Source: Cafeteria roenbergensis (taxonomy: Eukaryota; Sar; Bigyra; Bicosoecida; Cafeteriaceae). From it: a DNA stretch of 64,000 nucleotides. Below are positions 1 to 64,000 of this stretch, piece by piece; position 1 is the stretch's first letter; each line of letters opens with the position of its first letter. The translations under genes were made by a program, and so were the position numbers. The DNA lies in NCBI GenBank assembly GCA_008330645.1, contig VLTN01000013.1, forward strand, positions 372,001-436,000. The letters are read 5' to 3'. The notes under the pieces are model-generated. The model saw only the letters and a list, made by a program, of their open reading frames with translations. It had not been told where the DNA came from and searched no databases.

Positions 1-324
1 CGCCTCGGCCTGCAAGAACGCGCGCACGCAGCCCGGGTCATCCGTGAGCAGGTAAAGGGGCCCATGCCACTTGCCCAGTGTCCGAACCGCCGCCATGGCC
101 ATGAGCAGCCGCGCCGAGGCCGCCGCCTGGCGCCCGATGGCGATGAACGCCACTGCGGAGTCCTGGCCGCCGGAAAGCGACTCCGCCTGCCCGGGGCCCG
201 CCGGCCCGGGGCCAGAGTCGGGAGCCTGCCACGTGGGGACTGTGGCCACGGCAAGCCGAGCCGAGGCGAAGGCCCAGGGCAGTGCCAGATACCCAGCCAC
301 GGCCAGTGCGAGCGCAGCCGCCAT
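1..324 (-). CDS. Partial secretory or type II membrane protein, N-terminal 108 residues
   Basis: The minus strand is open from an ATG at 324 to the left window edge, exactly 108 codons with no stop, so the gene continues outside. The N-terminus (MAAALALAVAGYLALPWAFA) is a clear hydrophobic signal peptide or signal anchor. After a short Pro/Gly-rich linker comes a conserved-looking core (AFIAIGRQAAASARLLMAM, then GPLYLLTDDP). The TDDP-type end resembles the start of nucleotide-sugar glycosyltransferase-like domains of secretory enzymes; that is inference from a short stretch. It is divergently arranged with the gene starting at 712. Confidence 0.55.
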   Translation of the reverse strand, partial: MAAALALAVAGYLALPWAFASARLAVATVPTWQAPDSGPGPAGPGQAESLSGGQDSAVAFIAIGRQAAASARLLMAMAAVRTLGKWHGPLYLLTDDPGCVRAFLQAEA

Positions 325-711
325 CCGAGCGCGCGACCTGCAACTGCAGCTTGGCCGCCGGCACCACTCCTGCCTGGACCGGCGCGCGGCCGTCCTCGCG
401 CGCAGCACCGCCATCGGCCGCGCTCGCCGCGCTGCGCGCCGGAGCAGGCACAGGACGGGGCCGTGGCTCGCGGCTGGCAGAGTGCGATTCTGCAGCGACC
501 GGCCGCGAGGGCTCTGCCGGCCGGGAGACGCGCCGTTTCCTTGCGCCGACGCCGCGAGATTGCTGACGGACCCCCACAGCGCATCTCGCCTTGCGCGAGG
601 CCAGCGCGCGCCGCGCCCGCCCACTCCCTTTTGCGAACGCGCCCCGGCTTCGACCCGGGCCCCCTCGCCTCCGCCAGTCCGAGTGTCCCAGCTCCCAGGG
701 GCGGAAAGCGC
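325..711. promoter_or_regulatory. Divergent intergenic region (putative bidirectional promoter)
   Basis: These 387 bp separate two start codons on opposite strands (324 minus, 712 plus). No RNA gene or repeat is visible. It must hold both 5' leaders and core promoters; no TATA box is obvious. Confidence 0.4.
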
Positions 712-3371
712 ATGAGCAGCTCCGCGGACGGCGCGGTCGCTCCCCGTCGCGGAGAATGGACCACGGTGTTGCCGCGCAGCGCGTCCAAGCCGTCGGTCCA
801 ACTGGCAGACGCAACGTCTGGTATGGCAGCCGCGTCCACGCGGCGCATCCTCGGAGGCGAGAGCGCTGGCGCTGTGTCGTCAGAGGCGGCCGATCACACG
901 CCGAGCGGGTCGAGCAGCGTTCCCTCGTCGGACTTGGGAGCGAATGACGTGATTTTCAGCTACGACTCGCTGTGGAACGATGAGTCAATCTCCGCGTGGG
1001 ACAACGAGCAGGTGAGCGCGGCCCTCGGTGCGCTGGCCCTGGCCGGTCAGAGTGTGGTGCGCGCGGCAACTCAGGAGCTGTTTTCCGCTCCGGGCGGCGC
1101 CACGCCGCCAGTCGCCGCTCCAATGTCCGCGCGCTCCGCCCCCCTCGACCGGGTCGGCTCCGCCTCGCTCTGCCCGCGCAGGAGCTGCGGTTCGCGGACG
1201 TGGAAGCCGCAGGCGGTGAGGTGACCGTCGACTCCCCCAGGCGCCGAAGGGGCAAGAAAGCCGAGGCTTCCCCTCCACCAACTCCCCTCGCTAGCCCCGC
1301 GGAGGCCGGGCCCTCCAACTGGGTCGAGGACAGCAGGCTAGCTACTGCCCGCCTGGTGCGGTACGTGGCCAGGGACGACCCTGACACCGCAGGGTACGTG
1401 AGTCGGCTGATGTCCCTTCACGTGGAGCCAGACAGCCTCAAGGGGTCAGCGATTGGCATCAACTTCAAGGCGCTGATCGAGCAGCTCTTTTTGCAGCTCT
1501 TCTTCCCTCTGAATCTCCCTCTGGTGTGGTGTCTGTACCCTGCCGCGGTGCCACGCAACCTCACGTTTGCGCTCTTTGGCCCGGGCGTCGGCATTGCGGC
1601 CAAGGTGGTTTGCGTGCTGTTCGGCCTGGGCGGGCTGGGGGCCTGGACACTGGCCGCCATTTACGTGGCCATCCCGTCATGGGTACCTTCGATGTACCCC
1701 ACCGAGGTGTGGATCATGCTTGGCGCGTTCGCGCTCCAGAAGTTCGTCATTGCGACCAAGTACGCCACCATGCCGTGCAACGCCTACGAGGTGTTCATGC
1801 GCCAGGACATCCCCGCACGGGTGCGGGACTCGGAGCAGCTCATCAGGGGTTGGCTCAGGCCCAGCAGTGTTGTCCTTGCCAGAGAGCTGCTTGAGTCATC
1901 GTCGCGAATCGGGGTTGACCTCCAGTCCACCAAGTTTCACTTCCGGCCGTCCGCCAAGGAGGCCGTCGCCCGCTTGTTCCACTCGGTTGACCGCCTCATC
2001 CCCGCGCGCATGCGCGTTGAGTTCGATGCTGACACGGAGATCCCCATTCTGCACGTCCTGTACTCGATTCTCGCCCGCGACATCGTGCGCCGCAAGCCGG
2101 CCAAGGTCAATGCCCTTGCATTTCTCCTTGCCCTCGCCCAGGCCTCGCTCTTCCTGGGGTACCGCCACCTGCAGGGCGTCCCTGCCTTTGGTGTGGGCGG
2201 CGTGGACACGGGCATGATCATTGCTTCGTGCATTTTGAACATCTTCTGGCTCGTGCCGCTCTTCACGTTCCTCCTCATCACCAATACCGACTTCCACATG
2301 CGATGCAAGACGCTGGGGTTGCTGAGCTCCGTCATCTCGCGGAAGCGAAACCGGGCAGACGGTCGCTTCTTCGAGCCGCTCATCGACCTTCGCGTTTGCC
2401 CCGGCAACGTGAGTGCTTTCGTCCTCGCCCGGCGCATGCTCATCAACGTGGGACTGCGCTACCAGATCCGGCTGCAAATCTTCACCTCTGCTGTCGCCCT
2501 GGTGGCGCTGGCCTTCGGCGCTGCCGCCCTGATCATGACTGTGACTCGAACTGCTGGCACGGACTTTGGCGTGTTCGAGGTGTACACGGCGTTCATCCTC
2601 CTCGTTACCAGCGTCATCCTGGCCATCATGGTGACCTCGGGCGCCACTGCCAACCGCAGGGCCAACGAACACGTGGCCCTGCTCACCGCGCGGCAGCTCG
2701 AGGTCCGCCAGCACCTCGTGGCGTTTCGCTCGCTCAAGGGCTCGATGGCACGGACGTCGCGTGGCGTTGTCGTGCGCAAGCCGGGCGCGGGAGCAGGCCG
2801 GCGGGCTCGCGGCGGGTCGCCCTCCAAGTCCCTGAGGCTGTCGGAGGGCGGGCCCTCGGACAGCAAGAGCCTCTTCACGCCCCGGTCGCATGCCGTCGGG
2901 CTGCGGGGAGGGACCAGGCGGCACACCACCAGAGCCAGTAGCTCTGCCTCTGCGTCTGTGGCGCCGTCGCGACCGAACGCTCCGATCGAGTCCTCGGGCG
3001 AAATGCACCTCAACGCCACAGAGCTGATGCAGCTGGCCACGGACTCCCCCACGCCCATCGAGTGTGATGCGCGCCCAAGTCTCGGCGGGGACGGCCATGT
3101 GGCCACGGGCGGTCCCCAGGCGGAGTCTCCGCGCGCGGCAGACTGCGCTGCAGAGCAGGCGCTGATGGTCATGTGCGAGATTGAGCGGCACATTGCTCAC
3201 TTTGACGCGGTGGACTGCCTGCTTGATCCGGCCAAGGAGGCGATCAAGGCCGACGCAGACCTTCACCCGATCAGGCTGCTCGGCCTGCCTGCCACGCTCA
3301 CGCTTCTGCGTTCCGGAGGTGTGCTGCTGCTGACTTGCTTGTCCCTGGCCGCAAGGCTTTTGCTGACGTAG
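712..3371 (+). CDS. Multi-pass membrane protein of unknown function, 829 aa, two exons
   Basis: Exon 1 is 712-1011 (100 codons ending NEQ, donor GTGAGC); exon 2 is 1182-3371 (starts ELRFADVE after GCGCAG). Both junctions are phase 0. The frame upstream of 1182 in the second ORF looks non-coding, which is why I place an intron there. The Ser/Ala-rich N-terminus is followed by about seven hydrophobic segments between residues ~195 and ~600 (for example LALAQASLFLGYRHL, ILNIFWLVPLFTFLL and FILLVTSVILAIMV). A basic, Ser-rich cytosolic-type tail follows, and the C-terminus ends in one more hydrophobic stretch (GVLLLTCLSLAARLLLT). I recognise no family. The next gene also combines multi-TM segments with long disordered regions. 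Confidence 0.7.
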
Positions 3372-3973
3372 CTTCTGTGCCAATCGATTGCAGTCCTTTG
3401 TTGCCTTCGATTGGCTTGCTTTGTGCGGGGCCAGCGCTGCCATGGCGTCTCATGCGCGCGCGCGGTGCTTTGCGCCAGAATCAAGGGCTATTTTGCTTTC
3501 GATTTCCCCCAGCGCGCCCGTCCCGTCTCGGGTCATGCATGCAGCCTTGTACGTGGTGATCGGGCTTTGCTGCCAAGATCGCTTTCGTTGGGACTTCAAG
3601 AGGTGGGGAGTGAGGCGCCTGCCCCCGTTGCTAGGCTCCTCAAGCAACCGCGCGAGTCGCGTCAGTCACACGAGCGTCTGCACCAGGCTCCCGGAGCGCA
3701 ACGCGCCATCGTCTGGCCACGGGTCCATGGGCATGCAGGACTTGGTGCTTGTGGCGGGGCCCTCTCTCGGGCGGCCTGCGCAGCGTCTGCTTGACACGAA
3801 AGCAGTGCGATGGCTCTGCTGGAAACGCACGCGTCCCGACGACGATGCCCCCCTTTCGCCCCGCGAAGCCACGACCACGCACTGCCACCCTCGGCGATCC
3901 CATCCCCGCGGGGCAGGGCCTGTCGCAAACCCAGGGCCTGGGGAGGGGACCCAGACAGGAGCAGACTGGAGGG
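3372..3973. other. Intergenic region between two membrane-protein genes
   Basis: About 600 bp between the stop at 3371 and the next start at 3974. The open frames here lack conserved-looking sequence and overlap one another; I see no gene, repeat or RNA. Confidence 0.5.
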
Positions 3974-6900
3974 ATGGCGAGCGGGGCGCCTCGGCGCGAA
4001 CGAGAGGATGTCGCTCTCGAAGCGAGTCGAGCACCTGCCGGCCGCCCCCAATGCGGGCTCTTGCGGGCGGCGTGCTTCGACCTTGGTTGGCACGTGGCCA
4101 GAGGGCCTTTGCAGGGCGCCAACGCCGGCTGGACGCACCTGAGCTGGGTGTTGGCGGCGGCGGTTTGCGCGGCAGCGTTTTGCACGCTCATCGGCCAAAC
4201 CCTCCGGGCCGAGGCTTCGCAAAATGGCAACGCCAACGCGGCTGCGGCTGCAGCCCTAACCTTCCACGCGGCTGTCGAGATGGCAACATTCGGTGCGACG
4301 CTCGGCTTCGAGGGGTCCCGGAGCAGGGTTGTGTGGTGAGGCAGGCTGCATGCGTCGCTGCCTCGCTCTGGCGCTTGCGGTGAAAGCGCGCGATTCCAAA
4401 CGGCGGGGGTGCCGTGCGGTCTTTGCGCAGCGGGAAGGAGCAACTGCTCCGGGCGCTCGCCATGGGCTGGGAACTCGGCCGTGGCACGCGCGCTGCGGCG
4501 AGCCACCGGCGAGTCCGCGACTTTGGCCTCTTGCCGTTGCGCGTCCCTTGCCACTGCGGCCTGCTGCATCCGCTCACAGGGCACACCTCCCACTTTCGGT
4601 GGCGGCTGTTGGAAGCCATGCAGGGGTCCTGTGGACAGTCGGCTCCTCGTTCCAGTCGTCTGCCATCATCGTTGCGGCGCTGTTGGTGGCGCGGCAGGTG
4701 GCAGTTCTCTTGCTCGCTCGGCCCACGGAGCCGGCCGCCGGCCTGTTTCGGCGCGTTTGCATGCTGTCTATTGTTTGCCTTCTTTCTCAGCTCGTTATTC
4801 TGGGCGGGGCGGCCCTGACAAGCGTGCCGGTGGTTCTCATGCGTGCGTTTCCGGGCTTGCGCCCTGGCAAGGGCGTCGGAGCCACAGCTTCGCTGACGCT
4901 CCTGCTGTGCCTGGTCCGAGCTGGAGCGCGGCTCTTCCTGATCCACGTTGCCAAGCTCGTGTATCGAGGGCATTCCCCGACTTCAGCGTTCCAAGTCGGA
5001 AAGCTCCTGAGCATTTGGACGTCGCTCGTCTGCGCGGTTCCCATTCTGCTTGTTGCGCTTCTCGAACCGACGCTGGAGAGGGTGGTTGTCGTTGTGGCTA
5101 TCGCATGGGCGGTGGACGTGGTTGAGCGCGGGGCCGTGATCCTGGCCGCTGCCTCGCCCATGGCAGCAACGGTGCAAGCGGCGCTGCACATCATGATGCT
5201 GTCCCGGGAGCGCCCCGCGAGGCCAAGGAGGCCTGCCCCGGCGCCGCGCGTACGCCCTAGCCGGCGGCCGCGCATCAGTGGGCTCTCCATTCCGCTGCAG
5301 TCAGGGGAGATGGTGACGGATGTGTCCGAAGCAGGCCCCGGCAGCACCATGCGCGTGACCCGCAGCGGAGCCATGTCCCACGTGGTGCGGGGTGGGGGCA
5401 GCCACGTCACGGCACTCTTTGGAAGGGCGACCGCGAGGGCGCCGGCAGCGGCCGACGGCGCTGCACGGCCGCAGCAGCAGTCTGGCGCGCTCGCCCCCCA
5501 GGACTCGCCGGACGAGACGCGGGACTTTAGCCGCTCGAGTCACCGCTTCTCGGATGCAGGGTCGGTTCGCATGCCCTCGCTTGGAGTCGCCCTGGCCACA
5601 GGGCAGAACGCCCACGCAAGTGCGCTTGGCTTTGTCGAAATGCCGCGCCGGGAAGACTTTGACTGGAGGCGAGCGGCCGACGCCCCCGGGGCCATCGTTG
5701 TGTCCACAGGGCCGATGACTCTCCCGCCTCCTTCAGCCCGAAGCCGGCTGGATAGCGTGGACAACACGCGGGAGGTCGCCTTCGATGACACGGAGCACAC
5801 CATGTCGCACGTGGGAACCGTCGACCCCGGCTCCGGCGCCACCATGGCGCACAGCCCGAGCAGCTGGGGGGGCAACGGCCTCCGTCGCGGGTCGGTTGGA
5901 AACGGCTTTCTCCGACGATCGCAGTCTCTGCTCTCCGGCCCAGTCGGCCTGGGCGGCCCGCCGCCGACCGCTCCGCCAGAGCCGCCCGCCAGTGGATCGC
6001 AAGGCGGCCAAGGCGGCCCCCGAGCCGCGCACCCGCCACCACCGGCCACTCCAGGGCGGTCGGTGGGCTCCTTCGCTCCGGGATCCAGCGCTGCTTCGGG
6101 CCTGGAGGAGCCTGCAACGGACTCCCCGGGAATGGCAAGCTCGTCGAGCTCCCGAGCTCTCGGGCTTGGGGGCACGAGTGCGACGATGCAGGTGCGGCGA
6201 GGCCACGACTCAAGAGCCCACGTTGACCCTGGGCTCGAGCACTCCTCTGCCCCGGGGAATCCTCAAACGCCCTTGCAGCGCACGACTCGGTCTCCGTCGG
6301 CTGGGGCCAGTCCGCACGGCAACGACCACAGGAGGCCGCGGCGCGGCAGGCCGCTTCCGGCCCGGAGTGCCTCGTCTTCGCAAGCAACCGATGGCCGCGC
6401 GGGGCCGCAGCAGCGTGCGAGCGGCGGAGCGGCTGTGCCGGGCCGCCCGCGACTCCCGCCGCTGAGCCCGTCGTCGCACCGCCGCACGATGGGCAGTGCT
6501 TCGGAAGATGGAGCACCTGCAGTTACACGGGCGTCGGCCCAGGCCGGGTCCTCTCCGCTGCAACATGGCGACTCGGAGCGCTCCGGGGTCGCTCGAACCG
6601 CCGCGAAGGACCATGTCAGCCAACGGTTGCCGGGCCCGACGCGTCAGCGCGGCGGAGGCCCGCAGCGGCAACCGCCGGCTTTGAACCCATCACAGTCTCC
6701 GAGCAAGAACGGCGCCCTTGGCGGCGCTGAGGACTCGAAACAGTCCGCTCCAGCTGTCATGTTCGGCCCCAAGTCGTCAAAGCCCATCTCCGTTGACACG
6801 CGGCTGCCTGCAGGGGCCATGCGGGCTGGAATCCTGAGGAGCCCAGCCAAGAAGCACGCATCGGAGAGTCTTGCCACCGCCGTTGGGTCGTCCCCGACTC

Positions 6901-7445
6901 TGGCGGCTGCGGCTGCGCCAGGCGCGTATCTACCTGTGCAGTCGGCCGCGTCAAAGCAGCGCGGGGCAGTGGCCGGCAGGGCCGCGCAAGCTGCCTCGAT
7001 TGCCGAGTCCGAGGGTGGTGCAGAGGACGCCAGTGACTCCAACCTGGATCTGGAGCAGCTCTATGCGATGTACCGGACCGACTCAATCGACACAATCTTG
7101 GGAATGATGTCGAGTGTCGCCTTCACGGCTCAGTGGCTCGCTCCCATCCCGACACTTGCAGTGGCGTGGGTGATGGAAAACGCCGCCGTTGTGCCAGACT
7201 CGATGGAGGTCGACTGGACTGCCCTGGTCATCAGAACGGCCATTGTGTTCGGTGTCGGGGCTGGATTGGAGGTGCCGGGGCTGGTGTCGGCGTTTGCGCT
7301 GATGCGGTGGGCCTCTGGGCTGCCAAACAACGCGACGTTCAACCCGCCGCCCGAGGCTTTCGTCGCCCGCCCTGCGGATTTGGTTGTGATTGTTGCCAGC
7401 ATTGTTGCTACGTCGGCGGCGGCGCTTGCGTTCGCCCTGGCCTGA
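3974..7445 (+). CDS. Large multi-pass membrane protein with ~600-residue disordered loop, ~1075 aa
   Basis: Exon 1 is 3974-4335, with a TM-like segment (LSWVLAAAVCAAAFCTLIG). The donor is GTGAGG at 4336. Exon 2 starts at about 4580 (acceptor CTCACAG, phase 2 matches) and runs to the stop at 7445. The N-terminal third has several hydrophobic helices (AIIVAALLVARQVAVLLLA, LSIVCLLSQLVILGG, VVVVVAIAWAVDVV). Residues ~320-950 are Ser/Pro/Gly/Arg-rich low complexity. The last ~130 residues return to membrane-like sequence (FTAQWLAPIPTLAVAWVM, LVVIVASIVATSAAALAFAL). No family is recognised; a channel, transporter-like or scaffold membrane protein is possible. The exact acceptor is uncertain; 4616 would also keep frame. 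Confidence 0.6.
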
Positions 7446-7542
7446 TGAATTTGCGCTGCATGGGAAGCCTGACGCTGCCGCACAACTGCGGGTCCGGCGC
7501 ACACCACACGCGGGCAGTGGCTGCTCGATCTTGCAAAGGCCC

Positions 7543-9597
7543 TCACCACTTGATGCCGCTCGTGCTCGGCAGCTTCGGAACCGCGTGGAATCGAGTGTGG
7601 AACAGGTGCAGCGCCTCCGAGCTCAGCGGCCCCCCGGGAGCAACATCCGAGTACACCATGCGGGCGAGGCGGCTGAACCCCAAGCCGCCCTCAACTCGTC
7701 GCTCCAGGCGCGCCTGCACCCCGGTGGCCCGGGCTCGCAGGGCCTCCTTCTCCGCAATCAGGGTAGGCGCGTCTGTGGCTCCCGACGCCTCAGGCTTGGT
7801 CTGCCCTCCGCCGTTGGGGCACCCGCCCGGGCATGCCATGACCTCCACGTAGTGCGCCGAGCTCTTCCCCCGCCGCAGCCTGTTCACCACGCCCTGAACG
7901 TTCCGGAAGCCATACGCGCGAACGAACTCCAGGGAGTCCGGCGTGTGGTCTTCGGCGACAGAAGCACGCGAGCCTTCCGGCCGGCGAAGAACGGCCGTTG
8001 CAATGTCTGGGTTGCGCCCCGGCTCGAAATCAAATGGCAGGGCCGCCGCCTGGCTCCAGGACAGGCCCCACAACTCACAGGCCGCCTGCCTGGCGATGGC
8101 GGCCGCATACCCGCCGCTGCCGCTGTCCTTCTGCACGGCACACTCGAGCTCGTGGCCGTCCGGCGCGAGGCTCCGAAGCACGGCGATGGGGTCAACCTTT
8201 GGGTCAAGCACCAGGTCGGCCGGCTCCAGGTCGCTGGGGCCTCGCACTCCTTCCCTGTCCATCCAATCGGCCAGCTCCAGCGAGGACAGCACCAAGTCCA
8301 CGTCCTTGGAGCGCGTCGCGTCGTCCACGAAGTCCTTCCTCGACGCCTCAAGTTTCTTATCGAAGCAGGGCATCACTGCCACGACGAGGACATCCCCTGG
8401 CAACACCCCTTTGCGCGGCCTCTGGGCAGCGCTTGCGTCCTCGAGCGAGCCGCCATCCGCGGCACCTTCCCTGGTCGCGTCTGCGGCCACCTGCGACGAC
8501 AAGACGCGCTTTGCGATGGCACCCGCAATCTGCTGGGCCGACTTCGCAGTGCTCATGTACGGCAGGGCCTGCGGGCACGTCTTTTCCGCGTAGCACACCC
8601 AGCCTGGGCACTCGCCCGCCAGAACCGGCAGGGAGCAGCTTGGGTCGAGGCCAGGGCGCTCTACCTCGACGACTGTTTCCACACTTGGCACGTGACCTGC
8701 CGCAGCGGCTGCAGCGGTGGCCGCATGAAGCGGGGCCAGGCCGCTGTGAGAGCGTTCCGCTGCGGCGGAGGACTGGCCGGCAGCTGCGGCATGCGACTCA
8801 GGCCCTGACGGGGGGACCAGCACCCTTGCGTCCGAGAGAGCCACGCTTGGCCCCGGTGCGAGCCAGCGCGGTCTCCGCTTCGAAGGCCGGTGCGCGCGAA
8901 CACGAGCGACGAACTCAGCTGCAGCCTGGAGCAGCGCCACATCGCCGGACGAGCCTGTGTCAGCCACATCCGTGGCCCCCTTCGACATGAGGAACGTTGC
9001 CAAGCGGGCATACACAGAGCCCGCTGAGAGTGTCTCGCGCCGGGGAGAGGGCGCTCGGGCCCCAGAGCATGCCTCCGAGTCCGCTTCCCGAGCGGCTGCG
9101 CCATGGCTCTCCCAGTGCTCAGCGATGCTGGCAATGGTCTGTGGCGACAGGAGCACGACCACTCGACTGTATTCCCCAGACGCAATCGCCGCCTGCAGCT
9201 CGCCGACACTTTGCTGCTGCACGAGAACGGCCTCCGCCGTCGTGACGCAGCCCGAGCAGGCCAAGCAGTCGTTGAGGCTGACTCGTGCCGCGCCGCCAGC
9301 CTCCGGTCCGCTGGCCTTGATAAGGTCAGGCTTTCCTACGTGGATGGTGCTGCGAGCAAGCTCGGGCGATCGAACCGCGCTCCACAGCAGCTCGGCGACG
9401 GCCTGCTTCAAACAAGTCGCGCGTGCACGTCAGCGAGCGGCTCACACTTCTCCCGCCCTGCCAGATGCCGTCCCTGCTGGGGAAGGTGTGCCCTCCTGAG
9501 CGCCACCCAGAAACAGCGGGTTGGTGCAAGCTTGCGCCGGCCCAATAAAGTCGTCGAGGTCCGTCAGCATGACAGCTCCCGCGAAGCCTGACGCCAT
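7543..9597 (-). CDS. CIAO3: CIAO3/NAR1 cytosolic Fe-S assembly protein (iron-only hydrogenase-like)
   Basis: Iron-hydrogenase-like scaffold of the cytosolic iron-sulfur assembly (CIA) pathway, which bridges early and targeting complexes. Exon 1 starts at the ATG at 9597 and encodes MASGFAGAVMLTDLDDFIGP, matching the family N-terminus. An intron lies at about 9412-9440, boundaries uncertain (donor GTGTGA or GTGAGC, acceptor GAAGCAG). Exon 2 runs to the stop at 7543. Visible motifs: SLNDCLACSGC (N-terminal Fe-S ligands), CPGWVCYAEK, VMPCFDKKLEASR and VMACPGGCPNGGGQ (H-cluster-like cysteines). The C-terminal Trp (GIKW) matches the family's conserved terminal aromatic. At about 660-675 residues it is longer than the roughly 480 of animal and plant homologues, mainly from low-complexity inserts before CPGW and before VMPC. 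It shares a divergent 349-bp region with EF2 copy 1. Confidence 0.9.
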
Positions 9598-9946
9598 GGC
9601 CCAGCGAGCAGGCAATCGGGCCGCAAAGGCTGCCTCCCAGGCCCGACCTCGATCTTCCCAGTGAAAGGCGCAGTGATTTCGGCCGAATGGGCCCGCGTTC
9701 GACCCCCAGCGGGCTTGTGGCGTGCTCTGTGGAAGCCGCCGCTTTTCCGCCGCGGGCTCTGCGACAAACAGCCAGGGCGGCAGAGCCGCGCGCTGCGGCA
9801 GAGCCTTGCGATTGGCCAAGGCGGCGTTGCGGGCGCCGGCACGGCAGCGCCCGTGAGGAAATCGTCACTTTGTGTCCTGCCGCACCACCGCGAGCTCGGC
9901 GCAAAGCCCAACCACCGTAGCCAGCACCCTTGGACGACCGGTAGCC
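9598..9946. promoter_or_regulatory. Divergent region between CIAO3 and EF2 copy 1
   Basis: These 349 bp lie between opposite start codons (9597 minus, 9947 plus). No other gene is seen. The region bears no visible similarity to the promoter of EF2 copy 2 (28542-28720), although the downstream gene bodies are almost identical. Confidence 0.45.
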
Positions 9947-12900
9947 ATGGTGAGAAAGCGCTCCTGTCGCAGCCGTTGCCGGCGGCGCTTGCCATCCGCC
10001 GCCCCGAAATGCTTGCGGTTTTGCGGCGTCGCGAAGAGATGAACTTTGCAGGCCGACACGCCAATCGGCCCCGCGCTTCTTGCCGCAAGAGCCCGAGGCA
10101 GCAAATCGTTCTCGTAGTGTGGTGTCCCGGTCGTGCGATCGCCCGCAGCCCAACTTCACCGTCGACCAGCTTCGGTGAGTCCCCTCGGAACAGAAAGACG
10201 AAGCCCTGCGAAAAGGGTCGTCGCTTCTGACTTCGACCAGCGAGAGAGGGAGACCTTGGTGCCTGGAATGCCCCAGCGCGCTGTGCTGTTCGCGTCTGCA
10301 ACTCTTGGCAGGCAGCGCGAGGCCGCCAAGGTCAAGGCCGCTGTGTCTTGGGCAGGAGCGGGGGAAGCCACTGTGAAACACGGCTAGCCAATTCCAGCCT
10401 CGGTGTTGCTAACGCCTCTGGCCCCGCCCCCTCCTCCCCATGTCCCCGCAGCGACATCATGGACCTGACGGACAACATCCGTTGCCTGTCCGTGATCGCC
10501 CACGTTGACCACGGCAAGTCCACCCTCACGGATTCCCTCGTGTCCAAGGTGAGCCAAGCCACAGCCTCCTCCCTCGCCCAGCGCGCCCCTGTGCCTCCTC
10601 GCGTCCGGCTCGCGCGCCGCGTCCTGCCGGCATGCGCGGCCACTGCTCGCCCGGCTGGCGGCGGCTGCGCGCTCCGCGGGCCTGCGCCCGGTCGCGGGCG
10701 CGGGCGCGTTCTGAAGAGGGAGCGCGAGAGGGACTGCAACCAACTTCGGCAGATCCCCTCCGATGGCGCGCGAATTGCGGCGATCCGGCTTGGCGCCTCT
10801 TCGCCCCGCCCCGCCCCCTCCCGCTCCGGCCTGGCGCTGCGGCCCGCGCGCATCGCGTGGCCGTGCGTCAGGGTCACGTGGATGCGTGCGGTGCCATTCC
10901 CACCAGCTGGGGCATGCGGGGAGGGGCGCGCGCCCTTTTGGATGGCCTTGCTCGCCGCGGCTCGCTGTGCAGGCGAAGCCACACGCCCTCGCCGCTGTTC
11001 CTTCCTCCCCGCCCCCTGTTCACTGCCCCCCTTCCTCCCGTGTGTTCCCGACCTCCACGCCCTCCCTGCGCGCAGGCCGGTATCATCGCCGCGTCCAAGG
11101 CCGGCGAGACCCGCTTCACGGACACCCGCGCCGACGAGCAGGAGCGCTGCATCACCATCAAGTCCACCGGCATCTCCATGTACTTCGAGTACGACCTTGG
11201 CCTCGCCCGCACCCTCGAGGACGCGGACAACGCCGCCTTCGTGCTTGAGAAGAAGTCCAAGAAGGCCGAGAAGAGCACCGACGCCGAGAAGGCTGCGGAG
11301 GAGGCCAAGGCCGCCGCCGAGGCTGCCGAGGCCGAGGCCGCCACCACCGCCACCACGGACGAGATCGCCGCCGCCGGCGACGCGGTTGTCATCAACGAGC
11401 ACTCGTTCCTGATCAACCTGATCGACTCCCCGGGACACGTTGACTTCTCGTCCGAGGTGACCGCCGCCCTCCGTGTGACGGACGGCGCTCTCGTGGTCGT
11501 GGACTGCATCTCCGGTGTGTGCGTGCAGACCGAGACCGTGCTGCGCCAGGCCCTCGCCGAGCGCGTGAAGCCCGTGCTGATGCTCAACAAGATGGACCGC
11601 ACCATCCTCGAGCTGAAGATGGACCCCGAGGACGCCTACGGCAAGTTCCGTACCGCCATCGAGTCCGTGAACGTGATCATCGCCACGTACCTCGACGACA
11701 AGATGGGCGACCTCCAGGTGTACCCCGAGGCCGGCACCGTGGCCTTCGGCTCCGGCCTGCACGCCTGGGGCTTCACGCTCCAGCACTTCGCCAAGATCTA
11801 CGCCGTGATGTTCAAGTGCTCCCGCCGCAAGATGCGCGAGCGCCTGTGGGGCAACAACTACCTCATCACCGAGGGCAAGAAGACCAAGTGGGTGAAGCGC
11901 GGCGCCGGCGCCGCCTCCAGCAAGGAGCCCCGCGCCTTCGTGCAGTTCATCATGGACCCGATCAAGAAGCTGATCGACGTGATCATGAAGTCCGAGGCCC
12001 CCGCCAAGGAGAACGACAAGCTCAACAAGATGCTCAAGAAGCTCGACGTGCAGCTCAAGGGCGACGAGAACGAGCTCCGCCAGAAGCCGCTGTACAAGCG
12101 CGTGATGCAGAAGTGGCTCCCGGCCGGCGACGCCGTGCTCGAGATGATCGTGATGCACCTCCCGTCCCCGCGCAAGGCCCAGTCCTACCGCACTGACCTC
12201 CTGTACGAAGGCCCCTCGGACGACGAGTGCGCCATCGCCATGCGCAAGTGCGACGTCGACGGCCCGCTGATGATGTACATCTCCAAGATGGTGCCCACCG
12301 CGGACCAGTCCCGCTTCTACGCCTTCGGCCGCGTGTTCTCCGGCAAGGTCGCCACCGGCCAGAAGGTGCGCATCATGGGCCCCAACTACGTCCCGGGCAA
12401 GAAGGCCGACCTGTGGGTGAAGAACGTGCAGCGCACGCTCATCATGATGGGCCGCTTCACCGAGGCCGTGCCCGACATCCCCGCCGGCAACACCGCCGCC
12501 CTCGTCGGCGTCGACCAGTACCTGCTCAAGTCCGGCACCATCTCCACCTCGGATGTCGCCCACAACATCAAGCAGCTCAAGTTCTCCGTGTCCCCCGTGG
12601 TGCGCGTGGCCGTGCAGCCCAAGAACTCGTCCGACCTCCCCAAGCTGGTTGAGGGCCTGCGCCGCCTGGCCAAGTCCGACCCCATGGTCGTGATCGAGAC
12701 CGACGAGGAGTCTGGCGAGAACATCATCGCCGGCGCCGGCGAGCTCCACCTCGAGATCTGCCTCAAGGATCTGCAGGAGGACTTCATGAAGGGCGCCCCG
12801 ATCGTCATCTCGGAGCCCGTCGTGTCCTTCCGCGAGACCGTGACCGAGGAGTCCTCGCGCGAAGTCATGTCCAAGTCGCCGAACAAGCACAACCGCCTGC

Positions 12901-13688
12901 ACATGAAGGGCAACACCATGCCCATCGAGCTCCAGGAGGAGATCGAGGCCGGCACCGTGGCCGCCAACACCAAGGACACCAAGGAGCGCGCCAAGTACCT
13001 CATCGACACCTACGGCTCGACCTTCAGCGACCCCGACCAGGTTGGCCCGAAGCGCCTTTGGGCCTTCGGCCCGGACACCACCGGCGCCAACATGCTGCTC
13101 GACGCCACCAGCGCCGTGCAGTACCTGCACGAGATCAAGGAGTCCGTGAACGCCGGCTTCCAGTGGGGCACCAAGAACGGCCCCCTGTGCGACGAGGCCG
13201 TGCGCGGCGTCGTGTTCCGCCTTCTCGACGTGACCCTCCACGCCGATTCCATCCACCGCGGCATGGGCCAGATCATGCCCACGGCCCGCCGTGTGTGCTT
13301 CGCGTGCATCTACACCGCCGCCCCGACCCTGATGGAGCCCATGTTCCTCGCGGACATCTCCGTGCCGGCGTCCGAGACCGGCGGCGTGTACTCCACGCTG
13401 TCCACTCGCCGCGGCATCGTCGTGGACGAGGCCCCCGTTGAGGGCACCCCCATGACCAACATGAAGGCGCACCTCCCCGTGGTGGAGTCCTTCGGCTTCG
13501 ACAAGGCCCTGCGCGCTGCCACCGGCGGCCAGGCCTTCCCCCAGTGCGCCTTCGACCACTGGGCCATCATGACCGGCGACCCGTTCGACACCTCCTCCAA
13601 GGTGGGCGAGCTCATCTCCACCATCCGCAAGCGGAAGGGAGACAAGCCCTCCATCCCCCCTCTGTCCAACTACGAGGACAAGATGTGA
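9947..13688 (+). CDS. EEF2: Translation elongation factor 2, copy 1 (912 aa, four exons)
   Basis: GTPase that moves tRNA and mRNA through the cytosolic ribosome. Proposed exons: 9947-9949 (the ATG alone, then GTGAGA), 10149-10174 (26 nt, PNFTVDQLR), 10452-10548 (32 codons with the P-loop AHVDHGKST) and 11076-13688. All phases agree, and the joined N-terminus matches the EF2 family. Visible: GETRFTDTR (Thr57 equals the eEF2-kinase target Thr56), DSPGHVD, NKMD, and the diphthamide site SIHRGMGQ with His769. Two oddities: a 54-residue longer Ala/Glu/Lys-rich segment between switch I and DSPGHVD (residues ~83-152), and Met in the normally all-glycine HRGGGQ loop. Intron 3 is 527 nt. From exon 3 onward it is almost identical to the copy at 28721-32310. 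Confidence 0.93.
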
Positions 13689-13710
13689 GCAGCCCGTCGG
13701 CGGCAGCTCT
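10432..13710 (+). repeat. EF2 duplication block, copy A
   Basis: A 3.28-kb segment (end of intron 2, exon 3, intron 3, exon 4 and 22 bp after the stop) is repeated in direct orientation at 29051-32332. By eye, exon 4 differs at six positions, five synonymous plus one Ser-to-Ala near the C-terminus. Intron 3 shows about ten substitutions and three 1-nt indels. Similarity stops abruptly at both ends. Confidence 0.92.
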
Positions 13711-14236
13711 TTTCTCACCTTTGCCAGTCCTGGCTTTGGTGAAGAAAAACTTCTGCAGCGGACGTTGCGGCAACTGACGCCGAGTGGTGCCGGCTTCAGG
13801 CCGCCGTGCCATGCTGCCCCCAGAGAGCCGACTGGAACGGAAGTCGTTCCTCGGTGCGCCTGAGCGGCAGCGTGGCATGTCGGGCGTTCACTGCAGTTGG
13901 GTTGTGTGCTCGCGTGGGCCTTGCTACACCCAATCGAGTGCTACGGTGGTTAGACCCCGACGACACTCAGACCACCCCCGCCCCAAAGCAGCGCCGCCTC
14001 CACCAACTACCGATTCCACTCGCCCGGGCTGAGCTGGCGGTTCCAGCGGCGTGGGGGCACACGCTGCATTGCAATCGCCATTCGGTCACTTGTGTGGCAT
14101 GGGAGCAGGTTGCCTCCTGACGAAGCCCAGCCGGGCGTTGGCACGAGCCTTGCCGAAACCAGATTCGCCTTGAACGAATTCGTGCTTTGAACGCAGCCCG
14201 AAACAGTGGCGCAGCAACGCAGGAGCTGCACACGCT
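13689..14236. other. Convergent intergenic region, EF2 copy 1 / CRNKL1
   Basis: 548 bp between two convergent stop codons. It holds the 3' untranslated regions; only the first 22 bp resemble the EF2 copy 2 flank. No gene or RNA is recognised. Confidence 0.5.
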
Positions 14237-16649
14237 TCACTCTTCCACGTCTTCTTTGCCCATGTCCGCATCGGCGGGCGACCTTGGCCTCTTCCGGGAC
14301 TCGGCCCCTCCGTCGCCGGCTGCAATCGCTGCTTCAGCCTTGGCCTTGGCAGCTTGCTGCGCCTTGAGCTTCGCCTTCCACAACCTTGCTTTTTCCAAAA
14401 GCTTGAGCCCCGTCGCCTTGCGCTCCTCGGGGAACACATAGTCGTAGAATTCCTCGAAGCCGGCAGCTGTGCCGTCCTGGCCGACGATTGGGCGCCTCTG
14501 CTTGACTGCCGTTGGCTGCAGCGCCTCGGCTTGGCGCAGCGCGGCGGTCGAGGCCACTCCCTCGGCCGCGGCGGCAGACTGCTCCACTTCCAGCAGCTCG
14601 CGGAGCACAAGAGCACGCTCCTCTTTTTGACCGGTTTCCTTGAAGAGAGCCTCTGCACGTTTGAGCACCGCGCGAGAATTCTCGAACGAGGCCCCGTGGG
14701 TGGCTTCAAACCTGGCAAAGTCCAGGAACGCCCGCACGTGGTTGGTCCGGTCAAGAAGGCGGTTGTACAGCTCACGGCAGCGGTCGGCGTCTCCTGCTTC
14801 AGTCTCAAAGTCGATGAAGGCCTGCCACAGCACCTCCGGGCGGTCCAGCACTGGCTGGTCAACACCAAGGGCAAAAATGGCACGCGCCCGCTCCGGCTCG
14901 CCAAGCTCTGTCTCGAGCTGAGCAAACGCGACCCAGACGTCCACGTCGTGGGGGCAAAACTGCAAGTACTTTGTGTACAGCAGTCTGACGCGCTCCACCT
15001 CCCCCAGGCGAGCTTCCAGGTCAATGTACTCCTTGAACAGCTTCGGCTTGGGGCAGACTCCCAGCGCTCGGCCCAGGAGGCGGCGGGCCTTGCCAATGTC
15101 GCCCTGGCGGACCTCAAGGTGAGCGGCCATCACCCACACCTTGGCAAACGTGAACTTCTTGTGGGGCACCAGCTTGAGGCACGTCGCGTACACCTCGCGA
15201 GCCCGTCCCACGTCCGCAGCCCCCAGCTCCTCGAACACCGCGTAGCTGAGCCAGAGGTAGATGTAACGCCGCCAGTAGCGCTTCTCCTTCACGGGCGGGA
15301 CTGCCGCAATGGCCCGCTCGTATACCTCCCGGATGCGCGGGACGTCGCCCCCGGCCTCTTCCATGCGTGCCCAGTCGAACCAGGCGTCGTAGTCCAGCGC
15401 GTTCTCTTCCACCGCCTTGGCGTACTCCTCGCGCCGCCGCTCCAGCATGGCCGACTCGATGCCTTCGCGGCCGCCGTGCTGCTTCTCGAACTGCACGAAC
15501 CGCGTCTGCACGTCGCGCGTGAGAGCCGGTGGCAAAGCCGACATGGCAAGCTTGAAAATGGCGCGAGCGCGCTCCATCTCCCCGCACCTGGCCTCGAACT
15601 CGGCAAAGGCGGTGAAGAGAGCGTCATCGCGCTCGTCAGCGTGCAGCTCGTCCAGCGCGCGCTCGTACACGCGGCGAGCGAGAGCGAGCTGGTCGTGGCG
15701 CTCCTCCCACTTGGCGTAGCGGAGATAGCCGTCCTGGGTGGGCCGCGCCGCGAGGAACCGCTCGTAGATGGCGCGAGCTCTGTCCGTCTCGCCCGCGCGC
15801 ACCTCGAACTTGATGTAGGTGATCCAGGCCTTGTCCTCGGGCTCCCAGCGCATCCACCGCTCGAACACTCCGCGGGCGTTGTTCAGGTTCCCCACCGCCT
15901 CTTCGAGCCACGCGTACTTGTACCAGAACTGGTTGTGGCGCGGGAGGAGCGTCACGACCCGGTCAAGCACGTTGCGGGCGCGGTTGACGAACTTGTTTCG
16001 CAGCTCCATGGTCACGTACCGGTTCCACATGCGAGTGTCCTTGTAGTCCACGTCAAGGCCCCGCTCCAGCACGGAGCGCGCTCTGTCGAACTCCTTCTGC
16101 TCCTCTTCGAACTTGGCGTACGTCAGGTACAGCTGCACGTTGTAGCGGTGCGACCGAATGCTGTCCTCTAGCTCCTGCGGGCACGACGCCGCGAAAAGAC
16201 GGGCAGCAAGAAGGCGTTGGGTGGGCGTGCACGCGGCAAGGCGGACCTCTGGATTTGCGGACGGCGCAGCCAGTTGCGGACGTTTTGCCTAGGGGCGGCA
16301 GCGCCTGGGCTGCGGCAACAGCCAGGAGCAAGCGGGCTCGCCGCAACCTTGTGCCACGCCCCGCTAGTGCAGACAGCCCCGCGGCGCGGGTCCCACAAGC
16401 AGGGCAAGGGCGGGCGCGGGATGCAGTCAGCGGCCTGCTCACCTTGCGGCGCTTGCTGCGGTACTGCGCGAGCTCCTCCGGGTCGGTGATGACTTCGCGG
16501 ACCGCCGGCTGCTGGGGCTTCTCGAGCATGCGCTGGTTGGCATCATAGACGAGCTGCTCCGCCGTGATCTGAACGTCGGCGGGCGCTCGGTTCCGGACCT
16601 TGCCAGCCCCCGAGGAGGCCAGCGCCATGTTCTTCTTGATGATGTCCAT
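14237..16649 (-). CDS. CRNKL1: Crooked-neck / Clf1 pre-mRNA splicing factor (HAT repeats), 714 aa
   Basis: Scaffold of the Prp19-associated (NTC) complex of the spliceosome, nuclear. Exon 1 is 16649-16443 (69 codons; contains RNRAPADVQITAEQL, the family's conserved N-terminal signature, and ends RSKRRK with donor GTGAGC). Exon 2 is 16174-14237 (starts ELEDSIRSHRYN, phase 0). The body is a run of half-a-TPR (HAT) repeats with the expected W/Y/F and RAR-x-[IVL]-[YF]-E-R spacing (RARSVLERGLDVDY, NQFWYKYAWLEE, ARGVFERWMRWEP, IPHKKFTFAK-like LVPHKKFTFAKVWV). The C-terminus contains FEEFYDYVFPEE, then a basic tail with a predicted nuclear localisation signal (ESRKRPRSP). Length is close to family norms (about 690-850). 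Confidence 0.95.
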
Positions 16650-16906
16650 GGCTGCAGGGAGCGACCCGCGCCCTGACCAGGCGGGTGTCCTTGCGCCGTC
16701 CCGCCAGCCGAGGCCGCGGTGCCGCAGGTAGCGGCGGCAGCGCGCGCGGGGCGACGGCTGCCGGCCCTGCATGCTCCCGCAAAAGCCCTGCTGGCAGAGC
16801 CGGTTGCCATTCGCAGAGCGCGAAATCCAAGCGGGAGCGGCGGCGGGCCCCCCGGCGCTTGGCCTGACGGGAGTGGCCCCACTCTGCGGCTGCACGGCAA
16901 AGCGCA
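16650..16906. promoter_or_regulatory. Divergent region between CRNKL1 and LRR gene
   Basis: 257 bp between opposite start codons. It contains both 5' leaders; no conserved element was identified by eye. Confidence 0.35.
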
Positions 16907-18865
16907 ATGGCGTGGGGCAAACAGACTGCCGCCAGCGACCTCGCCCAGCTCGTGGGGCTGGTGCGCAAGCCCACAACGAAGAACCTGGTGGTGATGCCGA
17001 ACCGCAAGCTCGACAGCGCCAGCGCGTCGGCCCTGGCCGACGAAGTGGCGAAGGCGCCCGCGCTCGAGAGCATCGTCGTTGCAAGCGCAACCCTCGGGCC
17101 GGACGCTGCTGCCGCGCTTGTGCGCGCCGCGTTTGCCTGCCCGACGGTGAGCAAACTGAACTTGAGCTTTCCTGCCTTGGGCGACGAGGAGCTGATGCCC
17201 TTGCTGGCAGAGGTGAAGAAGGCCGGTACTGCAGAGGGCGCAGGGACCGGACTGTCCAGCATGGAGCTGTTGCTGCCGCTGGCGACGGAGGCCGGGGCCA
17301 TCGCGCTCGCGGACGCCCTCAAGCCGGCAGAGGGGTGCGCCCCCGCCGTTCGCGGGCTGCACCTCACGCGCATGCAGGTGGGCCGGGCAGGCCTGCGCGC
17401 CCTTGGGGACGCCGTGGGTGCGGGCGGTCTGCTGCACCTGAAGTTGGACGGCTGCGGCCACTTTGACCACGGCGCTGCGGAGCTCGCCGGGCTGTCGGCC
17501 CCCGGCTCTGCCCTCGAGTCCCTGCACCTCACCGGGATGAAGCTGCGGCCTGTGGCGCCGGAGGAGGAGGAGGAGCAGCCTGCTGGCGACGTGAAGCAGG
17601 TCGGGCGCTCCGCGCCGCCGACCGGCGCGGCTCTGCCTCCGGCCACTCGGAGCCCGCCGCCCGTGTCGGCGGCAGACGCTGAGCCGGCCACCGAAGCCGA
17701 GCTGGCTGCCCTGCGCGGGCTCGGCGCCCTGCCGTCGCTGAAGACGCTGCGCCTGGTCGGAGCGGGGCTGGACGAGGCCTGCGGGCGCGCCATCGCCCAG
17801 GGAGTGGCGGCGCGTGCGGAGGCAGCGGGGGAGCTCGTGGGGGAGGGCGCCGGGCCGCTGCTGCAGCTGGTGCTCGACCACAACCCGCTCGGGGACGCGG
17901 GCGCGGCGGCCGTGATCGAGGAGCTGAGGCCGGGTGGCCCCGCCGCCACGGCGGCGGCCGCCGCTGGCGCGGCTGCTGGCGCCGGCGCAGACGCAGGCGC
18001 CGGCGCGGGAGCGCCCACGGACGATGGAGATGCGGCGGTCTTGACTGCAGAGGCCGCTGCCAGGTGGGGGCTCGGCGTGTCGCTGACGCTGCTGGTGACC
18101 GGGGCGGCGGGTGCCACGGCTCGCGCAGCCGCCAGCGTGTGGACGGCGCAGGTTGCAGCGGCCCTGGCCGGCGGAGCCAAAGGCGGCGTCCTCTTCCGCG
18201 CCGTGGACATGGGCGCCAACCGCGGCGTGGGGGAGGCTGCCATGTCCGGGCTGATCAAGGCTGGAGGCAGAGCCCTGGGCCAGGTGGGGGTGATGGGCAA
18301 TGTGGAGTTCGAGACGGCGAACGACGGCACGGAGGAGGGGGTGGGTGTCCTGGGCGCGGCCGTCGGCGAGGCGATGCGCCACTTCCACGCGCTGCTCCCC
18401 AAGGGGTCCACCGTGACGCCGGACCTGCGGCTGCCGAGGGGGTCTGCCGGGCTCACAGGCCCGGGCGTGGACCTGTCCATGCTGTACCTGGGGCCCGGCG
18501 GGTGCACCCGCGTCATCGGGGCGGTGGCCGAGGCGGTCGGCGCTACGGCCGAGTCAGACGAGGGCAAGGCGGCGACGGCGCTGGCCGCAGCGGCCGAGGC
18601 TGCCGGCAGCGCTGCCAAGGCGAGCAAGGAGGAGCCACGGGTGATCAACATGTCGGACGGAGTGGAGCCGCCGACTGTGAGCACCGGCGTGCTGCACCAC
18701 TCGCTGCTGCACGCCGATAAGCCTCTCGTCCTCGGCGTCGAGGCCTCCGACCACCTGGGCACCCAGGGGCGTCACGTGTACCTGCTCCTCGCCGGCAACG
18801 ACCTGGGTGCGGAGGGCCGCACCGTGGGCTTGCGCCTTGTCAAGTGGCTCCACCTCTTCGGGTGA
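16907..18865 (+). CDS. Leucine-rich-repeat (RNI-like) protein, 652 aa, single exon
   Basis: One uninterrupted frame from MAWGKQTAASDL to the stop at 18865. It contains repeats of the ribonuclease-inhibitor type, seen as L-x-x-L-x-L periodicity with Ala/Gly-rich helices (SKLNLSFPALGDEELMPLL, LHLTRMQVGRAGLRAL, LHLKLDGCGHFDHGAAELA, LVLDHNPLGDAGAAAVIEEL, LLAGNDLGAEG near the C-terminus). A low-complexity insert (EEEEEQ, then Pro/Ala) splits the array around residue 220, and another Ala/Gly-rich stretch occurs at about 345-370. No kinase, NACHT or F-box domain is present, so it is probably a binding scaffold; the partner is unknown. Confidence 0.8.
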   Translation: MAWGKQTAASDLAQLVGLVRKPTTKNLVVMPNRKLDSASASALADEVAKAPALESIVVASATLGPDAAAALVRAAFACPTVSKLNLSFPALGDEELMPLLAEVKKAGTAEGAGTGLSSMELLLPLATEAGAIALADALKPAEGCAPAVRGLHLTRMQVGRAGLRALGDAVGAGGLLHLKLDGCGHFDHGAAELAGLSAPGSALESLHLTGMKLRPVAPEEEEEQPAGDVKQVGRSAPPTGAALPPATRSPPPVSAADAEPATEAELAALRGLGALPSLKTLRLVGAGLDEACGRAIAQGVAARAEAAGELVGEGAGPLLQLVLDHNPLGDAGAAAVIEELRPGGPAATAAAAAGAAAGAGADAGAGAGAPTDDGDAAVLTAEAAARWGLGVSLTLLVTGAAGATARAAASVWTAQVAAALAGGAKGGVLFRAVDMGANRGVGEAAMSGLIKAGGRALGQVGVMGNVEFETANDGTEEGVGVLGAAVGEAMRHFHALLPKGSTVTPDLRLPRGSAGLTGPGVDLSMLYLGPGGCTRVIGAVAEAVGATAESDEGKAATALAAAAEAAGSAAKASKEEPRVINMSDGVEPPTVSTGVLHHSLLHADKPLVLGVEASDHLGTQGRHVYLLLAGNDLGAEGRTVGLRLVKWLHLFG

Positions 18866-19248
18866 GCAGGGCCACCAGCCTCCTGCCCGTCACCCCCTGC
18901 TTGTAGCGCCAGTGCGGCACAGCCGCTGCCCCGTCTGCCTGAGTCCGTTGTTTGCTTCAGGGGCCAGCCCTCGCGCGCGAGGCCCCCGGGTTGGGCTTCT
19001 GACTGCGAAAGCTGCTCGCATTCCTGTCCCGCAAATGACGCTGCTGCCCGCCGCACCCTTCGTACCACGCGAATGATCTGCGCTGCAGCGCTGGCTGCGC
19101 TGCAGCTTGGAAAAAGCTCGCCGGAGCACAGCAACTGCTTGCCTGCTCTGCTGCCCCAAGCCGGTCGCGCCGGGCGCTGGGCCGTCGCAGCCGCGCCACT
19201 CTGCAGCTTCGCCCCGAGCACGGACCAGCGCATTCCCCCTTTGGCGTC
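18866..19248. other. Intergenic region before 5'-nucleotidase-family gene
   Basis: 383 bp, tandem gene arrangement. It should hold the LRR gene's 3' UTR and the promoter of the next gene. Nothing else is recognised. Confidence 0.45.
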
Positions 19249-22200
19249 ATGGCTGCGCCCGCGGCCGGTGCCAGCGCGACGGCAGATGCCGCCGATGGTG
19301 TGCGCCTTCGGATTTTGCACTTCAACGACGTGTACAATATTGACAGTCGCGAACGCGAGCCGTGTGGCGGCATTGCGCGGTTCAGGACCCTGATGGAGGC
19401 CCGCCGGCGCAGGGCTGCTGAGGACGGGGTTGCGTGCCTGACTTGCTTCAGCGGCGATGCCCTGTACCCTTCGACGCTGAGCACGCTCACGCACGCTCGG
19501 CAAATGGTTGACGCAATGAACGTGGTGATGGGGAAGCACGGCGTTGCCGGCGTAGGAAACCATGACTGTGAGAGCTTGCGTTTGCGGCCGCCTCGGCGGC
19601 CGAGTTGGCGGGCCTCTCCGTTGGCGTGACGAGGCGCCAGTGTCAGGCCAGCCACGCAGCTGCTTGCGCTCCGCCTTCCCCCTCGACTCTGCTTCGCGCT
19701 GCAGCTGACGCCGGGCTTGAGAACATGTCGACGCGGTTCAGCGAGTGCGACTTTCCGTGGCTGCTGAGCAATGTCCGGGACTCCGAGACGCACGGGCCTT
19801 GGAGCAGCGTCCGGGAGTTTGCCGTCCTCGATGTGCCCATTCCCGAGCCCGGCACAACGGTCCCGCCCGTCCCGCGCGTGCTGAGTGCCGAGGAGACGCG
19901 GCGCATGGTCGCCGCAGCCAGCACAGAAGCCCTCCTCAGTCTCTCGCCCCCTCCGCCCGCGCCGGGGTCGTCCGGGCCCGCGGTGCGCCACGTGCCCCGC
20001 ACAGCTGCCGGCGACTCCGGCAGCGGCAGCCAGAGCGATTCCCCGGCCGTCCCCGGCCCGCCCCTTCCGGCCGAGGGCGGCACCTCCGGCAAGCCGGCCC
20101 CCTCCACGCCCCAGCGCAAGGCCGCGCCGCGTGCTGGGGGCCGTCCCGCCGGCCACGTGCGCGTGGGAGTGGTGTGCCTCGCCGAGTATGCCTGGCTCGA
20201 GACCCTCACCACGGTGTCGCTGGACCAGCTGGAGTTTGAGCCGCCCGCCGACTGCGTGCGGCGTCTCAGCCCGGTGCTGCGCGACCACCTCGGCTGCGAC
20301 TTTGTCGTCGCGCTGGCGCACATGCGCCTGCCCAACGACCGCGCCCTCGCCTTCGAGGCGCAGCGGCACGTGGACGTGGTGCTGGGAGGGCACGACCACG
20401 ACCTGGCGTTCGAGATGTGCGGCGCGGTGCCCGTGGTGAAGAGCGGAACGGAGTTCTGGTGGCTCTCCGAGGTGGTTCTGGATTCGGGCAGGATGAGGAC
20501 GGCGGCGCAGGCCAAGGAGGAGGTGGAGGCAGCGGCCGCCGCCTGCAGGAGGGACTTTGGAGCCCCGACGGCCCCCACCGTTGGGCCGGACGCGATGCAG
20601 GGGGGCTGGGCCTGGGGGGAGGGCGACGTCGCCAACCCTGCGGTGGGGGTGGCGGTGGTGCCCGGCCTCTCGCCCCCCTCCACGGCAACCGTGTCGAGGC
20701 TCCCCGGGGGCGTCGACCGCGCGCTGAAGCCGCACGTGTCGGTGCGCCTGTTCGAGACGCGTGCCGTGCCGGCGCTGCCGGAGGACCCCGAGGCCCTCGC
20801 CATCATCGCCAAGTGGGCCGACGCCGTGGAGGAGCGCCTCAAGGAGAAGCTCGGGGAGACGTCTGCGGCACTGGACGCGCGCTTCAGCGAGGTGCGCACT
20901 CGCGAGACCAACATCGGGTCCATCCTCACCGACCTGATGCGCGACGCGGTGCACGCCGACTGCGCACTGCTCAACGGCGGAACCATCCGCGCGAACAGCA
21001 TCATCGGGCCGGGGCAGTTCACCATGCGGGACCTGGTGTCGCTCCTGCCGATGCAGGACCCGGTGGTGAAGCTCAAGGTGACCGGCAGGCAGCTGGTGGA
21101 CGCGCTGGAGAACGGCGTGAGCAAGTGGCCGGCGCTGGAGGGTCGCTTCCCCCAGGTGTCCGGCATCCGCTTCGCCTTTGACCCGTCGCTCCCGCCGGGA
21201 GAGCGCGTGCTGCTGTCAACTGTGCGCGTCCGCGGGAAGCCCCTCCTCAGCACGTCGGAGGCGCGCCACGCAAAGGACAGCGGCGTCACCGGCGCAGCCG
21301 CCCCCTCCGACCACAGCGTGTCAAGCAGCGACACGTCTGCCTCCGGTATCTCCACGGGGCCCCGCGTCACGCCCCCTGGCGCTGTGATGCTGCGCCGCAC
21401 CCACTCTTGGGTGCCTCCTCTGGGCGATGAGGGTCGCACGCCCGCCGCGCAGCAGGCCGCACTCGAGGCCGCAGAGCGCTACCGGCAACAGGTGGAGGCG
21501 GCGCAAGCAGCTCACGCAGAAGCGGCCATCGCAGGCGAGGGCGGAACCCCACGGCCCGGCGCAGCGGCAGGCTTCCCCGCCGCCAGGGGCGTTGCTGCGC
21601 CGGCGACGTGGGCCTCTGCGGCGCTGGCAGAGCTGCGGGAGGAGCCGGGCACGGCGGCCGAGGGACTGCTCGCCGGCAGCTTGCCCGCTGGCGAGGGCGA
21701 CGCTGATTCAGGCCCGGCCGACGAGACGCCTTCGGCGCCCGAGCGCCCGGGCTGGGAGCTGAAGGAGTTCACGCTCGCCACCAAGGGGTACCTCGCCACC
21801 GGTCGCGACGGATACACGTCCCTGGGGGAGGCGGAGGTGCTCATTGACGATGAGAACGGGCCCCTCCTGCCGGCGCTGCTTCGGTCGCACATGGTGGCCC
21901 TGCGCTGCCTCAACGGCATGGACAGGGCGGTGCACCACTCCGCGCGCCGCACCGCCCTCCAGGTGCTGCGCCGGTTCGTGCGCAGGCGCACCCGGGCCGC
22001 GCGCGAGGCGGACGCAGCGCAGGCGGCGCAGGCGGCGGCGGCAGCGGTGGTGCCGGGCGCAGTCACGGCCAGCGGCGCAGGCCAGCACCACATCCGCGTG
22101 CGCGCCCGCCGTGGGTCCGTTGCGGTAGAGAAGAGCCGCCCGGACGGCATGCTGCCCGAGGTGGACGGCGTGCGCGTTCCCGAGGGCTGCACGGTGCCAT

Positions 22201-22400
22201 TCGTGCTCGTTTCCAAGCGCGGCGGCAGGATCACCATCGTGGGCCACCCCACTGCACACACCGGCGTCGACGACGCAGCTGATGCGGACGATGCGGGCCC
22301 CGACGCCGCCTCCGACGCTGACCCAGGTGCCGCCGGGGACGACGAGTCGGAGGCTGGAGGCGAGGATGACGACGACGAGCGCGACAGCGGCGACCAGTGA
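19249..22400 (+). CDS. 5'-nucleotidase / UshA-family metallophosphoesterase, 1004 aa
   Basis: Two exons: 19249-19567 and 19705-22400, donor TGTGAGA and acceptor CTGCAG, with the split Ser codon directly after GNHD. The N-terminal metallophosphatase domain has LRILHFNDVYNID (metal ligands), FSGDAL, GNHD and GGHDHD. The C-terminal 5'-nucleotidase domain has RETNIGSILTDLMRD, ALLNGGTIRANS and a substrate-pocket-like stretch (FPQVSGIRFAFDP). The family hydrolyses nucleotides or related phosphoesters. There is no signal peptide (MAAPAAGASATADAADG), unlike secreted members, so a cytosolic location is inferred. It is about twice the usual length: a Pro/Ser-rich insert lies within the phosphatase domain (residues ~150-260), a long insert splits the C-terminal domain, and the tail is Asp/Glu-rich. 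Confidence 0.85.
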
Positions 22401-22765
22401 GCGGCGGCCAGGGCCCCTACCCCCTCGCGCGTGCGCCGGGCTGCGGGCCAGACCAAGGGTGTCCCTTACGGACGCCGCAACGCCGGCTCAGGATCAGCGA
22501 GCGGCCCGAAACTGCGTCGTTCGAGTCCGTCGCTGCCCGTCGAGCCGCTGTGTGTGGGCATGTGTGGCCGTTCGACGCGCGCCTCTCCGCCCTGCTGCAG
22601 GTTGCAAATGCCAAAGGCGTGGGCACAACTTCGTGCTGTTGTTCGCGTCCCCCCCGCGCCTTCTCCAAGCCCAAGCGCGAGCACAACACGGTCGCATGCT
22701 GCGGCTCTGCCGGAACCACGCCGGCCGCCAGCGCCTCACCCTCGGGCTGCGCGCGCCAAGGTGCA
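22401..22765. other. Intergenic region before WDR55
   Basis: 365 bp, tandem arrangement; no recognisable gene or repeat. Confidence 0.45.
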
Positions 22766-24487
22766 ATGGCCGCCGCGATGAACCCCGACGAGATGACCCG
22801 GCGGTTCGGCGACGAGGTGTTCGGGGCCGCGGTGCCGGACATCAAGGCGGACTCAGTCGTGCTTGACATCGCCATGCACCCTTTGCAGGACGTGTGCGCC
22901 TTTGGCTCCATCGCGGGAACCGTGGAGCTGTGAGCCAAGCCATGCCCGAGACGCGTGGAGGCCAGATGCGCGAGCGCCACCGGTACACGCGCTTGCTGGG
23001 GAGACAGCGCCGGTGTTGCTGTGCGTGCTCGCTCCTTTGTTGTGTTGCTTTCCGGCCAGCCTCCAGTTGCCTCTTCCTCGCCGAGGCCGCCCTCCGCAGC
23101 TGGAAGTACGGCCGTGCCCCTGTGCAGGTGGCCAGTAAGGCGCTGTTCAAGGACTCCTGCCGCTCTCTGTCCTTTTCGGCAGATGGCAACCGTGAGGACT
23201 TCTGGCACGGAAAGCGCGATTGCACTCGGCGTTTCCACTGTTTGCGTACGCAGCCCTGACGACTCGCTGCTCCAACTTCACTGCTCGTGGGGAGCATTTG
23301 ACATTGCTGTTTTCGCTCTGCGCAGGTCTGTTTGCGGCCGGCAAGGATGGCTCCATCGTGGCGCTTGACGCCACCGGTGCCGAAGCGGCGCGCATCCCCG
23401 ACGCCCACTCCTCGGCAATCACCCGATCGCTTCACTTTGCCTCCGTGATGCTGGCCACCGGCGACGAAGACGGCACCGTCGCTGTCTGGGATATGCGCGT
23501 TTCCAAACCAGTGATGCGCTTCGAGGGCAGCGCGCGGAAGCGCCACCTCACCGACAGCGTGTCGGCCTTCGCCTTCTCGGCCTCTCCCGGCCCCACGCTG
23601 CTGGCAACGAGGTGAGTGACATTGCGATCGCTGGGGGCCGGCTTGGCCGCGTCCCCGCTGCGACGGGGCTCCTGGCAGGCCGCCCGCTGGCCCAGTCATG
23701 AGACGCTGCAGGCACCATTCCGGCTTGGTAATCGGCGCCCCGCCTCCCCAATTCCCCCCTCAACTCCCCGCCTCGTGTCACACCGCCCTGGTCTGCCCGC
23801 AGCACGGACGGCACCCTCGGAGTGGTGAACCTGCGCACGGCGCGCGTGACCGATCGCAGCGACCAGCTGGAGGACGAGCACCTCTCCGTCGCCATCATGA
23901 AGGGCGGGCGCAAGGTGGTCACCGGCACGCTCGAGGGCGGCCTCTGCATCTTCTCCTGGGGCAAGTGGGGCAACATGGACGACCGCTACCCCGGCCTTCC
24001 CGACTCCATCGAGCGGCTCGTGCCCGTGGACGGCGACTGCCTGCTCGCCGGCTGCGGCGACGGGTCCGTGAGGCTGCTCCAGGTGCAGCCCAACAGGGAC
24101 GTGCTCACGCTGGCAGAGCTGGGGGACAACTCCATCGAAGCCATGGTGCCCTCCCGGGACGGGACGCTGCTTGCGCTCTCTGCTCAGGACGACGTCGTGA
24201 CGTTTGTGGACACGTCCTCGCTGGCGGAAACCGCAGCAGCGGCGTCGCCAGGCGTTGGGGCGGCGGCGGCGGCGGCAGCGGGGGGGAGCTCCCGTGCTCG
24301 CGCAGCTGCTGCGGCGGACAGTGACGACGACGACGATGACTTGGACAGCGACGAGGACGGCGACGGACTCGTTGGCGCAGCTGCCCGTGCTGCTGCAGCG
24401 GCCAGGGCGGCCGGGAGGCCTCTCCGCGGCGTCTCTCGTGGTGCAGCGGCGGGAATGGGCGGCAGCGACTTCTTCTCGGACATGTGA
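22766..24487 (+). CDS. WDR55: WD-repeat protein 55 (Jip5-like), 408 aa, four exons
   Basis: Beta-propeller protein of the nucleolar WDR55/Jip5 family, implicated in rRNA processing. Exons 22766-22929, 23100-23191, 23326-23611 and 23803-24487; each junction is in phase. Joined sequence shows the expected opening VVLDIAMHPLQDVCAFGS and SRSLSFSADGN-like CRSLSFSADGN. Later blades include GLFAAGKDGSIVALDATG-type RLFAAGKDGSIVALDATG, MLATGDEDGTVAVWDMR, LLATSTDGTLGVVNLRT and KVVTGTLEGGLCIFSWGKWG (a typical WDR55 signature ending in GNMDDRYPG). The tail is Ala-rich with an acidic block ([17 protein letters not shown]), as in homologues. An alternative downstream Met at 22778 would remove four residues. 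Confidence 0.9.
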
Positions 24488-24606
24488 ATAGCCCCCTGCG
24501 TGGCCGTGTGAGCTTCCGCTGGCTCTGCTGGGCGCAGAATGTCAGACCGGCTCTGCCCCTGCCCCCGCCCTCAACACGCATCCCACACAGCCACCACGGG
24601 CCAGCG

Positions 24607-25471
24607 ATGGCCGCTGCGGCGCGCGCACTGCGACGTGCCTCGCGCACAGTCATCCTGGCCGCGGGCTCCCGCTCTCGCATGGCGTTGGCGACGGCTGAAA
24701 AGCGAGGGGCTCCGATGCAATTCTCGCAGTGAGGCATCCCCCGCCTTACTTGCGCCTGCCTCGCTGTTCCCGCTCGGCGAGGAGCACCTTTTAGCACGGG
24801 GGCATAGGTGCGGACTATGGGCCGGGGTGACCGATCTGCAGCCCAAACAGGTCCGAGGTGTCCGCGGCTGGCCCTTGAATTCGCAGGCGATTCATTGCTT
24901 CAGAGTGCGCGGCGGAGCCGGTGAGCGAGCTGAACGAGGCCGAGTTCCACGGCATTGCCGATGACCTTCTTGAGGACCTGGAGGGCAGGCTTGACGCCCT
25001 GGACGACTTTTTGGATGACGCCGAGCTGACGAACTCTGTGAGCACACGGAACTGCTGGGCTGCCACGCCATGGCAACGGTGCCCTACGGACCGGCTCCCC
25101 CTTTGGCGTTTTTATAGCGCGGACTGGTCGCTAAAGGGGCTGGCAATTGGCACACCGCTCTCTCCAGGCCCGTTGCAACCGATCAGCCGCCGCACCTGGC
25201 GCCCCAGCCTGCTCCGACCCCCGCCTCCCTGCTCTCCCCTCTCTCGCAGCAAGGCGTGCTGACTGCCTCCCTGGGCGACAAGGGGACGTACGTGCTGAAC
25301 AAGCAGACTCCTAACCGGCAGGTGTGGTGGAGCTCCCCGGTGAGCGGGCCCAAGCGCTTCTACTGGAACGCTGAGGAGAAGAAGTGGATGGGGACGCGAG
25401 ACGGCACGGAGCTGGTGTCGCTGCTTCGGAGAGAACTGAAGCAGCTGCTCGGGAGCGAGTTCGAGCTCTGA
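24607..25471 (+). CDS. FXN: Frataxin, mitochondrial iron-sulfur cluster assembly, 164 aa
   Basis: Allosteric activator of the mitochondrial cysteine desulfurase complex. Exons 24607-24728, 24887-25037 and 25250-25471, all in phase. Exon 1 is an Arg/Ala-rich, acid-free presequence ([20 protein letters not shown]), a good mitochondrial targeting peptide. Exon 2 gives the acidic first helix ([28 protein letters not shown]), the iron and partner-binding ridge. Exon 3 is the beta sheet with [37 protein letters not shown], and the final helix [19 protein letters not shown]. The key NKQTPN, W and SGPKR motifs are intact. Length matches the family. Together with CIAO3 this window holds both mitochondrial and cytosolic Fe-S factors. 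Confidence 0.95.
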
Positions 25472-25890
25472 CTGGGCGAGCCTGCGGCTCAGGTGGGCGG
25501 GACCGAGGAGGTTTAGGGCGGGTTCGTCCGCGCCGGGGCGGCCGTCGGTCGCGGCGGGCCGAGGTCGCGGTTTCTGCCGGAGCGACGGCACACCGTGGCA
25601 AAGCCATCACATTTGTGCAAGACTGGTGGAGAGGGGCGGCTCAGCAGTGTGCGTGTGCTCGCAGCGTCATGGCGAGGTCCATAGCGAGCGCGACAGATGG
25701 AGGGTCACAACTCAGCGCGCGAGCACATGCAGCTCGCGGCATGCAGCCATGCTCGAAACTGGACCGCTGGGCGATGTCTCCCGAACTCCAAGCCAGCGCG
25801 TCAGCCCCAGGGCAGACGTGGCAAGCGCTGCAGGCAGAGCTGACTGCCATCACCGTCTCGCGGCAGTTCCGCCCGCCACATCGGTCCGGC
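25472..25890. other. Intergenic region before vanin/biotinidase-like gene
   Basis: 419 bp. The frame of exon 1 of the next gene stays open upstream, so an earlier in-frame start (for example 25741) cannot be excluded. I chose 25891 because it directly begins a signal peptide. Confidence 0.4.
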
Positions 25891-27545
25891 ATGCGCCTTG
25901 CGGCAGGGTTCGCCGCTGTGGTGGTGTGCGCATGGCTGGGCATCGCCGCGGGATCCCCTGTGTTGTACGATGCCGTTGCTCTTGAGCTTGCCACGACGGT
26001 TTGTGAGCGCCGGCGCCACCCCTGCGAGCGCTGCCCGAGAGTGCCCGGCAGCCCCCCCCCGCCGCGCGAGCCAGGCACGCCGGTCCGCCCATCGTCCGCG
26101 CTTTTGCAGTGTCGGACGCGCAGCAGCCCACGCGAAGCCAAGCCACGGCGCTCAAGCTGGCCAACTTGCAGGCCGCGTGGACTCTGCTGGACTCGGCTCG
26201 CGGAGCGAACGGGCTCTCGGGCGACAGCTTGCTTGTGGTCCTCCCCGAGTACGGCCTGACAGGGCCAGACTTCCCCACTCGCGACTCGGTTCTCCCGTTC
26301 GGGGAGCGAGTGCCCGCGCCATGGCTCGCTGAGGTTCCATGCGGCAACTCGACCCTCGCGACGCTGTCGCCAGCCGTGGAGAATGCCAGCTGCACCGCCC
26401 GCACGACTGGAGCGGACATTGTCGTCGATGTTCCTGAAGTGGAGCCGTGCCTGCCGTCAGACACGAGCTGCCCTCCAGACGGGCGGCGGCAGTTCAACAC
26501 TCTGGTTGCCCTGCGAGGCTCGGACGGAGCTGTGGTTGGCCGGTACCGGAAGCGGAATCTGTACTACGAGCCCGCGTTCGATCCGGGCACGGCCTCAGGT
26601 GGTGCGCCGTGGTTTGATTCGTCGTTCGGCGTGCGGATCGGGCTCATGATATGCTTTGACATCATGTTCCGGCAGCCCTCGGCGGACATTCTTTCCGCCG
26701 GGGTGAGGGATGTTGCGTACTCGACGTGGTGGGTGAACGTTCCGCCTTTCCTCACCGGGACGCAGGTGCAGGCCGGCTGGGCCAACGCGAGCGGAGCAAA
26801 CGTGGTTGCTGCGGGCGCGGGGCACAACGGATGGCGATCCGCCGGCAGCGGCGTGTACGCCATGGCCGAGGGCAGTGAAGGAAGGATGAGGACGACGTTT
26901 AAGCCCAACTCCTCCTCCCCGCAGGAGGCAGCCGTGGCACTGGCGGGGCTGGTAGGAAGGCGGTTAGAGGCGGAACGAGGCGCGGATCGGCGGGGGGGTC
27001 GAGCAATTGCAGGCGCGGCGGCGGGTGCGCAAGCGCAGCGGAGGGGCGCCCGGTGGCTCATCAATGAGACAAAGTTCGTGCCGGGGGCGCCGCAGCGCGT
27101 GAGCGCTGCAGTGGTCGGCGTCGAGTGCGAACTCGAGCTGGAGGCCGGCCCGACAGCAAACCAGGTGTACGCTGTGGTGGCCGCGCAGGGGTGGTACAAC
27201 GGGCTGTTCCCAACGGTCATGTGCGGCGTGTGCGCGTGTGCCAATGGCTCACTCCCGTGCTTCGAGGGGCAGGGCACGCTGGCGGCGACCGGGCAGCTGA
27301 AGGCAGCGGAGCTGCGAATGACAGTATGCAACTCTACTCGCGACCCGCTGTCCACCTGGAGGGTGTATGCCAACGCTGCCGACGGCGACGCGCAGACCTT
27401 GAACCCGCAGGGCGGTTTTGCCGCCTCCGGGCTGGCACGCTCCCCAGCGGGCGCCGAGTGCGCCGAGGAGCGGCTGTCCCTGGGGGTGGGCGTGCCCGTG
27501 TTGGATGCCATGCTCTACGGAGTGAGCTTTGCAGTCCCTGGATAG
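25891..27545 (+). CDS. Vanin/biotinidase-type secreted carbon-nitrogen hydrolase, 515 aa
   Basis: Exons 25891-26002 and 26110-27545 (donor GTGAGC, acceptor TTTTGCAG, phase 1). The N-terminus MRLAAGFAAVVVCAWLGIAAG is a signal peptide. The nitrilase-fold triad is present: Glu in VVLPEYGL, Lys in GRYRKRNLYYE and Cys in IGLMICFDIMF. PPDGRRQFNTLVAL and the Y-R-K-x-N-L-Y motif are typical of vanins (pantetheinase) and biotinidase, whose C-terminal beta domain seems present (residues ~370-515, several Cys). There are several N-x-S/T sites (NSTL, NASC, NASG). It likely hydrolyses pantetheine or biotin amides outside the cell or in a lysosome-like compartment; I cannot tell which from sequence. Length matches vanins (~513). 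It is convergent with the gene at 27592, stops 46 bp apart. Confidence 0.85.
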
Positions 27546-27591
27546 GTCGCCGTGTGATCTCCGAGGGTGCACGAGCCCGACGGGCGCGTGG

Positions 27592-28541
27592 TCAGACGGC
27601 GGCTGGGCGGCGCCGCTTGCGGCGGTCAGACGCTCTGGCGGCACTGACGGCAGGATGCTCCCCGTCCGCCGATGATTCTTGTCTCGCTGAGACGGGCGAC
27701 GCGTTGACGGGGCCCCCTTCGCCTGCGCCGTGCCAGCGGTGGAGTTCCGCCGCGAACTGCGCGCGCAGGAGCTGGAGCGCGGTCGTGGCGGCGTGGCTCC
27801 TAGCCTCTGCTGCCACAGCCGCCTTGGAAGCGGCATCCAACCTCGACTGCAGCTCTTTTGTCATTGCCAGCGCGGTGCGCGCCTTCTCCGATTCCTGCTC
27901 GCTTTTCTGCAACAGGCTGCGGCAGGAGACCAAGGCGCTGCTGTTGCGTCTCCGGGTTGTAGCGGGGGGCGCACGCATTGCAGGTGGATCGCATGCGGTG
28001 CAATGGGCCGTGCGGCCGACTCACGCCGCGTTCGTGCATTCCAGCCGGGAAATTTTGTCCTCTGCCAATTCGGCTTCCGCGGCTGCGGCACTGCGAACGT
28101 GCTCCACCTCTTCCCGCAGCGCCTTGATATCTGCGCTCCACGACACAGCCTTTGGCTCGGGGCCACGGGCGTGGCTCGCGTGGGGCTGGCGAATGTGTGA
28201 GGCCTCCTGGCGCGGCGCGCAATGCGACGGCTCACCTGCGACCGACCGCGCGCTCGCCTGCCGCTGCCGCTCCCACAGAGCGGCTGACGCCCTAGCTTCG
28301 GCGACCTGCTTCTGCGCCACGCAATGATCGATGGATCCCTACGCACAGACGGTCGGGTGGCGCTTGTTGGCCACACAGCTTTGCTCGCAGTTGCAGCAGC
28401 GGTGCCGCGAGCTGGCCGCACCTCCGCAGCCTGAACACGCTGCAGCAGCTGCCGCTTGGCTGCTTGTTCTTGACAGAGCAGGGCTGCGACCTCTTCGAGG
28501 ATGGCGTCTTCCGCACCGAAGGCGGAGGCCGCTTCGGCCAT
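27592..28541 (-). CDS. Small coiled-coil protein, ~217 aa, four exons
   Basis: Exon 1 is 28541-28422 (MAEAASAFGAEDAILEEVAA, ending QRVQAAE; donor GTGCGG). Exon 2 is about 28311-28236 (KQVAEARASAALWERQRQAS, donor GTGAGC). Exon 3 is 28130-28025 (IKALREEVEHV, AELAEDKISRLE, donor GTGAGT). Exon 4 is about 27937-27592 (LLQKSEQESEKARTALAMTK, KELQSRLDAASKAAVAAEAR). Joined phases agree, and the product is a nearly continuous heptad-type coiled coil ending in a basic tail (RKRRRPAAV). No family is recognised. An in-frame Met lies upstream at 28670. The start codon faces EF2 copy 2 across 179 bp. Exon 2 and 4 acceptors are uncertain by a few codons. Confidence 0.6.
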
Positions 28542-28720
28542 CGGCCCAGTGACAGGCAACTGCCCCGCGACAACAGGCCGGCTGGCTGCAGAGCCGCTGC
28601 CGGGCGTGCGGCAGAGGGGCAGAGACGACGTCTGCCAGTCGTGCGGCGAAAACCGAAGTGCCGTGGCCACTCAAGCCCACCGAACGGGCTTGTGTTCCTT
28701 GCGGAGGAGCGGCAGTCACC
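28542..28720. promoter_or_regulatory. Short divergent region upstream of EF2 copy 2
   Basis: 179 bp separate the coiled-coil gene start (28541 minus) from the EF2 copy 2 ATG (28721 plus). It is unrelated by eye to the promoter of EF2 copy 1, so the two EF2 genes may be regulated differently. Confidence 0.4.
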
Positions 28721-31700
28721 ATGGTGAGGGAGGCATGAGCAATTTTCCCCGACGGGTGGCCGAGGAAGCAGCCCGTGCCGGGGCTCCATCGAGTTGGCGC
28801 GGGCGACGCGGCAGCGCTCTCGGCCATAGCAAGCTGGTGTTCCTTCGCCCCCGCGTCCGCGTCTCCCCGTGCCCCCGCAGCCCAACTTCACCGTCGACCA
28901 GCTTCGGTGAGTGTGCTGCAATAGCGGGCAGCCGGGCGGCACGCGGCACGAGCCGCTCCGAGCGCAGCGAGGCTCAAGCGCCGCTTCCTTCGTTCCGGCT
29001 TCACCCCAGCGAATCGTGCCGTCCTTCACCGCGCCCGCTCACCCGTCACGTCCTCCCCATGTCCCCGCAGCGACATCATGGACCTGACGGACAACATCCG
29101 TTGCCTGTCCGTGATCGCCCACGTTGACCACGGCAAGTCCACCCTCACGGATTCCCTCGTGTCCAAGGTGAGCCGAGCCACAGCCTCCTCCCTCGCCCAG
29201 CGCGCCCCTGTGCCTCCTCGCGTCCGGCTCGCGTGCCGCGTCCTGCCGGCATGCGCGGCCACTGCTCGCCCGGCTGGCGGCGGCTGCGCGCTCCGCGGGC
29301 CTGCGCCCGGTCGCGGGCGCGGGCGCGTTCTGAAGAGGGAGCGCGAGAGGGACTGCAACCAACTTCGGCAGATCCCCTCCGATGGCGCGCGAATTGCGGC
29401 GATCCGGCTTGGCGCCTCTTCGCCCCGCCCCGCCCCCCTCCCGCTCCGGCCTGGCGCTGCGGCCCGCGCGCATCGCGTGGCCGTGCATCGCGGTCACGTG
29501 GATGCGTGCGGTGCCATTCCCACCAGCTGGGGCATGCGGGGAGGGGCGCGCGCCCTTTTTGGATGGCCTTGCTCGCCGCGGCTCGCTGTGCAGGCCAAGC
29601 CGCACGCCCTCGCCGCTGTTCCTTCCTCCTCGCCCCCTGTTCACTGTCCCCCCTTCCTCCCGTGTGTTCCCGACCTCCACGCCCTCCCTGCGCGCAGGCC
29701 GGTATCATCGCCGCGTCCAAGGCCGGCGAGACCCGCTTCACGGACACCCGCGCCGACGAGCAGGAGCGCTGCATCACCATCAAGTCCACCGGCATCTCCA
29801 TGTACTTCGAGTACGACCTTGGCCTCGCCCGCACCCTCGAGGACGCGGACAACGCCGCCTTCGTGCTTGAGAAGAAGTCCAAGAAGGCCGAGAAGAGCAC
29901 CGACGCCGAGAAGGCTGCGGAGGAGGCCAAGGCCGCCGCCGAGGCTGCCGAGGCCGAGGCCGCCACCACCGCCACCACGGACGAGATCGCCGCCGCCGGC
30001 GACGCGGTTGTCATCAACGAGCACTCGTTCCTGATCAACCTGATCGACTCCCCGGGACACGTTGACTTCTCGTCCGAGGTGACCGCCGCCCTCCGTGTGA
30101 CGGACGGCGCTCTCGTGGTCGTGGACTGCATCTCCGGTGTGTGCGTGCAGACCGAGACCGTGCTGCGCCAGGCCCTCGCCGAGCGCGTGAAGCCCGTGCT
30201 GATGCTCAACAAGATGGACCGCACCATCCTCGAGCTGAAGATGGACCCCGAGGACGCCTACGGCAAGTTCCGTACCGCCATCGAGTCCGTGAACGTGATC
30301 ATCGCCACGTACCTCGATGACAAGATGGGCGACCTCCAGGTGTACCCCGAGGCCGGCACCGTGGCCTTCGGCTCCGGCCTGCACGCCTGGGGCTTCACGC
30401 TCCAGCACTTCGCCAAGATCTACGCCGTGATGTTCAAGTGCTCCCGCCGTAAGATGCGCGAGCGCCTGTGGGGCAACAACTACCTCATCACCGAGGGCAA
30501 GAAGACCAAGTGGGTGAAGCGCGGCGCCGGCGCCGCCTCCAGCAAGGAGCCCCGCGCCTTCGTGCAGTTCATCATGGACCCGATCAAGAAGCTGATCGAC
30601 GTGATCATGAAGTCCGAGGCCCCCGCCAAGGAGAACGACAAGCTCAACAAGATGCTCAAGAAGCTCGACGTGCAGCTCAAGGGCGACGAGAACGAGCTCC
30701 GCCAGAAGCCGCTGTACAAGCGCGTGATGCAGAAGTGGCTCCCGGCCGGCGACGCCGTGCTCGAGATGATCGTGATGCACCTCCCGTCCCCGCGCAAGGC
30801 CCAGTCCTACCGCACCGACCTCCTGTACGAAGGCCCCTCGGACGACGAGTGCGCCATCGCCATGCGCAAGTGCGACGTCGACGGCCCGCTGATGATGTAC
30901 ATCTCCAAGATGGTGCCCACCGCGGACCAGTCCCGCTTCTACGCCTTCGGCCGCGTGTTCTCCGGCAAGGTCGCCACCGGCCAGAAGGTGCGCATCATGG
31001 GCCCCAACTACGTCCCGGGCAAGAAGGCCGACCTGTGGGTGAAGAACGTGCAGCGCACGCTCATCATGATGGGCCGCTTCACCGAGGCCGTGCCCGACAT
31101 CCCCGCCGGCAACACCGCCGCCCTCGTCGGCGTCGACCAGTACCTGCTCAAGTCCGGCACCATCTCCACCTCGGACGTCGCCCACAACATCAAGCAGCTC
31201 AAGTTCTCCGTGTCCCCCGTGGTGCGCGTGGCCGTGCAGCCCAAGAACTCGTCCGACCTCCCCAAGCTGGTTGAGGGCCTGCGCCGCCTGGCCAAGTCCG
31301 ACCCCATGGTCGTGATCGAGACCGACGAGGAGTCTGGCGAGAACATCATCGCCGGCGCCGGCGAGCTCCACCTCGAGATCTGCCTCAAGGATCTGCAGGA
31401 GGACTTCATGAAGGGCGCCCCGATCGTCATCTCGGAGCCCGTCGTGTCCTTCCGCGAGACCGTGACCGAGGAGTCCTCGCGCGAAGTCATGTCCAAGTCG
31501 CCGAACAAGCACAACCGCCTGCACATGAAGGGCAACACCATGCCCATCGAGCTCCAGGAGGAGATCGAGGCCGGCACCGTGGCCGCCAACACCAAGGACA
31601 CCAAGGAGCGCGCCAAGTACCTCATCGACACCTACGGCTCGACCTTCAGCGACCCCGACCAGGTTGGCCCGAAGCGCCTTTGGGCCTTCGGCCCGGACAC

Positions 31701-32310
31701 CACCGGCGCCAACATGCTGCTCGACGCCACCAGCGCCGTGCAGTACCTGCACGAGATCAAGGAGTCCGTGAACGCCGGCTTCCAGTGGGGCACCAAGAAC
31801 GGCCCCCTGTGCGACGAGGCCGTGCGCGGCGTCGTGTTCCGCCTTCTCGACGTGACCCTCCACGCCGATTCCATCCACCGCGGCATGGGCCAGATCATGC
31901 CCACGGCCCGCCGTGTGTGCTTCGCGTGCATCTACACCGCCGCCCCGACCCTGATGGAGCCCATGTTCCTCGCGGACATCTCCGTGCCGGCGTCCGAGAC
32001 CGGTGGCGTGTACTCCACGCTGTCCACTCGCCGCGGCATCGTCGTGGACGAGGCCCCCGTTGAGGGCACCCCCATGACCAACATGAAGGCGCACCTCCCC
32101 GTGGTGGAGTCCTTCGGCTTCGACAAGGCCCTGCGCGCTGCCACCGGCGGCCAGGCCTTCCCCCAGTGCGCCTTCGACCACTGGGCCATCATGACCGGCG
32201 ACCCGTTCGACACCTCCTCCAAGGTGGGCGAGCTCATCTCCACCATCCGCAAGCGGAAGGGAGACAAGCCCGCCATCCCCCCTCTGTCCAACTACGAGGA
32301 CAAGATGTGA
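28721..32310 (+). CDS. EEF2: Translation elongation factor 2, copy 2 (912 aa, four exons)
   Basis: Same proposed architecture as the copy at 9947: exon 1 is only the ATG (28721-28723, followed by GTGAGG); exon 2 is 28881-28906 (identical 26-nt microexon); exon 3 is 29071-29167; exon 4 is 29698-32310. The encoded protein differs from copy 1 by a single residue near the C-terminus (PAIPPL instead of PSIPPL). P-loop, DSPGHVD, NKMD, the long Ala/Glu/Lys insert and the HRGMGQ diphthamide loop are all retained, so it is an intact gene, not a pseudogene. Introns 1 and 2 (157 and 164 nt) are unrelated to those of copy 1, whereas intron 3 (530 nt) is nearly identical. Confidence 0.93.
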
Positions 32311-32332
32311 GCAGCCCTTCGGCGGCAGCTCT
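29051..32332 (+). repeat. EF2 duplication block, copy B
   Basis: Direct repeat partner of 10432-13710, about 18.6 kb apart. It begins inside intron 2 at TCCTCCCCATGTCCCCGCAG and ends 22 bp after the stop at CGGCGGCAGCTCT. Confidence 0.92.
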
Positions 32333-32880
32333 GTCCTGGGGCCTCGGGGTTGGCGGCCACGTCGTATCGGCCAGCGTGCGCGGACAGCGTCGCCTGGAGC
32401 TCTCGTGCCTGGCGTTTGGGGCCAGGAGGGCCGTCTGAGCTGCTTGACAGCTCTCGGTCCCCTTGCCTTGCCATGGAACCGCTCTTGTCGGCGTCTCGTT
32501 CGCCTCGCTGGGACGCGACCGCCTGCGCGACGGCAGTTGTCATTCAACTCCGCGCGCGCCCACGTTGCCCCACGGACCGTTTGAGTTCGACCTGTGTCAG
32601 TGGCTTTGCAGCCTCGCCACGTTGACCGCGCTCCAACTTACCCGCAAGCCACTCCGTTCGCCCCCCACACCATGCTACGTCGCACTCAACACGATGTGTG
32701 CGTGGCGCCCGCGCCGGGACTCGCATGTGCAGGTGCTACACTACCGACTGTCCATGGGCGCAGAGCCAGGCTTCGCGCTGGCAGTGCTGCCGAAATTTTT
32801 AGCGGAAGCAGCTTGAGGTGGCACGTCGCGGCCACGAGTGTCACCGCCCCCGTTGGGACGCACTCCGCGGCGGCGGGCCA
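32311..32880. other. Intergenic region between EF2 copy 2 and SLC19 gene
   Basis: 570 bp, tandem arrangement. The first 22 bp belong to the EF2 duplication. No further gene, RNA or repeat is recognised. Confidence 0.45.
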
Positions 32881-34616
32881 ATGCCGGCCGATGCACGCGC
32901 GCGTCTGGGGTCGTGCGTAGCTTGCCTGCGGAGCCGGGACGGGCGGCGCATTGCAGCAATTGCCCTGTTTGTGTTTCTGTTGGCCTTCAAGGTGCGGTTC
33001 GCGCCACTGTCCGACTGGCTCACTCCATGTCGGCCGCGCACGCCCCATGGCACGCCATGTTGCAGTGTGTGGCGCAGTGCTGCCCGCCATGCCCACCGCG
33101 GCGCGCGTCCGCCTATCGAAGGCCAGCCACCCTTGATGCGTTCCTCGAGCTGTGCTCGCAGCCGTCGGAGCCGCACCTCACTCGGTACCTGCAGGACGAA
33201 AAGGGTTTTTCCTCTCATGTTGTCAATGATGAAATCTACCCCGTGTGGACCTACGCCTACTTGCCCCTGCTGTTCGTCAGCGCGCCTTTGGCAGAATTCT
33301 GGGGCTACAAGCGCGTCATCATTCTCGGCACTGGCCTCAGGCTGGGAACCCGAATTCTTTTGCTGGTGGGGACTGGGAAAGTTGCTATGCAGGTCATGGA
33401 AGCTCTTTATGCCGGCGGCTCGGTGGCAGAGATTGTGCTTTCCGCGTACGTGTTCCGAGTCGTCTCGTCCCAGAGGTACGAGGAAGGTGTGGCGGCCTCG
33501 CAGTCGGCATACTTCATCTCGCACGTGCTATCGGGCGTGGTCGGGGACGTCATGACCGAGGCCATCGGGTGGTCGCTGGTGTCCACGTTCTGGGTTGCGC
33601 TTGCCTCGGTGGCGGCCGCGGCGCTTGTTGCCATAGTCTGCTTCCCAAGCGACGAGGCCTGCGACCAGGCAGAACCCTCACCCGCCCCAGCCGCGGCGGA
33701 CCTGGAGATGAAGGCCTCCGTGAAGCCCGCGGCGGGGGAGGGCTCCGAGCACGCTCCCGGTGGACCAGCCGACGGGCCGGCGCACCAGGCGGCGCAGGTG
33801 GCTCGGCCAGCCGCTGGGCCGGCAGGAGTGCTGTCCGTGGACAGCGGCCCCGCTGTGGCGCCGCAGTGGCGGGTATCCCTGCGCGTGGTGGCGTCGAGCC
33901 TGGCCGACGGCCGATACATGCCGCTGGCGCTGCTGTGGGCGGTGGGCAACTGCGCGTGGCTCTTCATCTACGGGTGGGAGACGTCGCTGTACACCATCTG
34001 GCAGCCCAACGGCAGCGATTGGAACGGCTCCGTGCTCGGGCTGGGCCTTGTGCTGGCGGCGGCGGCGTCCGCGCTGGTGACTCTTGCCCCCGTCAAGCGA
34101 CTGGTGGTTGCGCGCCCCTTCGCCGTGGCGTTCGCCGCGGCGTCGATCGCGCTGGCCGCCGCCTTCGGGACCGCAGCCTCGCCGTGGCCGGGGGGGCTCT
34201 TGTGGCTGCTGGCGTACATGTTTGGCTGGCAGTTCTGCAACGCCGCCTTCCTGGTGGCCACAGCAAGGCAGGTGGATGCAGCCTCCGCCCGGGTCGAGCA
34301 GGCTTCCAGCCCAGGTGTTGCGGACGGGCCAGCTGGCGGCGCTCTCGCACCCGGCGCCCCGGAGCGCTCCCCGTACTCGACGCTTCTGCTGCTGCTGAAC
34401 GGCGTCTCCCTGCTGCTGCAGACAGTGCTGCAGGCTTGGTGGCTGTCCGGGTGGGGTATCGGCGTGCTTCAGCTGTGCTTCTACAGCGCGCTGGCTCTGG
34501 CTGCGGGTACGGGCTTGTCCTTTTTGGTCCGGCTCGCCTGCCTCAGCAGCGGCAGGGCGGAGCCCAACCTGGCGCCCGAGAGCGTGCCGCTGTGCGCAGA
34601 GGCAGGGGATCCGTGA
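32881..34616 (+). CDS. SLC19-type reduced folate / thiamine carrier, 521 aa
   Basis: Exons 32881-32991 (37 codons, MPADARARLGSCVAC to the hydrophobic end ALFVFLLAFK, donor GTGCGG) and 33162-34616 (acceptor CTCGCAG, phase 0). The join gives the family opening: TM1, PSEPHLTRYL, KGFSSHVVNDEIYPVWTYAY. SLC19 carriers have the same spacing (N-x-E-I-x-P-V-x-x-Y-S/A-Y). Further matches: VMEALYAGGSVAEIVLSAYV, RVVSSQRYEEGVAASQSAYF. About 12 hydrophobic helices are split by a Pro/Ala-rich central loop (residues ~205-285). Predicted plasma-membrane uptake of folate or thiamine; which substrate cannot be read from sequence. Confidence 0.82.
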
Positions 34617-35073
34617 CAAGCGCACGGTCTTGCTTGCTTGGCGCGCTTGCGTGGCTTGTGCGCGTGGTGCGACGGCGTCGAGACTGGTCTCACATCTCTT
34701 CGCTGCGACAACACCGATGGGCATTTTTGAGGGGGGCGCTCGTGGCCAGCCACGGGACCGCTGCACAAAGGGCAGCTGCTTGCACGCGTGGGGGTGCGAC
34801 ACCTGGCACGCTCCAGAGGCCCATCGCGTCCGCGCGAGGGCGGCTGGGAGCAACAGCCCGGCCTCTTTGTGCGGGATTCCTCGCGCGCGCAGCCAGGCGT
34901 GTGTCCGCGCGGCACGACTGCCGCGGCGCCGTCGCCCTCGTTCTCGGCAAAAAACACACACGCAAAACGTTACGAACAATTCCGGTGCCGCCTCACCCAC
35001 AGCGGGGGGAATTGCAGGGCTTGGTCCTCGACCGTGGCGGGTGCAAGCCACGCCAGCCATTTCGCGCGCCCCC
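34617..35073. other. Convergent intergenic region, SLC19 gene / RRP46
   Basis: 457 bp between convergent stops. Contains the 3' UTRs; nothing else recognised. Confidence 0.45.
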
Positions 35074-36143
35074 CTAGCCTTGCAGGACCACTCCACGGCG
35101 CTCCGCGTCCTGGGCAGTGCGACGGCGCATGGCTAGCGAGAGGAAGGCTCCCGCCGCGGCGGCGCCCGCCTCTGCCAGCGCCACGGCACCCTCTGCCTCC
35201 TCCCGCGATGTCGAGCCGGCAATCCTCAGGGAAGCGGCGCGCGCGGTGCTGGTGGCAAGGCCCCTTGCCTGTGGCGCGTCAGCGGGCACAAACACGGCGG
35301 AAAAGCACGCCCGTGCAGCCGCCTCCTCCTCCTCGGTGGGGTCGATCACCAGCCTGGTGGCTGACCCGCTCGAAGGCTTGGGCGAGGCACCTGCGGCGCC
35401 AGAGCCTGCTGCGGCTTCGCTCGGCCTGGCAGCGGGGAGGACGGCCACATCGCAAGCGTGCGGGCAGTACTGCAGCGGTACTGCAGCATCGAGGAGCGCC
35501 AGCGTGCATGCGTTGAGCGCCGCAGCAGCCAGGCCGCCGCCGTTGCCGCACACCTGCACAGCAACCCGGACAAGAGCGCGCGGGTGCGCCGCGACGTCCA
35601 CCGCCCGTTCGAGCACCCCCAGGATGCGGCGCTCCAGTGCCTTTTCCACCCGGCCTGAGGGAGGAGGGGGCGGTGGCGGGGGAGCGATTCGAGCGAGACG
35701 TGCAAGCTCAGCGGGTAGGCCATCGGCGGGCCAGCGAGAGGCCGCGAAAACACTGCTACGCCCAGAAGACGCGCTCGCAGCGATGCAGTTGACGGCGGTC
35801 CTCACTTGCTTGCCCAGCCATGGGGCGGACTGTGACCTCGATCACCATTTTGGTCGGGTCCTCGAGCCGGGAGGAGCGCGACGGCATCGGGCCAAACACT
35901 CCGGCGACAACCGAGGTCTCGCCTGCGCAAGGCACATTCACCAGACGCGGCAGCTCGTGGGGAGTACCGTGGGTGCGGAGGCGGCGCAAGCGCCGAGCAG
36001 CGAGGCAGAGTTCGCGTGCTGGGCTTACCGCAAGCCAGCTTGGCCGAGCCGTCGGCGCGTGACAGCAGCGACAAGTCCGCGATCATGGGCCTGAGCTCGT
36101 CGTCGGCTCTCCCATCCGGCCTGGCCGCGCGGATGGCCGCCAT
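35074..36143 (-). CDS. EXOSC5: Exosome core subunit RRP46/EXOSC5 (RNase PH fold), 270 aa
   Basis: Subunit of the hexameric RNase PH-like ring of the RNA exosome. Exons 36143-36029, 35922-35806 and 35654-35074; donors GTAAGC and GTGAGG, all phases fit. The joined sequence shows [28 protein letters not shown] in two adjoining blocks (RADGSA and [11 protein letters not shown] are the family signatures). It continues with [61 protein letters not shown] and [10 protein letters not shown]. The G-N-G-G-x-L-A-A-x-L-N-A and D-P-T motifs are diagnostic for RRP46. As in most eukaryotes it is expected to be catalytically inactive and structural. An Ala/Ser-rich insert lies before LVIDPT. The start codon is only 91 bp from that of SmF. 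Confidence 0.9.
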
Positions 36144-36234
36144 TCGATGCTCCAGGGGTGCCCAAAGAGTGCGTCGGCAGAGCGGCAAATGCCACCGCAG
36201 TCGAGCCCACTCCGTTCGAGCAGCAGCAGGGCCC
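36144..36234. promoter_or_regulatory. 91-bp bidirectional promoter, RRP46 / SmF
   Basis: The opposite start codons of two RNA-processing genes are 91 bp apart, so 5' leaders and core promoters must overlap or be extremely short. Confidence 0.5.
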
Positions 36235-36897
36235 ATGGCCGAGTCGATGGAGAACCCCAAGCCCTTCCTCAAGAGCCTGACCGGCCAGATGGTCGTGGTC
36301 AAGCTCAAGTGGGGCATGGAGTACAAGGGTGAGCGCAGCTCGGAGGCCAACTGCAGCCAGCGCCTGTTCCGCCCAGCCTTGCCCGGGTCCAAGCCGCACA
36401 CCGCCCCGTCCCTTCCTTCTCCGCTCGCAGGCAAGCTCGAGTCGGTCGACCAGTACTTCAATGTGCAGGTGAGTGCCAGCTGCAGCAGGAGTCCTCGAGC
36501 TGCTGCATGCTCGAGCCCAGGATGGCTCTTGCCCTCCGCGCCCCGGCTTGCAGCGGGAGCGGCCTCGCCGTGCCCGACCACGGTTGCCCCTCGTGCGTGT
36601 GTGTGGCGTCCGTCGCAGCTGTTGGAGACCGAGGAGTGGGTCGGTGGCGTGAAGGAGGGCGACCTCGGCGAGGTGCTCATCCGGTGAGCGGCTCGGCGGT
36701 GTCCGGCGATGCTGCCGGTGTGCGCTGCTGCGCTTGCAGATGAATGGCGGCGCGTGTGCGACAGTGTGCTACCGTGCATCGTGTTCCCGTGGCTTGTGGG
36801 GCGCAGGTGCAACAACGTTCTTTACATCAGGGAGGCCTCGCCTGCTGCTGCGGCCGCGACGAGCGGCTCGTCAAGCTCCTCGTCTGTCGCCGTTTGA
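36235..36897 (+). CDS. SNRPF: Small nuclear ribonucleoprotein F (SmF), 95 aa, four exons
   Basis: Core Sm ring subunit of spliceosomal snRNPs. Exons 36235-36328, 36431-36468 (38 nt), 36619-36683 and 36807-36897, all in phase. The product reads [63 protein letters not shown]. The Sm1 motif (G[15 protein letters not shown]) and Sm2 motif ([11 protein letters not shown]) are complete. The Ala/Ser-rich tail ([19 protein letters not shown]) replaces the acidic tail seen in animals. Four exons in 288 coding nt makes this one of the most intron-dense genes in the window. Confidence 0.95.
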
Positions 36898-37149
36898 TCG
36901 GCTCTCGCAGTGGCCTGAGCTGCTTTGCTTGGTTGAGTGTGCACGATACGTCTGCGGGCGCGCGCTGCGCTGCCCCACGGTGGCAGCGCAACAACGTGCT
37001 GACAGAGGTCACGCCAAGCCTTCGGCACAATCACACGAACCTGGAGGGAGTTGCAGCGGCACCCCACGCAAATGCGCAACGTGAACAAGCATGAGCGCAA
37101 TCCCCTCCCCGCCGACCCCGCCCGCCCCACAGCTGAACTCCGCGGCATC

Positions 37150-38619
37150 TCATTCCGCAGAAGCCTCCACCTCAGCCTCGGCCTCCACCTCGACCTTGGC
37201 CTCGGCCTCCGGGTCCGCCTCCGGGTCTGCTGCCAAGTCCGCTTCCGCCTCGTCCACAGCTGCGTTGACCTCGTCGGCGGTGCGCTTGACATCCTCTGCT
37301 GCAGCGTCGACCACTCCCCCGGCTGCTTCGGCGGCGCTGGCTGCTGACTGGCCCGCCCGGGCCCGCGCTTCCGCGCCAGTGCCCTCGGCGTCGGCCTTGA
37401 GCTTGTCCACGCGGCCGCGGGCCGCCCTGCCGCGCGCTGCGGCCTGGATGCGCACCGCCGCCGCCTCCTCCTCGGTCAGCTCCTTGGCCTCTCTGGCCTT
37501 GGCCTTGGCCGCCTGGCGCGCCTCACGGGCCTGCGCCCTGGCCGCCTGGCGCGCCTCCTTCGCCTGGGCCTTGGCCTCGTCCGACTTGCCCTCGGCGTCG
37601 GCCTTGAGCTTGTCCACGCGGCCGCGGGCCGCCCTGCCGCGCGCTGCGGCCTGGATGCGCACCGCCGCCGCCTCCTCGTCCGCCTTGTCCTTGGCATCGC
37701 TCGCCATCGCGGCAACGCCGTCGCGGGCGTCTTCGGCCTTGGCCTTGGCCGCCTGGCGCGCCTCACGGGCCTGCGCCCTGGCCGCCTGGCGCGCCTCCTT
37801 CGCCTGGGCCTTGGCCTCGTCCGACTTGCCCTCGGCGTCGGCCTTGAGCTTGTCCACGCGGCCGCGGGCCGCCCTGCCGCGCGCTGCGGCCTGGATGCGC
37901 ACCGCCGCCGCCTCCTCGTCCGCCTTGTCCTTGGCATCGCTCGCCATCGCGGCAGCGCCGTCGCGGGCGTCTTCGGCCTTGGCCTTGGCCGCCTGGCGCG
38001 CCTCACGGGCCTGCGCCCTGGCCGCCTGGCGCGCCTCCTTCGCCTGGGCCTTGGCCTCGTCCGACTTGCCCTCGGCGTCGGCCTTGAGCTTGTCCACGCG
38101 GCCGCGGGCCGCCCTGCCGCGCGCTGCGGCCTGGATGCGCACCGCCGCCGCCTCCTCGTCCGCCTTGTCCTTGGCATCGCTCGCCATCGCGGCAGCGCCG
38201 TCGCGGGCGTCTTCGGCCTTGGCCTTGGCCGCCTGGCGCGCCTCACGGGCCTGCGCCCTGGCCGCCTGGCGCGCCTCCTTCGCCTGGGCCTTGGCCTCGT
38301 CCGACTTGCCCTCGGCGTCGGCCTTGAGCTTGTCCACGCGGCCTCGGGCTGCCTTGCCGCGCGCTGCGGCCTGGATGCGCACCGCTGCCGCCTCGGCTTC
38401 GGCCTTTTCGCGTGCAGCGCGGGCCTCATCGGTCTTGTCCGATGCCGCCTGCTTCGCGTCCTGGGCCCGGTCACGCGCTGCAGCAGACGCGTCCGCGGCC
38501 TTGCGAGCCGCTGCATGAGAGGCGTTGGATGCGGCGCTGGCTGCGCTTGCCGAGGCAGCGTGCACGCCCTTGGCAGCGCGGTCGGCGGCCTTGTCGAAGC
38601 TGTCAAACGCGTTATGCAT
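37150..38619 (-). CDS. IQ-motif tandem-repeat protein, ~489 aa
   Basis: Frame from MHNAFDSFDKAADRAAKGVH (38619) to the stop at 37150; the frame stays open upstream, so an earlier start or upstream exon is possible. After an Ala-rich amphipathic N-terminus come five IQ motifs (AAAVRIQAAARGRAARGR, matching IQxxxRGxxxR). Long Ala/Lys/Glu/Arg helices (EGKSDEAKAQAKEARQAARA, KDKADEE) separate them in 80-residue units. The tail is strongly acidic (EAEADLAADPEADPEAEAK). IQ motifs bind calmodulin or EF-hand light chains; the spacers resemble single alpha-helix or LEA-like sequence. No motor or other catalytic domain is present. A calmodulin-binding structural helix is inferred. Confidence 0.7.
   Translation of the reverse strand: MHNAFDSFDKAADRAAKGVHAASASAASAASNASHAAARKAADASAAARDRAQDAKQAASDKTDEARAAREKAEAEAAAVRIQAAARGKAARGRVDKLKADAEGKSDEAKAQAKEARQAARAQAREARQAAKAKAEDARDGAAAMASDAKDKADEEAAAVRIQAAARGRAARGRVDKLKADAEGKSDEAKAQAKEARQAARAQAREARQAAKAKAEDARDGAAAMASDAKDKADEEAAAVRIQAAARGRAARGRVDKLKADAEGKSDEAKAQAKEARQAARAQAREARQAAKAKAEDARDGVAAMASDAKDKADEEAAAVRIQAAARGRAARGRVDKLKADAEGKSDEAKAQAKEARQAARAQAREARQAAKAKAREAKELTEEEAAAVRIQAAARGRAARGRVDKLKADAEGTGAEARARAGQSAASAAEAAGGVVDAAAEDVKRTADEVNAAVDEAEADLAADPEADPEAEAKVEVEAEAEVEASAE
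37383..38400 (-). repeat. 240-bp coding tandem repeats (IQ array)
   Basis: The block starting CCTCGGCGTCGGCCTTGAGC recurs at about 37383, 37591, 37831, 38071 and 38311. The last three spacings are 240 bp; the first (208 bp) is a shortened unit. Neighbouring full units are almost identical at nucleotide level, including synonymous sites, indicating recent expansion or homogenisation. Confidence 0.9.
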
Positions 38620-39312
38620 GGTGGAGTTGCCGCCCGAGGCCGGGGGGGCGTCTGCCGACCCGGGGCTCTTGGCTGCGCCTTCGTGGCCAGGCGACGCGGC
38701 CTGCAGCGGAAACCGAGCGCAAACAGCAAGCGAAGCGGGCGGGCGAGGCCAGGCGGTCAAGTGGAGGGACAAAGAGTGGCTATGCGCGGCAACGCGCACC
38801 CCCGGAAACTCCATGGGCCGCGGGCGACGACTGGGCGTCGCTGCGCTGAGCGAGCTGCGATGCGCGCCAGCCGGAAACGGCGCGCCAAACCGGCAATGCC
38901 TTGCAGGGCCACGAGGGCTGCCCTGGGCTGCGGCCCGCCTCCGAGGCCTGCACGCTTGCCCACAGCGACGAATGTTTCCTGAGGGCATGGCCATGGCTTG
39001 GGTGTTCGCGCCAAGCCCCGCACCCCGTAGCCAGCAGATGCGGTCACTTGCGTCACGGCCTCACCTGATCGCCGCTGGGACTGGCGGGGATCACCGGGGA
39101 TTTTGACGAGAGGCAACCCCCCATTGTGCGGGGGTGTGTTGAAAGGGCACGCGGGGAGGAGCGGAGCGGCTCTTGCTGGCTGTGCGAGCCAGGGTGTGGC
39201 TCGGCCGGAGAGGCGCCGCCAACCCGTTGTTGTCACACTGGGCAACCCTCGGCTCTGCCCGGACACGAGCTGGTCGCACTCTTCTGCAGCCCTCCGCCTG
39301 GGGGCTTGAGCC
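38620..39312. other. Intergenic region between IQ-repeat gene and MAK16
   Basis: 693 bp between divergent starts. The IQ gene's frame remains open through 38994 minus, so part may be extra N-terminal coding or a first exon (possible acceptor CCGCTGCAG near 38700). No other feature is recognised. Confidence 0.4.
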
Positions 39313-40365
39313 ATGTACAACGATGAGCTGATCTGGCAGGTGATCAACCACGGCCACTGCGCCTACAAGACCAAGTGAGGCGGGCTCGGAAGCTCGGCTC
39401 GGCGGCGCAGCGTCCCGAGGGCTCGCAGAGCTCCTCGTGCTTTGCCCGACCAGGCCTCGCCCCGTCCGCCCCTCGCCGCGGCTGCCCGCAGGGTGTCGGC
39501 CAAGTCCACATTCTGCCGGAACAAGTACAACTACAACGGCCTCTGCAATCGCTCCTCCTGCCCGTTGGCAAACAGCCAGTACGCCACGGTCCTGGAAGAC
39601 AAGGGCCGCGCGTACCTCTGCATGAAGACCGTCGAGCGCGCCCACCTCCCCAAGCAGCTCTGGGAGCGAATCCGCCTGAGCCGCAACTACACCAAGGCGC
39701 TCAAGCAGCTCGACAAGCACCTGGAGTTCTGGCCAAAGCTCATGGTGCGTCTCGCGTCCGCGCGGCAGAGGTCACTGCGATGTCCCTGTTGCCTGCTTCC
39801 AGCTCGGGTTCAGGAGCCCTCCTGGGACTGCGGTGGGAGCGCGGGATGCTTGGCCTCGCAGCGTCAAGGACGAGCCGGGCAGGGGCTGTACTGCGCGCAC
39901 CCCATAAGCGTGGGGGCATGCCGAATTGCGTTCTCGGCCCAATGCAGCCCATCCCGCCCTTGCCCTGCCCGCCCCGCAAGCCCTGTCTCTTGTTCCCGCA
40001 GATCCACAGGAACAAGCAGCGCCTGACGAAGATCCACCAGTTCCTGCTCCGCGTGCGACGCATCGATGCCAACCCAGTGGAGGCCACGCGCGCCATCCGC
40101 GAGAAGAACGGCCTTAAGCGGGCTCTTGTGTCCCGAGAGGCAAAGGCGCTCAAGGCAGCCGACCTTGGCACGTCCATCGAGAAGGAGCTGCTGGCGCGGC
40201 TCAAGAGCGGCACCTACGGCGACATCTACAACTTCCCCGAGGCGCAGTACGAGAAGGCGCTCGACAAGGCGGAGAAGGAGTTCGAGTACGAGGACGAGGA
40301 GGAGGCAGCGGAGCCGTCCGAGTACGTGGCAGGGGAGGAGGACAGCGATGACGAGGAGGCGGACA

Positions 40366-40397
<32 letters not shown>

Positions 40398-40814
40398 AGC
40401 GACGACGACAGCGAAGGCGACGGGCCCATGGGCTTCGGCGATGACTTGGAAGACATTGGGCAGGCCTTTGCTGCCGGTGGGCTGGGGGACGATGACGATG
40501 AGGACAGCGAGGACGATGACGATGACGATGACGACGACGACGCCTCCGGCCCTGCAGCCGCGGCCGCGGCTTCCGCAGCTGCGCCAGCGCCAGGCCGCAG
40601 CGCAAAGCGCGCGCGGTCCACCGATGGTGTCGAAATGCCCGGCAAGCGCGGGCGCGGTGCTGCGGGTGACGCGCGGCCAGCCGCCGCCGCTGCCGCTGCG
40701 GCCGGCAAGCGCAAGCCCCGCCGCAAGGCGCGCGGCCCGCGCGTGGAGGTGGAGTACGAGGGCGAGTCTGGCGCACGGGAGACTGCGTCGGAGCGCGCTG
40801 TGACCGACTGGTGA
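39313..40814 (+). CDS. MAK16: MAK16 ribosome biogenesis protein, 375 aa, three exons
   Basis: Nucleolar factor for 60S subunit assembly. Exons 39313-39374, 39492-39744 and 40002-40814; donors GTGAGG and GTGCGT, phases 2 and 0 fit. Family sequence is clear: [115 protein letters not shown]. The conserved Cys residues (HC, FC, LC, SSC) may bind a metal or Fe-S cluster. The C-terminal half has very long Asp/Glu runs, partly a GAC trinucleotide repeat at about 40368-40400, followed by a basic nucleolar-type tail ([20 protein letters not shown]). Confidence 0.95.
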
Positions 40815-41144
40815 TGTCCTTCAGACTGCGACCCCTGCTCAGCTGCATGAGGCGTCCTTTTTGCAATCATGTTCGTGTGCGCCCGACCGCCTTGCTCCGG
40901 CACGCGCAACAACCCACCCAACTTGGAACGAGCACGCGAAATCGATTGAGGGTGCGCGGCGGGCGGCGCCTCCACCCAGCGCGGCATCGAGCTCACCGAG
41001 TGCCTGCGTAAACAAGTGAAATCGACTGGGACCCAACTCTGCGGCAGAGTTCTCGAGCAATTGTTCGGCGAGCGGACGGCCACGCGTTCGCCAGCACTCG
41101 TCAGGGCGCAGGGCAGGCCACCCGCAGCGGGAGCCAAGTCATCC
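40815..41144. other. Intergenic region after MAK16
   Basis: 330 bp, tandem arrangement; locally less GC-rich; no gene or repeat is recognised. Confidence 0.4.
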
Positions 41145-41642
41145 ATGGCCGACTCTAGGCGCTCCGAAGCGCCGGCTCGCCCGTCGGCGGACGACCTGGA
41201 GAAGCTGGCCCCTCAAGCCGAGACTGGCCCGTTGGAAACCGACTTGCCCCGCCCGGAAGGAGTGGACGACGCCACCTGGGAGCGCTTCCGTGAGTGTGCG
41301 GGGCGGCTACCTGCTGCAGATCACCCAGCTGGGAGCTGAAGCTCGCCCCTTCTCGCAGCGCGGGCCGGCCACAGCTTTTGTCGGTGGCCTGTTGCTGTGC
41401 GTTGGTCCTGCGCAGTGCAATGGCGCGCGCGCAAGAGCGGGGCGCACCCGCTGTACCAGTCTTCCAGCCACGACTACGGAGCCAAGCCCCTGGGGGATGA
41501 GAGCAAGCTGCGCCCACCGGCGCACCCCAAGGGCGGCAGCTTCACGGCAACCTTCAAGGGCGGCGGCGCTCCATCCAGCGGCGGGCTTCGCACAGGCGTG
41601 TCGAAGCACAGGTACCTCAAGGAAATGGATGGCATGGTATGA
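41145..41642 (+). CDS. Small protein, possible Pierce-type microtubule inner protein, 123 aa
   Basis: Exons 41145-41289 (MADSRRSEAPARPSADDLEK, ending ERF; donor GTGAGT) and 41416-41642 (acceptor GCGCAG, phase 1). Exon 2 reads ARKSGAHPLYQSSSHDYGAK, then PAHPKGGSFTATFKGG and GLRTGVSKHRYLKEMDG. The order (P-x-Y-x-[ST]-S-x-x-Y-G, then a P-x-F-T turn, then GL-[RN]-T-x-x-x-K-x-R) resembles the small Pierce/DUF4490 proteins that sit inside ciliary doublet microtubules. This is pattern resemblance only. If right, the organism has motile flagella. Confidence 0.55.
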
Positions 41643-41871
41643 GTGGCCGCAGCTGCGGTGCGTGTAGCGAATACGTCGGTGTGGCTCGGGCGGGGGTGCG
41701 GCACGTCGAGGAGCGCTGCGCGCACGACCACACAACAACACGCGCAGCTTTCCCTCTGTCACCAGGAGAGGACAAAGTCGCCATTCGCGCCGCGCGCAAC
41801 ACACGGAACGTGCCCCTGTGCCTCCCGCTCCGCGGCAGGGGCGGCCCTTGCCCCCGCCTGCCAGCGGCGCT

Positions 41872-42587
41872 TCAGAGCTCTTCGCGGAGCTCCGCCGCAT
41901 CCTTGCGCGCCTGGATGCGATCCTTGAGCGCATAGAAGTCCTTGTTCGTCTGATGCATGAAATGGAGCGCGTTGCCGCGCGTGAGGTAGCCGCGAGGAAG
42001 CGCCAGCTCTGGGGAGTGGAGGCCCTCGCGGGAGATGAACGCCTGGAGGCGCTCCGACAGAAAGGCTCGCTCCTCCTCGTCGACAAGCGTGCCGGTGGGA
42101 TTGAACACGTACTCCCAGAACCTGTGGACGCACAGCAGGCGCGGGGCAGAGGCCAAAATCTGAAATGTGGGCACGTGGCTCGCCCTGCAACCTTCGCGAC
42201 ACGCCATGAGGTGGCAGTGAGCGAGCGCGCGGCGCAGGGGTAGGAGCGAGCCGCTGTGGCTCACAGCTCCAGGTCTTGGGGCCGCACAGCAGTGACCTGC
42301 ACGGGCTCGTCGTCTTCGTCGGTCGGCTGGTTGACGATTGCAATGGCCTGGGAGTATGCCTGGACCGCGTGCTTCTCGAACTCAGACTGGCTCATCGTCC
42401 TGAACGGGGCTAGCATGTCGTTGTCGAAGCCCTCTGGGGCGGCGTCGCCGGTGAACACAGTCTTGTCGTCGGCTTGCTGGCTCGCTGGAATGGGACCAGT
42501 GTTCATGCCGAGCTCGTCAGCAAAGTCTGCCGCGCGGGCAAGAGATGCGACCACCGCGCACGCTGCGGCTGCAAGAGCGAGACGCAT
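41872..42587 (-). CDS. Secreted or ER-targeted small protein of unknown function, 190 aa
   Basis: Exon 1 is 42587-42265 and exon 2 is 42121-41872; the donor is GTGAGC, which otherwise reads as an in-frame stop (CTG TGA), and the acceptor is GTCCACAG. Phase 2 fits (split Leu codon). MRLALAAAACAVVASLARAA is a signal peptide. The mature part is acidic, with EKHAVQAYSQAIAIVN, RPQDLELFWEYVFNPTGTLV and DEEERAFLSERLQAFI, and ends basic then acidic (KDRIQARKDAAELREEL). There is no KDEL-type retention signal and no family recognised. If exon 1 were read without splicing it would encode a 109-residue secreted protein. Confidence 0.6.
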
Positions 42588-42749
42588 GCTTTTGCGCGAC
42601 CGGCGCTGGGCCAATCGTCCGTGGAGTGCGCGCCGAGCCTCGCCCCAACGCAGCACTCGCCGTCGCCTGCGCTGCTTGCAGAGCCCTGCGCCGCTTGCCG
42701 TCCAGCGTCGTCATTTCGCCACGGCGCGCCGCATCGGCCGATCGCCTGG

Positions 42750-44053
42750 ATGGCCGCTGCCATGCTTGCGCGGGGGTGAGTGCCATGCGGATGAGTCGTA
42801 GGCGGGAGCCGTCCACGCGAGCGCTCCTGGCGCGCCTGGCCGGCCCGACTGCCCTTGCAAGCTGCGTCGTGCTCCCGCAGCGGCCTGCATCAAGCGCTGT
42901 GCGACCCGGCCTGCCTCCCTCCCGCCGCTGCTCCGCCCCCCACCGCAGTGCTTCTGTTGCCAGCCGTGCCTGCGCGGGAGCGCCGCTTCGCGTTTGCGCG
43001 CCGGCTGCCAGCCAGCGTCGTTGGTGAGGTCTCGCCGACCGGCAGCGCTCGAGCCCCCCTTGCGCACCGCACGCGCTGCGGCCCCACCGTGTCTCGCCGC
43101 ACTCCGCCTTTGACCTTTTGTGCGCGATACAGGCGCTCTGTGGGGGTTATTCTCCTCGAGCACATCGACGAGCTCGGCTTTCAAGGCCAGGAGGTGGAAG
43201 TCAAGTCCGGCTTCGCCCGCAACTACCTCATCCCGCAGAAGCTCGCGGCTTACGCGAGCGACTCCACCCGCGAGGCTTTCAAGGCGGACCTGACGGTGCG
43301 TTCTTGGGCCTGGTCGCTGTGCTGGCGCTGCTGCGCTGCAGTGCGCTCGCTCCGCCGACGCTGTCGACGCTTCCGCTGCCACCGCCCGGCCAAACCACTC
43401 CGCGCCCTCCCGCTGCGGTGCGCCCCGTTTGCTCTGCGCAGGCTGACGAAGAGGCTGCCGCCGGTCGTGCCCGCGAGCGCAACCTGCTCCGCAAGCGGCT
43501 GCAGGCGCTGCCGCTTCGCTTCGCAGTGGCCACGGAGGACGACGAGCACCTCTACGGCTCCGTCACGTGAGCGCGAGCCGTGCAGCAGCACCGCGGCGGC
43601 GCTTCCGGCTGCCCGCATGGCCCTTCCTTCTCGCGCGCGTGCTGCCCTGCCACGCTGCGTGCGCTCCCCCGTGGACGCTGCGCCGACTGCCCTCAGGGTC
43701 AGGCAGCCGCCCACGGCCGCCCGCCCTCAAGCTCCCCGCGCCGACCCGCCCGCCCACCCGTGCTCCTGCCCTTCTTGTACCGCAGCTCGGGCGACATTGC
43801 TGACCAAATCAACAGCCGCCTGCGCCTCCCGCGCCCGCTGGAGAAGGGTCAGGTCAAGATCGTTGACAGGAGCAGCACCGCGGAAATGGCAGAGGAGGAG
43901 CTCGAGGCAGCGCGCAAGGAGCGCACTGGCCGCCGCTTCGCGCCCATGATCAAGACGGTAGGCTGGCACCTGGTGGAGGTCCGCACCGAGTCGGGCTCCG
44001 GGGACCCCGTGACCGCGCTGGTGGAGGTGCAGGTGATCAGCAGCAGCGCCTGA
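42750..44053 (+). CDS. MRPL9: Large-subunit ribosomal protein bL9, organellar (mitochondrial), 193 aa
   Basis: Exons 42750-42775 (26 nt, MAAAMLARG), 43133-43295, 43442-43566 and 43786-44053; every phase fits. The second exon carries the bL9 N-domain signature (VGVILLEHIDELGFQGQEVE, VKSGFARNYLIPQKLAAY). The third gives the connecting helix (ERNLLRKRLQALPLRFAVAT, then DEHLYGSVT). The fourth is the C-domain (SGDIADQINSRL, IKTVGWHLVEVR). The N-domain contacts the 23S-type rRNA. The short basic start looks like a minimal targeting sequence; mitochondrial rather than plastid is inferred because no plastid gene is seen here. Intron 1 is 357 nt and contains further Met-rich open frames that could instead be an alternative leader. 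Confidence 0.88.
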
Positions 44054-44459
44054 TCCGCGCTTGCGGCAGCGTGTGTGAGGCGGCGGCGGCAGCAGCGGCG
44101 CGTGGATCAGCAGCCCGAACCGCGAAGCAAGAAACGCCAGCCCCCCGCGCCCACCGCGGTGGGTGGTTGGGGTCACCTTCACTTCCGGCAGCGGCGGCTG
44201 CGGGCGCCGGAGAGGTGAAAAAGGCCGCTCGCGTGGACGCACACGGCCCTGCGCTGCCGTTGCAGCGCGGGGCGGCACCACAGCGTCACGCAGACAGGTT
44301 CGACTCCATTGCAAGCCCTGCCCGCCGGCCCGGGGCTTGTTCCCGGCGCCACAATCACCCGCACACAAGGGCGCGGACACGCACACAAGCACACGCATGC
44401 ATAGTCACATTCACAGAGGCGGCTGAGCATTCGCCCCTTGGCGGTCACGCGGCGCGGCG
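44054..44459. other. Convergent intergenic region, bL9m / Zn2Cys6 gene 1
   Basis: 406 bp between convergent stops; includes a CA-rich stretch near 44350-44410 (CACACAAG, CACGCACACAAGCACACGC). No gene is recognised. Confidence 0.45.
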
Positions 44460-47400
44460 TCAGAAAAAGCTGGGAAGAGGCGACCCGGCGCCGTCGCTGC
44501 TCCCGCTGGAGAGCGCTGCGGCCAGAGGCTGTCCGCGCCACTCGAGCCCGCCGTCTCCGTTCCCGAACATGGGCGACATGCCGCCTGCCTGCCCCGAGGC
44601 AGGGTCTTGGCTGAAGAGGTCAAACTCGGCCGCGGAGGAGGCGAGTGATAGACGCGACATGGCGACGCTCATCGCATCGTCGTCGCCGTCGTCTTCGGCC
44701 GTGGTTCGCCTGCGCTCGTGGGCGCTAGGGGGCGCCTCGAGCGGGCCGGGAGACGACACAGATCCTTCGCGCCTGTGAGGTGCCGCGGCCAGCCCGAACG
44801 CTGGTGCGCTGGGGGTGCCGTCGTCAACCCTGCCTGGCACGGGGCTGCCATAGATTGCGTCCAGGCCGCTCGGTCGCACCGGGAGAAGGCGTGGCGGCGC
44901 AGAGGCGGCAGCGGCTGCGCTGGCGAGGGGCGGGCCAGCGGCCGACGCCGCCGCAGCTCCGGCCGCCGCGCCGCCGCCTGCCAGCGGACGCAACGGCATA
45001 GCAGCGCCGTTGCCGCCGTTGGCTCCAGCAGCGGGGGAGGAGGCCGCCGCCACCACCCTTGAGCGCACGATGCGGCGCGCGTCTGCGAGCTTTGGGAACT
45101 TGAGCGCCGCCTTGAAGACGCAGAGCGGGGCGGCGAAGGGCGACGATGCGGCGTCGCGCATGGCGTCGCACTTGTGGAGCACCTCCAGCTGCGCCGCGTC
45201 CACCCCCCTCCTGCGCTGCTCTGCTGCCCGGATGGCCGCTGCGCGGGCGGAGAGGGCGAACTCGAGGACCTTTGCCAGGGGCACGAAGGGCTCCATCGTG
45301 GTGATGAGGCCCCACCCCGGCGAAATGGCGAAGGCGGTTTCGCAGCACATTTCTGCAGCGCGAGCCCCCTCGCTCGCCGAGGCCCGGGATGCTCGGGCCG
45401 CCGGCGCTCGCCCCGCCTGGCCTGACGACGGCGCGGCGCACGGCGTGGCCCCGTCGGGGCACCACTGCGCCTGCTCCCGCTTGAGCGCCTCGGCATGGGG
45501 GGCCTTGGGCCTGTCGAGGCCGAAGATGCCCGTGGGCCAGGCCAGCCGGAGGCGGAACCCCTGAGGGTTGGGCAGCGACTGCTCGAACACGGGGAGGTAC
45601 CGGCGGTCGCTGTCGTCGCAGGAGGGCACCGTGGGGCCGGTTGTGCACTGGCTGACCGCAGCGCCAGCGCTGCTGTCGCTGCTGGACGCGCTCGGCCGTC
45701 CCGCCTCCTCGCCGTTGCAGCGCTCGCCGTCCGTTCCGCCGCAGCCAGCGGCGGAAGCGCAGCCGCCGGCTGCCTCGTCGCCCCCGGCTGCCTGGCTGCT
45801 AGACCCCGAGGCGCCCCCGTGGCTTGCGGGCGCGCCGGCCCGGGGGCCGCCCCCAGCCGCAACAGAGCACTTCTTCGCGCCCCCAAACTCAAAGTCCGTC
45901 AGTCCTGGCCGCGGCATGCAATCCTCGCCCATGTCACACCACACCGCCTGGTCGTCGTGTGGGGGGGCGTGCGGGGCGGAGGCTCCGCCGTGGCTGTCGC
46001 TGCCACCCCCCGTATGGGCGTGGGCGGCCTCCACGCAGCGCTCGGGAAAGGGCTTCCCGGCCGGCGCCGTCCCGCCCCCGTGGGTCGCCCAGCACTCAAC
46101 CCGTGCCTGCCTCAGCCCCGAGGGGCTCCGCAGTGCGCCTGACGCCGAAGCCGGCGTCTGCGTGCGCAGCGTGGCCGCCTCGCCAGCGCCGAGGGGCTTC
46201 CCCCGCAGCTGGGCCTCGAGCCCCAGGCGCTCCTGCAGCGCGGCCTCGGTGCGGCAAAAGGCCTCTTGAAACTGAAACTCTTCCGTATCCTCGAAGCGCG
46301 GCGCGACGTCGGGCGACTGCGCGTCCCGCAGCAGCGAGGTCGGCGAAACCGACCCAGTGGGAGAGCCGGTGCGGACCGTGGCAGTGCCAGCCGAGCTGCT
46401 GCTGCCGCTTGCGTCGACGCCGCCGCCGCCGCCGCTGCTGCTGCTGCTGCTGCTGCTACTACCACCGCTGCTGCTGCTGCTGCTGCTGCCGCCGCCGCCG
46501 CCGCTGCTGCCTGTTCCTGGGCTCCCGCCCTCCGGAGTTTCCGCTCCAGCACGGCGCGGGCGCTTGGCGGGGTTCTGCTGAGAATGCCAGGCGCTGAGGT
46601 CAGGCCCTGCGTCGTCGTCGGGAGAGGCGAGCCCGGCCATGACTGCCCTCACTTCCTCGTGCGTGAAGACCACTTTGGGGAACCTTGGGTCGTGAGGCGG
46701 CTCCCACGGCGCCCTCCCCGTCTCTGTGGCGCTCGTGGTCGCCGCACCGCTGGAGGCGGGCGAGGCCGGCAAGTCAGCGGGCGGGTCGTCGCCAGCGGGC
46801 GGAACCGAGGCGAGGTACGCCTTGGCCGCGCGCACAATTGCTTCGCCGGCGCGGTCGACGAAACCAAGCTGGCCCGGTGCGCGCGGCTGCTGCGTCCGCT
46901 CGGACGCATCAGAATGCGGCACCGGCGGGACGCGATCGGCGAGCGTGCTTGCGATGGCAACTCGCAAGAAGGGGTCGTCCTCCGCGTCCAGCGCCGACCG
47001 CAGGCCGGCCACGAGGAGGTCGCGAGCCCTGTCCCAGGTGGGGAGGCGGGGCGCCGAGTCGGTCCCCAGGGCGGGGGCGGCCTCGGCGGCTGGCGCGCAC
47101 TCGTCCGAGATGTGAGTGATGGCGTCAGCAAAGTGGTGCGGCTGGCGCAGAATGGCCTTGCCGATGCGCTTGGCAACGTTGAGGTCGAGGGCGGGGTGGA
47201 GGGGCTTGGGCTCGAAGCGGACGTCGAGGAGGAACGTCGTCATGGAGCGAATCCTGCCTGTCGGGCCGTACATGATGTTGGCCAGCTCCGTCGCGTGGAA
47301 GACAGAGTGGCACACAGGCACAGGGAGGACGCAGCCGGCGGACACGAAGCGGAGGTACTTGCCTCGGAAGCGGAAGGTAGTGAGGCCGCGGGCGACGGCT

Positions 47401-49239
47401 TCTATGGAGCAGAGCGCCTGAGGGATGACCGACTCCGGGTGCACCCAGTTGATCTCGCCGCCAGAGTTGATGAGAGAGACAATGGTGGAGCAGGTGGTCC
47501 CCACAAGAGACATGGCCGCCTCGTTCATGAACACACTGCGAGAAGCGGCGTGCGTACGCGCGTGAGAGTGGCATTGGCGGGACCGCGGGGGAGGCAAGGG
47601 GGGAGGGAGCACTGGGGCGAGCAGCGCGGGCGGAGCAGGAGACGCCGACGAGCGCGAGGCCGGAGCGCCTCCTCCCCTGCGCAGCGAGAGGCGGCGGCGA
47701 GCGCGGCAAGTCGGGCGGCGCGCGCAGGCAAGAGCACGGCCAGAGCGGGAGAGGCACCGCTCACCTGATTGGGAACGATGTGACGTCGTCGTAGACCACC
47801 CGTGTGACGGGCAGCGGCGTGCCGGCAAGCGCGCTCTCGACGACGTCGTCGAAGCCGGTTGGCACCGCCCGAGCGATGTGATCAGCGTGTCGAGCCCCCC
47901 CCGCGGAGAAGCGTACCCCACCCGCTGCGATGCCGATCGCCGAGCAGTGATGGTCCGGGTGGTGGCCGGGCGGCAGCACTCCCGGGCGGACGGCCCGACC
48001 GCTGGGCGTCCTCACGCGCAAGGGCACGCCCAGGCGCTCGGAGGCGCCCGGCGTTCTGTTGAGGAGGGTGCGCACCCCCTCCTCGAGGTGAAGGAAGCGG
48101 CCGCTGCCGAGAGCCCTGGTGAACAGCTCCGTCCAAGCCGCCACGCCCTGGGGCGAGCACAGCGGGGCGTCGAAGAGACCCACGCGGGGCCTCAGCGAGC
48201 GGGCGGGCCCGGGAAGGGCGCGTCGGAACGAGGGAGGGCCCCGCGGCAGCAGGCTGCTGAGCAGGGAGCTGGGGGTGACCACTCTCGGCCCTGCAGAGGA
48301 CGAGGTCGAGGTCAATGCGGCGTCCAGCAGGCCGTCGAGCGAGAGGTCTCCCTCCTCCTCCCGGCCGGCCGCGATTGCCCGCAGGTGCGCTGTGGCCGCA
48401 GCCACTGCAACGTGACTGCGGTCGGCGAGGTCGCCGTCGTGCTCGGGGTCGCCGAAGATGGTGTCGATGACAGCCTCGTAGGGCCGCGCGCCAGAGGAGG
48501 GGCGGTCGAACGCGGACTCCTCGATGGACTCTATGTTTATCAGCGCGGTTTGGGCGGCGGATAGGTCATCGGGAGTCCAGCGAGCGGCAACGTCGGGCGT
48601 CGCAGCTTGTGACCCGACTAATTCGCCGGAGAGCCCCGCGCTCGACGACACGCCCCCATCCGCTGAAATCGCCAGCTGCCGCCTGCCATCAGACGTGCCC
48701 GCTGCGGACGCCGGCCCGTCTACAAGCAGCGGCCGCGAAGCGCGCCTGCCGCGGACGGAACCGGCTCCTCCGTCGCCAGGCGTTGGCACTGACCTGAGGA
48801 CCACTGCCGGCCCGTCGGCAAGAGGGTGGGGCGCTGGGGCGTGTGTCCAGGGCAGCCCGGGCACGCCAGGCGCAGGCCGCGCGGCCGCGCGCCCAACGTG
48901 GGCCAAAGGGTCAGCCTTTCCCGCCCAGCCCGAGTGGTCCTCCATGCTGCCGTCCTCCTCAGCGGGCCGCTTGCGCGCTCGCCCAGCTGGAGTGCTCTGG
49001 TCCGGGCTACCCTTTGGGCTCGCTGTGTCGTTGGCCTGTTGCGCGGCACGCTCGCGGCGCCGCGCGGCTGCTTTTCCATCCTCGCAAACCTTCCCCAGGC
49101 GCGCGCACCTCGCGCAGGGGCGTTGGCCGTCGCATTTCTTCCTCCCGGACTCACAGGCACGGCAGGCCATGCCATGGCGAAGGTGCTTGCCCTTGGGACC
49201 CAGCAAGGCGCCACTCTTTCGAGCAGCAACAGCCGCCAT
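44460..49239 (-). CDS. Zn2Cys6 (fungal-type) putative transcription factor 1, 1516 aa
   Basis: Exons 49239-47765 and 47535-44460 (donor GTGAGC, acceptor TCTCGCAG, phase 2). Residues ~24-50 form a complete binuclear zinc cluster (HGMACRACESGRKKCDGQRP followed by CARCARLGKVC; spacing C-x2-C-x6-C-x5-C-x2-C-x6-C). A basic Ala/Arg-rich stretch follows. Before the splice is a conserved block (VGLFDAPLCSPQGVAAWTEL, LLNRTPGASERLGVPLRVRT, RVVYDDVTSFPI) that continues across it (VFMNEAAMSLVGTTCSTIVS, RFRGKYLRFVSAG, ANIMYGPTGRIRSMTTFLLD); this resembles a PAS-type sensory fold only by position and layout. Very long Ser/Gly/Ala-rich regions include trinucleotide runs near 46420-46510. A final conserved motif is LPVFEQSLPNPQGFRLRLAW. 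Paralogue of the gene at 57660-60520. Confidence 0.8.
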
Positions 49240-50242
49240 TGCTTCCACCCCAGCACGCCCTCACACACAGCTCGCCTAGAGCAAAGCGCCCGCTCAACGT
49301 CTGAGCGGCGCTCTCCTAACTAATGTGGCGCGCCCCTCCTGGGACGGGCTTGGCGTGTGGCCGTCGGCGCTCGTGATTCTGGCAAGTTTCTGCTGAGTTC
49401 CGCTGAGGAACGAAGGCAAGGGCTCTGGCTTCAGGCGCGCTCCCGCGACCAGGACTTCAGCGGCGCTTGTCTGGGCCCTCCGCCGGGGGGTGGGGAGCAG
49501 CAATGTTGTCAGGGCTTGCCAGCTGGCTGCGTGTTGGCCGGGCGGCACTGGAGCTCGACAAGCGACTCCAAAGGGCGCACATGCTGTGGCGGCGAGGCGT
49601 TCGCTCGCTCTCGGGCAACCGCCTGACACCTTCGAGCGCCGTCGGGCTCACGCGAGGAAGGGGCGCCCCAATTGGCCAGCGCCGCCCAGCACCACGGCCA
49701 CAACACCATCACAGTGACACCACCTATGTCAGCCCTGCGGCCTGCACAAACCGTTGCGCGCAGCTGGGGGCGCAGGCCTGCGACACTCGGCCAAGCAGCG
49801 ATAGAGTTGCTGCCCGGCGCCGAGCGCTGTCAACCGAAGCTGCAGACCGCCGCAGAATCATGCGCATGGCGCGCTATCCGCGGCCACGGAGCGTCATGGA
49901 CGCCTCGGCTACCTCGCGCAAGCGGCGCCTCGCTCTCTGGTTGGTGGTCAGCGCTGAGAGCCGGAGCGACGGGTGACCGGCCTGCGCTGCGCCGTACGGG
50001 CCGGCCACCGCAGGCAGCAACGCAGCTGGAAGGGAGCCGCTCATTCCTTGAGCCGCGCAAGCGGGAGGAAGCCAGCGGAGGATCGCCTGGTCGCGCCCTC
50101 GCGGGAACAGCCTGGGCGACGAGTGTCACCGCGGATCGGCTCTCTGCTGCATCTCGCCGTCGGGTGCGGGCTCCTCCTCATACGCGCGTGCTGCGTCGCA
50201 TAATTGTAGCCCCATTCGTGCTCAAGCTGTCCCGCCCCCCGT
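49240..50242. other. Intergenic region upstream of Zn2Cys6 gene 1
   Basis: About 1 kb. Several overlapping open frames exist but none has conserved-looking content. It should contain the TF1 promoter; the right edge abuts the duplicated exon fragment. Nothing else is recognised. Confidence 0.4.
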
Positions 50243-50634
50243 GCTCACCGGCTGGTCCAGCAACGGCAACGCCCTGCGGCCCGGCTACGAGGGCTACGTC
50301 GAGGACGCGGCCGCTCCCATCACCAAGATGGCACGCCCAGGTGTCGAGTCTGGTTTCAAGGCCGCCGCCCCGGCAGGCGTCCCCGATGCTGGCAGCGTGC
50401 GCGTGTAGTCGAGCGCGGGTGTGTGTGTGTTTTGCGGGTGGGTGCCAGCGGGCAAGCCGCTCCGCTGCTGCCGCCTCTGTGCGCGCTGCCGCGCAAGTCA
50501 TGATTCCCGCACGCACGTTGGCAGCCGCTCCCAAGCTCACACATCACTGGGGCGCGTGGCGACAGCGTCGTCTCAGCGCACTCGGGCGCGCGCCGCTGCC
50601 CGCACCGCGCTCTCCGAAAGCGCCGTCTCAGGCA
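50243..50634 (+). pseudogene. Duplicated last exon and 3' flank of the gene at 56449
   Basis: These 392 bp match 57275-57666 in the same orientation, with one mismatch seen by eye (A for G at about 50580). It starts exactly at the first base of exon 4 of the 56449-57440 gene (LTGWSSNGNALRPGYEGYVE and on to the TAG at 50406-50408). It continues through that gene's 3' flank to the last codon of Zn2Cys6 gene 2. No upstream exons are present, and the preceding bases lack the CCTGCAG acceptor (here CCCGTG), so it is a non-functional fragment. Confidence 0.88.
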
Positions 50635-50960
50635 CTTGCTGAGACTGTGCTCTGCAGGCCCCTGGTCACGTAGGCAGTCGAATGTGAAACGGACGCAGGA
50701 GCAGTGCCAGGCTCGGCAGGATGCTCGGCTGTGGCGGGCACACCCTGCACGCGCGAGCCCAGAGCGGCTTCCGCGCGCCGCACCGCCGCCCGGGCGACCC
50801 GCTCCATGCCGGCCTCACCATCAGCACCGCAGCACCTTCAGATACCCCGTGTATGTCAGAGCTGGCGGCAGGGCATGGCGAAATATGCACACACTGTGCT
50901 GCTCCGCCCGGCGACGCTGGTACCCCGGCGGGACGAACGCTGGGTCGAATCTGGACGCGT
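50635..50960 (-). pseudogene. Decayed C-terminal fragment of a third Zn2Cys6-family gene
   Basis: On the minus strand this reads GEAGMERVARAAVRRAEAAL and GSRVQGVPA. It aligns with GEADVERDIVTWVQRVEAAM and GSRVQEVPA of Zn2Cys6 gene 2 (about 57990-58110), preceded by TGYLKV against PTGYRLRV. The block between is deleted, and no long conserved frame continues. Nucleotide similarity continues weakly to about 50960 (against about 58290). It sits in the same relative place as gene 2 does next to the intact exon, so the whole 50243-50960 stretch is a truncated copy of 57275-58290. Confidence 0.65.
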
Positions 50961-51758
50961 GACAAGGCCACCACGGGGCTAAGCAGCCACAGGATGCGTC
51001 CAGGGACAGTTTCCAAGCCCGCAGAGCCTGCTGCTGTCTTCGATGTGACACACACTGCCGGGATCCCGCCGGCACTGGTGTGGCCGTGAACTTAGCGCCC
51101 GCGCTGCCCGCCCAAAGCTGGAACGCTCCTCCGCCGCCGGCTTGGCCTGGGCGAGCTCCTTTCTCGCTGCGGAGGCTGGACGCTGCGTCAGGAGGTGGAC
51201 GAGTCCAGAGCCCAGCGGGCCCGGCGAGCACAACTGGCTGAAGGCGCGGCAGTCAATACCGAAAGTGAGCGCGCGGCGCCGAGGGAGGGGGGTGGCGTTG
51301 GACCACAGTCCAAGCCACGGCAGGCAATCCAAGCGCAAGCAGCCACCCCCGGCTGCCTCGTTGCCTGCGCCAGGGCGGGTGTGCGACTCGTGACCCTCCA
51401 GCGGGATCTGCTGCCTTCGCCGACCTAGACACGAATGGGGCGGGCAGCCTCAGAGGATGCGCTGCAGGCTACTATTTGACAACTTGTCGCGCTATATGGG
51501 GCACTGGGCGGCTGCTTTTGCCCCAGGGCGGCTTGATTTGCATTCACACGCAATTCTGGGCTGGGAGTGGAACGCACCTACACGGCTTCATGGCCGCTTC
51601 GGCTGCAGACACGCAACCCACTGACCATTCCGGGCTTGTGGGTGTCCAGCCTGCTGCTTTTATCGGCGGACTGGGCCCGGTGCGGCCAGAGGCCTCGCGC
51701 TGCGGGACGGAGCGTCCTCCAATGTTCGCAGCCTGCAAACATGCATTCCCGGCAAACG
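50961..51758. other. Non-coding stretch left of the TIR element
   Basis: About 800 bp with no convincing gene. The last 8 bp (51751-51758, GGCAAACG) are the left target-site duplication. Before insertion, this DNA continued directly into 56349, upstream of the gene at 56449. Confidence 0.45.
51751..51758. repeat. Left target-site duplication GGCAAACG
   Basis: Identical to 56341-56348, directly adjoining the first base of the inverted repeat. Confidence 0.85.
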
Positions 51759-51976
51759 GGTAGAGCGTACAGGGGGCCTAAGCCCCCCCCCTTATTGACA
51801 TCATTTTCCCTTCCGCCCACTCCGGCAACCACACCACCGCAAACGCCCAGCCTCCCCACCCTCTCCACACCTTCGGTGTCACCCCTCCCCCCCGCAGATC
51901 CATCGTCAGGGCATGGAATGACTCCCTGGCGCGGGAATCTGGCCCAATGGAGCCAGGGTAGCGCCAAGCGATCGCC
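51759..51976 (+). repeat. Left terminal inverted repeat
   Basis: 218 bp, ending AGCGCCAAGCGATCGCC. It matches the reverse complement of 55995-56340 with few substitutions apart from the missing 128-bp segment. Confidence 0.88.
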
Positions 51977-52908
51977 GTGGCCGTTGCCATCAACAGGCCG
52001 CACGTGGCTCACAAGTTCTTGGCCGGAATGCAGCCATCTGACCAAAGGACCAGCATGTACGTCTTTCAGACTCCCCAGGAAGAGATGACTCTTGGTTGAG
52101 CGAGGCTATGTGGGCTGTAGCGGCGTTTGCTGCCCGAAACGAATCGACCGTTGCTTTCGCCGCTCCCGCCAGCACTGGAGATGCTCCCCCTGCAACAAGG
52201 ACCACCTCCGTCACGGTTTGCTTGCTTCAGAACATTTCAGAGCATTTGCGGCCCCATGCCGTGGAGTCGTTGGCCCTGGGAGTGCTGAGAGCGGCGGAGA
52301 GCCCGCTGAGCTTGTCGTGACTGCCTGCTGACGTCGGCAGAGCCTTTCTCCTGGCTACCAGAGGCGCATCCGGTAGTTGTGGTCACCGAGTTGCCCAGAA
52401 AGTGGTGTCCGAATGGTATAACGCCTCATCCATTCGGCAGGCGTTGCCAAGGAGGGCTGATTGGCTGACCAGAGCAGCTGAGCCAGAGGACTTGCTGCTT
52501 GGGCACTTCGCCGTCGTCAATGGGACTACGCTGGTGGATGCTGGGAAGCAGGTACAAACTCTCGTTGCCGCGACAGGGGCGGGTTTGAGTCGCAAGGCAA
52601 CCGGGGCCTCTGTTACGTACCGCTGCCTCGCGCGCAGGGACATTAAGCCCCCGCGAGGCACTGCGATGGGGAGCATCGCAAGAGGATGCCGCTCTTTGTA
52701 CCGGTGCAGGAGTTGACCTGTCCAGTGCTTCCAAGGGAGATTACCAATCTGGCGCAGCCACATCTGCCAAATGGCATGGTGCGTGCCGGAGACAATGTTG
52801 CGAACCGCATGAGGCAGCAGAGCACTTGACGAAGTTCGAGCTGCTTGGTCGCGCAAATTTGACGGCTCTGCACAGTGGGCATCACACATTTGGCTAGCTG
52901 GGTTTGCT
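51977..52908. other. Left arm of the TIR element, no recognised gene
   Basis: About 930 bp with visibly lower GC and different codon texture from host genes. Several stop-free stretches occur: plus 52096-52320, plus 52402-52716 (VVSEWYNASSIRQALPRRAD, then LLLGHFAVVNGTTLVDAG) and minus 52383-52889. None has an ATG and family motif that I recognise. It could hold exons of an element-encoded gene or decayed coding sequence. Confidence 0.4.
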
Positions 52909-55527
52909 ATGCGTCACACCCAAGCGCAAGGCCGGCCCATGAGCCCAGCAGAGCACACAATCATCAAGGCAATGTCCACTGGAAGACTTGAGCACAGGAC
53001 CAAAGCGAGCGCAGGCTGCATCCACTGCCAAAAAGGCCACAGTCAAGAAGCCATTTCCCAGAGCATCGAGACGATCGGCAGTCATCCGAACGCGGTTGAG
53101 GTCCATTCCACCACCGTGGATGCGGCTAACGTCTTCCAGAGCAACGTAGACGCGGCTGACGTCCTCCCAAGCAACGTAGACACGGCTGACGTCCTCCCGA
53201 GCAATATAGACACGGCTGACGTCCTCCCGAGCAACGTAGACACGGCTGACGTCCTCCCGAGCAACGTAGACGCGGCTGAAGTCCACTACAGCGACGTCGA
53301 CGCGGCTGACGTCCACTACAGCGACGTAGACGCGGTTGACGTCCACTACAGCGACGTAGATGCGGCTGACGTCCACTACAGCGACGTCGACGCGGCTGAC
53401 GTCCACTACAGCGACGTAGACGCGGCTGACATCCTCCAGAGCAACGTAGACGCGGCTGACGTCCTCCAGAGCAACGTAGACGCGGCTGACGTCCTCCCGA
53501 GCAACGTAGACGCGGCTGACGTCCTCCCGAGCAACGTAGACAATGTAGACGCGGCTGACATCCTCCAGAGCAACGTAGACACGGCTGACGTCCACTACAG
53601 CGACGTAGATGCGGCTGACGTCCACTACAGCGACGTCGACGCGGCTGACGTCCACTACAGCAACGAAGACGCGGCTGACGTCCTCCAGAGCAACGAAGAC
53701 GCGGCTGACGTCCTCCAGAGCAACGTAGACGCGGCTGACGTCCTCCCGAGCAACGTAGACGCGGCTGACGTCCTCCCGAGCAACGTAGACGCGGCTGACG
53801 TCCTCCCGAGCAACGTAGACGCGGCTGACGTCCTCCCGAGCAACGTAGACAATGTAGACGCGGCTGACGTCCTCCAGAGCAACGTAGATGCGGCTGACGT
53901 GCTCCCGAGCAACGTAGACGCGGCTGACGTCCTCCAGAGCAACGTAGACGCGGCTGACGTCCACTACAGCGACGTAGACGCGGCTGACGTCCACTACAGC
54001 GACGTCGACGCGGTTGACGTCCTCCCGAGCAACGTCGGCGCGGCTGACGTGCTCCCGAGCAACGTAGACGTCCACTACAGCGACGTCGACGCGGCTGACG
54101 TCCTCCCGAGCAACGTCGGCGCGGCTGACGTGCTCCCGAGCAACGTAGACGCGGCTGACGTCCACTACAGCGACGTCGACGCGGCTGACGTCCTCCAGAG
54201 CAACGTAGACACGGCTGACGTGCTCCCGAGCAACGTAGATGCGGCTGACGTGCTCCCGAGCAACGTAGACGCGGCTGACGTCCTCCAGAGCAACGTAGAC
54301 GTCCACTACAGCGACGTCGACGCGGCTGACGTCCTCCCGAGCAACGTAGACGCGGCTGACGTCCTCCAGAGCAACGTAGACGCGGTTGACGTCCACTACA
54401 GCGACGTCGACGCGGTTGACGTCCTCCCGAGCAACGTCGGCGCGGCTGACGTGCTCCCGAGCAACGTAGACGTCCACTACAGCGACGTCGACGCGGTTGA
54501 CGTCCTCCCGAGCAACGTCGGCGCGGCTGACGTGCTCCCGAGCAACGTAGACGTCCACTACAGCGACGTCGACGCGGCTGACGTCCTCCCGAGCAACGTC
54601 GACGCGGCTGACGTCCTCCAGAGCAACGTAGACGTCCACTACAGCGACGTCGACGCGGCTGACGTCCTCCCGAGCAACGTCGACGCGGCTGACGTCCTCC
54701 AGAGCAACGTAGACAATGTAGACGCGGCTGACGTCCACTACAGCGACGTCGACGCGGTTGACGTCCTCCCGAGCAACGTCGGCGCGGCTGACGTGCTCCC
54801 GAGCAACGTAGACGTCCACTACAGCGACGTCGACGCGGCTGACGTCCTCCAGAGCAACGTAGACGCGGCTGACGTCCACTACAGCGACGTCGACGCGGTT
54901 GACGTCCTCCCGAGCAACGTCGGCGCGGCTGACGTGCTCCCGAGCAACGTAGACGTCCACTACAGCGACGTCGACGCGGCTGACGTCCTCCAGAGCAACG
55001 TAGATGCGGCTGACGTCCACTACAGCGACGTCGACGCGGCTGACGTCCTCCAGAGCAACGTAGACGCGGCTGACGTCCTCCAGAGCAACGTAGATGCGGC
55101 TGACGTGCTCCCGAGCAACGTAGATGCGGCTGACGTCCTCCAGAGCAACGTAGACGCGGCTGACGTCCTCCAGAGCAACGTAGACGCGGCTGACGTCCTC
55201 CCGAGCAACGTAGACGCGGCTGACGTGCTCCCGAGCAACGTAGACGCGGCTGACGTCCTCCAGAGCAACGTAGACGCGGCTGACGTCCTTCCGAGCAACG
55301 TAGACGTCCACTTCAGCGACGTTGACGCGGGTGACGACCATTCCAGCAGCTTCCTCATGGCTGGCGTCATTTCGAACGCCATTGACTGCAATTCCATCGA
55401 CGAACACACGGCTGGCGTCGTGAGTGACAGCGCCGTCGTACCCATCACTCTTCAACGCATTCTCCCGAGCTGCGAGCCTTCCTTGGGACCGCATCGCGGA
55501 ATGCGCAGAGGCCATTCTCCCCATTGA
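52909..55527 (+). CDS. Putative pentapeptide-like repeat protein carried by the TIR element, 872 aa
   Basis: ATG at 52909, stop at 55527. Residues ~1-65 are unique (MRHTQAQGRPMSPAEHTIIK), then about 145 five-residue units follow the rule [A/S]-[D/N]-V-x-x (ADVLP SNVDA ADVHY SDVDA). This is close to the A-[D/N]-L-x-x consensus of pentapeptide-repeat proteins, which fold as a square beta-helix. The unit repeats as 10 residues per 30 bp. The last ~60 residues are unique, with a few degenerate units (SNAIDCNSID). The minus strand is open over the same span (52894-55524) with a 10-residue repeat (YVAREDVSRV) and a Met start, so which strand, if either, is expressed is unresolved. I favour plus because the repeats match a known fold rule. 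Confidence 0.45.
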   Translation: MRHTQAQGRPMSPAEHTIIKAMSTGRLEHRTKASAGCIHCQKGHSQEAISQSIETIGSHPNAVEVHSTTVDAANVFQSNVDAADVLPSNVDTADVLPSNIDTADVLPSNVDTADVLPSNVDAAEVHYSDVDAADVHYSDVDAVDVHYSDVDAADVHYSDVDAADVHYSDVDAADILQSNVDAADVLQSNVDAADVLPSNVDAADVLPSNVDNVDAADILQSNVDTADVHYSDVDAADVHYSDVDAADVHYSNEDAADVLQSNEDAADVLQSNVDAADVLPSNVDAADVLPSNVDAADVLPSNVDAADVLPSNVDNVDAADVLQSNVDAADVLPSNVDAADVLQSNVDAADVHYSDVDAADVHYSDVDAVDVLPSNVGAADVLPSNVDVHYSDVDAADVLPSNVGAADVLPSNVDAADVHYSDVDAADVLQSNVDTADVLPSNVDAADVLPSNVDAADVLQSNVDVHYSDVDAADVLPSNVDAADVLQSNVDAVDVHYSDVDAVDVLPSNVGAADVLPSNVDVHYSDVDAVDVLPSNVGAADVLPSNVDVHYSDVDAADVLPSNVDAADVLQSNVDVHYSDVDAADVLPSNVDAADVLQSNVDNVDAADVHYSDVDAVDVLPSNVGAADVLPSNVDVHYSDVDAADVLQSNVDAADVHYSDVDAVDVLPSNVGAADVLPSNVDVHYSDVDAADVLQSNVDAADVHYSDVDAADVLQSNVDAADVLQSNVDAADVLPSNVDAADVLQSNVDAADVLQSNVDAADVLPSNVDAADVLPSNVDAADVLQSNVDAADVLPSNVDVHFSDVDAGDDHSSSFLMAGVISNAIDCNSIDEHTAGVVSDSAVVPITLQRILPSCEPSLGPHRGMRRGHSPH
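53118..55316. repeat. 30-bp tandem repeat array (about 70 units)
   Basis: The unit is GACGCGGCTGACGTC followed by one of three variable halves: CTCCCGAGCAACGTA, CTCCAGAGCAACGTA or CACTACAGCGACGTM. Frame is never broken: exceptions are 15-bp half units and 9-bp additions (GACAATGTA at about 53539, 53848 and 54711). Higher-order blocks recur, such as the 75-bp pattern with GTCGGCGCGGCTGACGTG at about 54025, 54110, 54430, 54515, 54775 and 54915. This indicates successive segmental duplications. Confidence 0.92.
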
Positions 55528-55994
55528 TCGCTACGCAGAAGCCTCACGAGTCCGATTCCAGCGTCTCCGCACGACTCAAGTGCCCCCGCACCTCACACTT
55601 CACAGCCGGCTTGCAGTTACGTTGCTCTGCCGACGCTGGTGGCTCATTTGCGGCCAGGATGTCAGGCTTCACAGCAGACGTGCCCTTGCAATGAGGTCTT
55701 TCGAACAGCCAGCGGCCCAAGCGTCGAGATCACTTGAAGCTACAACGGATCCATCTGGTGCTTTGGCAATTAGGCCCTGTGGGCGACAGCCGGGCGGCTG
55801 GAGCTGGCTGAGGATCAACGGCCACTGCAAAAATGCTCCTCGGTACCGCCGCAGCCCACCTTCCTCATCCCCAACAGTACCGCAGCGACGCTTAACAGTT
55901 GATTAAGTCGCACACAGCCCCGTGGTCGCGAAAGCTCTTTCATGGCAGAGAAATGTGCGAGGAAGGTCTTCAACGGTGACCACATTTTCTCCCG
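55528..55994. other. Right arm of the TIR element
   Basis: 467 bp between the repeat ORF and the right inverted repeat. A plus frame (55424-55906) stays open and overlaps the end of the repeat ORF (PLFNAFSRAASL-like SLFNAFSRAASLPWDRIAEC, then RWWLICGQDV). No family is recognised; GC is lower than in host genes. Confidence 0.4.
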
Positions 55995-56340
55995 GGCGAT
56001 CGCTTGGCGCTACCCTGGCTCCATTGGGCCGGATTCCCGCGCCAGGGAGTCATTCCATGCCCTGACGATGGATCTGCGGGGGGAGGGGTGACACCGAAGG
56101 TCTGGAGAGGGTGGGGGAGGCTGGGCGTTCGACTGCGTAATTCGCGCCGACTTTGCCGCCGCCTCACGCCTCGGCGGCGTGGTCCTGGGCGCTGCCCGCG
56201 TCACACATGAAGGTTTAGTAGCATTTGCGCCGGCTTTTGCGAAAAAGCGGTGGTTTTGGCGGTGGTGTGGTTGCCGGAGTGGGCGGAAGGGAAAATGATG
56301 TCAATAAGGGGGGGGGCTTAGGCCCCCTGTACGCTCTACC
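55995..56340 (-). repeat. Right terminal inverted repeat with 128-bp extra segment
   Basis: Reverse complement of 51759-51976. About 128 bp at 56131-56258 have no counterpart on the left, either an insertion here or a deletion there. Confidence 0.85.
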
Positions 56341-56348
56341 GGCAAACG
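56341..56348. repeat. Right target-site duplication GGCAAACG
   Basis: Identical to 51751-51758; adjoins the last base of the element. Confidence 0.85.
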
Positions 56349-56448
56349 TCGATCGGGCATCTCTGCCGGGCGCAAGGGCGCTCGCGGCGTGCGCGTCGCG
56401 CTGGCAGGCTGCGCGCCGGACCTCGCACAGTCCGAGCAGGTGGCTAGG

Positions 56449-57440
56449 ATGGCTGCGTCTCGCGAAGAGCTGGTCGAGCACCACGACGCGCTCGCCGCGG
56501 GTCTGGCGAAGCGCATGTCCCAGGCCAAGGCCGTGGCTCGCGCGGAGGGCCGCGAGTTCGACGCCGAGAAGTGGGCCACCGGGCGCAGCAGCACCGCCGT
56601 GTACAAGTTCGGCGCGCCGTACTACGTGAGTGTCGCGAGGACGGGATCCTGGGGGCGGCGGCAGCCGCCCGCGAGGGCGGGAAGGACACGGCGGAGGCCG
56701 CCTGCATCGGCAAGCAGCCGCCTTTGTCCCACCATTTGCCTTGCTGCACGCGGCGCTCCCCACCCCAAGCGCCCCCACCCCGCCCCCTGCCCTCTCTCCT
56801 CCACCCGTGTCGCAGCCTATCGTTGCGGGCGTCCCCACCATGGGCCAGGCCCTGGCTGGAATGAACGCGTACGACGTTTCCCGCATGGTCGTGTGGGGCT
56901 CGGCCGCCGCTGCAGCCGGCTTCATGTTCGGTGAGCGCGCGGCAGGTTGTGCCCAATTGTGCGGCCCGCGATCAGCCTTTGGACTGCGGCTGCTGGCATC
57001 GTGCCGTTGCTGCGAGCCCCGCTCTCCCGGCAGCCCGTTGCGCGCGCCGCCGCAGGCTGGAGGTACAAGCGCTGGCTGGCAGTCGAGCCCGCCACCGTGG
57101 CTGGTTTCTTTGGTGTCGGGGCTGGGTCCGTGTGCGTGTTCCAGGGCACGTGGTCGTCCATGGCCAGGTGAGAGAATGGGCCCAAGTGCGGAGCCAACTT
57201 GGAAACTGCGCCGTCTTGTGCCGCAGGCACTGCGCTGACCCGCCGCCTTTGCCTCCCCTGGTCGCCCCCTGCAGGCTCACCGGCTGGTCCAGCAACGGCA
57301 ACGCCCTGCGGCCCGGCTACGAGGGCTACGTCGAGGACGCGGCCGCTCCCATCACCAAGATGGCACGCCCAGGTGTCGAGTCTGGTTTCAAGGCCGCCGC
57401 CCCGGCAGGCGTCCCCGATGCTGGCAGCGTGCGCGTGTAG
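56449..57440 (+). CDS. Small two-helix membrane protein, 189 aa, four exons; possibly mitochondrial
   Basis: Exons 56449-56625 (MAASREELVEHHDALAAGLA, donor GTGAGT), 56816-56930 (PIVAGVPTMGQALAGM), 57056-57167 (WRYKRWLAVEPATVAGFFGV) and 57275-57440; all phases fit. Two hydrophobic helices (VSRMVVWGSAAAAAGFMFG and VEPATVAGFFGVGAGSVCVF) are joined by a basic WRYKRW turn, with hydrophilic ends. The size and shape resemble small accessory subunits of the mitochondrial inner membrane (for example of complex I), but I recognise no specific family. The TIR element lies 108 bp upstream and may have displaced or replaced its promoter. Exon 4 is duplicated at 50243. The stop is 219 bp from the convergent Zn2Cys6 gene 2. 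Confidence 0.7.
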
Positions 57441-57666
57441 TCGAGCGCGGGTGTGTGTGTGTTTTGCGGGTGGGTGCCAGCGGGCAAGCCGCTCCGCTGC
57501 TGCCGCCTCTGTGCGCGCTGCCGCGCAAGTCATGATTCCCGCACGCACGTTGGCAGCCGCTCCCAAGCTCACACATCACTGGGGCGCGTGGCGACAGCGT
57601 CGTCTCAGCGCGCTCGGGCGCGCGCCGCTGCCCGCACCGCGCTCTCCGAAAGCGCCGTCTCAGGCA
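57275..57666 (+). repeat. Source copy of the 392-bp duplicated fragment
   Basis: Direct repeat of 50243-50634. It spans exon 4, the 3' flank and the stop codon of Zn2Cys6 gene 2. Confidence 0.9.
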
Positions 57667-60520
57667 AGGCCAAGCAACTCCAGGTCTTCGTCGAACGAGG
57701 AGCGCGACCCCACAGACTCGGGGCCGCAAGATTCCAAAGCCAGCCCCGTGGAGAGACTGTCGGGGAACCCCAGCGAATCGCCCGTGTCGCCTGCGTGTTC
57801 CCGCGGGTCTGATCCTTGTCTGTGCGGCAGGCTGCTGCCAGGGACGGCCGACGACCCAGCAGCGGCCATGAGACCGCTGCCAGCGGAGGCAACGGCGGCA
57901 TCAGGCGGAGCCGCATCCGCATCCGCATCCGCAGTCGCACCAGCCGCCGAAATGGCAAGCGCTTCAGGGGGCTCGGCTGTCTCGGGCAGGACCTCGGCGG
58001 GTACCTCCTGCACACGAGAGCCCATTGCGGCCTCCACGCGCTGCACCCACGTGACGATGTCCCGCTCCACGTCGGCCTCACCGACACTGTCACTTGTGAC
58101 GTCGTAGCTTCGCCCCACCCATGGCACGCGCAGCCGATACCCCGTGGGCGTTGGAAGCGCCTGGCGGATCACTGGAAGGAAGCGCATCTCTAGCTCGTCT
58201 CGGGCGCGCAGCACCGCGACCTGGCCCGGCTGCAGCACCAACGTGGGCTGGACGCCCGACCTGCTGCTGGGCTGCACTGGACCGACGGTCCCTCCCTGGT
58301 TGCCAGCGGCCACGGCCAAGCGCGTGCGGCCGGTGACGACCAGCGGCTGAGGGGCCAGGTCGCTCCCGAACAACCACGCTGGGCTGGTCGACGCCTCAGC
58401 CGGCGAGCGAGCTGCGCCGGGTGGCGCCTGCGCCCCGTCGTTCTCCTCGTCTTGGCTGCTACCGCGGGCACGCTGCGGCGCGCACGGGTCGGGAGTCAGA
58501 GCCGGAGGCAGCTCTCCGGGAGCCCGCCGGACCACCCTGCTATCCACCGCCCATGGCGGGAGCACGTGGTCCGTGACAGGAACGGCGCGTTTGCGAGCTT
58601 GCAAGGCGGCGCTCCGATGCGCTGGCGAGCCAGACACCGTGTCTGCCAAGATTGCGGCGGTAGAGCCTGCGGGATGAACTGCCCGGGGCCGGCCGAGCAG
58701 CTTGGCCGTGCGAGTTACACGCTCGACAGCAGCGGAGGCGTTGTCGGCATAGCCCGGCCGAACGCTAGAAGCGCCAGGGGGTGACGAGCATCCGTCGCCC
58801 GCCCAGTTGAGCTCGTGCCACGAGCCGCTGAGAGGCTTGGCAAGATCCGCATGATGCTGCTTCACCATGGCATCGGAGAAGTCGGTCCATGTGGGCAGAT
58901 GCGACACGCTGGAGGCGTCAACGATGGCAATGTCGTAGGCTTTTTTGTTGGCCCCGATGGCGCCCGCCGCCTCCATCGCCTCCATTTGCGTGCGGGCAAC
59001 GACGGAGCCGATCACATGGGCTATGTTCACGTCCTTGCCCGAGAAGAGGGGCGTGGCTTCGAACTCGATGTCTGTGAAAAAGCTCGTGACCGAGCGAAGG
59101 CCGCCAGATGGACCATATGTGAGGTAGCTGGTCTCCATGGCGCGGAACGGTGTGAACGCGAGGGCGACTGAGAGGCTGCTGGCGCCCGGCAGGAGGCGCA
59201 GGAATCGTCCTTTGTGTCGAAACAAGCTCTCGTGCCGCGCGCAGGCTGCCATGAATGTGCGAACTTGAGAGACTTTGGAGGTTGGGTGGTGCAGAAAGGG
59301 CTGTCCTCCTTTGTTGACCATGCCTCTCAAGTCCAAGTCATGCACGCCAAGGAGGTGCAACATTGCCCAGTTGAGGTACGCGCTGCGGACGGCACCGCCA
59401 GAGGCGCGGAGGGCGCCCGAGGCCCAACTCCAAGAGCAGCATGCGGCACGGGTGAACTGCATCTTGGCGACGAGGGCGGAAACGCAGATCGACTTCGCTC
59501 GCAGTCCCGCGCTGCCAGCTGCCGCGCAGGCCCGGCGAGCTGGGACGCAACCACTTCTCGTGGAACTCACGTGATCGGGAATTCAGTCACGTCGTCGTAA
59601 ACGGTCCGAACAACAGGGATCGGCGACGACGACAACGCCACTTCCACCACGTCGTCGAAGCCGAGAGGCAAGCCCCTCACAGTGCGGCCCCGAAGACCCG
59701 AAAAGGACGACGCGCTGAATGCTCCGCCCGCCGCAAGGCCGACCTTCGCGCAGCTGTGTGCCACGTGGTGGCCCGGCGGGAGCTCGTGCGGCGCCATGTA
59801 CCGGCCTTCCAGCGTGGTCACTCGGAACGGGACACCCAGCCTGGCCGACGCGCCAGGGGTTGACTCCATAAGATGTCGGATCCCCGACTCCAGCTGCCCG
59901 AGGCGGCCGCTGTCAGTGGCGCAGCTCATCACTCGCGACCAGGCGGCAATGCCTTGCGGGGACCACAGGGGTGCGTCGAAGAGCCGGACCCGCGGGGACA
60001 TCGCCAGCGCCGGTGAGGGCAGCAGGAACACTTGCTGCCCAATCCCGGCCTGCGAGCCCGGCAAGCCCGCGATGGAGGCCCCAGACGGTGTGCGCCACGC
60101 CAGGTCGGAGGGCGGCGCCCATGCGCGCTTGCCAGGCTGGATGTGGCCATCACGGACGCCGCGCATTGTAGGTGCTGCGCCGGCAGCAGCTGCAGCTCCA
60201 GGCGGAGGCGGGCACCGGGAGGGCAGCGTCTCGTGCGCTCGAGACCAAACGGGCTCGGGAGTGGGGTCCATTCGTGAAGCCGCGCGCTTTGGGGCGCGCG
60301 CGGCCGACGTGCTCTCGAGCTTGCTCGCGGCCTTGGCTTGGCGTCGCAGCGCCGCCTTGCCGTCAACGCAAGTTTTCCCCATCCGGTCGCAGCGCTCGCA
60401 AGGCCTCTGGCCGTCACAGCGCTTGCGCGCGCGCTCGCACTCGCTGCATGCCAGCCCATGCCGCAGGTTTGTCCTCCGCGGCCGTGCGGAGGCACCCGCT
60501 GCTGGCTGCGCCTGACGCAT
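57660..60520 (-). CDS. Zn2Cys6 (fungal-type) putative transcription factor 2, 890 aa
   Basis: Exons 60520-59571 and 59382-57660 (donor GTGAGT, acceptor GTCCGCAG, phase 2), with the intron at the same codon as in paralogue 1 (after VYDDVTEFPI). The zinc cluster is at residues ~21-50 (LRHGLACSECERARKRCDGQ, then RPCERCDRMGKTC). The shared middle block is MSPRVRLFDAPLWSPQGIAA, STPGASARLGVPFRV, GFDDVVEVAL, RTVYDDVTEFPI. After the splice: AYLNWAMLHLLGVHDLDLRG, RHKGRFLRLLPGASSL, LTYGPSGGLRSVTSFFTDIE. A C-terminal motif, RFLPVIRQALPTPTGYRLRV, is also shared. Low-complexity regions are much shorter than in paralogue 1. Predicted nuclear DNA-binding regulator; target unknown. Confidence 0.82.
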
Positions 60521-61152
60521 GGTCTCCGGAAAATCAGGCCCCGCGACTGTCGTGGGATGCCCTCAGCGGCACGAAAAGCGCGCTCTCGACGCACAACACG
60601 CAGCAAACGCTCGGCTGGTCGTCCGTGCGCACCTTGGGAACGTGCGACGTTTCAGGGTGCCGCCGCTTCCGCCGTGGCTGACCCGCAGCTGATGACGCTC
60701 AGATGCAGAGCATCGAATCGACCGCCGCGGCACGAGCCCGGCGAGCGTGCCTGCGATGCCGCGCCAGCAGGCCGCGCGAATTGTCAGGGTTCGGCGGCAG
60801 GGCCCGCCCTGGTCCATCGGGCAGCGTGGGCATTCGCCAGCCTGGTCCGGTCGCACGCGACTCTGTTTTGCCACGCTTTTCCCGTGGGACGGCGGGCCGG
60901 GCAGGACTCTTCTCCCGCTGCCTGGGGCCTTGATGCGTGCGCTCGATGCAGCGGCTCCCGAAAGCTGCATCCGACGACCCTGCAAGGTCGCAGGTCTGCT
61001 GGCGCCTGCTTCCCACGCGCCGTTGCCAGCGCGCATTTTTTTCTTCTCGCACTCCGCAATCGCGGCCGGCAGAGCCCGTCCCGACCGCAACCGTCCGATG
61101 GTGAGGCGGCTGCCCGTCTCGGTGGCCACTCCAGAGGTGCAGCTCGGCGACG
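60521..61152. promoter_or_regulatory. Divergent region upstream of Zn2Cys6 gene 2
   Basis: 632 bp between opposite starts (60520 minus, 61153 plus). No other gene, RNA or repeat is recognised. Confidence 0.35.
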
Positions 61153-61563
61153 ATGAGCTGGGGCTTTGACACAACCCAGCGAAGCCTTTCTCGGTCGGGC
61201 AGGACAGACGAGCGCGGAGCGCCGCCGCTTGCAACGACTACCATGCGCGTCGAGTTTGATGAGCGCTTCGAGGGCGAGCTGGCGGCCCGCTGCGTCGAGT
61301 CGAGGGAGGAGCAGCGAGGGCACAACCTGCTGAAGCTCGCGATCGAGCGGGTGCCCCTGTCGGTGATCGCGGACCTGGAGAAGAAGATGCGTGCCGATGT
61401 CAGTGCGGCACGGGCGGGCAAGGCACCGCCAGCCGCGGCAGGCGGCCCCCCAGGGGTCAAGTCCGGCGCGCAATCGGATGCCGCACTCTTCGGCACCATC
61501 GTTGACAGCGAAATCGCGTCAGGCCGTGTTACCGGCGTCGTCAAGGGCAAACCCGCTCACTGA
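61153..61563 (+). CDS. Small hypothetical protein, 136 aa, single exon
   Basis: Starts MSWGFDTTQRSLSRSG; an internal Met at 61243 (MRVEFDERFEGELAARCVES) could be the real start because conserved-looking sequence begins there. The helical, charged centre (LLKLAIERVPLSVIADLEKK) is followed by an Ala/Pro/Gly linker and SDAALFGTIVDSEIASGRVT. There is no signal peptide or TM segment, and no family is recognised. Confidence 0.5.
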   Translation: MSWGFDTTQRSLSRSGRTDERGAPPLATTTMRVEFDERFEGELAARCVESREEQRGHNLLKLAIERVPLSVIADLEKKMRADVSAARAGKAPPAAAGGPPGVKSGAQSDAALFGTIVDSEIASGRVTGVVKGKPAH

Positions 61564-62065
61564 ATCAACACCTGCGTGACCGAGTGAATGGCTGCATTCA
61601 ATGTGCAGCAACACACTTGTGATCCTGGCATTGCGTGAGCGTGACAGGCTCAGGGCGGCACGCGCGAGCGTGGCCCATGGAGAAAACTGCTTCGATGCTG
61701 CTGCGAGAGGGCTGTGCCCGCAAACGCCAAGGCTTTCACAGCAAAGCGCGGAAATGCCTCGGCAGGCTCTCCCCGGCGGGGCCCACCCCAGCAAGCAAGC
61801 AGGCGCTGCCCAAGCCACAAGGGCAGAAGCCCCAAGGGCGGCAGAGCGCCTGCGCGCGAGCAATGCGGGCTGGTACGTGGAGGGCAGTCAAGACGTCGGC
61901 AGTCGGGGTCAATCAAGAAGCAGAGGTGCGCTCGTGCAGGCACTAGCAGCGCGGCTGCCTCCCGCAGCCGGGCGAGCAGAACGCCAAATATCAGGGAGAA
62001 CGGACGGGAGGGAGGGGAGAATGGGTGGTTGCGGGCAGAAGGAACCCATGTTCGAGGGGGGTTGT
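61564..62065. other. Convergent intergenic region before the Ca2+ ATPase
   Basis: 502 bp between convergent stops; holds the 3' UTRs. Nothing else is recognised. Confidence 0.45.
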
Positions 62066-64000
62066 TCATGCGGCTCCGGGGGTGGAGAGCTGCACGAGCT
62101 CGGCGCCCTCCTCCTTCTCGCCCGATCCCTTGCTGGAGATGGGGGCCTCGGGGCGAGCGTGGAAGCCGAAGCGGAGGGCGAGCTCGTCGTCGGCGTCAAA
62201 GATGGGGATGGCGCGGGAGATCCAGCCGACAGGGAGGGAGGTCGCCCCCATGAGGATGCACATGCCCCACTGGGCGGGCGTCAGCGCGGTGGTGAGCATC
62301 AGGTCTCCGCCGAACTCGACGATGATGACCTGGCCGACGATGATGAGGAAAATGACGAAGAGAGCCATCTTGGACTCGAGGAGGCCGTGGAAGATGTTGA
62401 TCTCGTCGTGGATCTTGCGGGCGTGCAGCTTGGCGAAGAGCTGGAGCCACACGAACATGTTGAAGATGCTGGTCAGGTGCGCGCGCTGGCCGAACTGTCC
62501 GGGCTCGAGGAAGAAGAGCGCGTTGGCGGCGGTTTCGTCGAAGGTGAGGAAGAGGACGAGGAAGATCTGCCAGATGGAGTTGACCGCAATCTGCTTCACC
62601 ATGATGCGGGTGATGAGGGACGCGCGGCCCTGGGGGGCCTGGAGGAGCAGGGAGTCGGAGGGGGGCTCCGTGGCGAGGGCGAGGGCGGCGGCCGAGTCCA
62701 TGAGGAGGTTGATCCAGAGCAGCTGGGACACGGACAGGGGGAAGGCGGAGGTGTCGCCCTCGTTGGCGCCCGACACCACAAAGGTGACGGTGAGAGCCAC
62801 GACGTTGATGGTGAGCTGGAGGACGAGGAACTTGCGGATGTTCTCGATCACGGAGCGGCCCCAGCGGACGGCGCGGACGATGGAGGCGAAGTTGTCGTCG
62901 AGGATGACCACCTTGGAGGCCTCCTTGGCCACCTCGGTGCCGGCGATGCCCATGGCGAGCCCGACGTGGGCGGCCTTGAGGGCGGGGGCGTCGTTGGAGC
63001 CGTCGCCAGTCACGGCGACGATGTCGTTGAGGAGCTTGAGGGTGTTCACCAGGAGGAGCTTGTCGGTGGGGCTGGAGCGGGCGAGCACGGCGAGGTAGGG
63101 CACGAGGCGGACGCGCTCCTTGAGAGACAGCGCGCGGAACTCCTTGCCCTCCATGGACACGAGGCCATCGCGGTCCACCATGGTGGTGCTCGGGCGGCTC
63201 TCGGCGGGGGCCTCCTCGGCCCCCTGGTTCATCTTCTCCGGGTCCACGCCCACCTTGCGGGCTGCGGCGACGGGGTCGTCCAGGACCACCTCCACCACGC
63301 TGGGGCCGGCGCGGCTGCTGATCACCTCGTCGATTGCGTCCATGGCGGGGAGCAGCGGCACCTCCACGACGGCCTTCTGCTCCTCCTCGCTGAGGTGGTC
63401 CACCGCCGGCAGGATCCCGCACTCGCGAGCGATGAAGCGGGCGGTGCGGATGTTGTCGCCGGTGCACATGCGAACGCGGATTCCGGCGCTGCGGCAGTTG
63501 GCCACGGCGCGGGGCACCTCCGGGCGCACGGGGTCCTTGATGCCCACGATGCCCACGAGCACCAGGCCGTCCTCGAGGCGCTCGATGGCCTTGTGGTACG
63601 CGGCGTCGCGATCCTCCCCAGAGGCGTCGTTGGCGCACGGGAGCTCGTCCTCGGCCAGCCCGCGCACGCAGACGGCCAGCGCGCGCAGCCCGGTGTCGGC
63701 GAGGCGCGCGATGGAGCGGCGGATGCGGTCGTGGCCGGCATCGTCGAGGGCGGCGGCGGCGCCGGTGGAGGCCAGCTCGTGGGAGCACAGGTCGGCCAGC
63801 GTCTCGGCGGCACCCTTGACCAGCACCACGGCGGCGGCGTCCTCTGCAACGGCATCAGTCGCGGCCATGGTGTCGGTGGTGGACCCGCCGGTGCCGGCGG
63901 CGCTCGCGTCCGCGACGGCGGATGCCGCCTCGAACTCGGCGATGGAGCCCATGGCCACGGCGCTCGCCGCCCGCCACGCGTCGCCGGAGTAGACCGTGGT
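62066..64000 (-). CDS. P-type IIB Ca2+-transporting ATPase (PMCA-like), C-terminal ~644 residues
   Basis: The minus frame is open from the right window edge (TTVYSGDAWRAASAVAMGSI) to the stop at 62066, so the N-terminal half, including the DKTGT phosphorylation site, is outside. Visible: N-domain KGAAE (nucleotide binding), LVGIVGIKDPVRPEV, MCTGDNIRTARFIARECGI, RSSPTDKLLLVNTL and the hinge TGDGSNDAPALKAAHVGLAM. The M5-M6 region has QLTINVVALTVTFV and LLWINLLMDSAAALALATEP, both typical of calcium pumps. Later helices include SIFNMFVWLQLFAKLHARKI and INIFHGLLESKMALFVIFLI. An insert rich in Glu and Pro sits in the P domain. The C-terminal tail after the last helix is short (~50 residues), with no obvious long calmodulin-binding autoinhibitor. 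It expels Ca2+ from the cytosol at the plasma membrane or a vacuole. Confidence 0.92.
   Translation of the reverse strand, partial: TTVYSGDAWRAASAVAMGSIAEFEAASAVADASAAGTGGSTTDTMAATDAVAEDAAAVVLVKGAAETLADLCSHELASTGAAAALDDAGHDRIRRSIARLADTGLRALAVCVRGLAEDELPCANDASGEDRDAAYHKAIERLEDGLVLVGIVGIKDPVRPEVPRAVANCRSAGIRVRMCTGDNIRTARFIARECGILPAVDHLSEEEQKAVVEVPLLPAMDAIDEVISSRAGPSVVEVVLDDPVAAARKVGVDPEKMNQGAEEAPAESRPSTTMVDRDGLVSMEGKEFRALSLKERVRLVPYLAVLARSSPTDKLLLVNTLKLLNDIVAVTGDGSNDAPALKAAHVGLAMGIAGTEVAKEASKVVILDDNFASIVRAVRWGRSVIENIRKFLVLQLTINVVALTVTFVVSGANEGDTSAFPLSVSQLLWINLLMDSAAALALATEPPSDSLLLQAPQGRASLITRIMVKQIAVNSIWQIFLVLFLTFDETAANALFFLEPGQFGQRAHLTSIFNMFVWLQLFAKLHARKIHDEINIFHGLLESKMALFVIFLIIVGQVIIVEFGGDLMLTTALTPAQWGMCILMGATSLPVGWISRAIPIFDADDELALRFGFHARPEAPISSKGSGEKEEGAELVQLSTPGAA

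Follow-up and report, generated by a model that had tools for sequence, protein, structure and literature searches.

The locus considered here raises the question of what kind of mobile DNA occupies positions 51759-56340 of the window, the 64,000-nucleotide stretch of a Cafeteria roenbergensis contig that was analyzed, and of what could have moved it, a preliminary description having found there a giant tandem-repeat reading frame and no known transposase. We consider the element to be a non-autonomous, internally deleted copy of a cut-and-paste-type (Mutator-type) DNA transposon, which would be moved in trans by a 1671-aa transposase, and give this reading a probability of roughly 0.75.

The element is 4582 bp long with inverted ends GGTAGAGCGTAC...GTACGCTCTACC, and the target-site duplication GGCAAACG lies directly against both ends, at 51751-51758 on the left and 56341-56348 on the right, confirming the identical 8-bp word that had been seen there. 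The reverse-complementary ends of more than 200 bp were likewise confirmed; arm alignment gave a left terminal inverted repeat of 220 bp (51759-51978, plus strand) and a full-length right repeat, 346 bp here (55995-56340, minus strand), which pair in blocks of 85 nt (99%), 94 nt (97%), 39 nt (97%), and 16 nt (100%). These matches are far above chance; in the alignment of the left with the right arm, 221 of 231 positions are identical. About 127 internal bp are absent from the left arm and are kept by the right arm and by the other copies, the full repeat being ~347 bp. The GC content of the element is 62%; in 2-kb steps along the window it is 65-73% outside the element and 61-63% in the two steps inside it. 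An Rfam search of 51400-56800 and a tRNA scan of the 64-kb window both returned no matches.

The surroundings have features of their own. Two similarly arranged minus-strand gene pairs flank the element (44460-49248 and 57660-60520), each comprising a Zn(2)Cys(6) cluster protein (PF00172) and a large frame, and a shared frame is also present at 50178-50540 and 56922-57572; this arrangement looks like a local duplication. Elsewhere in the window, a tandem repeat at 37495-38394 has a 240-bp unit in 3.8 copies with 99% matches, and an identical 22-bp repeat consensus at 10627-10672 and 29246-29291, ~18.6 kb apart, suggests a second duplication.

A search of the host's own assembly (36,303,456 bp in 167 contigs) with a 220-bp query from the left end of the window element resulted in 29 matches, which belong to at least eight elements, all copy counts being lower bounds. 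We refer to these by contig as C13 (the window copy), C2, C6, C90, C131, C43, C120, and C32. Both ends are present in seven of them, C32 being cut off by the start of its contig, and these seven fall at 4582 bp (C13), 5072 bp (C2), 4891 bp (C6), and 4933 bp (C90), or at 7777 bp (C131), 8025 bp (C43), and 8027 bp (C120), with inverted repeats that are 93-96% identical between short and long copies. The short copy C90 ends at the end of its contig, leaving six copies testable for target duplications; all six have one, each different, of 9 bp in C2, C6, C131, and C43 and of 8 bp in the window copy and C120. The further copies which the preliminary description had proposed to seek with the inverted end are thus present, and together with a distinct duplication at every testable copy they support its claim of a mobile insertion. 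The element end had no match in the viral and genome contig collections scanned, which may omit near records of the host genome.

Unoccupied counterparts of the insertion sites were sought in the same genome with the left flank of all seven two-ended copies and the right flank of the window copy. For C131, the two flanks (97 and 98% identical) meet at C34, where they share a single CTGTCGCAG, and the flanks of C120 (99.6 and 99.1%) overlap at C27 by 8 bases, which is the length of the duplication. The C43 insertion is matched by an unoccupied copy of the surrounding dispersed repeat (L051), in which the two sides overlap by 9 bases, while for the short copy C90 the entire left flank (703 columns, 99.1%) is found on C79 without the element, a match that covers the left side only. 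Hence an unoccupied counterpart, allelic or paralogous, exists in the same assembly for four of the seven insertions. The flanks of the window copy and of C2 are unique in this genome and matched only themselves, and the flank of C6 matched only partial paralogues that end short of the insertion point. The window insertion's own empty site, which the preliminary description had proposed to look for in other strains, was found neither in this genome with either flank nor in the viral contig collection, which may omit near records of the host genome. The dispersed repeat in which the C43 copy sits is ~340 bp long (L012, left flank 454-750, right flank 8776-8826) and gave at least 42 matches, the best 40 of 116 candidates being scored.

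The three ~8-kb sister copies (C131, C43, and C120) share the ends of the window element and a related tandem-repeat array, and carry in addition sequence encoding a transposase-like protein, in C131 as a 1304-aa frame on the minus strand of the locus. The database homologue search, in which only the 8000 candidates sharing most words were scored, returned one protein, P0001, of 1671 aa, which is unnamed, has no Pfam domain, and groups 9 member sequences from 7 contigs; the start codon of its gene is within the inverted repeat. None of the three long copies in the assembly has the frame uninterrupted; an intact version is on record as P0001. Pairwise, these copies differ by 4-6 substitutions in 5139 columns vs. 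15-25 indels, nearly all of one base, an excess as expected of long-read assembly errors. The longer copy with a transposase between the same ends for which a search had been suggested therefore exists in triplicate, with an unnamed transposase-like gene, and the statement that no known transposase is present stands for the window copy and fails for the family. The suggestion of an undescribed family also stood, no named family having been found for the element.

Alignment of the window copy with the long copies explains the difference in size as an internal deletion. A dead 5′ remnant of the transposase-like gene lies at 51947-52747 on the plus strand (tblastn, residues 1-267 of P0001); it starts within the inverted repeat, meets a stop at codon 5, and contains frame shifts. 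It is followed at 52745-52775 by the junction of a 4.3-kb deletion, reaching from ~1117 to 5417 in long-copy positions, with ~30 bp that resemble neither side. Homology then resumes at 52775-53098 (plus strand), and beyond the array a unique stretch at 55307-55994 (plus strand) leads to the right inverted repeat. Identity to the long copies is ~92% at long-copy positions 210-1117, ~82% at 5417-5737, and ~87% over the last kilobase after the array, the right inverted repeat included. The same junction is found in C2, C6, and C90 and in the part of C32 that is present. Outside the array, with gap columns set aside and the window copy as reference, C2 is identical at 1256 of 1256 and 990 of 990 aligned bases with one gap, C6 at 1249 of 1253 and 987 of 990, and C90 at 1208 of 1252 and 980 of 987. 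Codon 5 is a stop in the window copy, C2, and C6, and in C90, at the contig end, a base is missing instead. The 5′ gene piece kept by the short copies gave a dN/dS of 0.43 against the long copy C43 (265 codons; Fisher p 0.002). This value and those below each come from one pairwise comparison, and the long copies differ too little from one another to provide further independent ones. The claim that the element is non-autonomous is supported by these data, and from the near identity of its members we judge the short subfamily to be recent and to have spread since it came to share the 4.3-kb deletion.

Taken together, these observations are consistent with a mechanism in which the 1671-aa protein of the 8-kb copies would be the transposase, would bind the inverted repeats common to all copies, and would cut out the short copies in trans, and in which these would be reinserted at cuts staggered by 8-9 bp, in the manner of Mutator-type elements.

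Several properties of P0001 bear on its assignment. The protein contains, in order, D655, D747, a CxxH at 1288-1291, E1391 within SNNAAE, and a SWIM-like CxCx12CxH at 1514-1531. From Mutator alignments, we take these to be putative catalytic and zinc-binding residues. The ordered DDE/CxxH/SWIM-like pattern, which was chosen after the protein had been seen, occurred in none of 5000 shuffles; the single CxCx12CxH at 1514 occurred in 42 of 5000 shuffles and has no Pfam SWIM row. About 520 residues (518) separate the second-Asp helix after D747 from the CxxH, and a nuclease-like fold looked for by eye in this stretch had no support from any tool. Pfam (E up to 10) and NCBIfam (E up to 1) returned no transposase-type domain in P0001, and PF10551, the Pfam MULE domain, had no match in the host genome or among the Pfam rows of P0001 at E up to 10. 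The 25-residue Mutator signature (PMC2725143) is matched at best at 6 of its 10 specified positions, in an unrelated place, and shuffled sequences reach 5-8. A PDB sequence search with 1303 aa of the transposase-like protein gave no matches, and one with a two-row profile gave only two MHC chains (E 1.5 and 1.6), taken as chance. Beyond its own family and one paralogue, homologues of P0001 were not found among the candidates scored, with one search returning none at E up to 10.

Comparison with described systems supports the Mutator-type reading at the level of the whole element. In the part of PMC6446971 drawn on here, the Mutator superfamily is characterized by target duplications of 8-11 bp and long terminal inverted repeats, the latter common and not universal; the present family has duplications of 9 bp in four of six copies and 8 bp in two, and repeats of ~347 bp, or 220 bp in the left arm of the window copy. 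MULEs such as Muta1 of Aedes aegypti resemble it in their 8- or 9-bp duplications, inverted repeats of more than 100 bp, and non-autonomous derivatives that keep the same termini, and subterminal tandem repeats occur in 10 of 12 long-repeat mosquito families (sections consulted of PMC5225508), while the Tm1 family of nematodes has mixed duplications of 8-10 bp, mostly 9 (PMC3169594, in part). A SWIM-type zinc finger is found in many MULE groups (PMC6446971 Table 1), and P0001 has a SWIM-like pattern. Rehavkus, a Mutator-related group of insects and annelids, likewise makes 9-bp duplications and has a minisatellite ahead of its 3′ inverted repeat, with inverted repeats ranging from 26 to 400 bp, and the aphid Phantom shares a minisatellite after the transposase frame and duplications of 8-10 bp (PMC6446971, the latter in Table 1). 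There are also differences. Muta proteins have 416-554 aa vs. 1671 aa in P0001 (PMC5225508), which unlike MULEs matches neither the Pfam MULE and SWIM models nor the PMC2725143 signature. Rehavkus, compared by description only, has a PHD finger (PMC6446971), whereas P0001 has none in Pfam at E up to 10 and the SWIM-like pattern in its place, and no sequence similarity to Phantom was detected in the searches made. Because duplications of 8-11 bp, long inverted repeats, and a minisatellite are matched by described Mutator, Rehavkus, and Phantom elements, Muta1, and Tm1, we consider that the window element works like a Mutator-type element. At the protein level, we would treat membership of Mutator as unproven and do not file the element as a proven member, because P0001 has neither the 25-residue signature nor PF10551 and its RNase H-like catalytic fold is putative.

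The same facts leave some room for an undescribed DNA transposon superfamily distinct from Mutator, in which P0001 would only resemble the DDE/CxxH/SWIM order or would have branched off early and have a very large domain interrupting its catalytic core. The missing Pfam, NCBIfam, and PDB sequence matches beyond chance, the absence of PF10551 from the genome and of the signature from the protein, and the 518 residues between the second Asp helix and the CxxH would all fit this alternative, which we regard as possible and clearly the less probable, as Mutator or Rehavkus elements have been described with each of these features: duplications that vary between 8 and 9 bp, long inverted repeats, the zinc-ligand pattern, and a minisatellite ahead of the 3′ end (PMC6446971 and PMC5225508, as far as drawn on here).

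One distant relative of P0001 is encoded in the same genome, at C18:91116-95531 (L028:3117-7532, minus strand), as an open 1471-aa frame that lies downstream of one for an aminotransferase. It is 24% identical to P0001 over 1183 columns, and its database form, P0002 (1419 aa), is 100% identical after rounding over the part searched. Of the motif residues of P0001, the alignment shows D655 conserved, D747 and the His of the CxxH substituted, and E1391 opposite a gap. The search of C18:88000-97999 gave no inverted repeat above 31 nt. This paralogue may well be a domesticated transposase. A broader and more doubtful proposal, to which we would give only tentative credence, is that the family may form an undescribed superfamily or a deeply diverging lineage next to Mutator and Rehavkus, with a 1671-aa core split by ~520 residues, and that the C18 paralogue may be a domesticated copy with a cellular function. 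Near the paralogue (L029:1052-4451), 300-nt direct repeats with 97-99% identity lie 2250 bp apart.

The giant repeat reading frame, which the preliminary description had proposed as cargo in place of a transposase, coincides with a minisatellite. Tandem-repeat analysis defined an array at 53115-55306 (plus strand) with a 30-bp unit and 21- and 39-bp variants, open on both strands (67, 0, and 51 stops in the three plus frames and 1, 0, and 22 in the minus frames), and the ORF list gave an 872-aa frame at 52909-55527 (plus) overlapped by an 876-aa frame at 52894-55524 (minus). The number of units varies among copies, and some units in the arrays of C6 and C90 have lengths not divisible by three, which may reflect assembly error, as one-base gaps occur elsewhere in both copies. 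The idea that the repeat frame replaces a transposase is not supported, because the 8-kb gene-bearing copies have a related array as well, between the transposase-like gene and the 3′ end, and because a dead 5′ piece of that gene survives in the short copies.

A carrier element whose repeat frame is a real, selected cargo protein would nevertheless account for the length of the frames (992 aa on the plus and 996 aa on the minus strand in C2) and for a plus frame that is open across the array in the long copies C43 and C131 too. Four of the six differences between the short-copy and long-copy unit are synonymous in this plus frame, and the start of the minus frame is identical at 44 of its first 62 residues between short and long copies, with a dN/dS of 0.56 (168 nt, p 0.14); the retained plus frame with its synonymous differences and the minus-frame value hint against a by-product. 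On the other side, dN/dS is 1.13 (p 1) at the end of the plus frame (168 nt) and 1.29 (p 0.51) in a 160-aa frame that follows the repeat frame, so none of the three frames departs significantly from 1, whereas the transposase piece does. Variation among the 30-bp units (63 in the window copy, 73 in C2) is spread over all three codon positions, and short and long copies differ in the frame in which the unique ends run into the array. With no significant sign of a selected protein in dN/dS or codon-position variation, a cargo protein is improbable, and the 872-aa frame is most likely a by-product of a minisatellite whose unit lengths are multiples of three.

The hAT superfamily was raised by the preliminary description on the strength of the 8-bp duplication, which the window copy and C120 do have. 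hAT elements are known for an 8-bp duplication in all copies and a C-terminal dimerization domain. We rejected hAT, now very unlikely, because four of the six testable copies have 9-bp duplications, and no hAT domain, including the dimerization domain, was among the Pfam rows of P0001 at E up to 10.

An origin from other mobile DNA of the same host was rejected on GC content and on the absence of a recognizable domain in P0001. EMALEs (endogenous virophages) also have long inverted repeats, but complete EMALEs have 29.7-52.7% GC vs. 62% in the element, and the Ngaro retrotransposons found in Cafeteria have reverse transcriptase, RNase H, and tyrosine recombinase domains, whereas P0001 has none that is recognizable (PMC8547959, in the portion used). 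An inverted segmental duplication whose edges happen to match over 8 bp, in favor of which nothing was found, has a negligible probability and was rejected, given the same ends at eight places, duplications in all six testable copies, and unoccupied counterpart sites.

Cafeteria serves as a model in work on virophages and nested mobile DNA. Neither "transposase" nor "MULE" appears in the main text of a study of its mobile DNA (PMC8547959), and no title describing a Mutator-type or other DNA transposon family was among the matches listed for the Cafeteria and bicosoecid literature. If the Mutator-type reading is true, Cafeteria would harbor a recently mobile DNA transposon family with long copies and deletion copies and with insertion differences within one assembly, the host may possess a domesticated relative of that family, and the family would provide a test case for a very large Mutator-type transposase.
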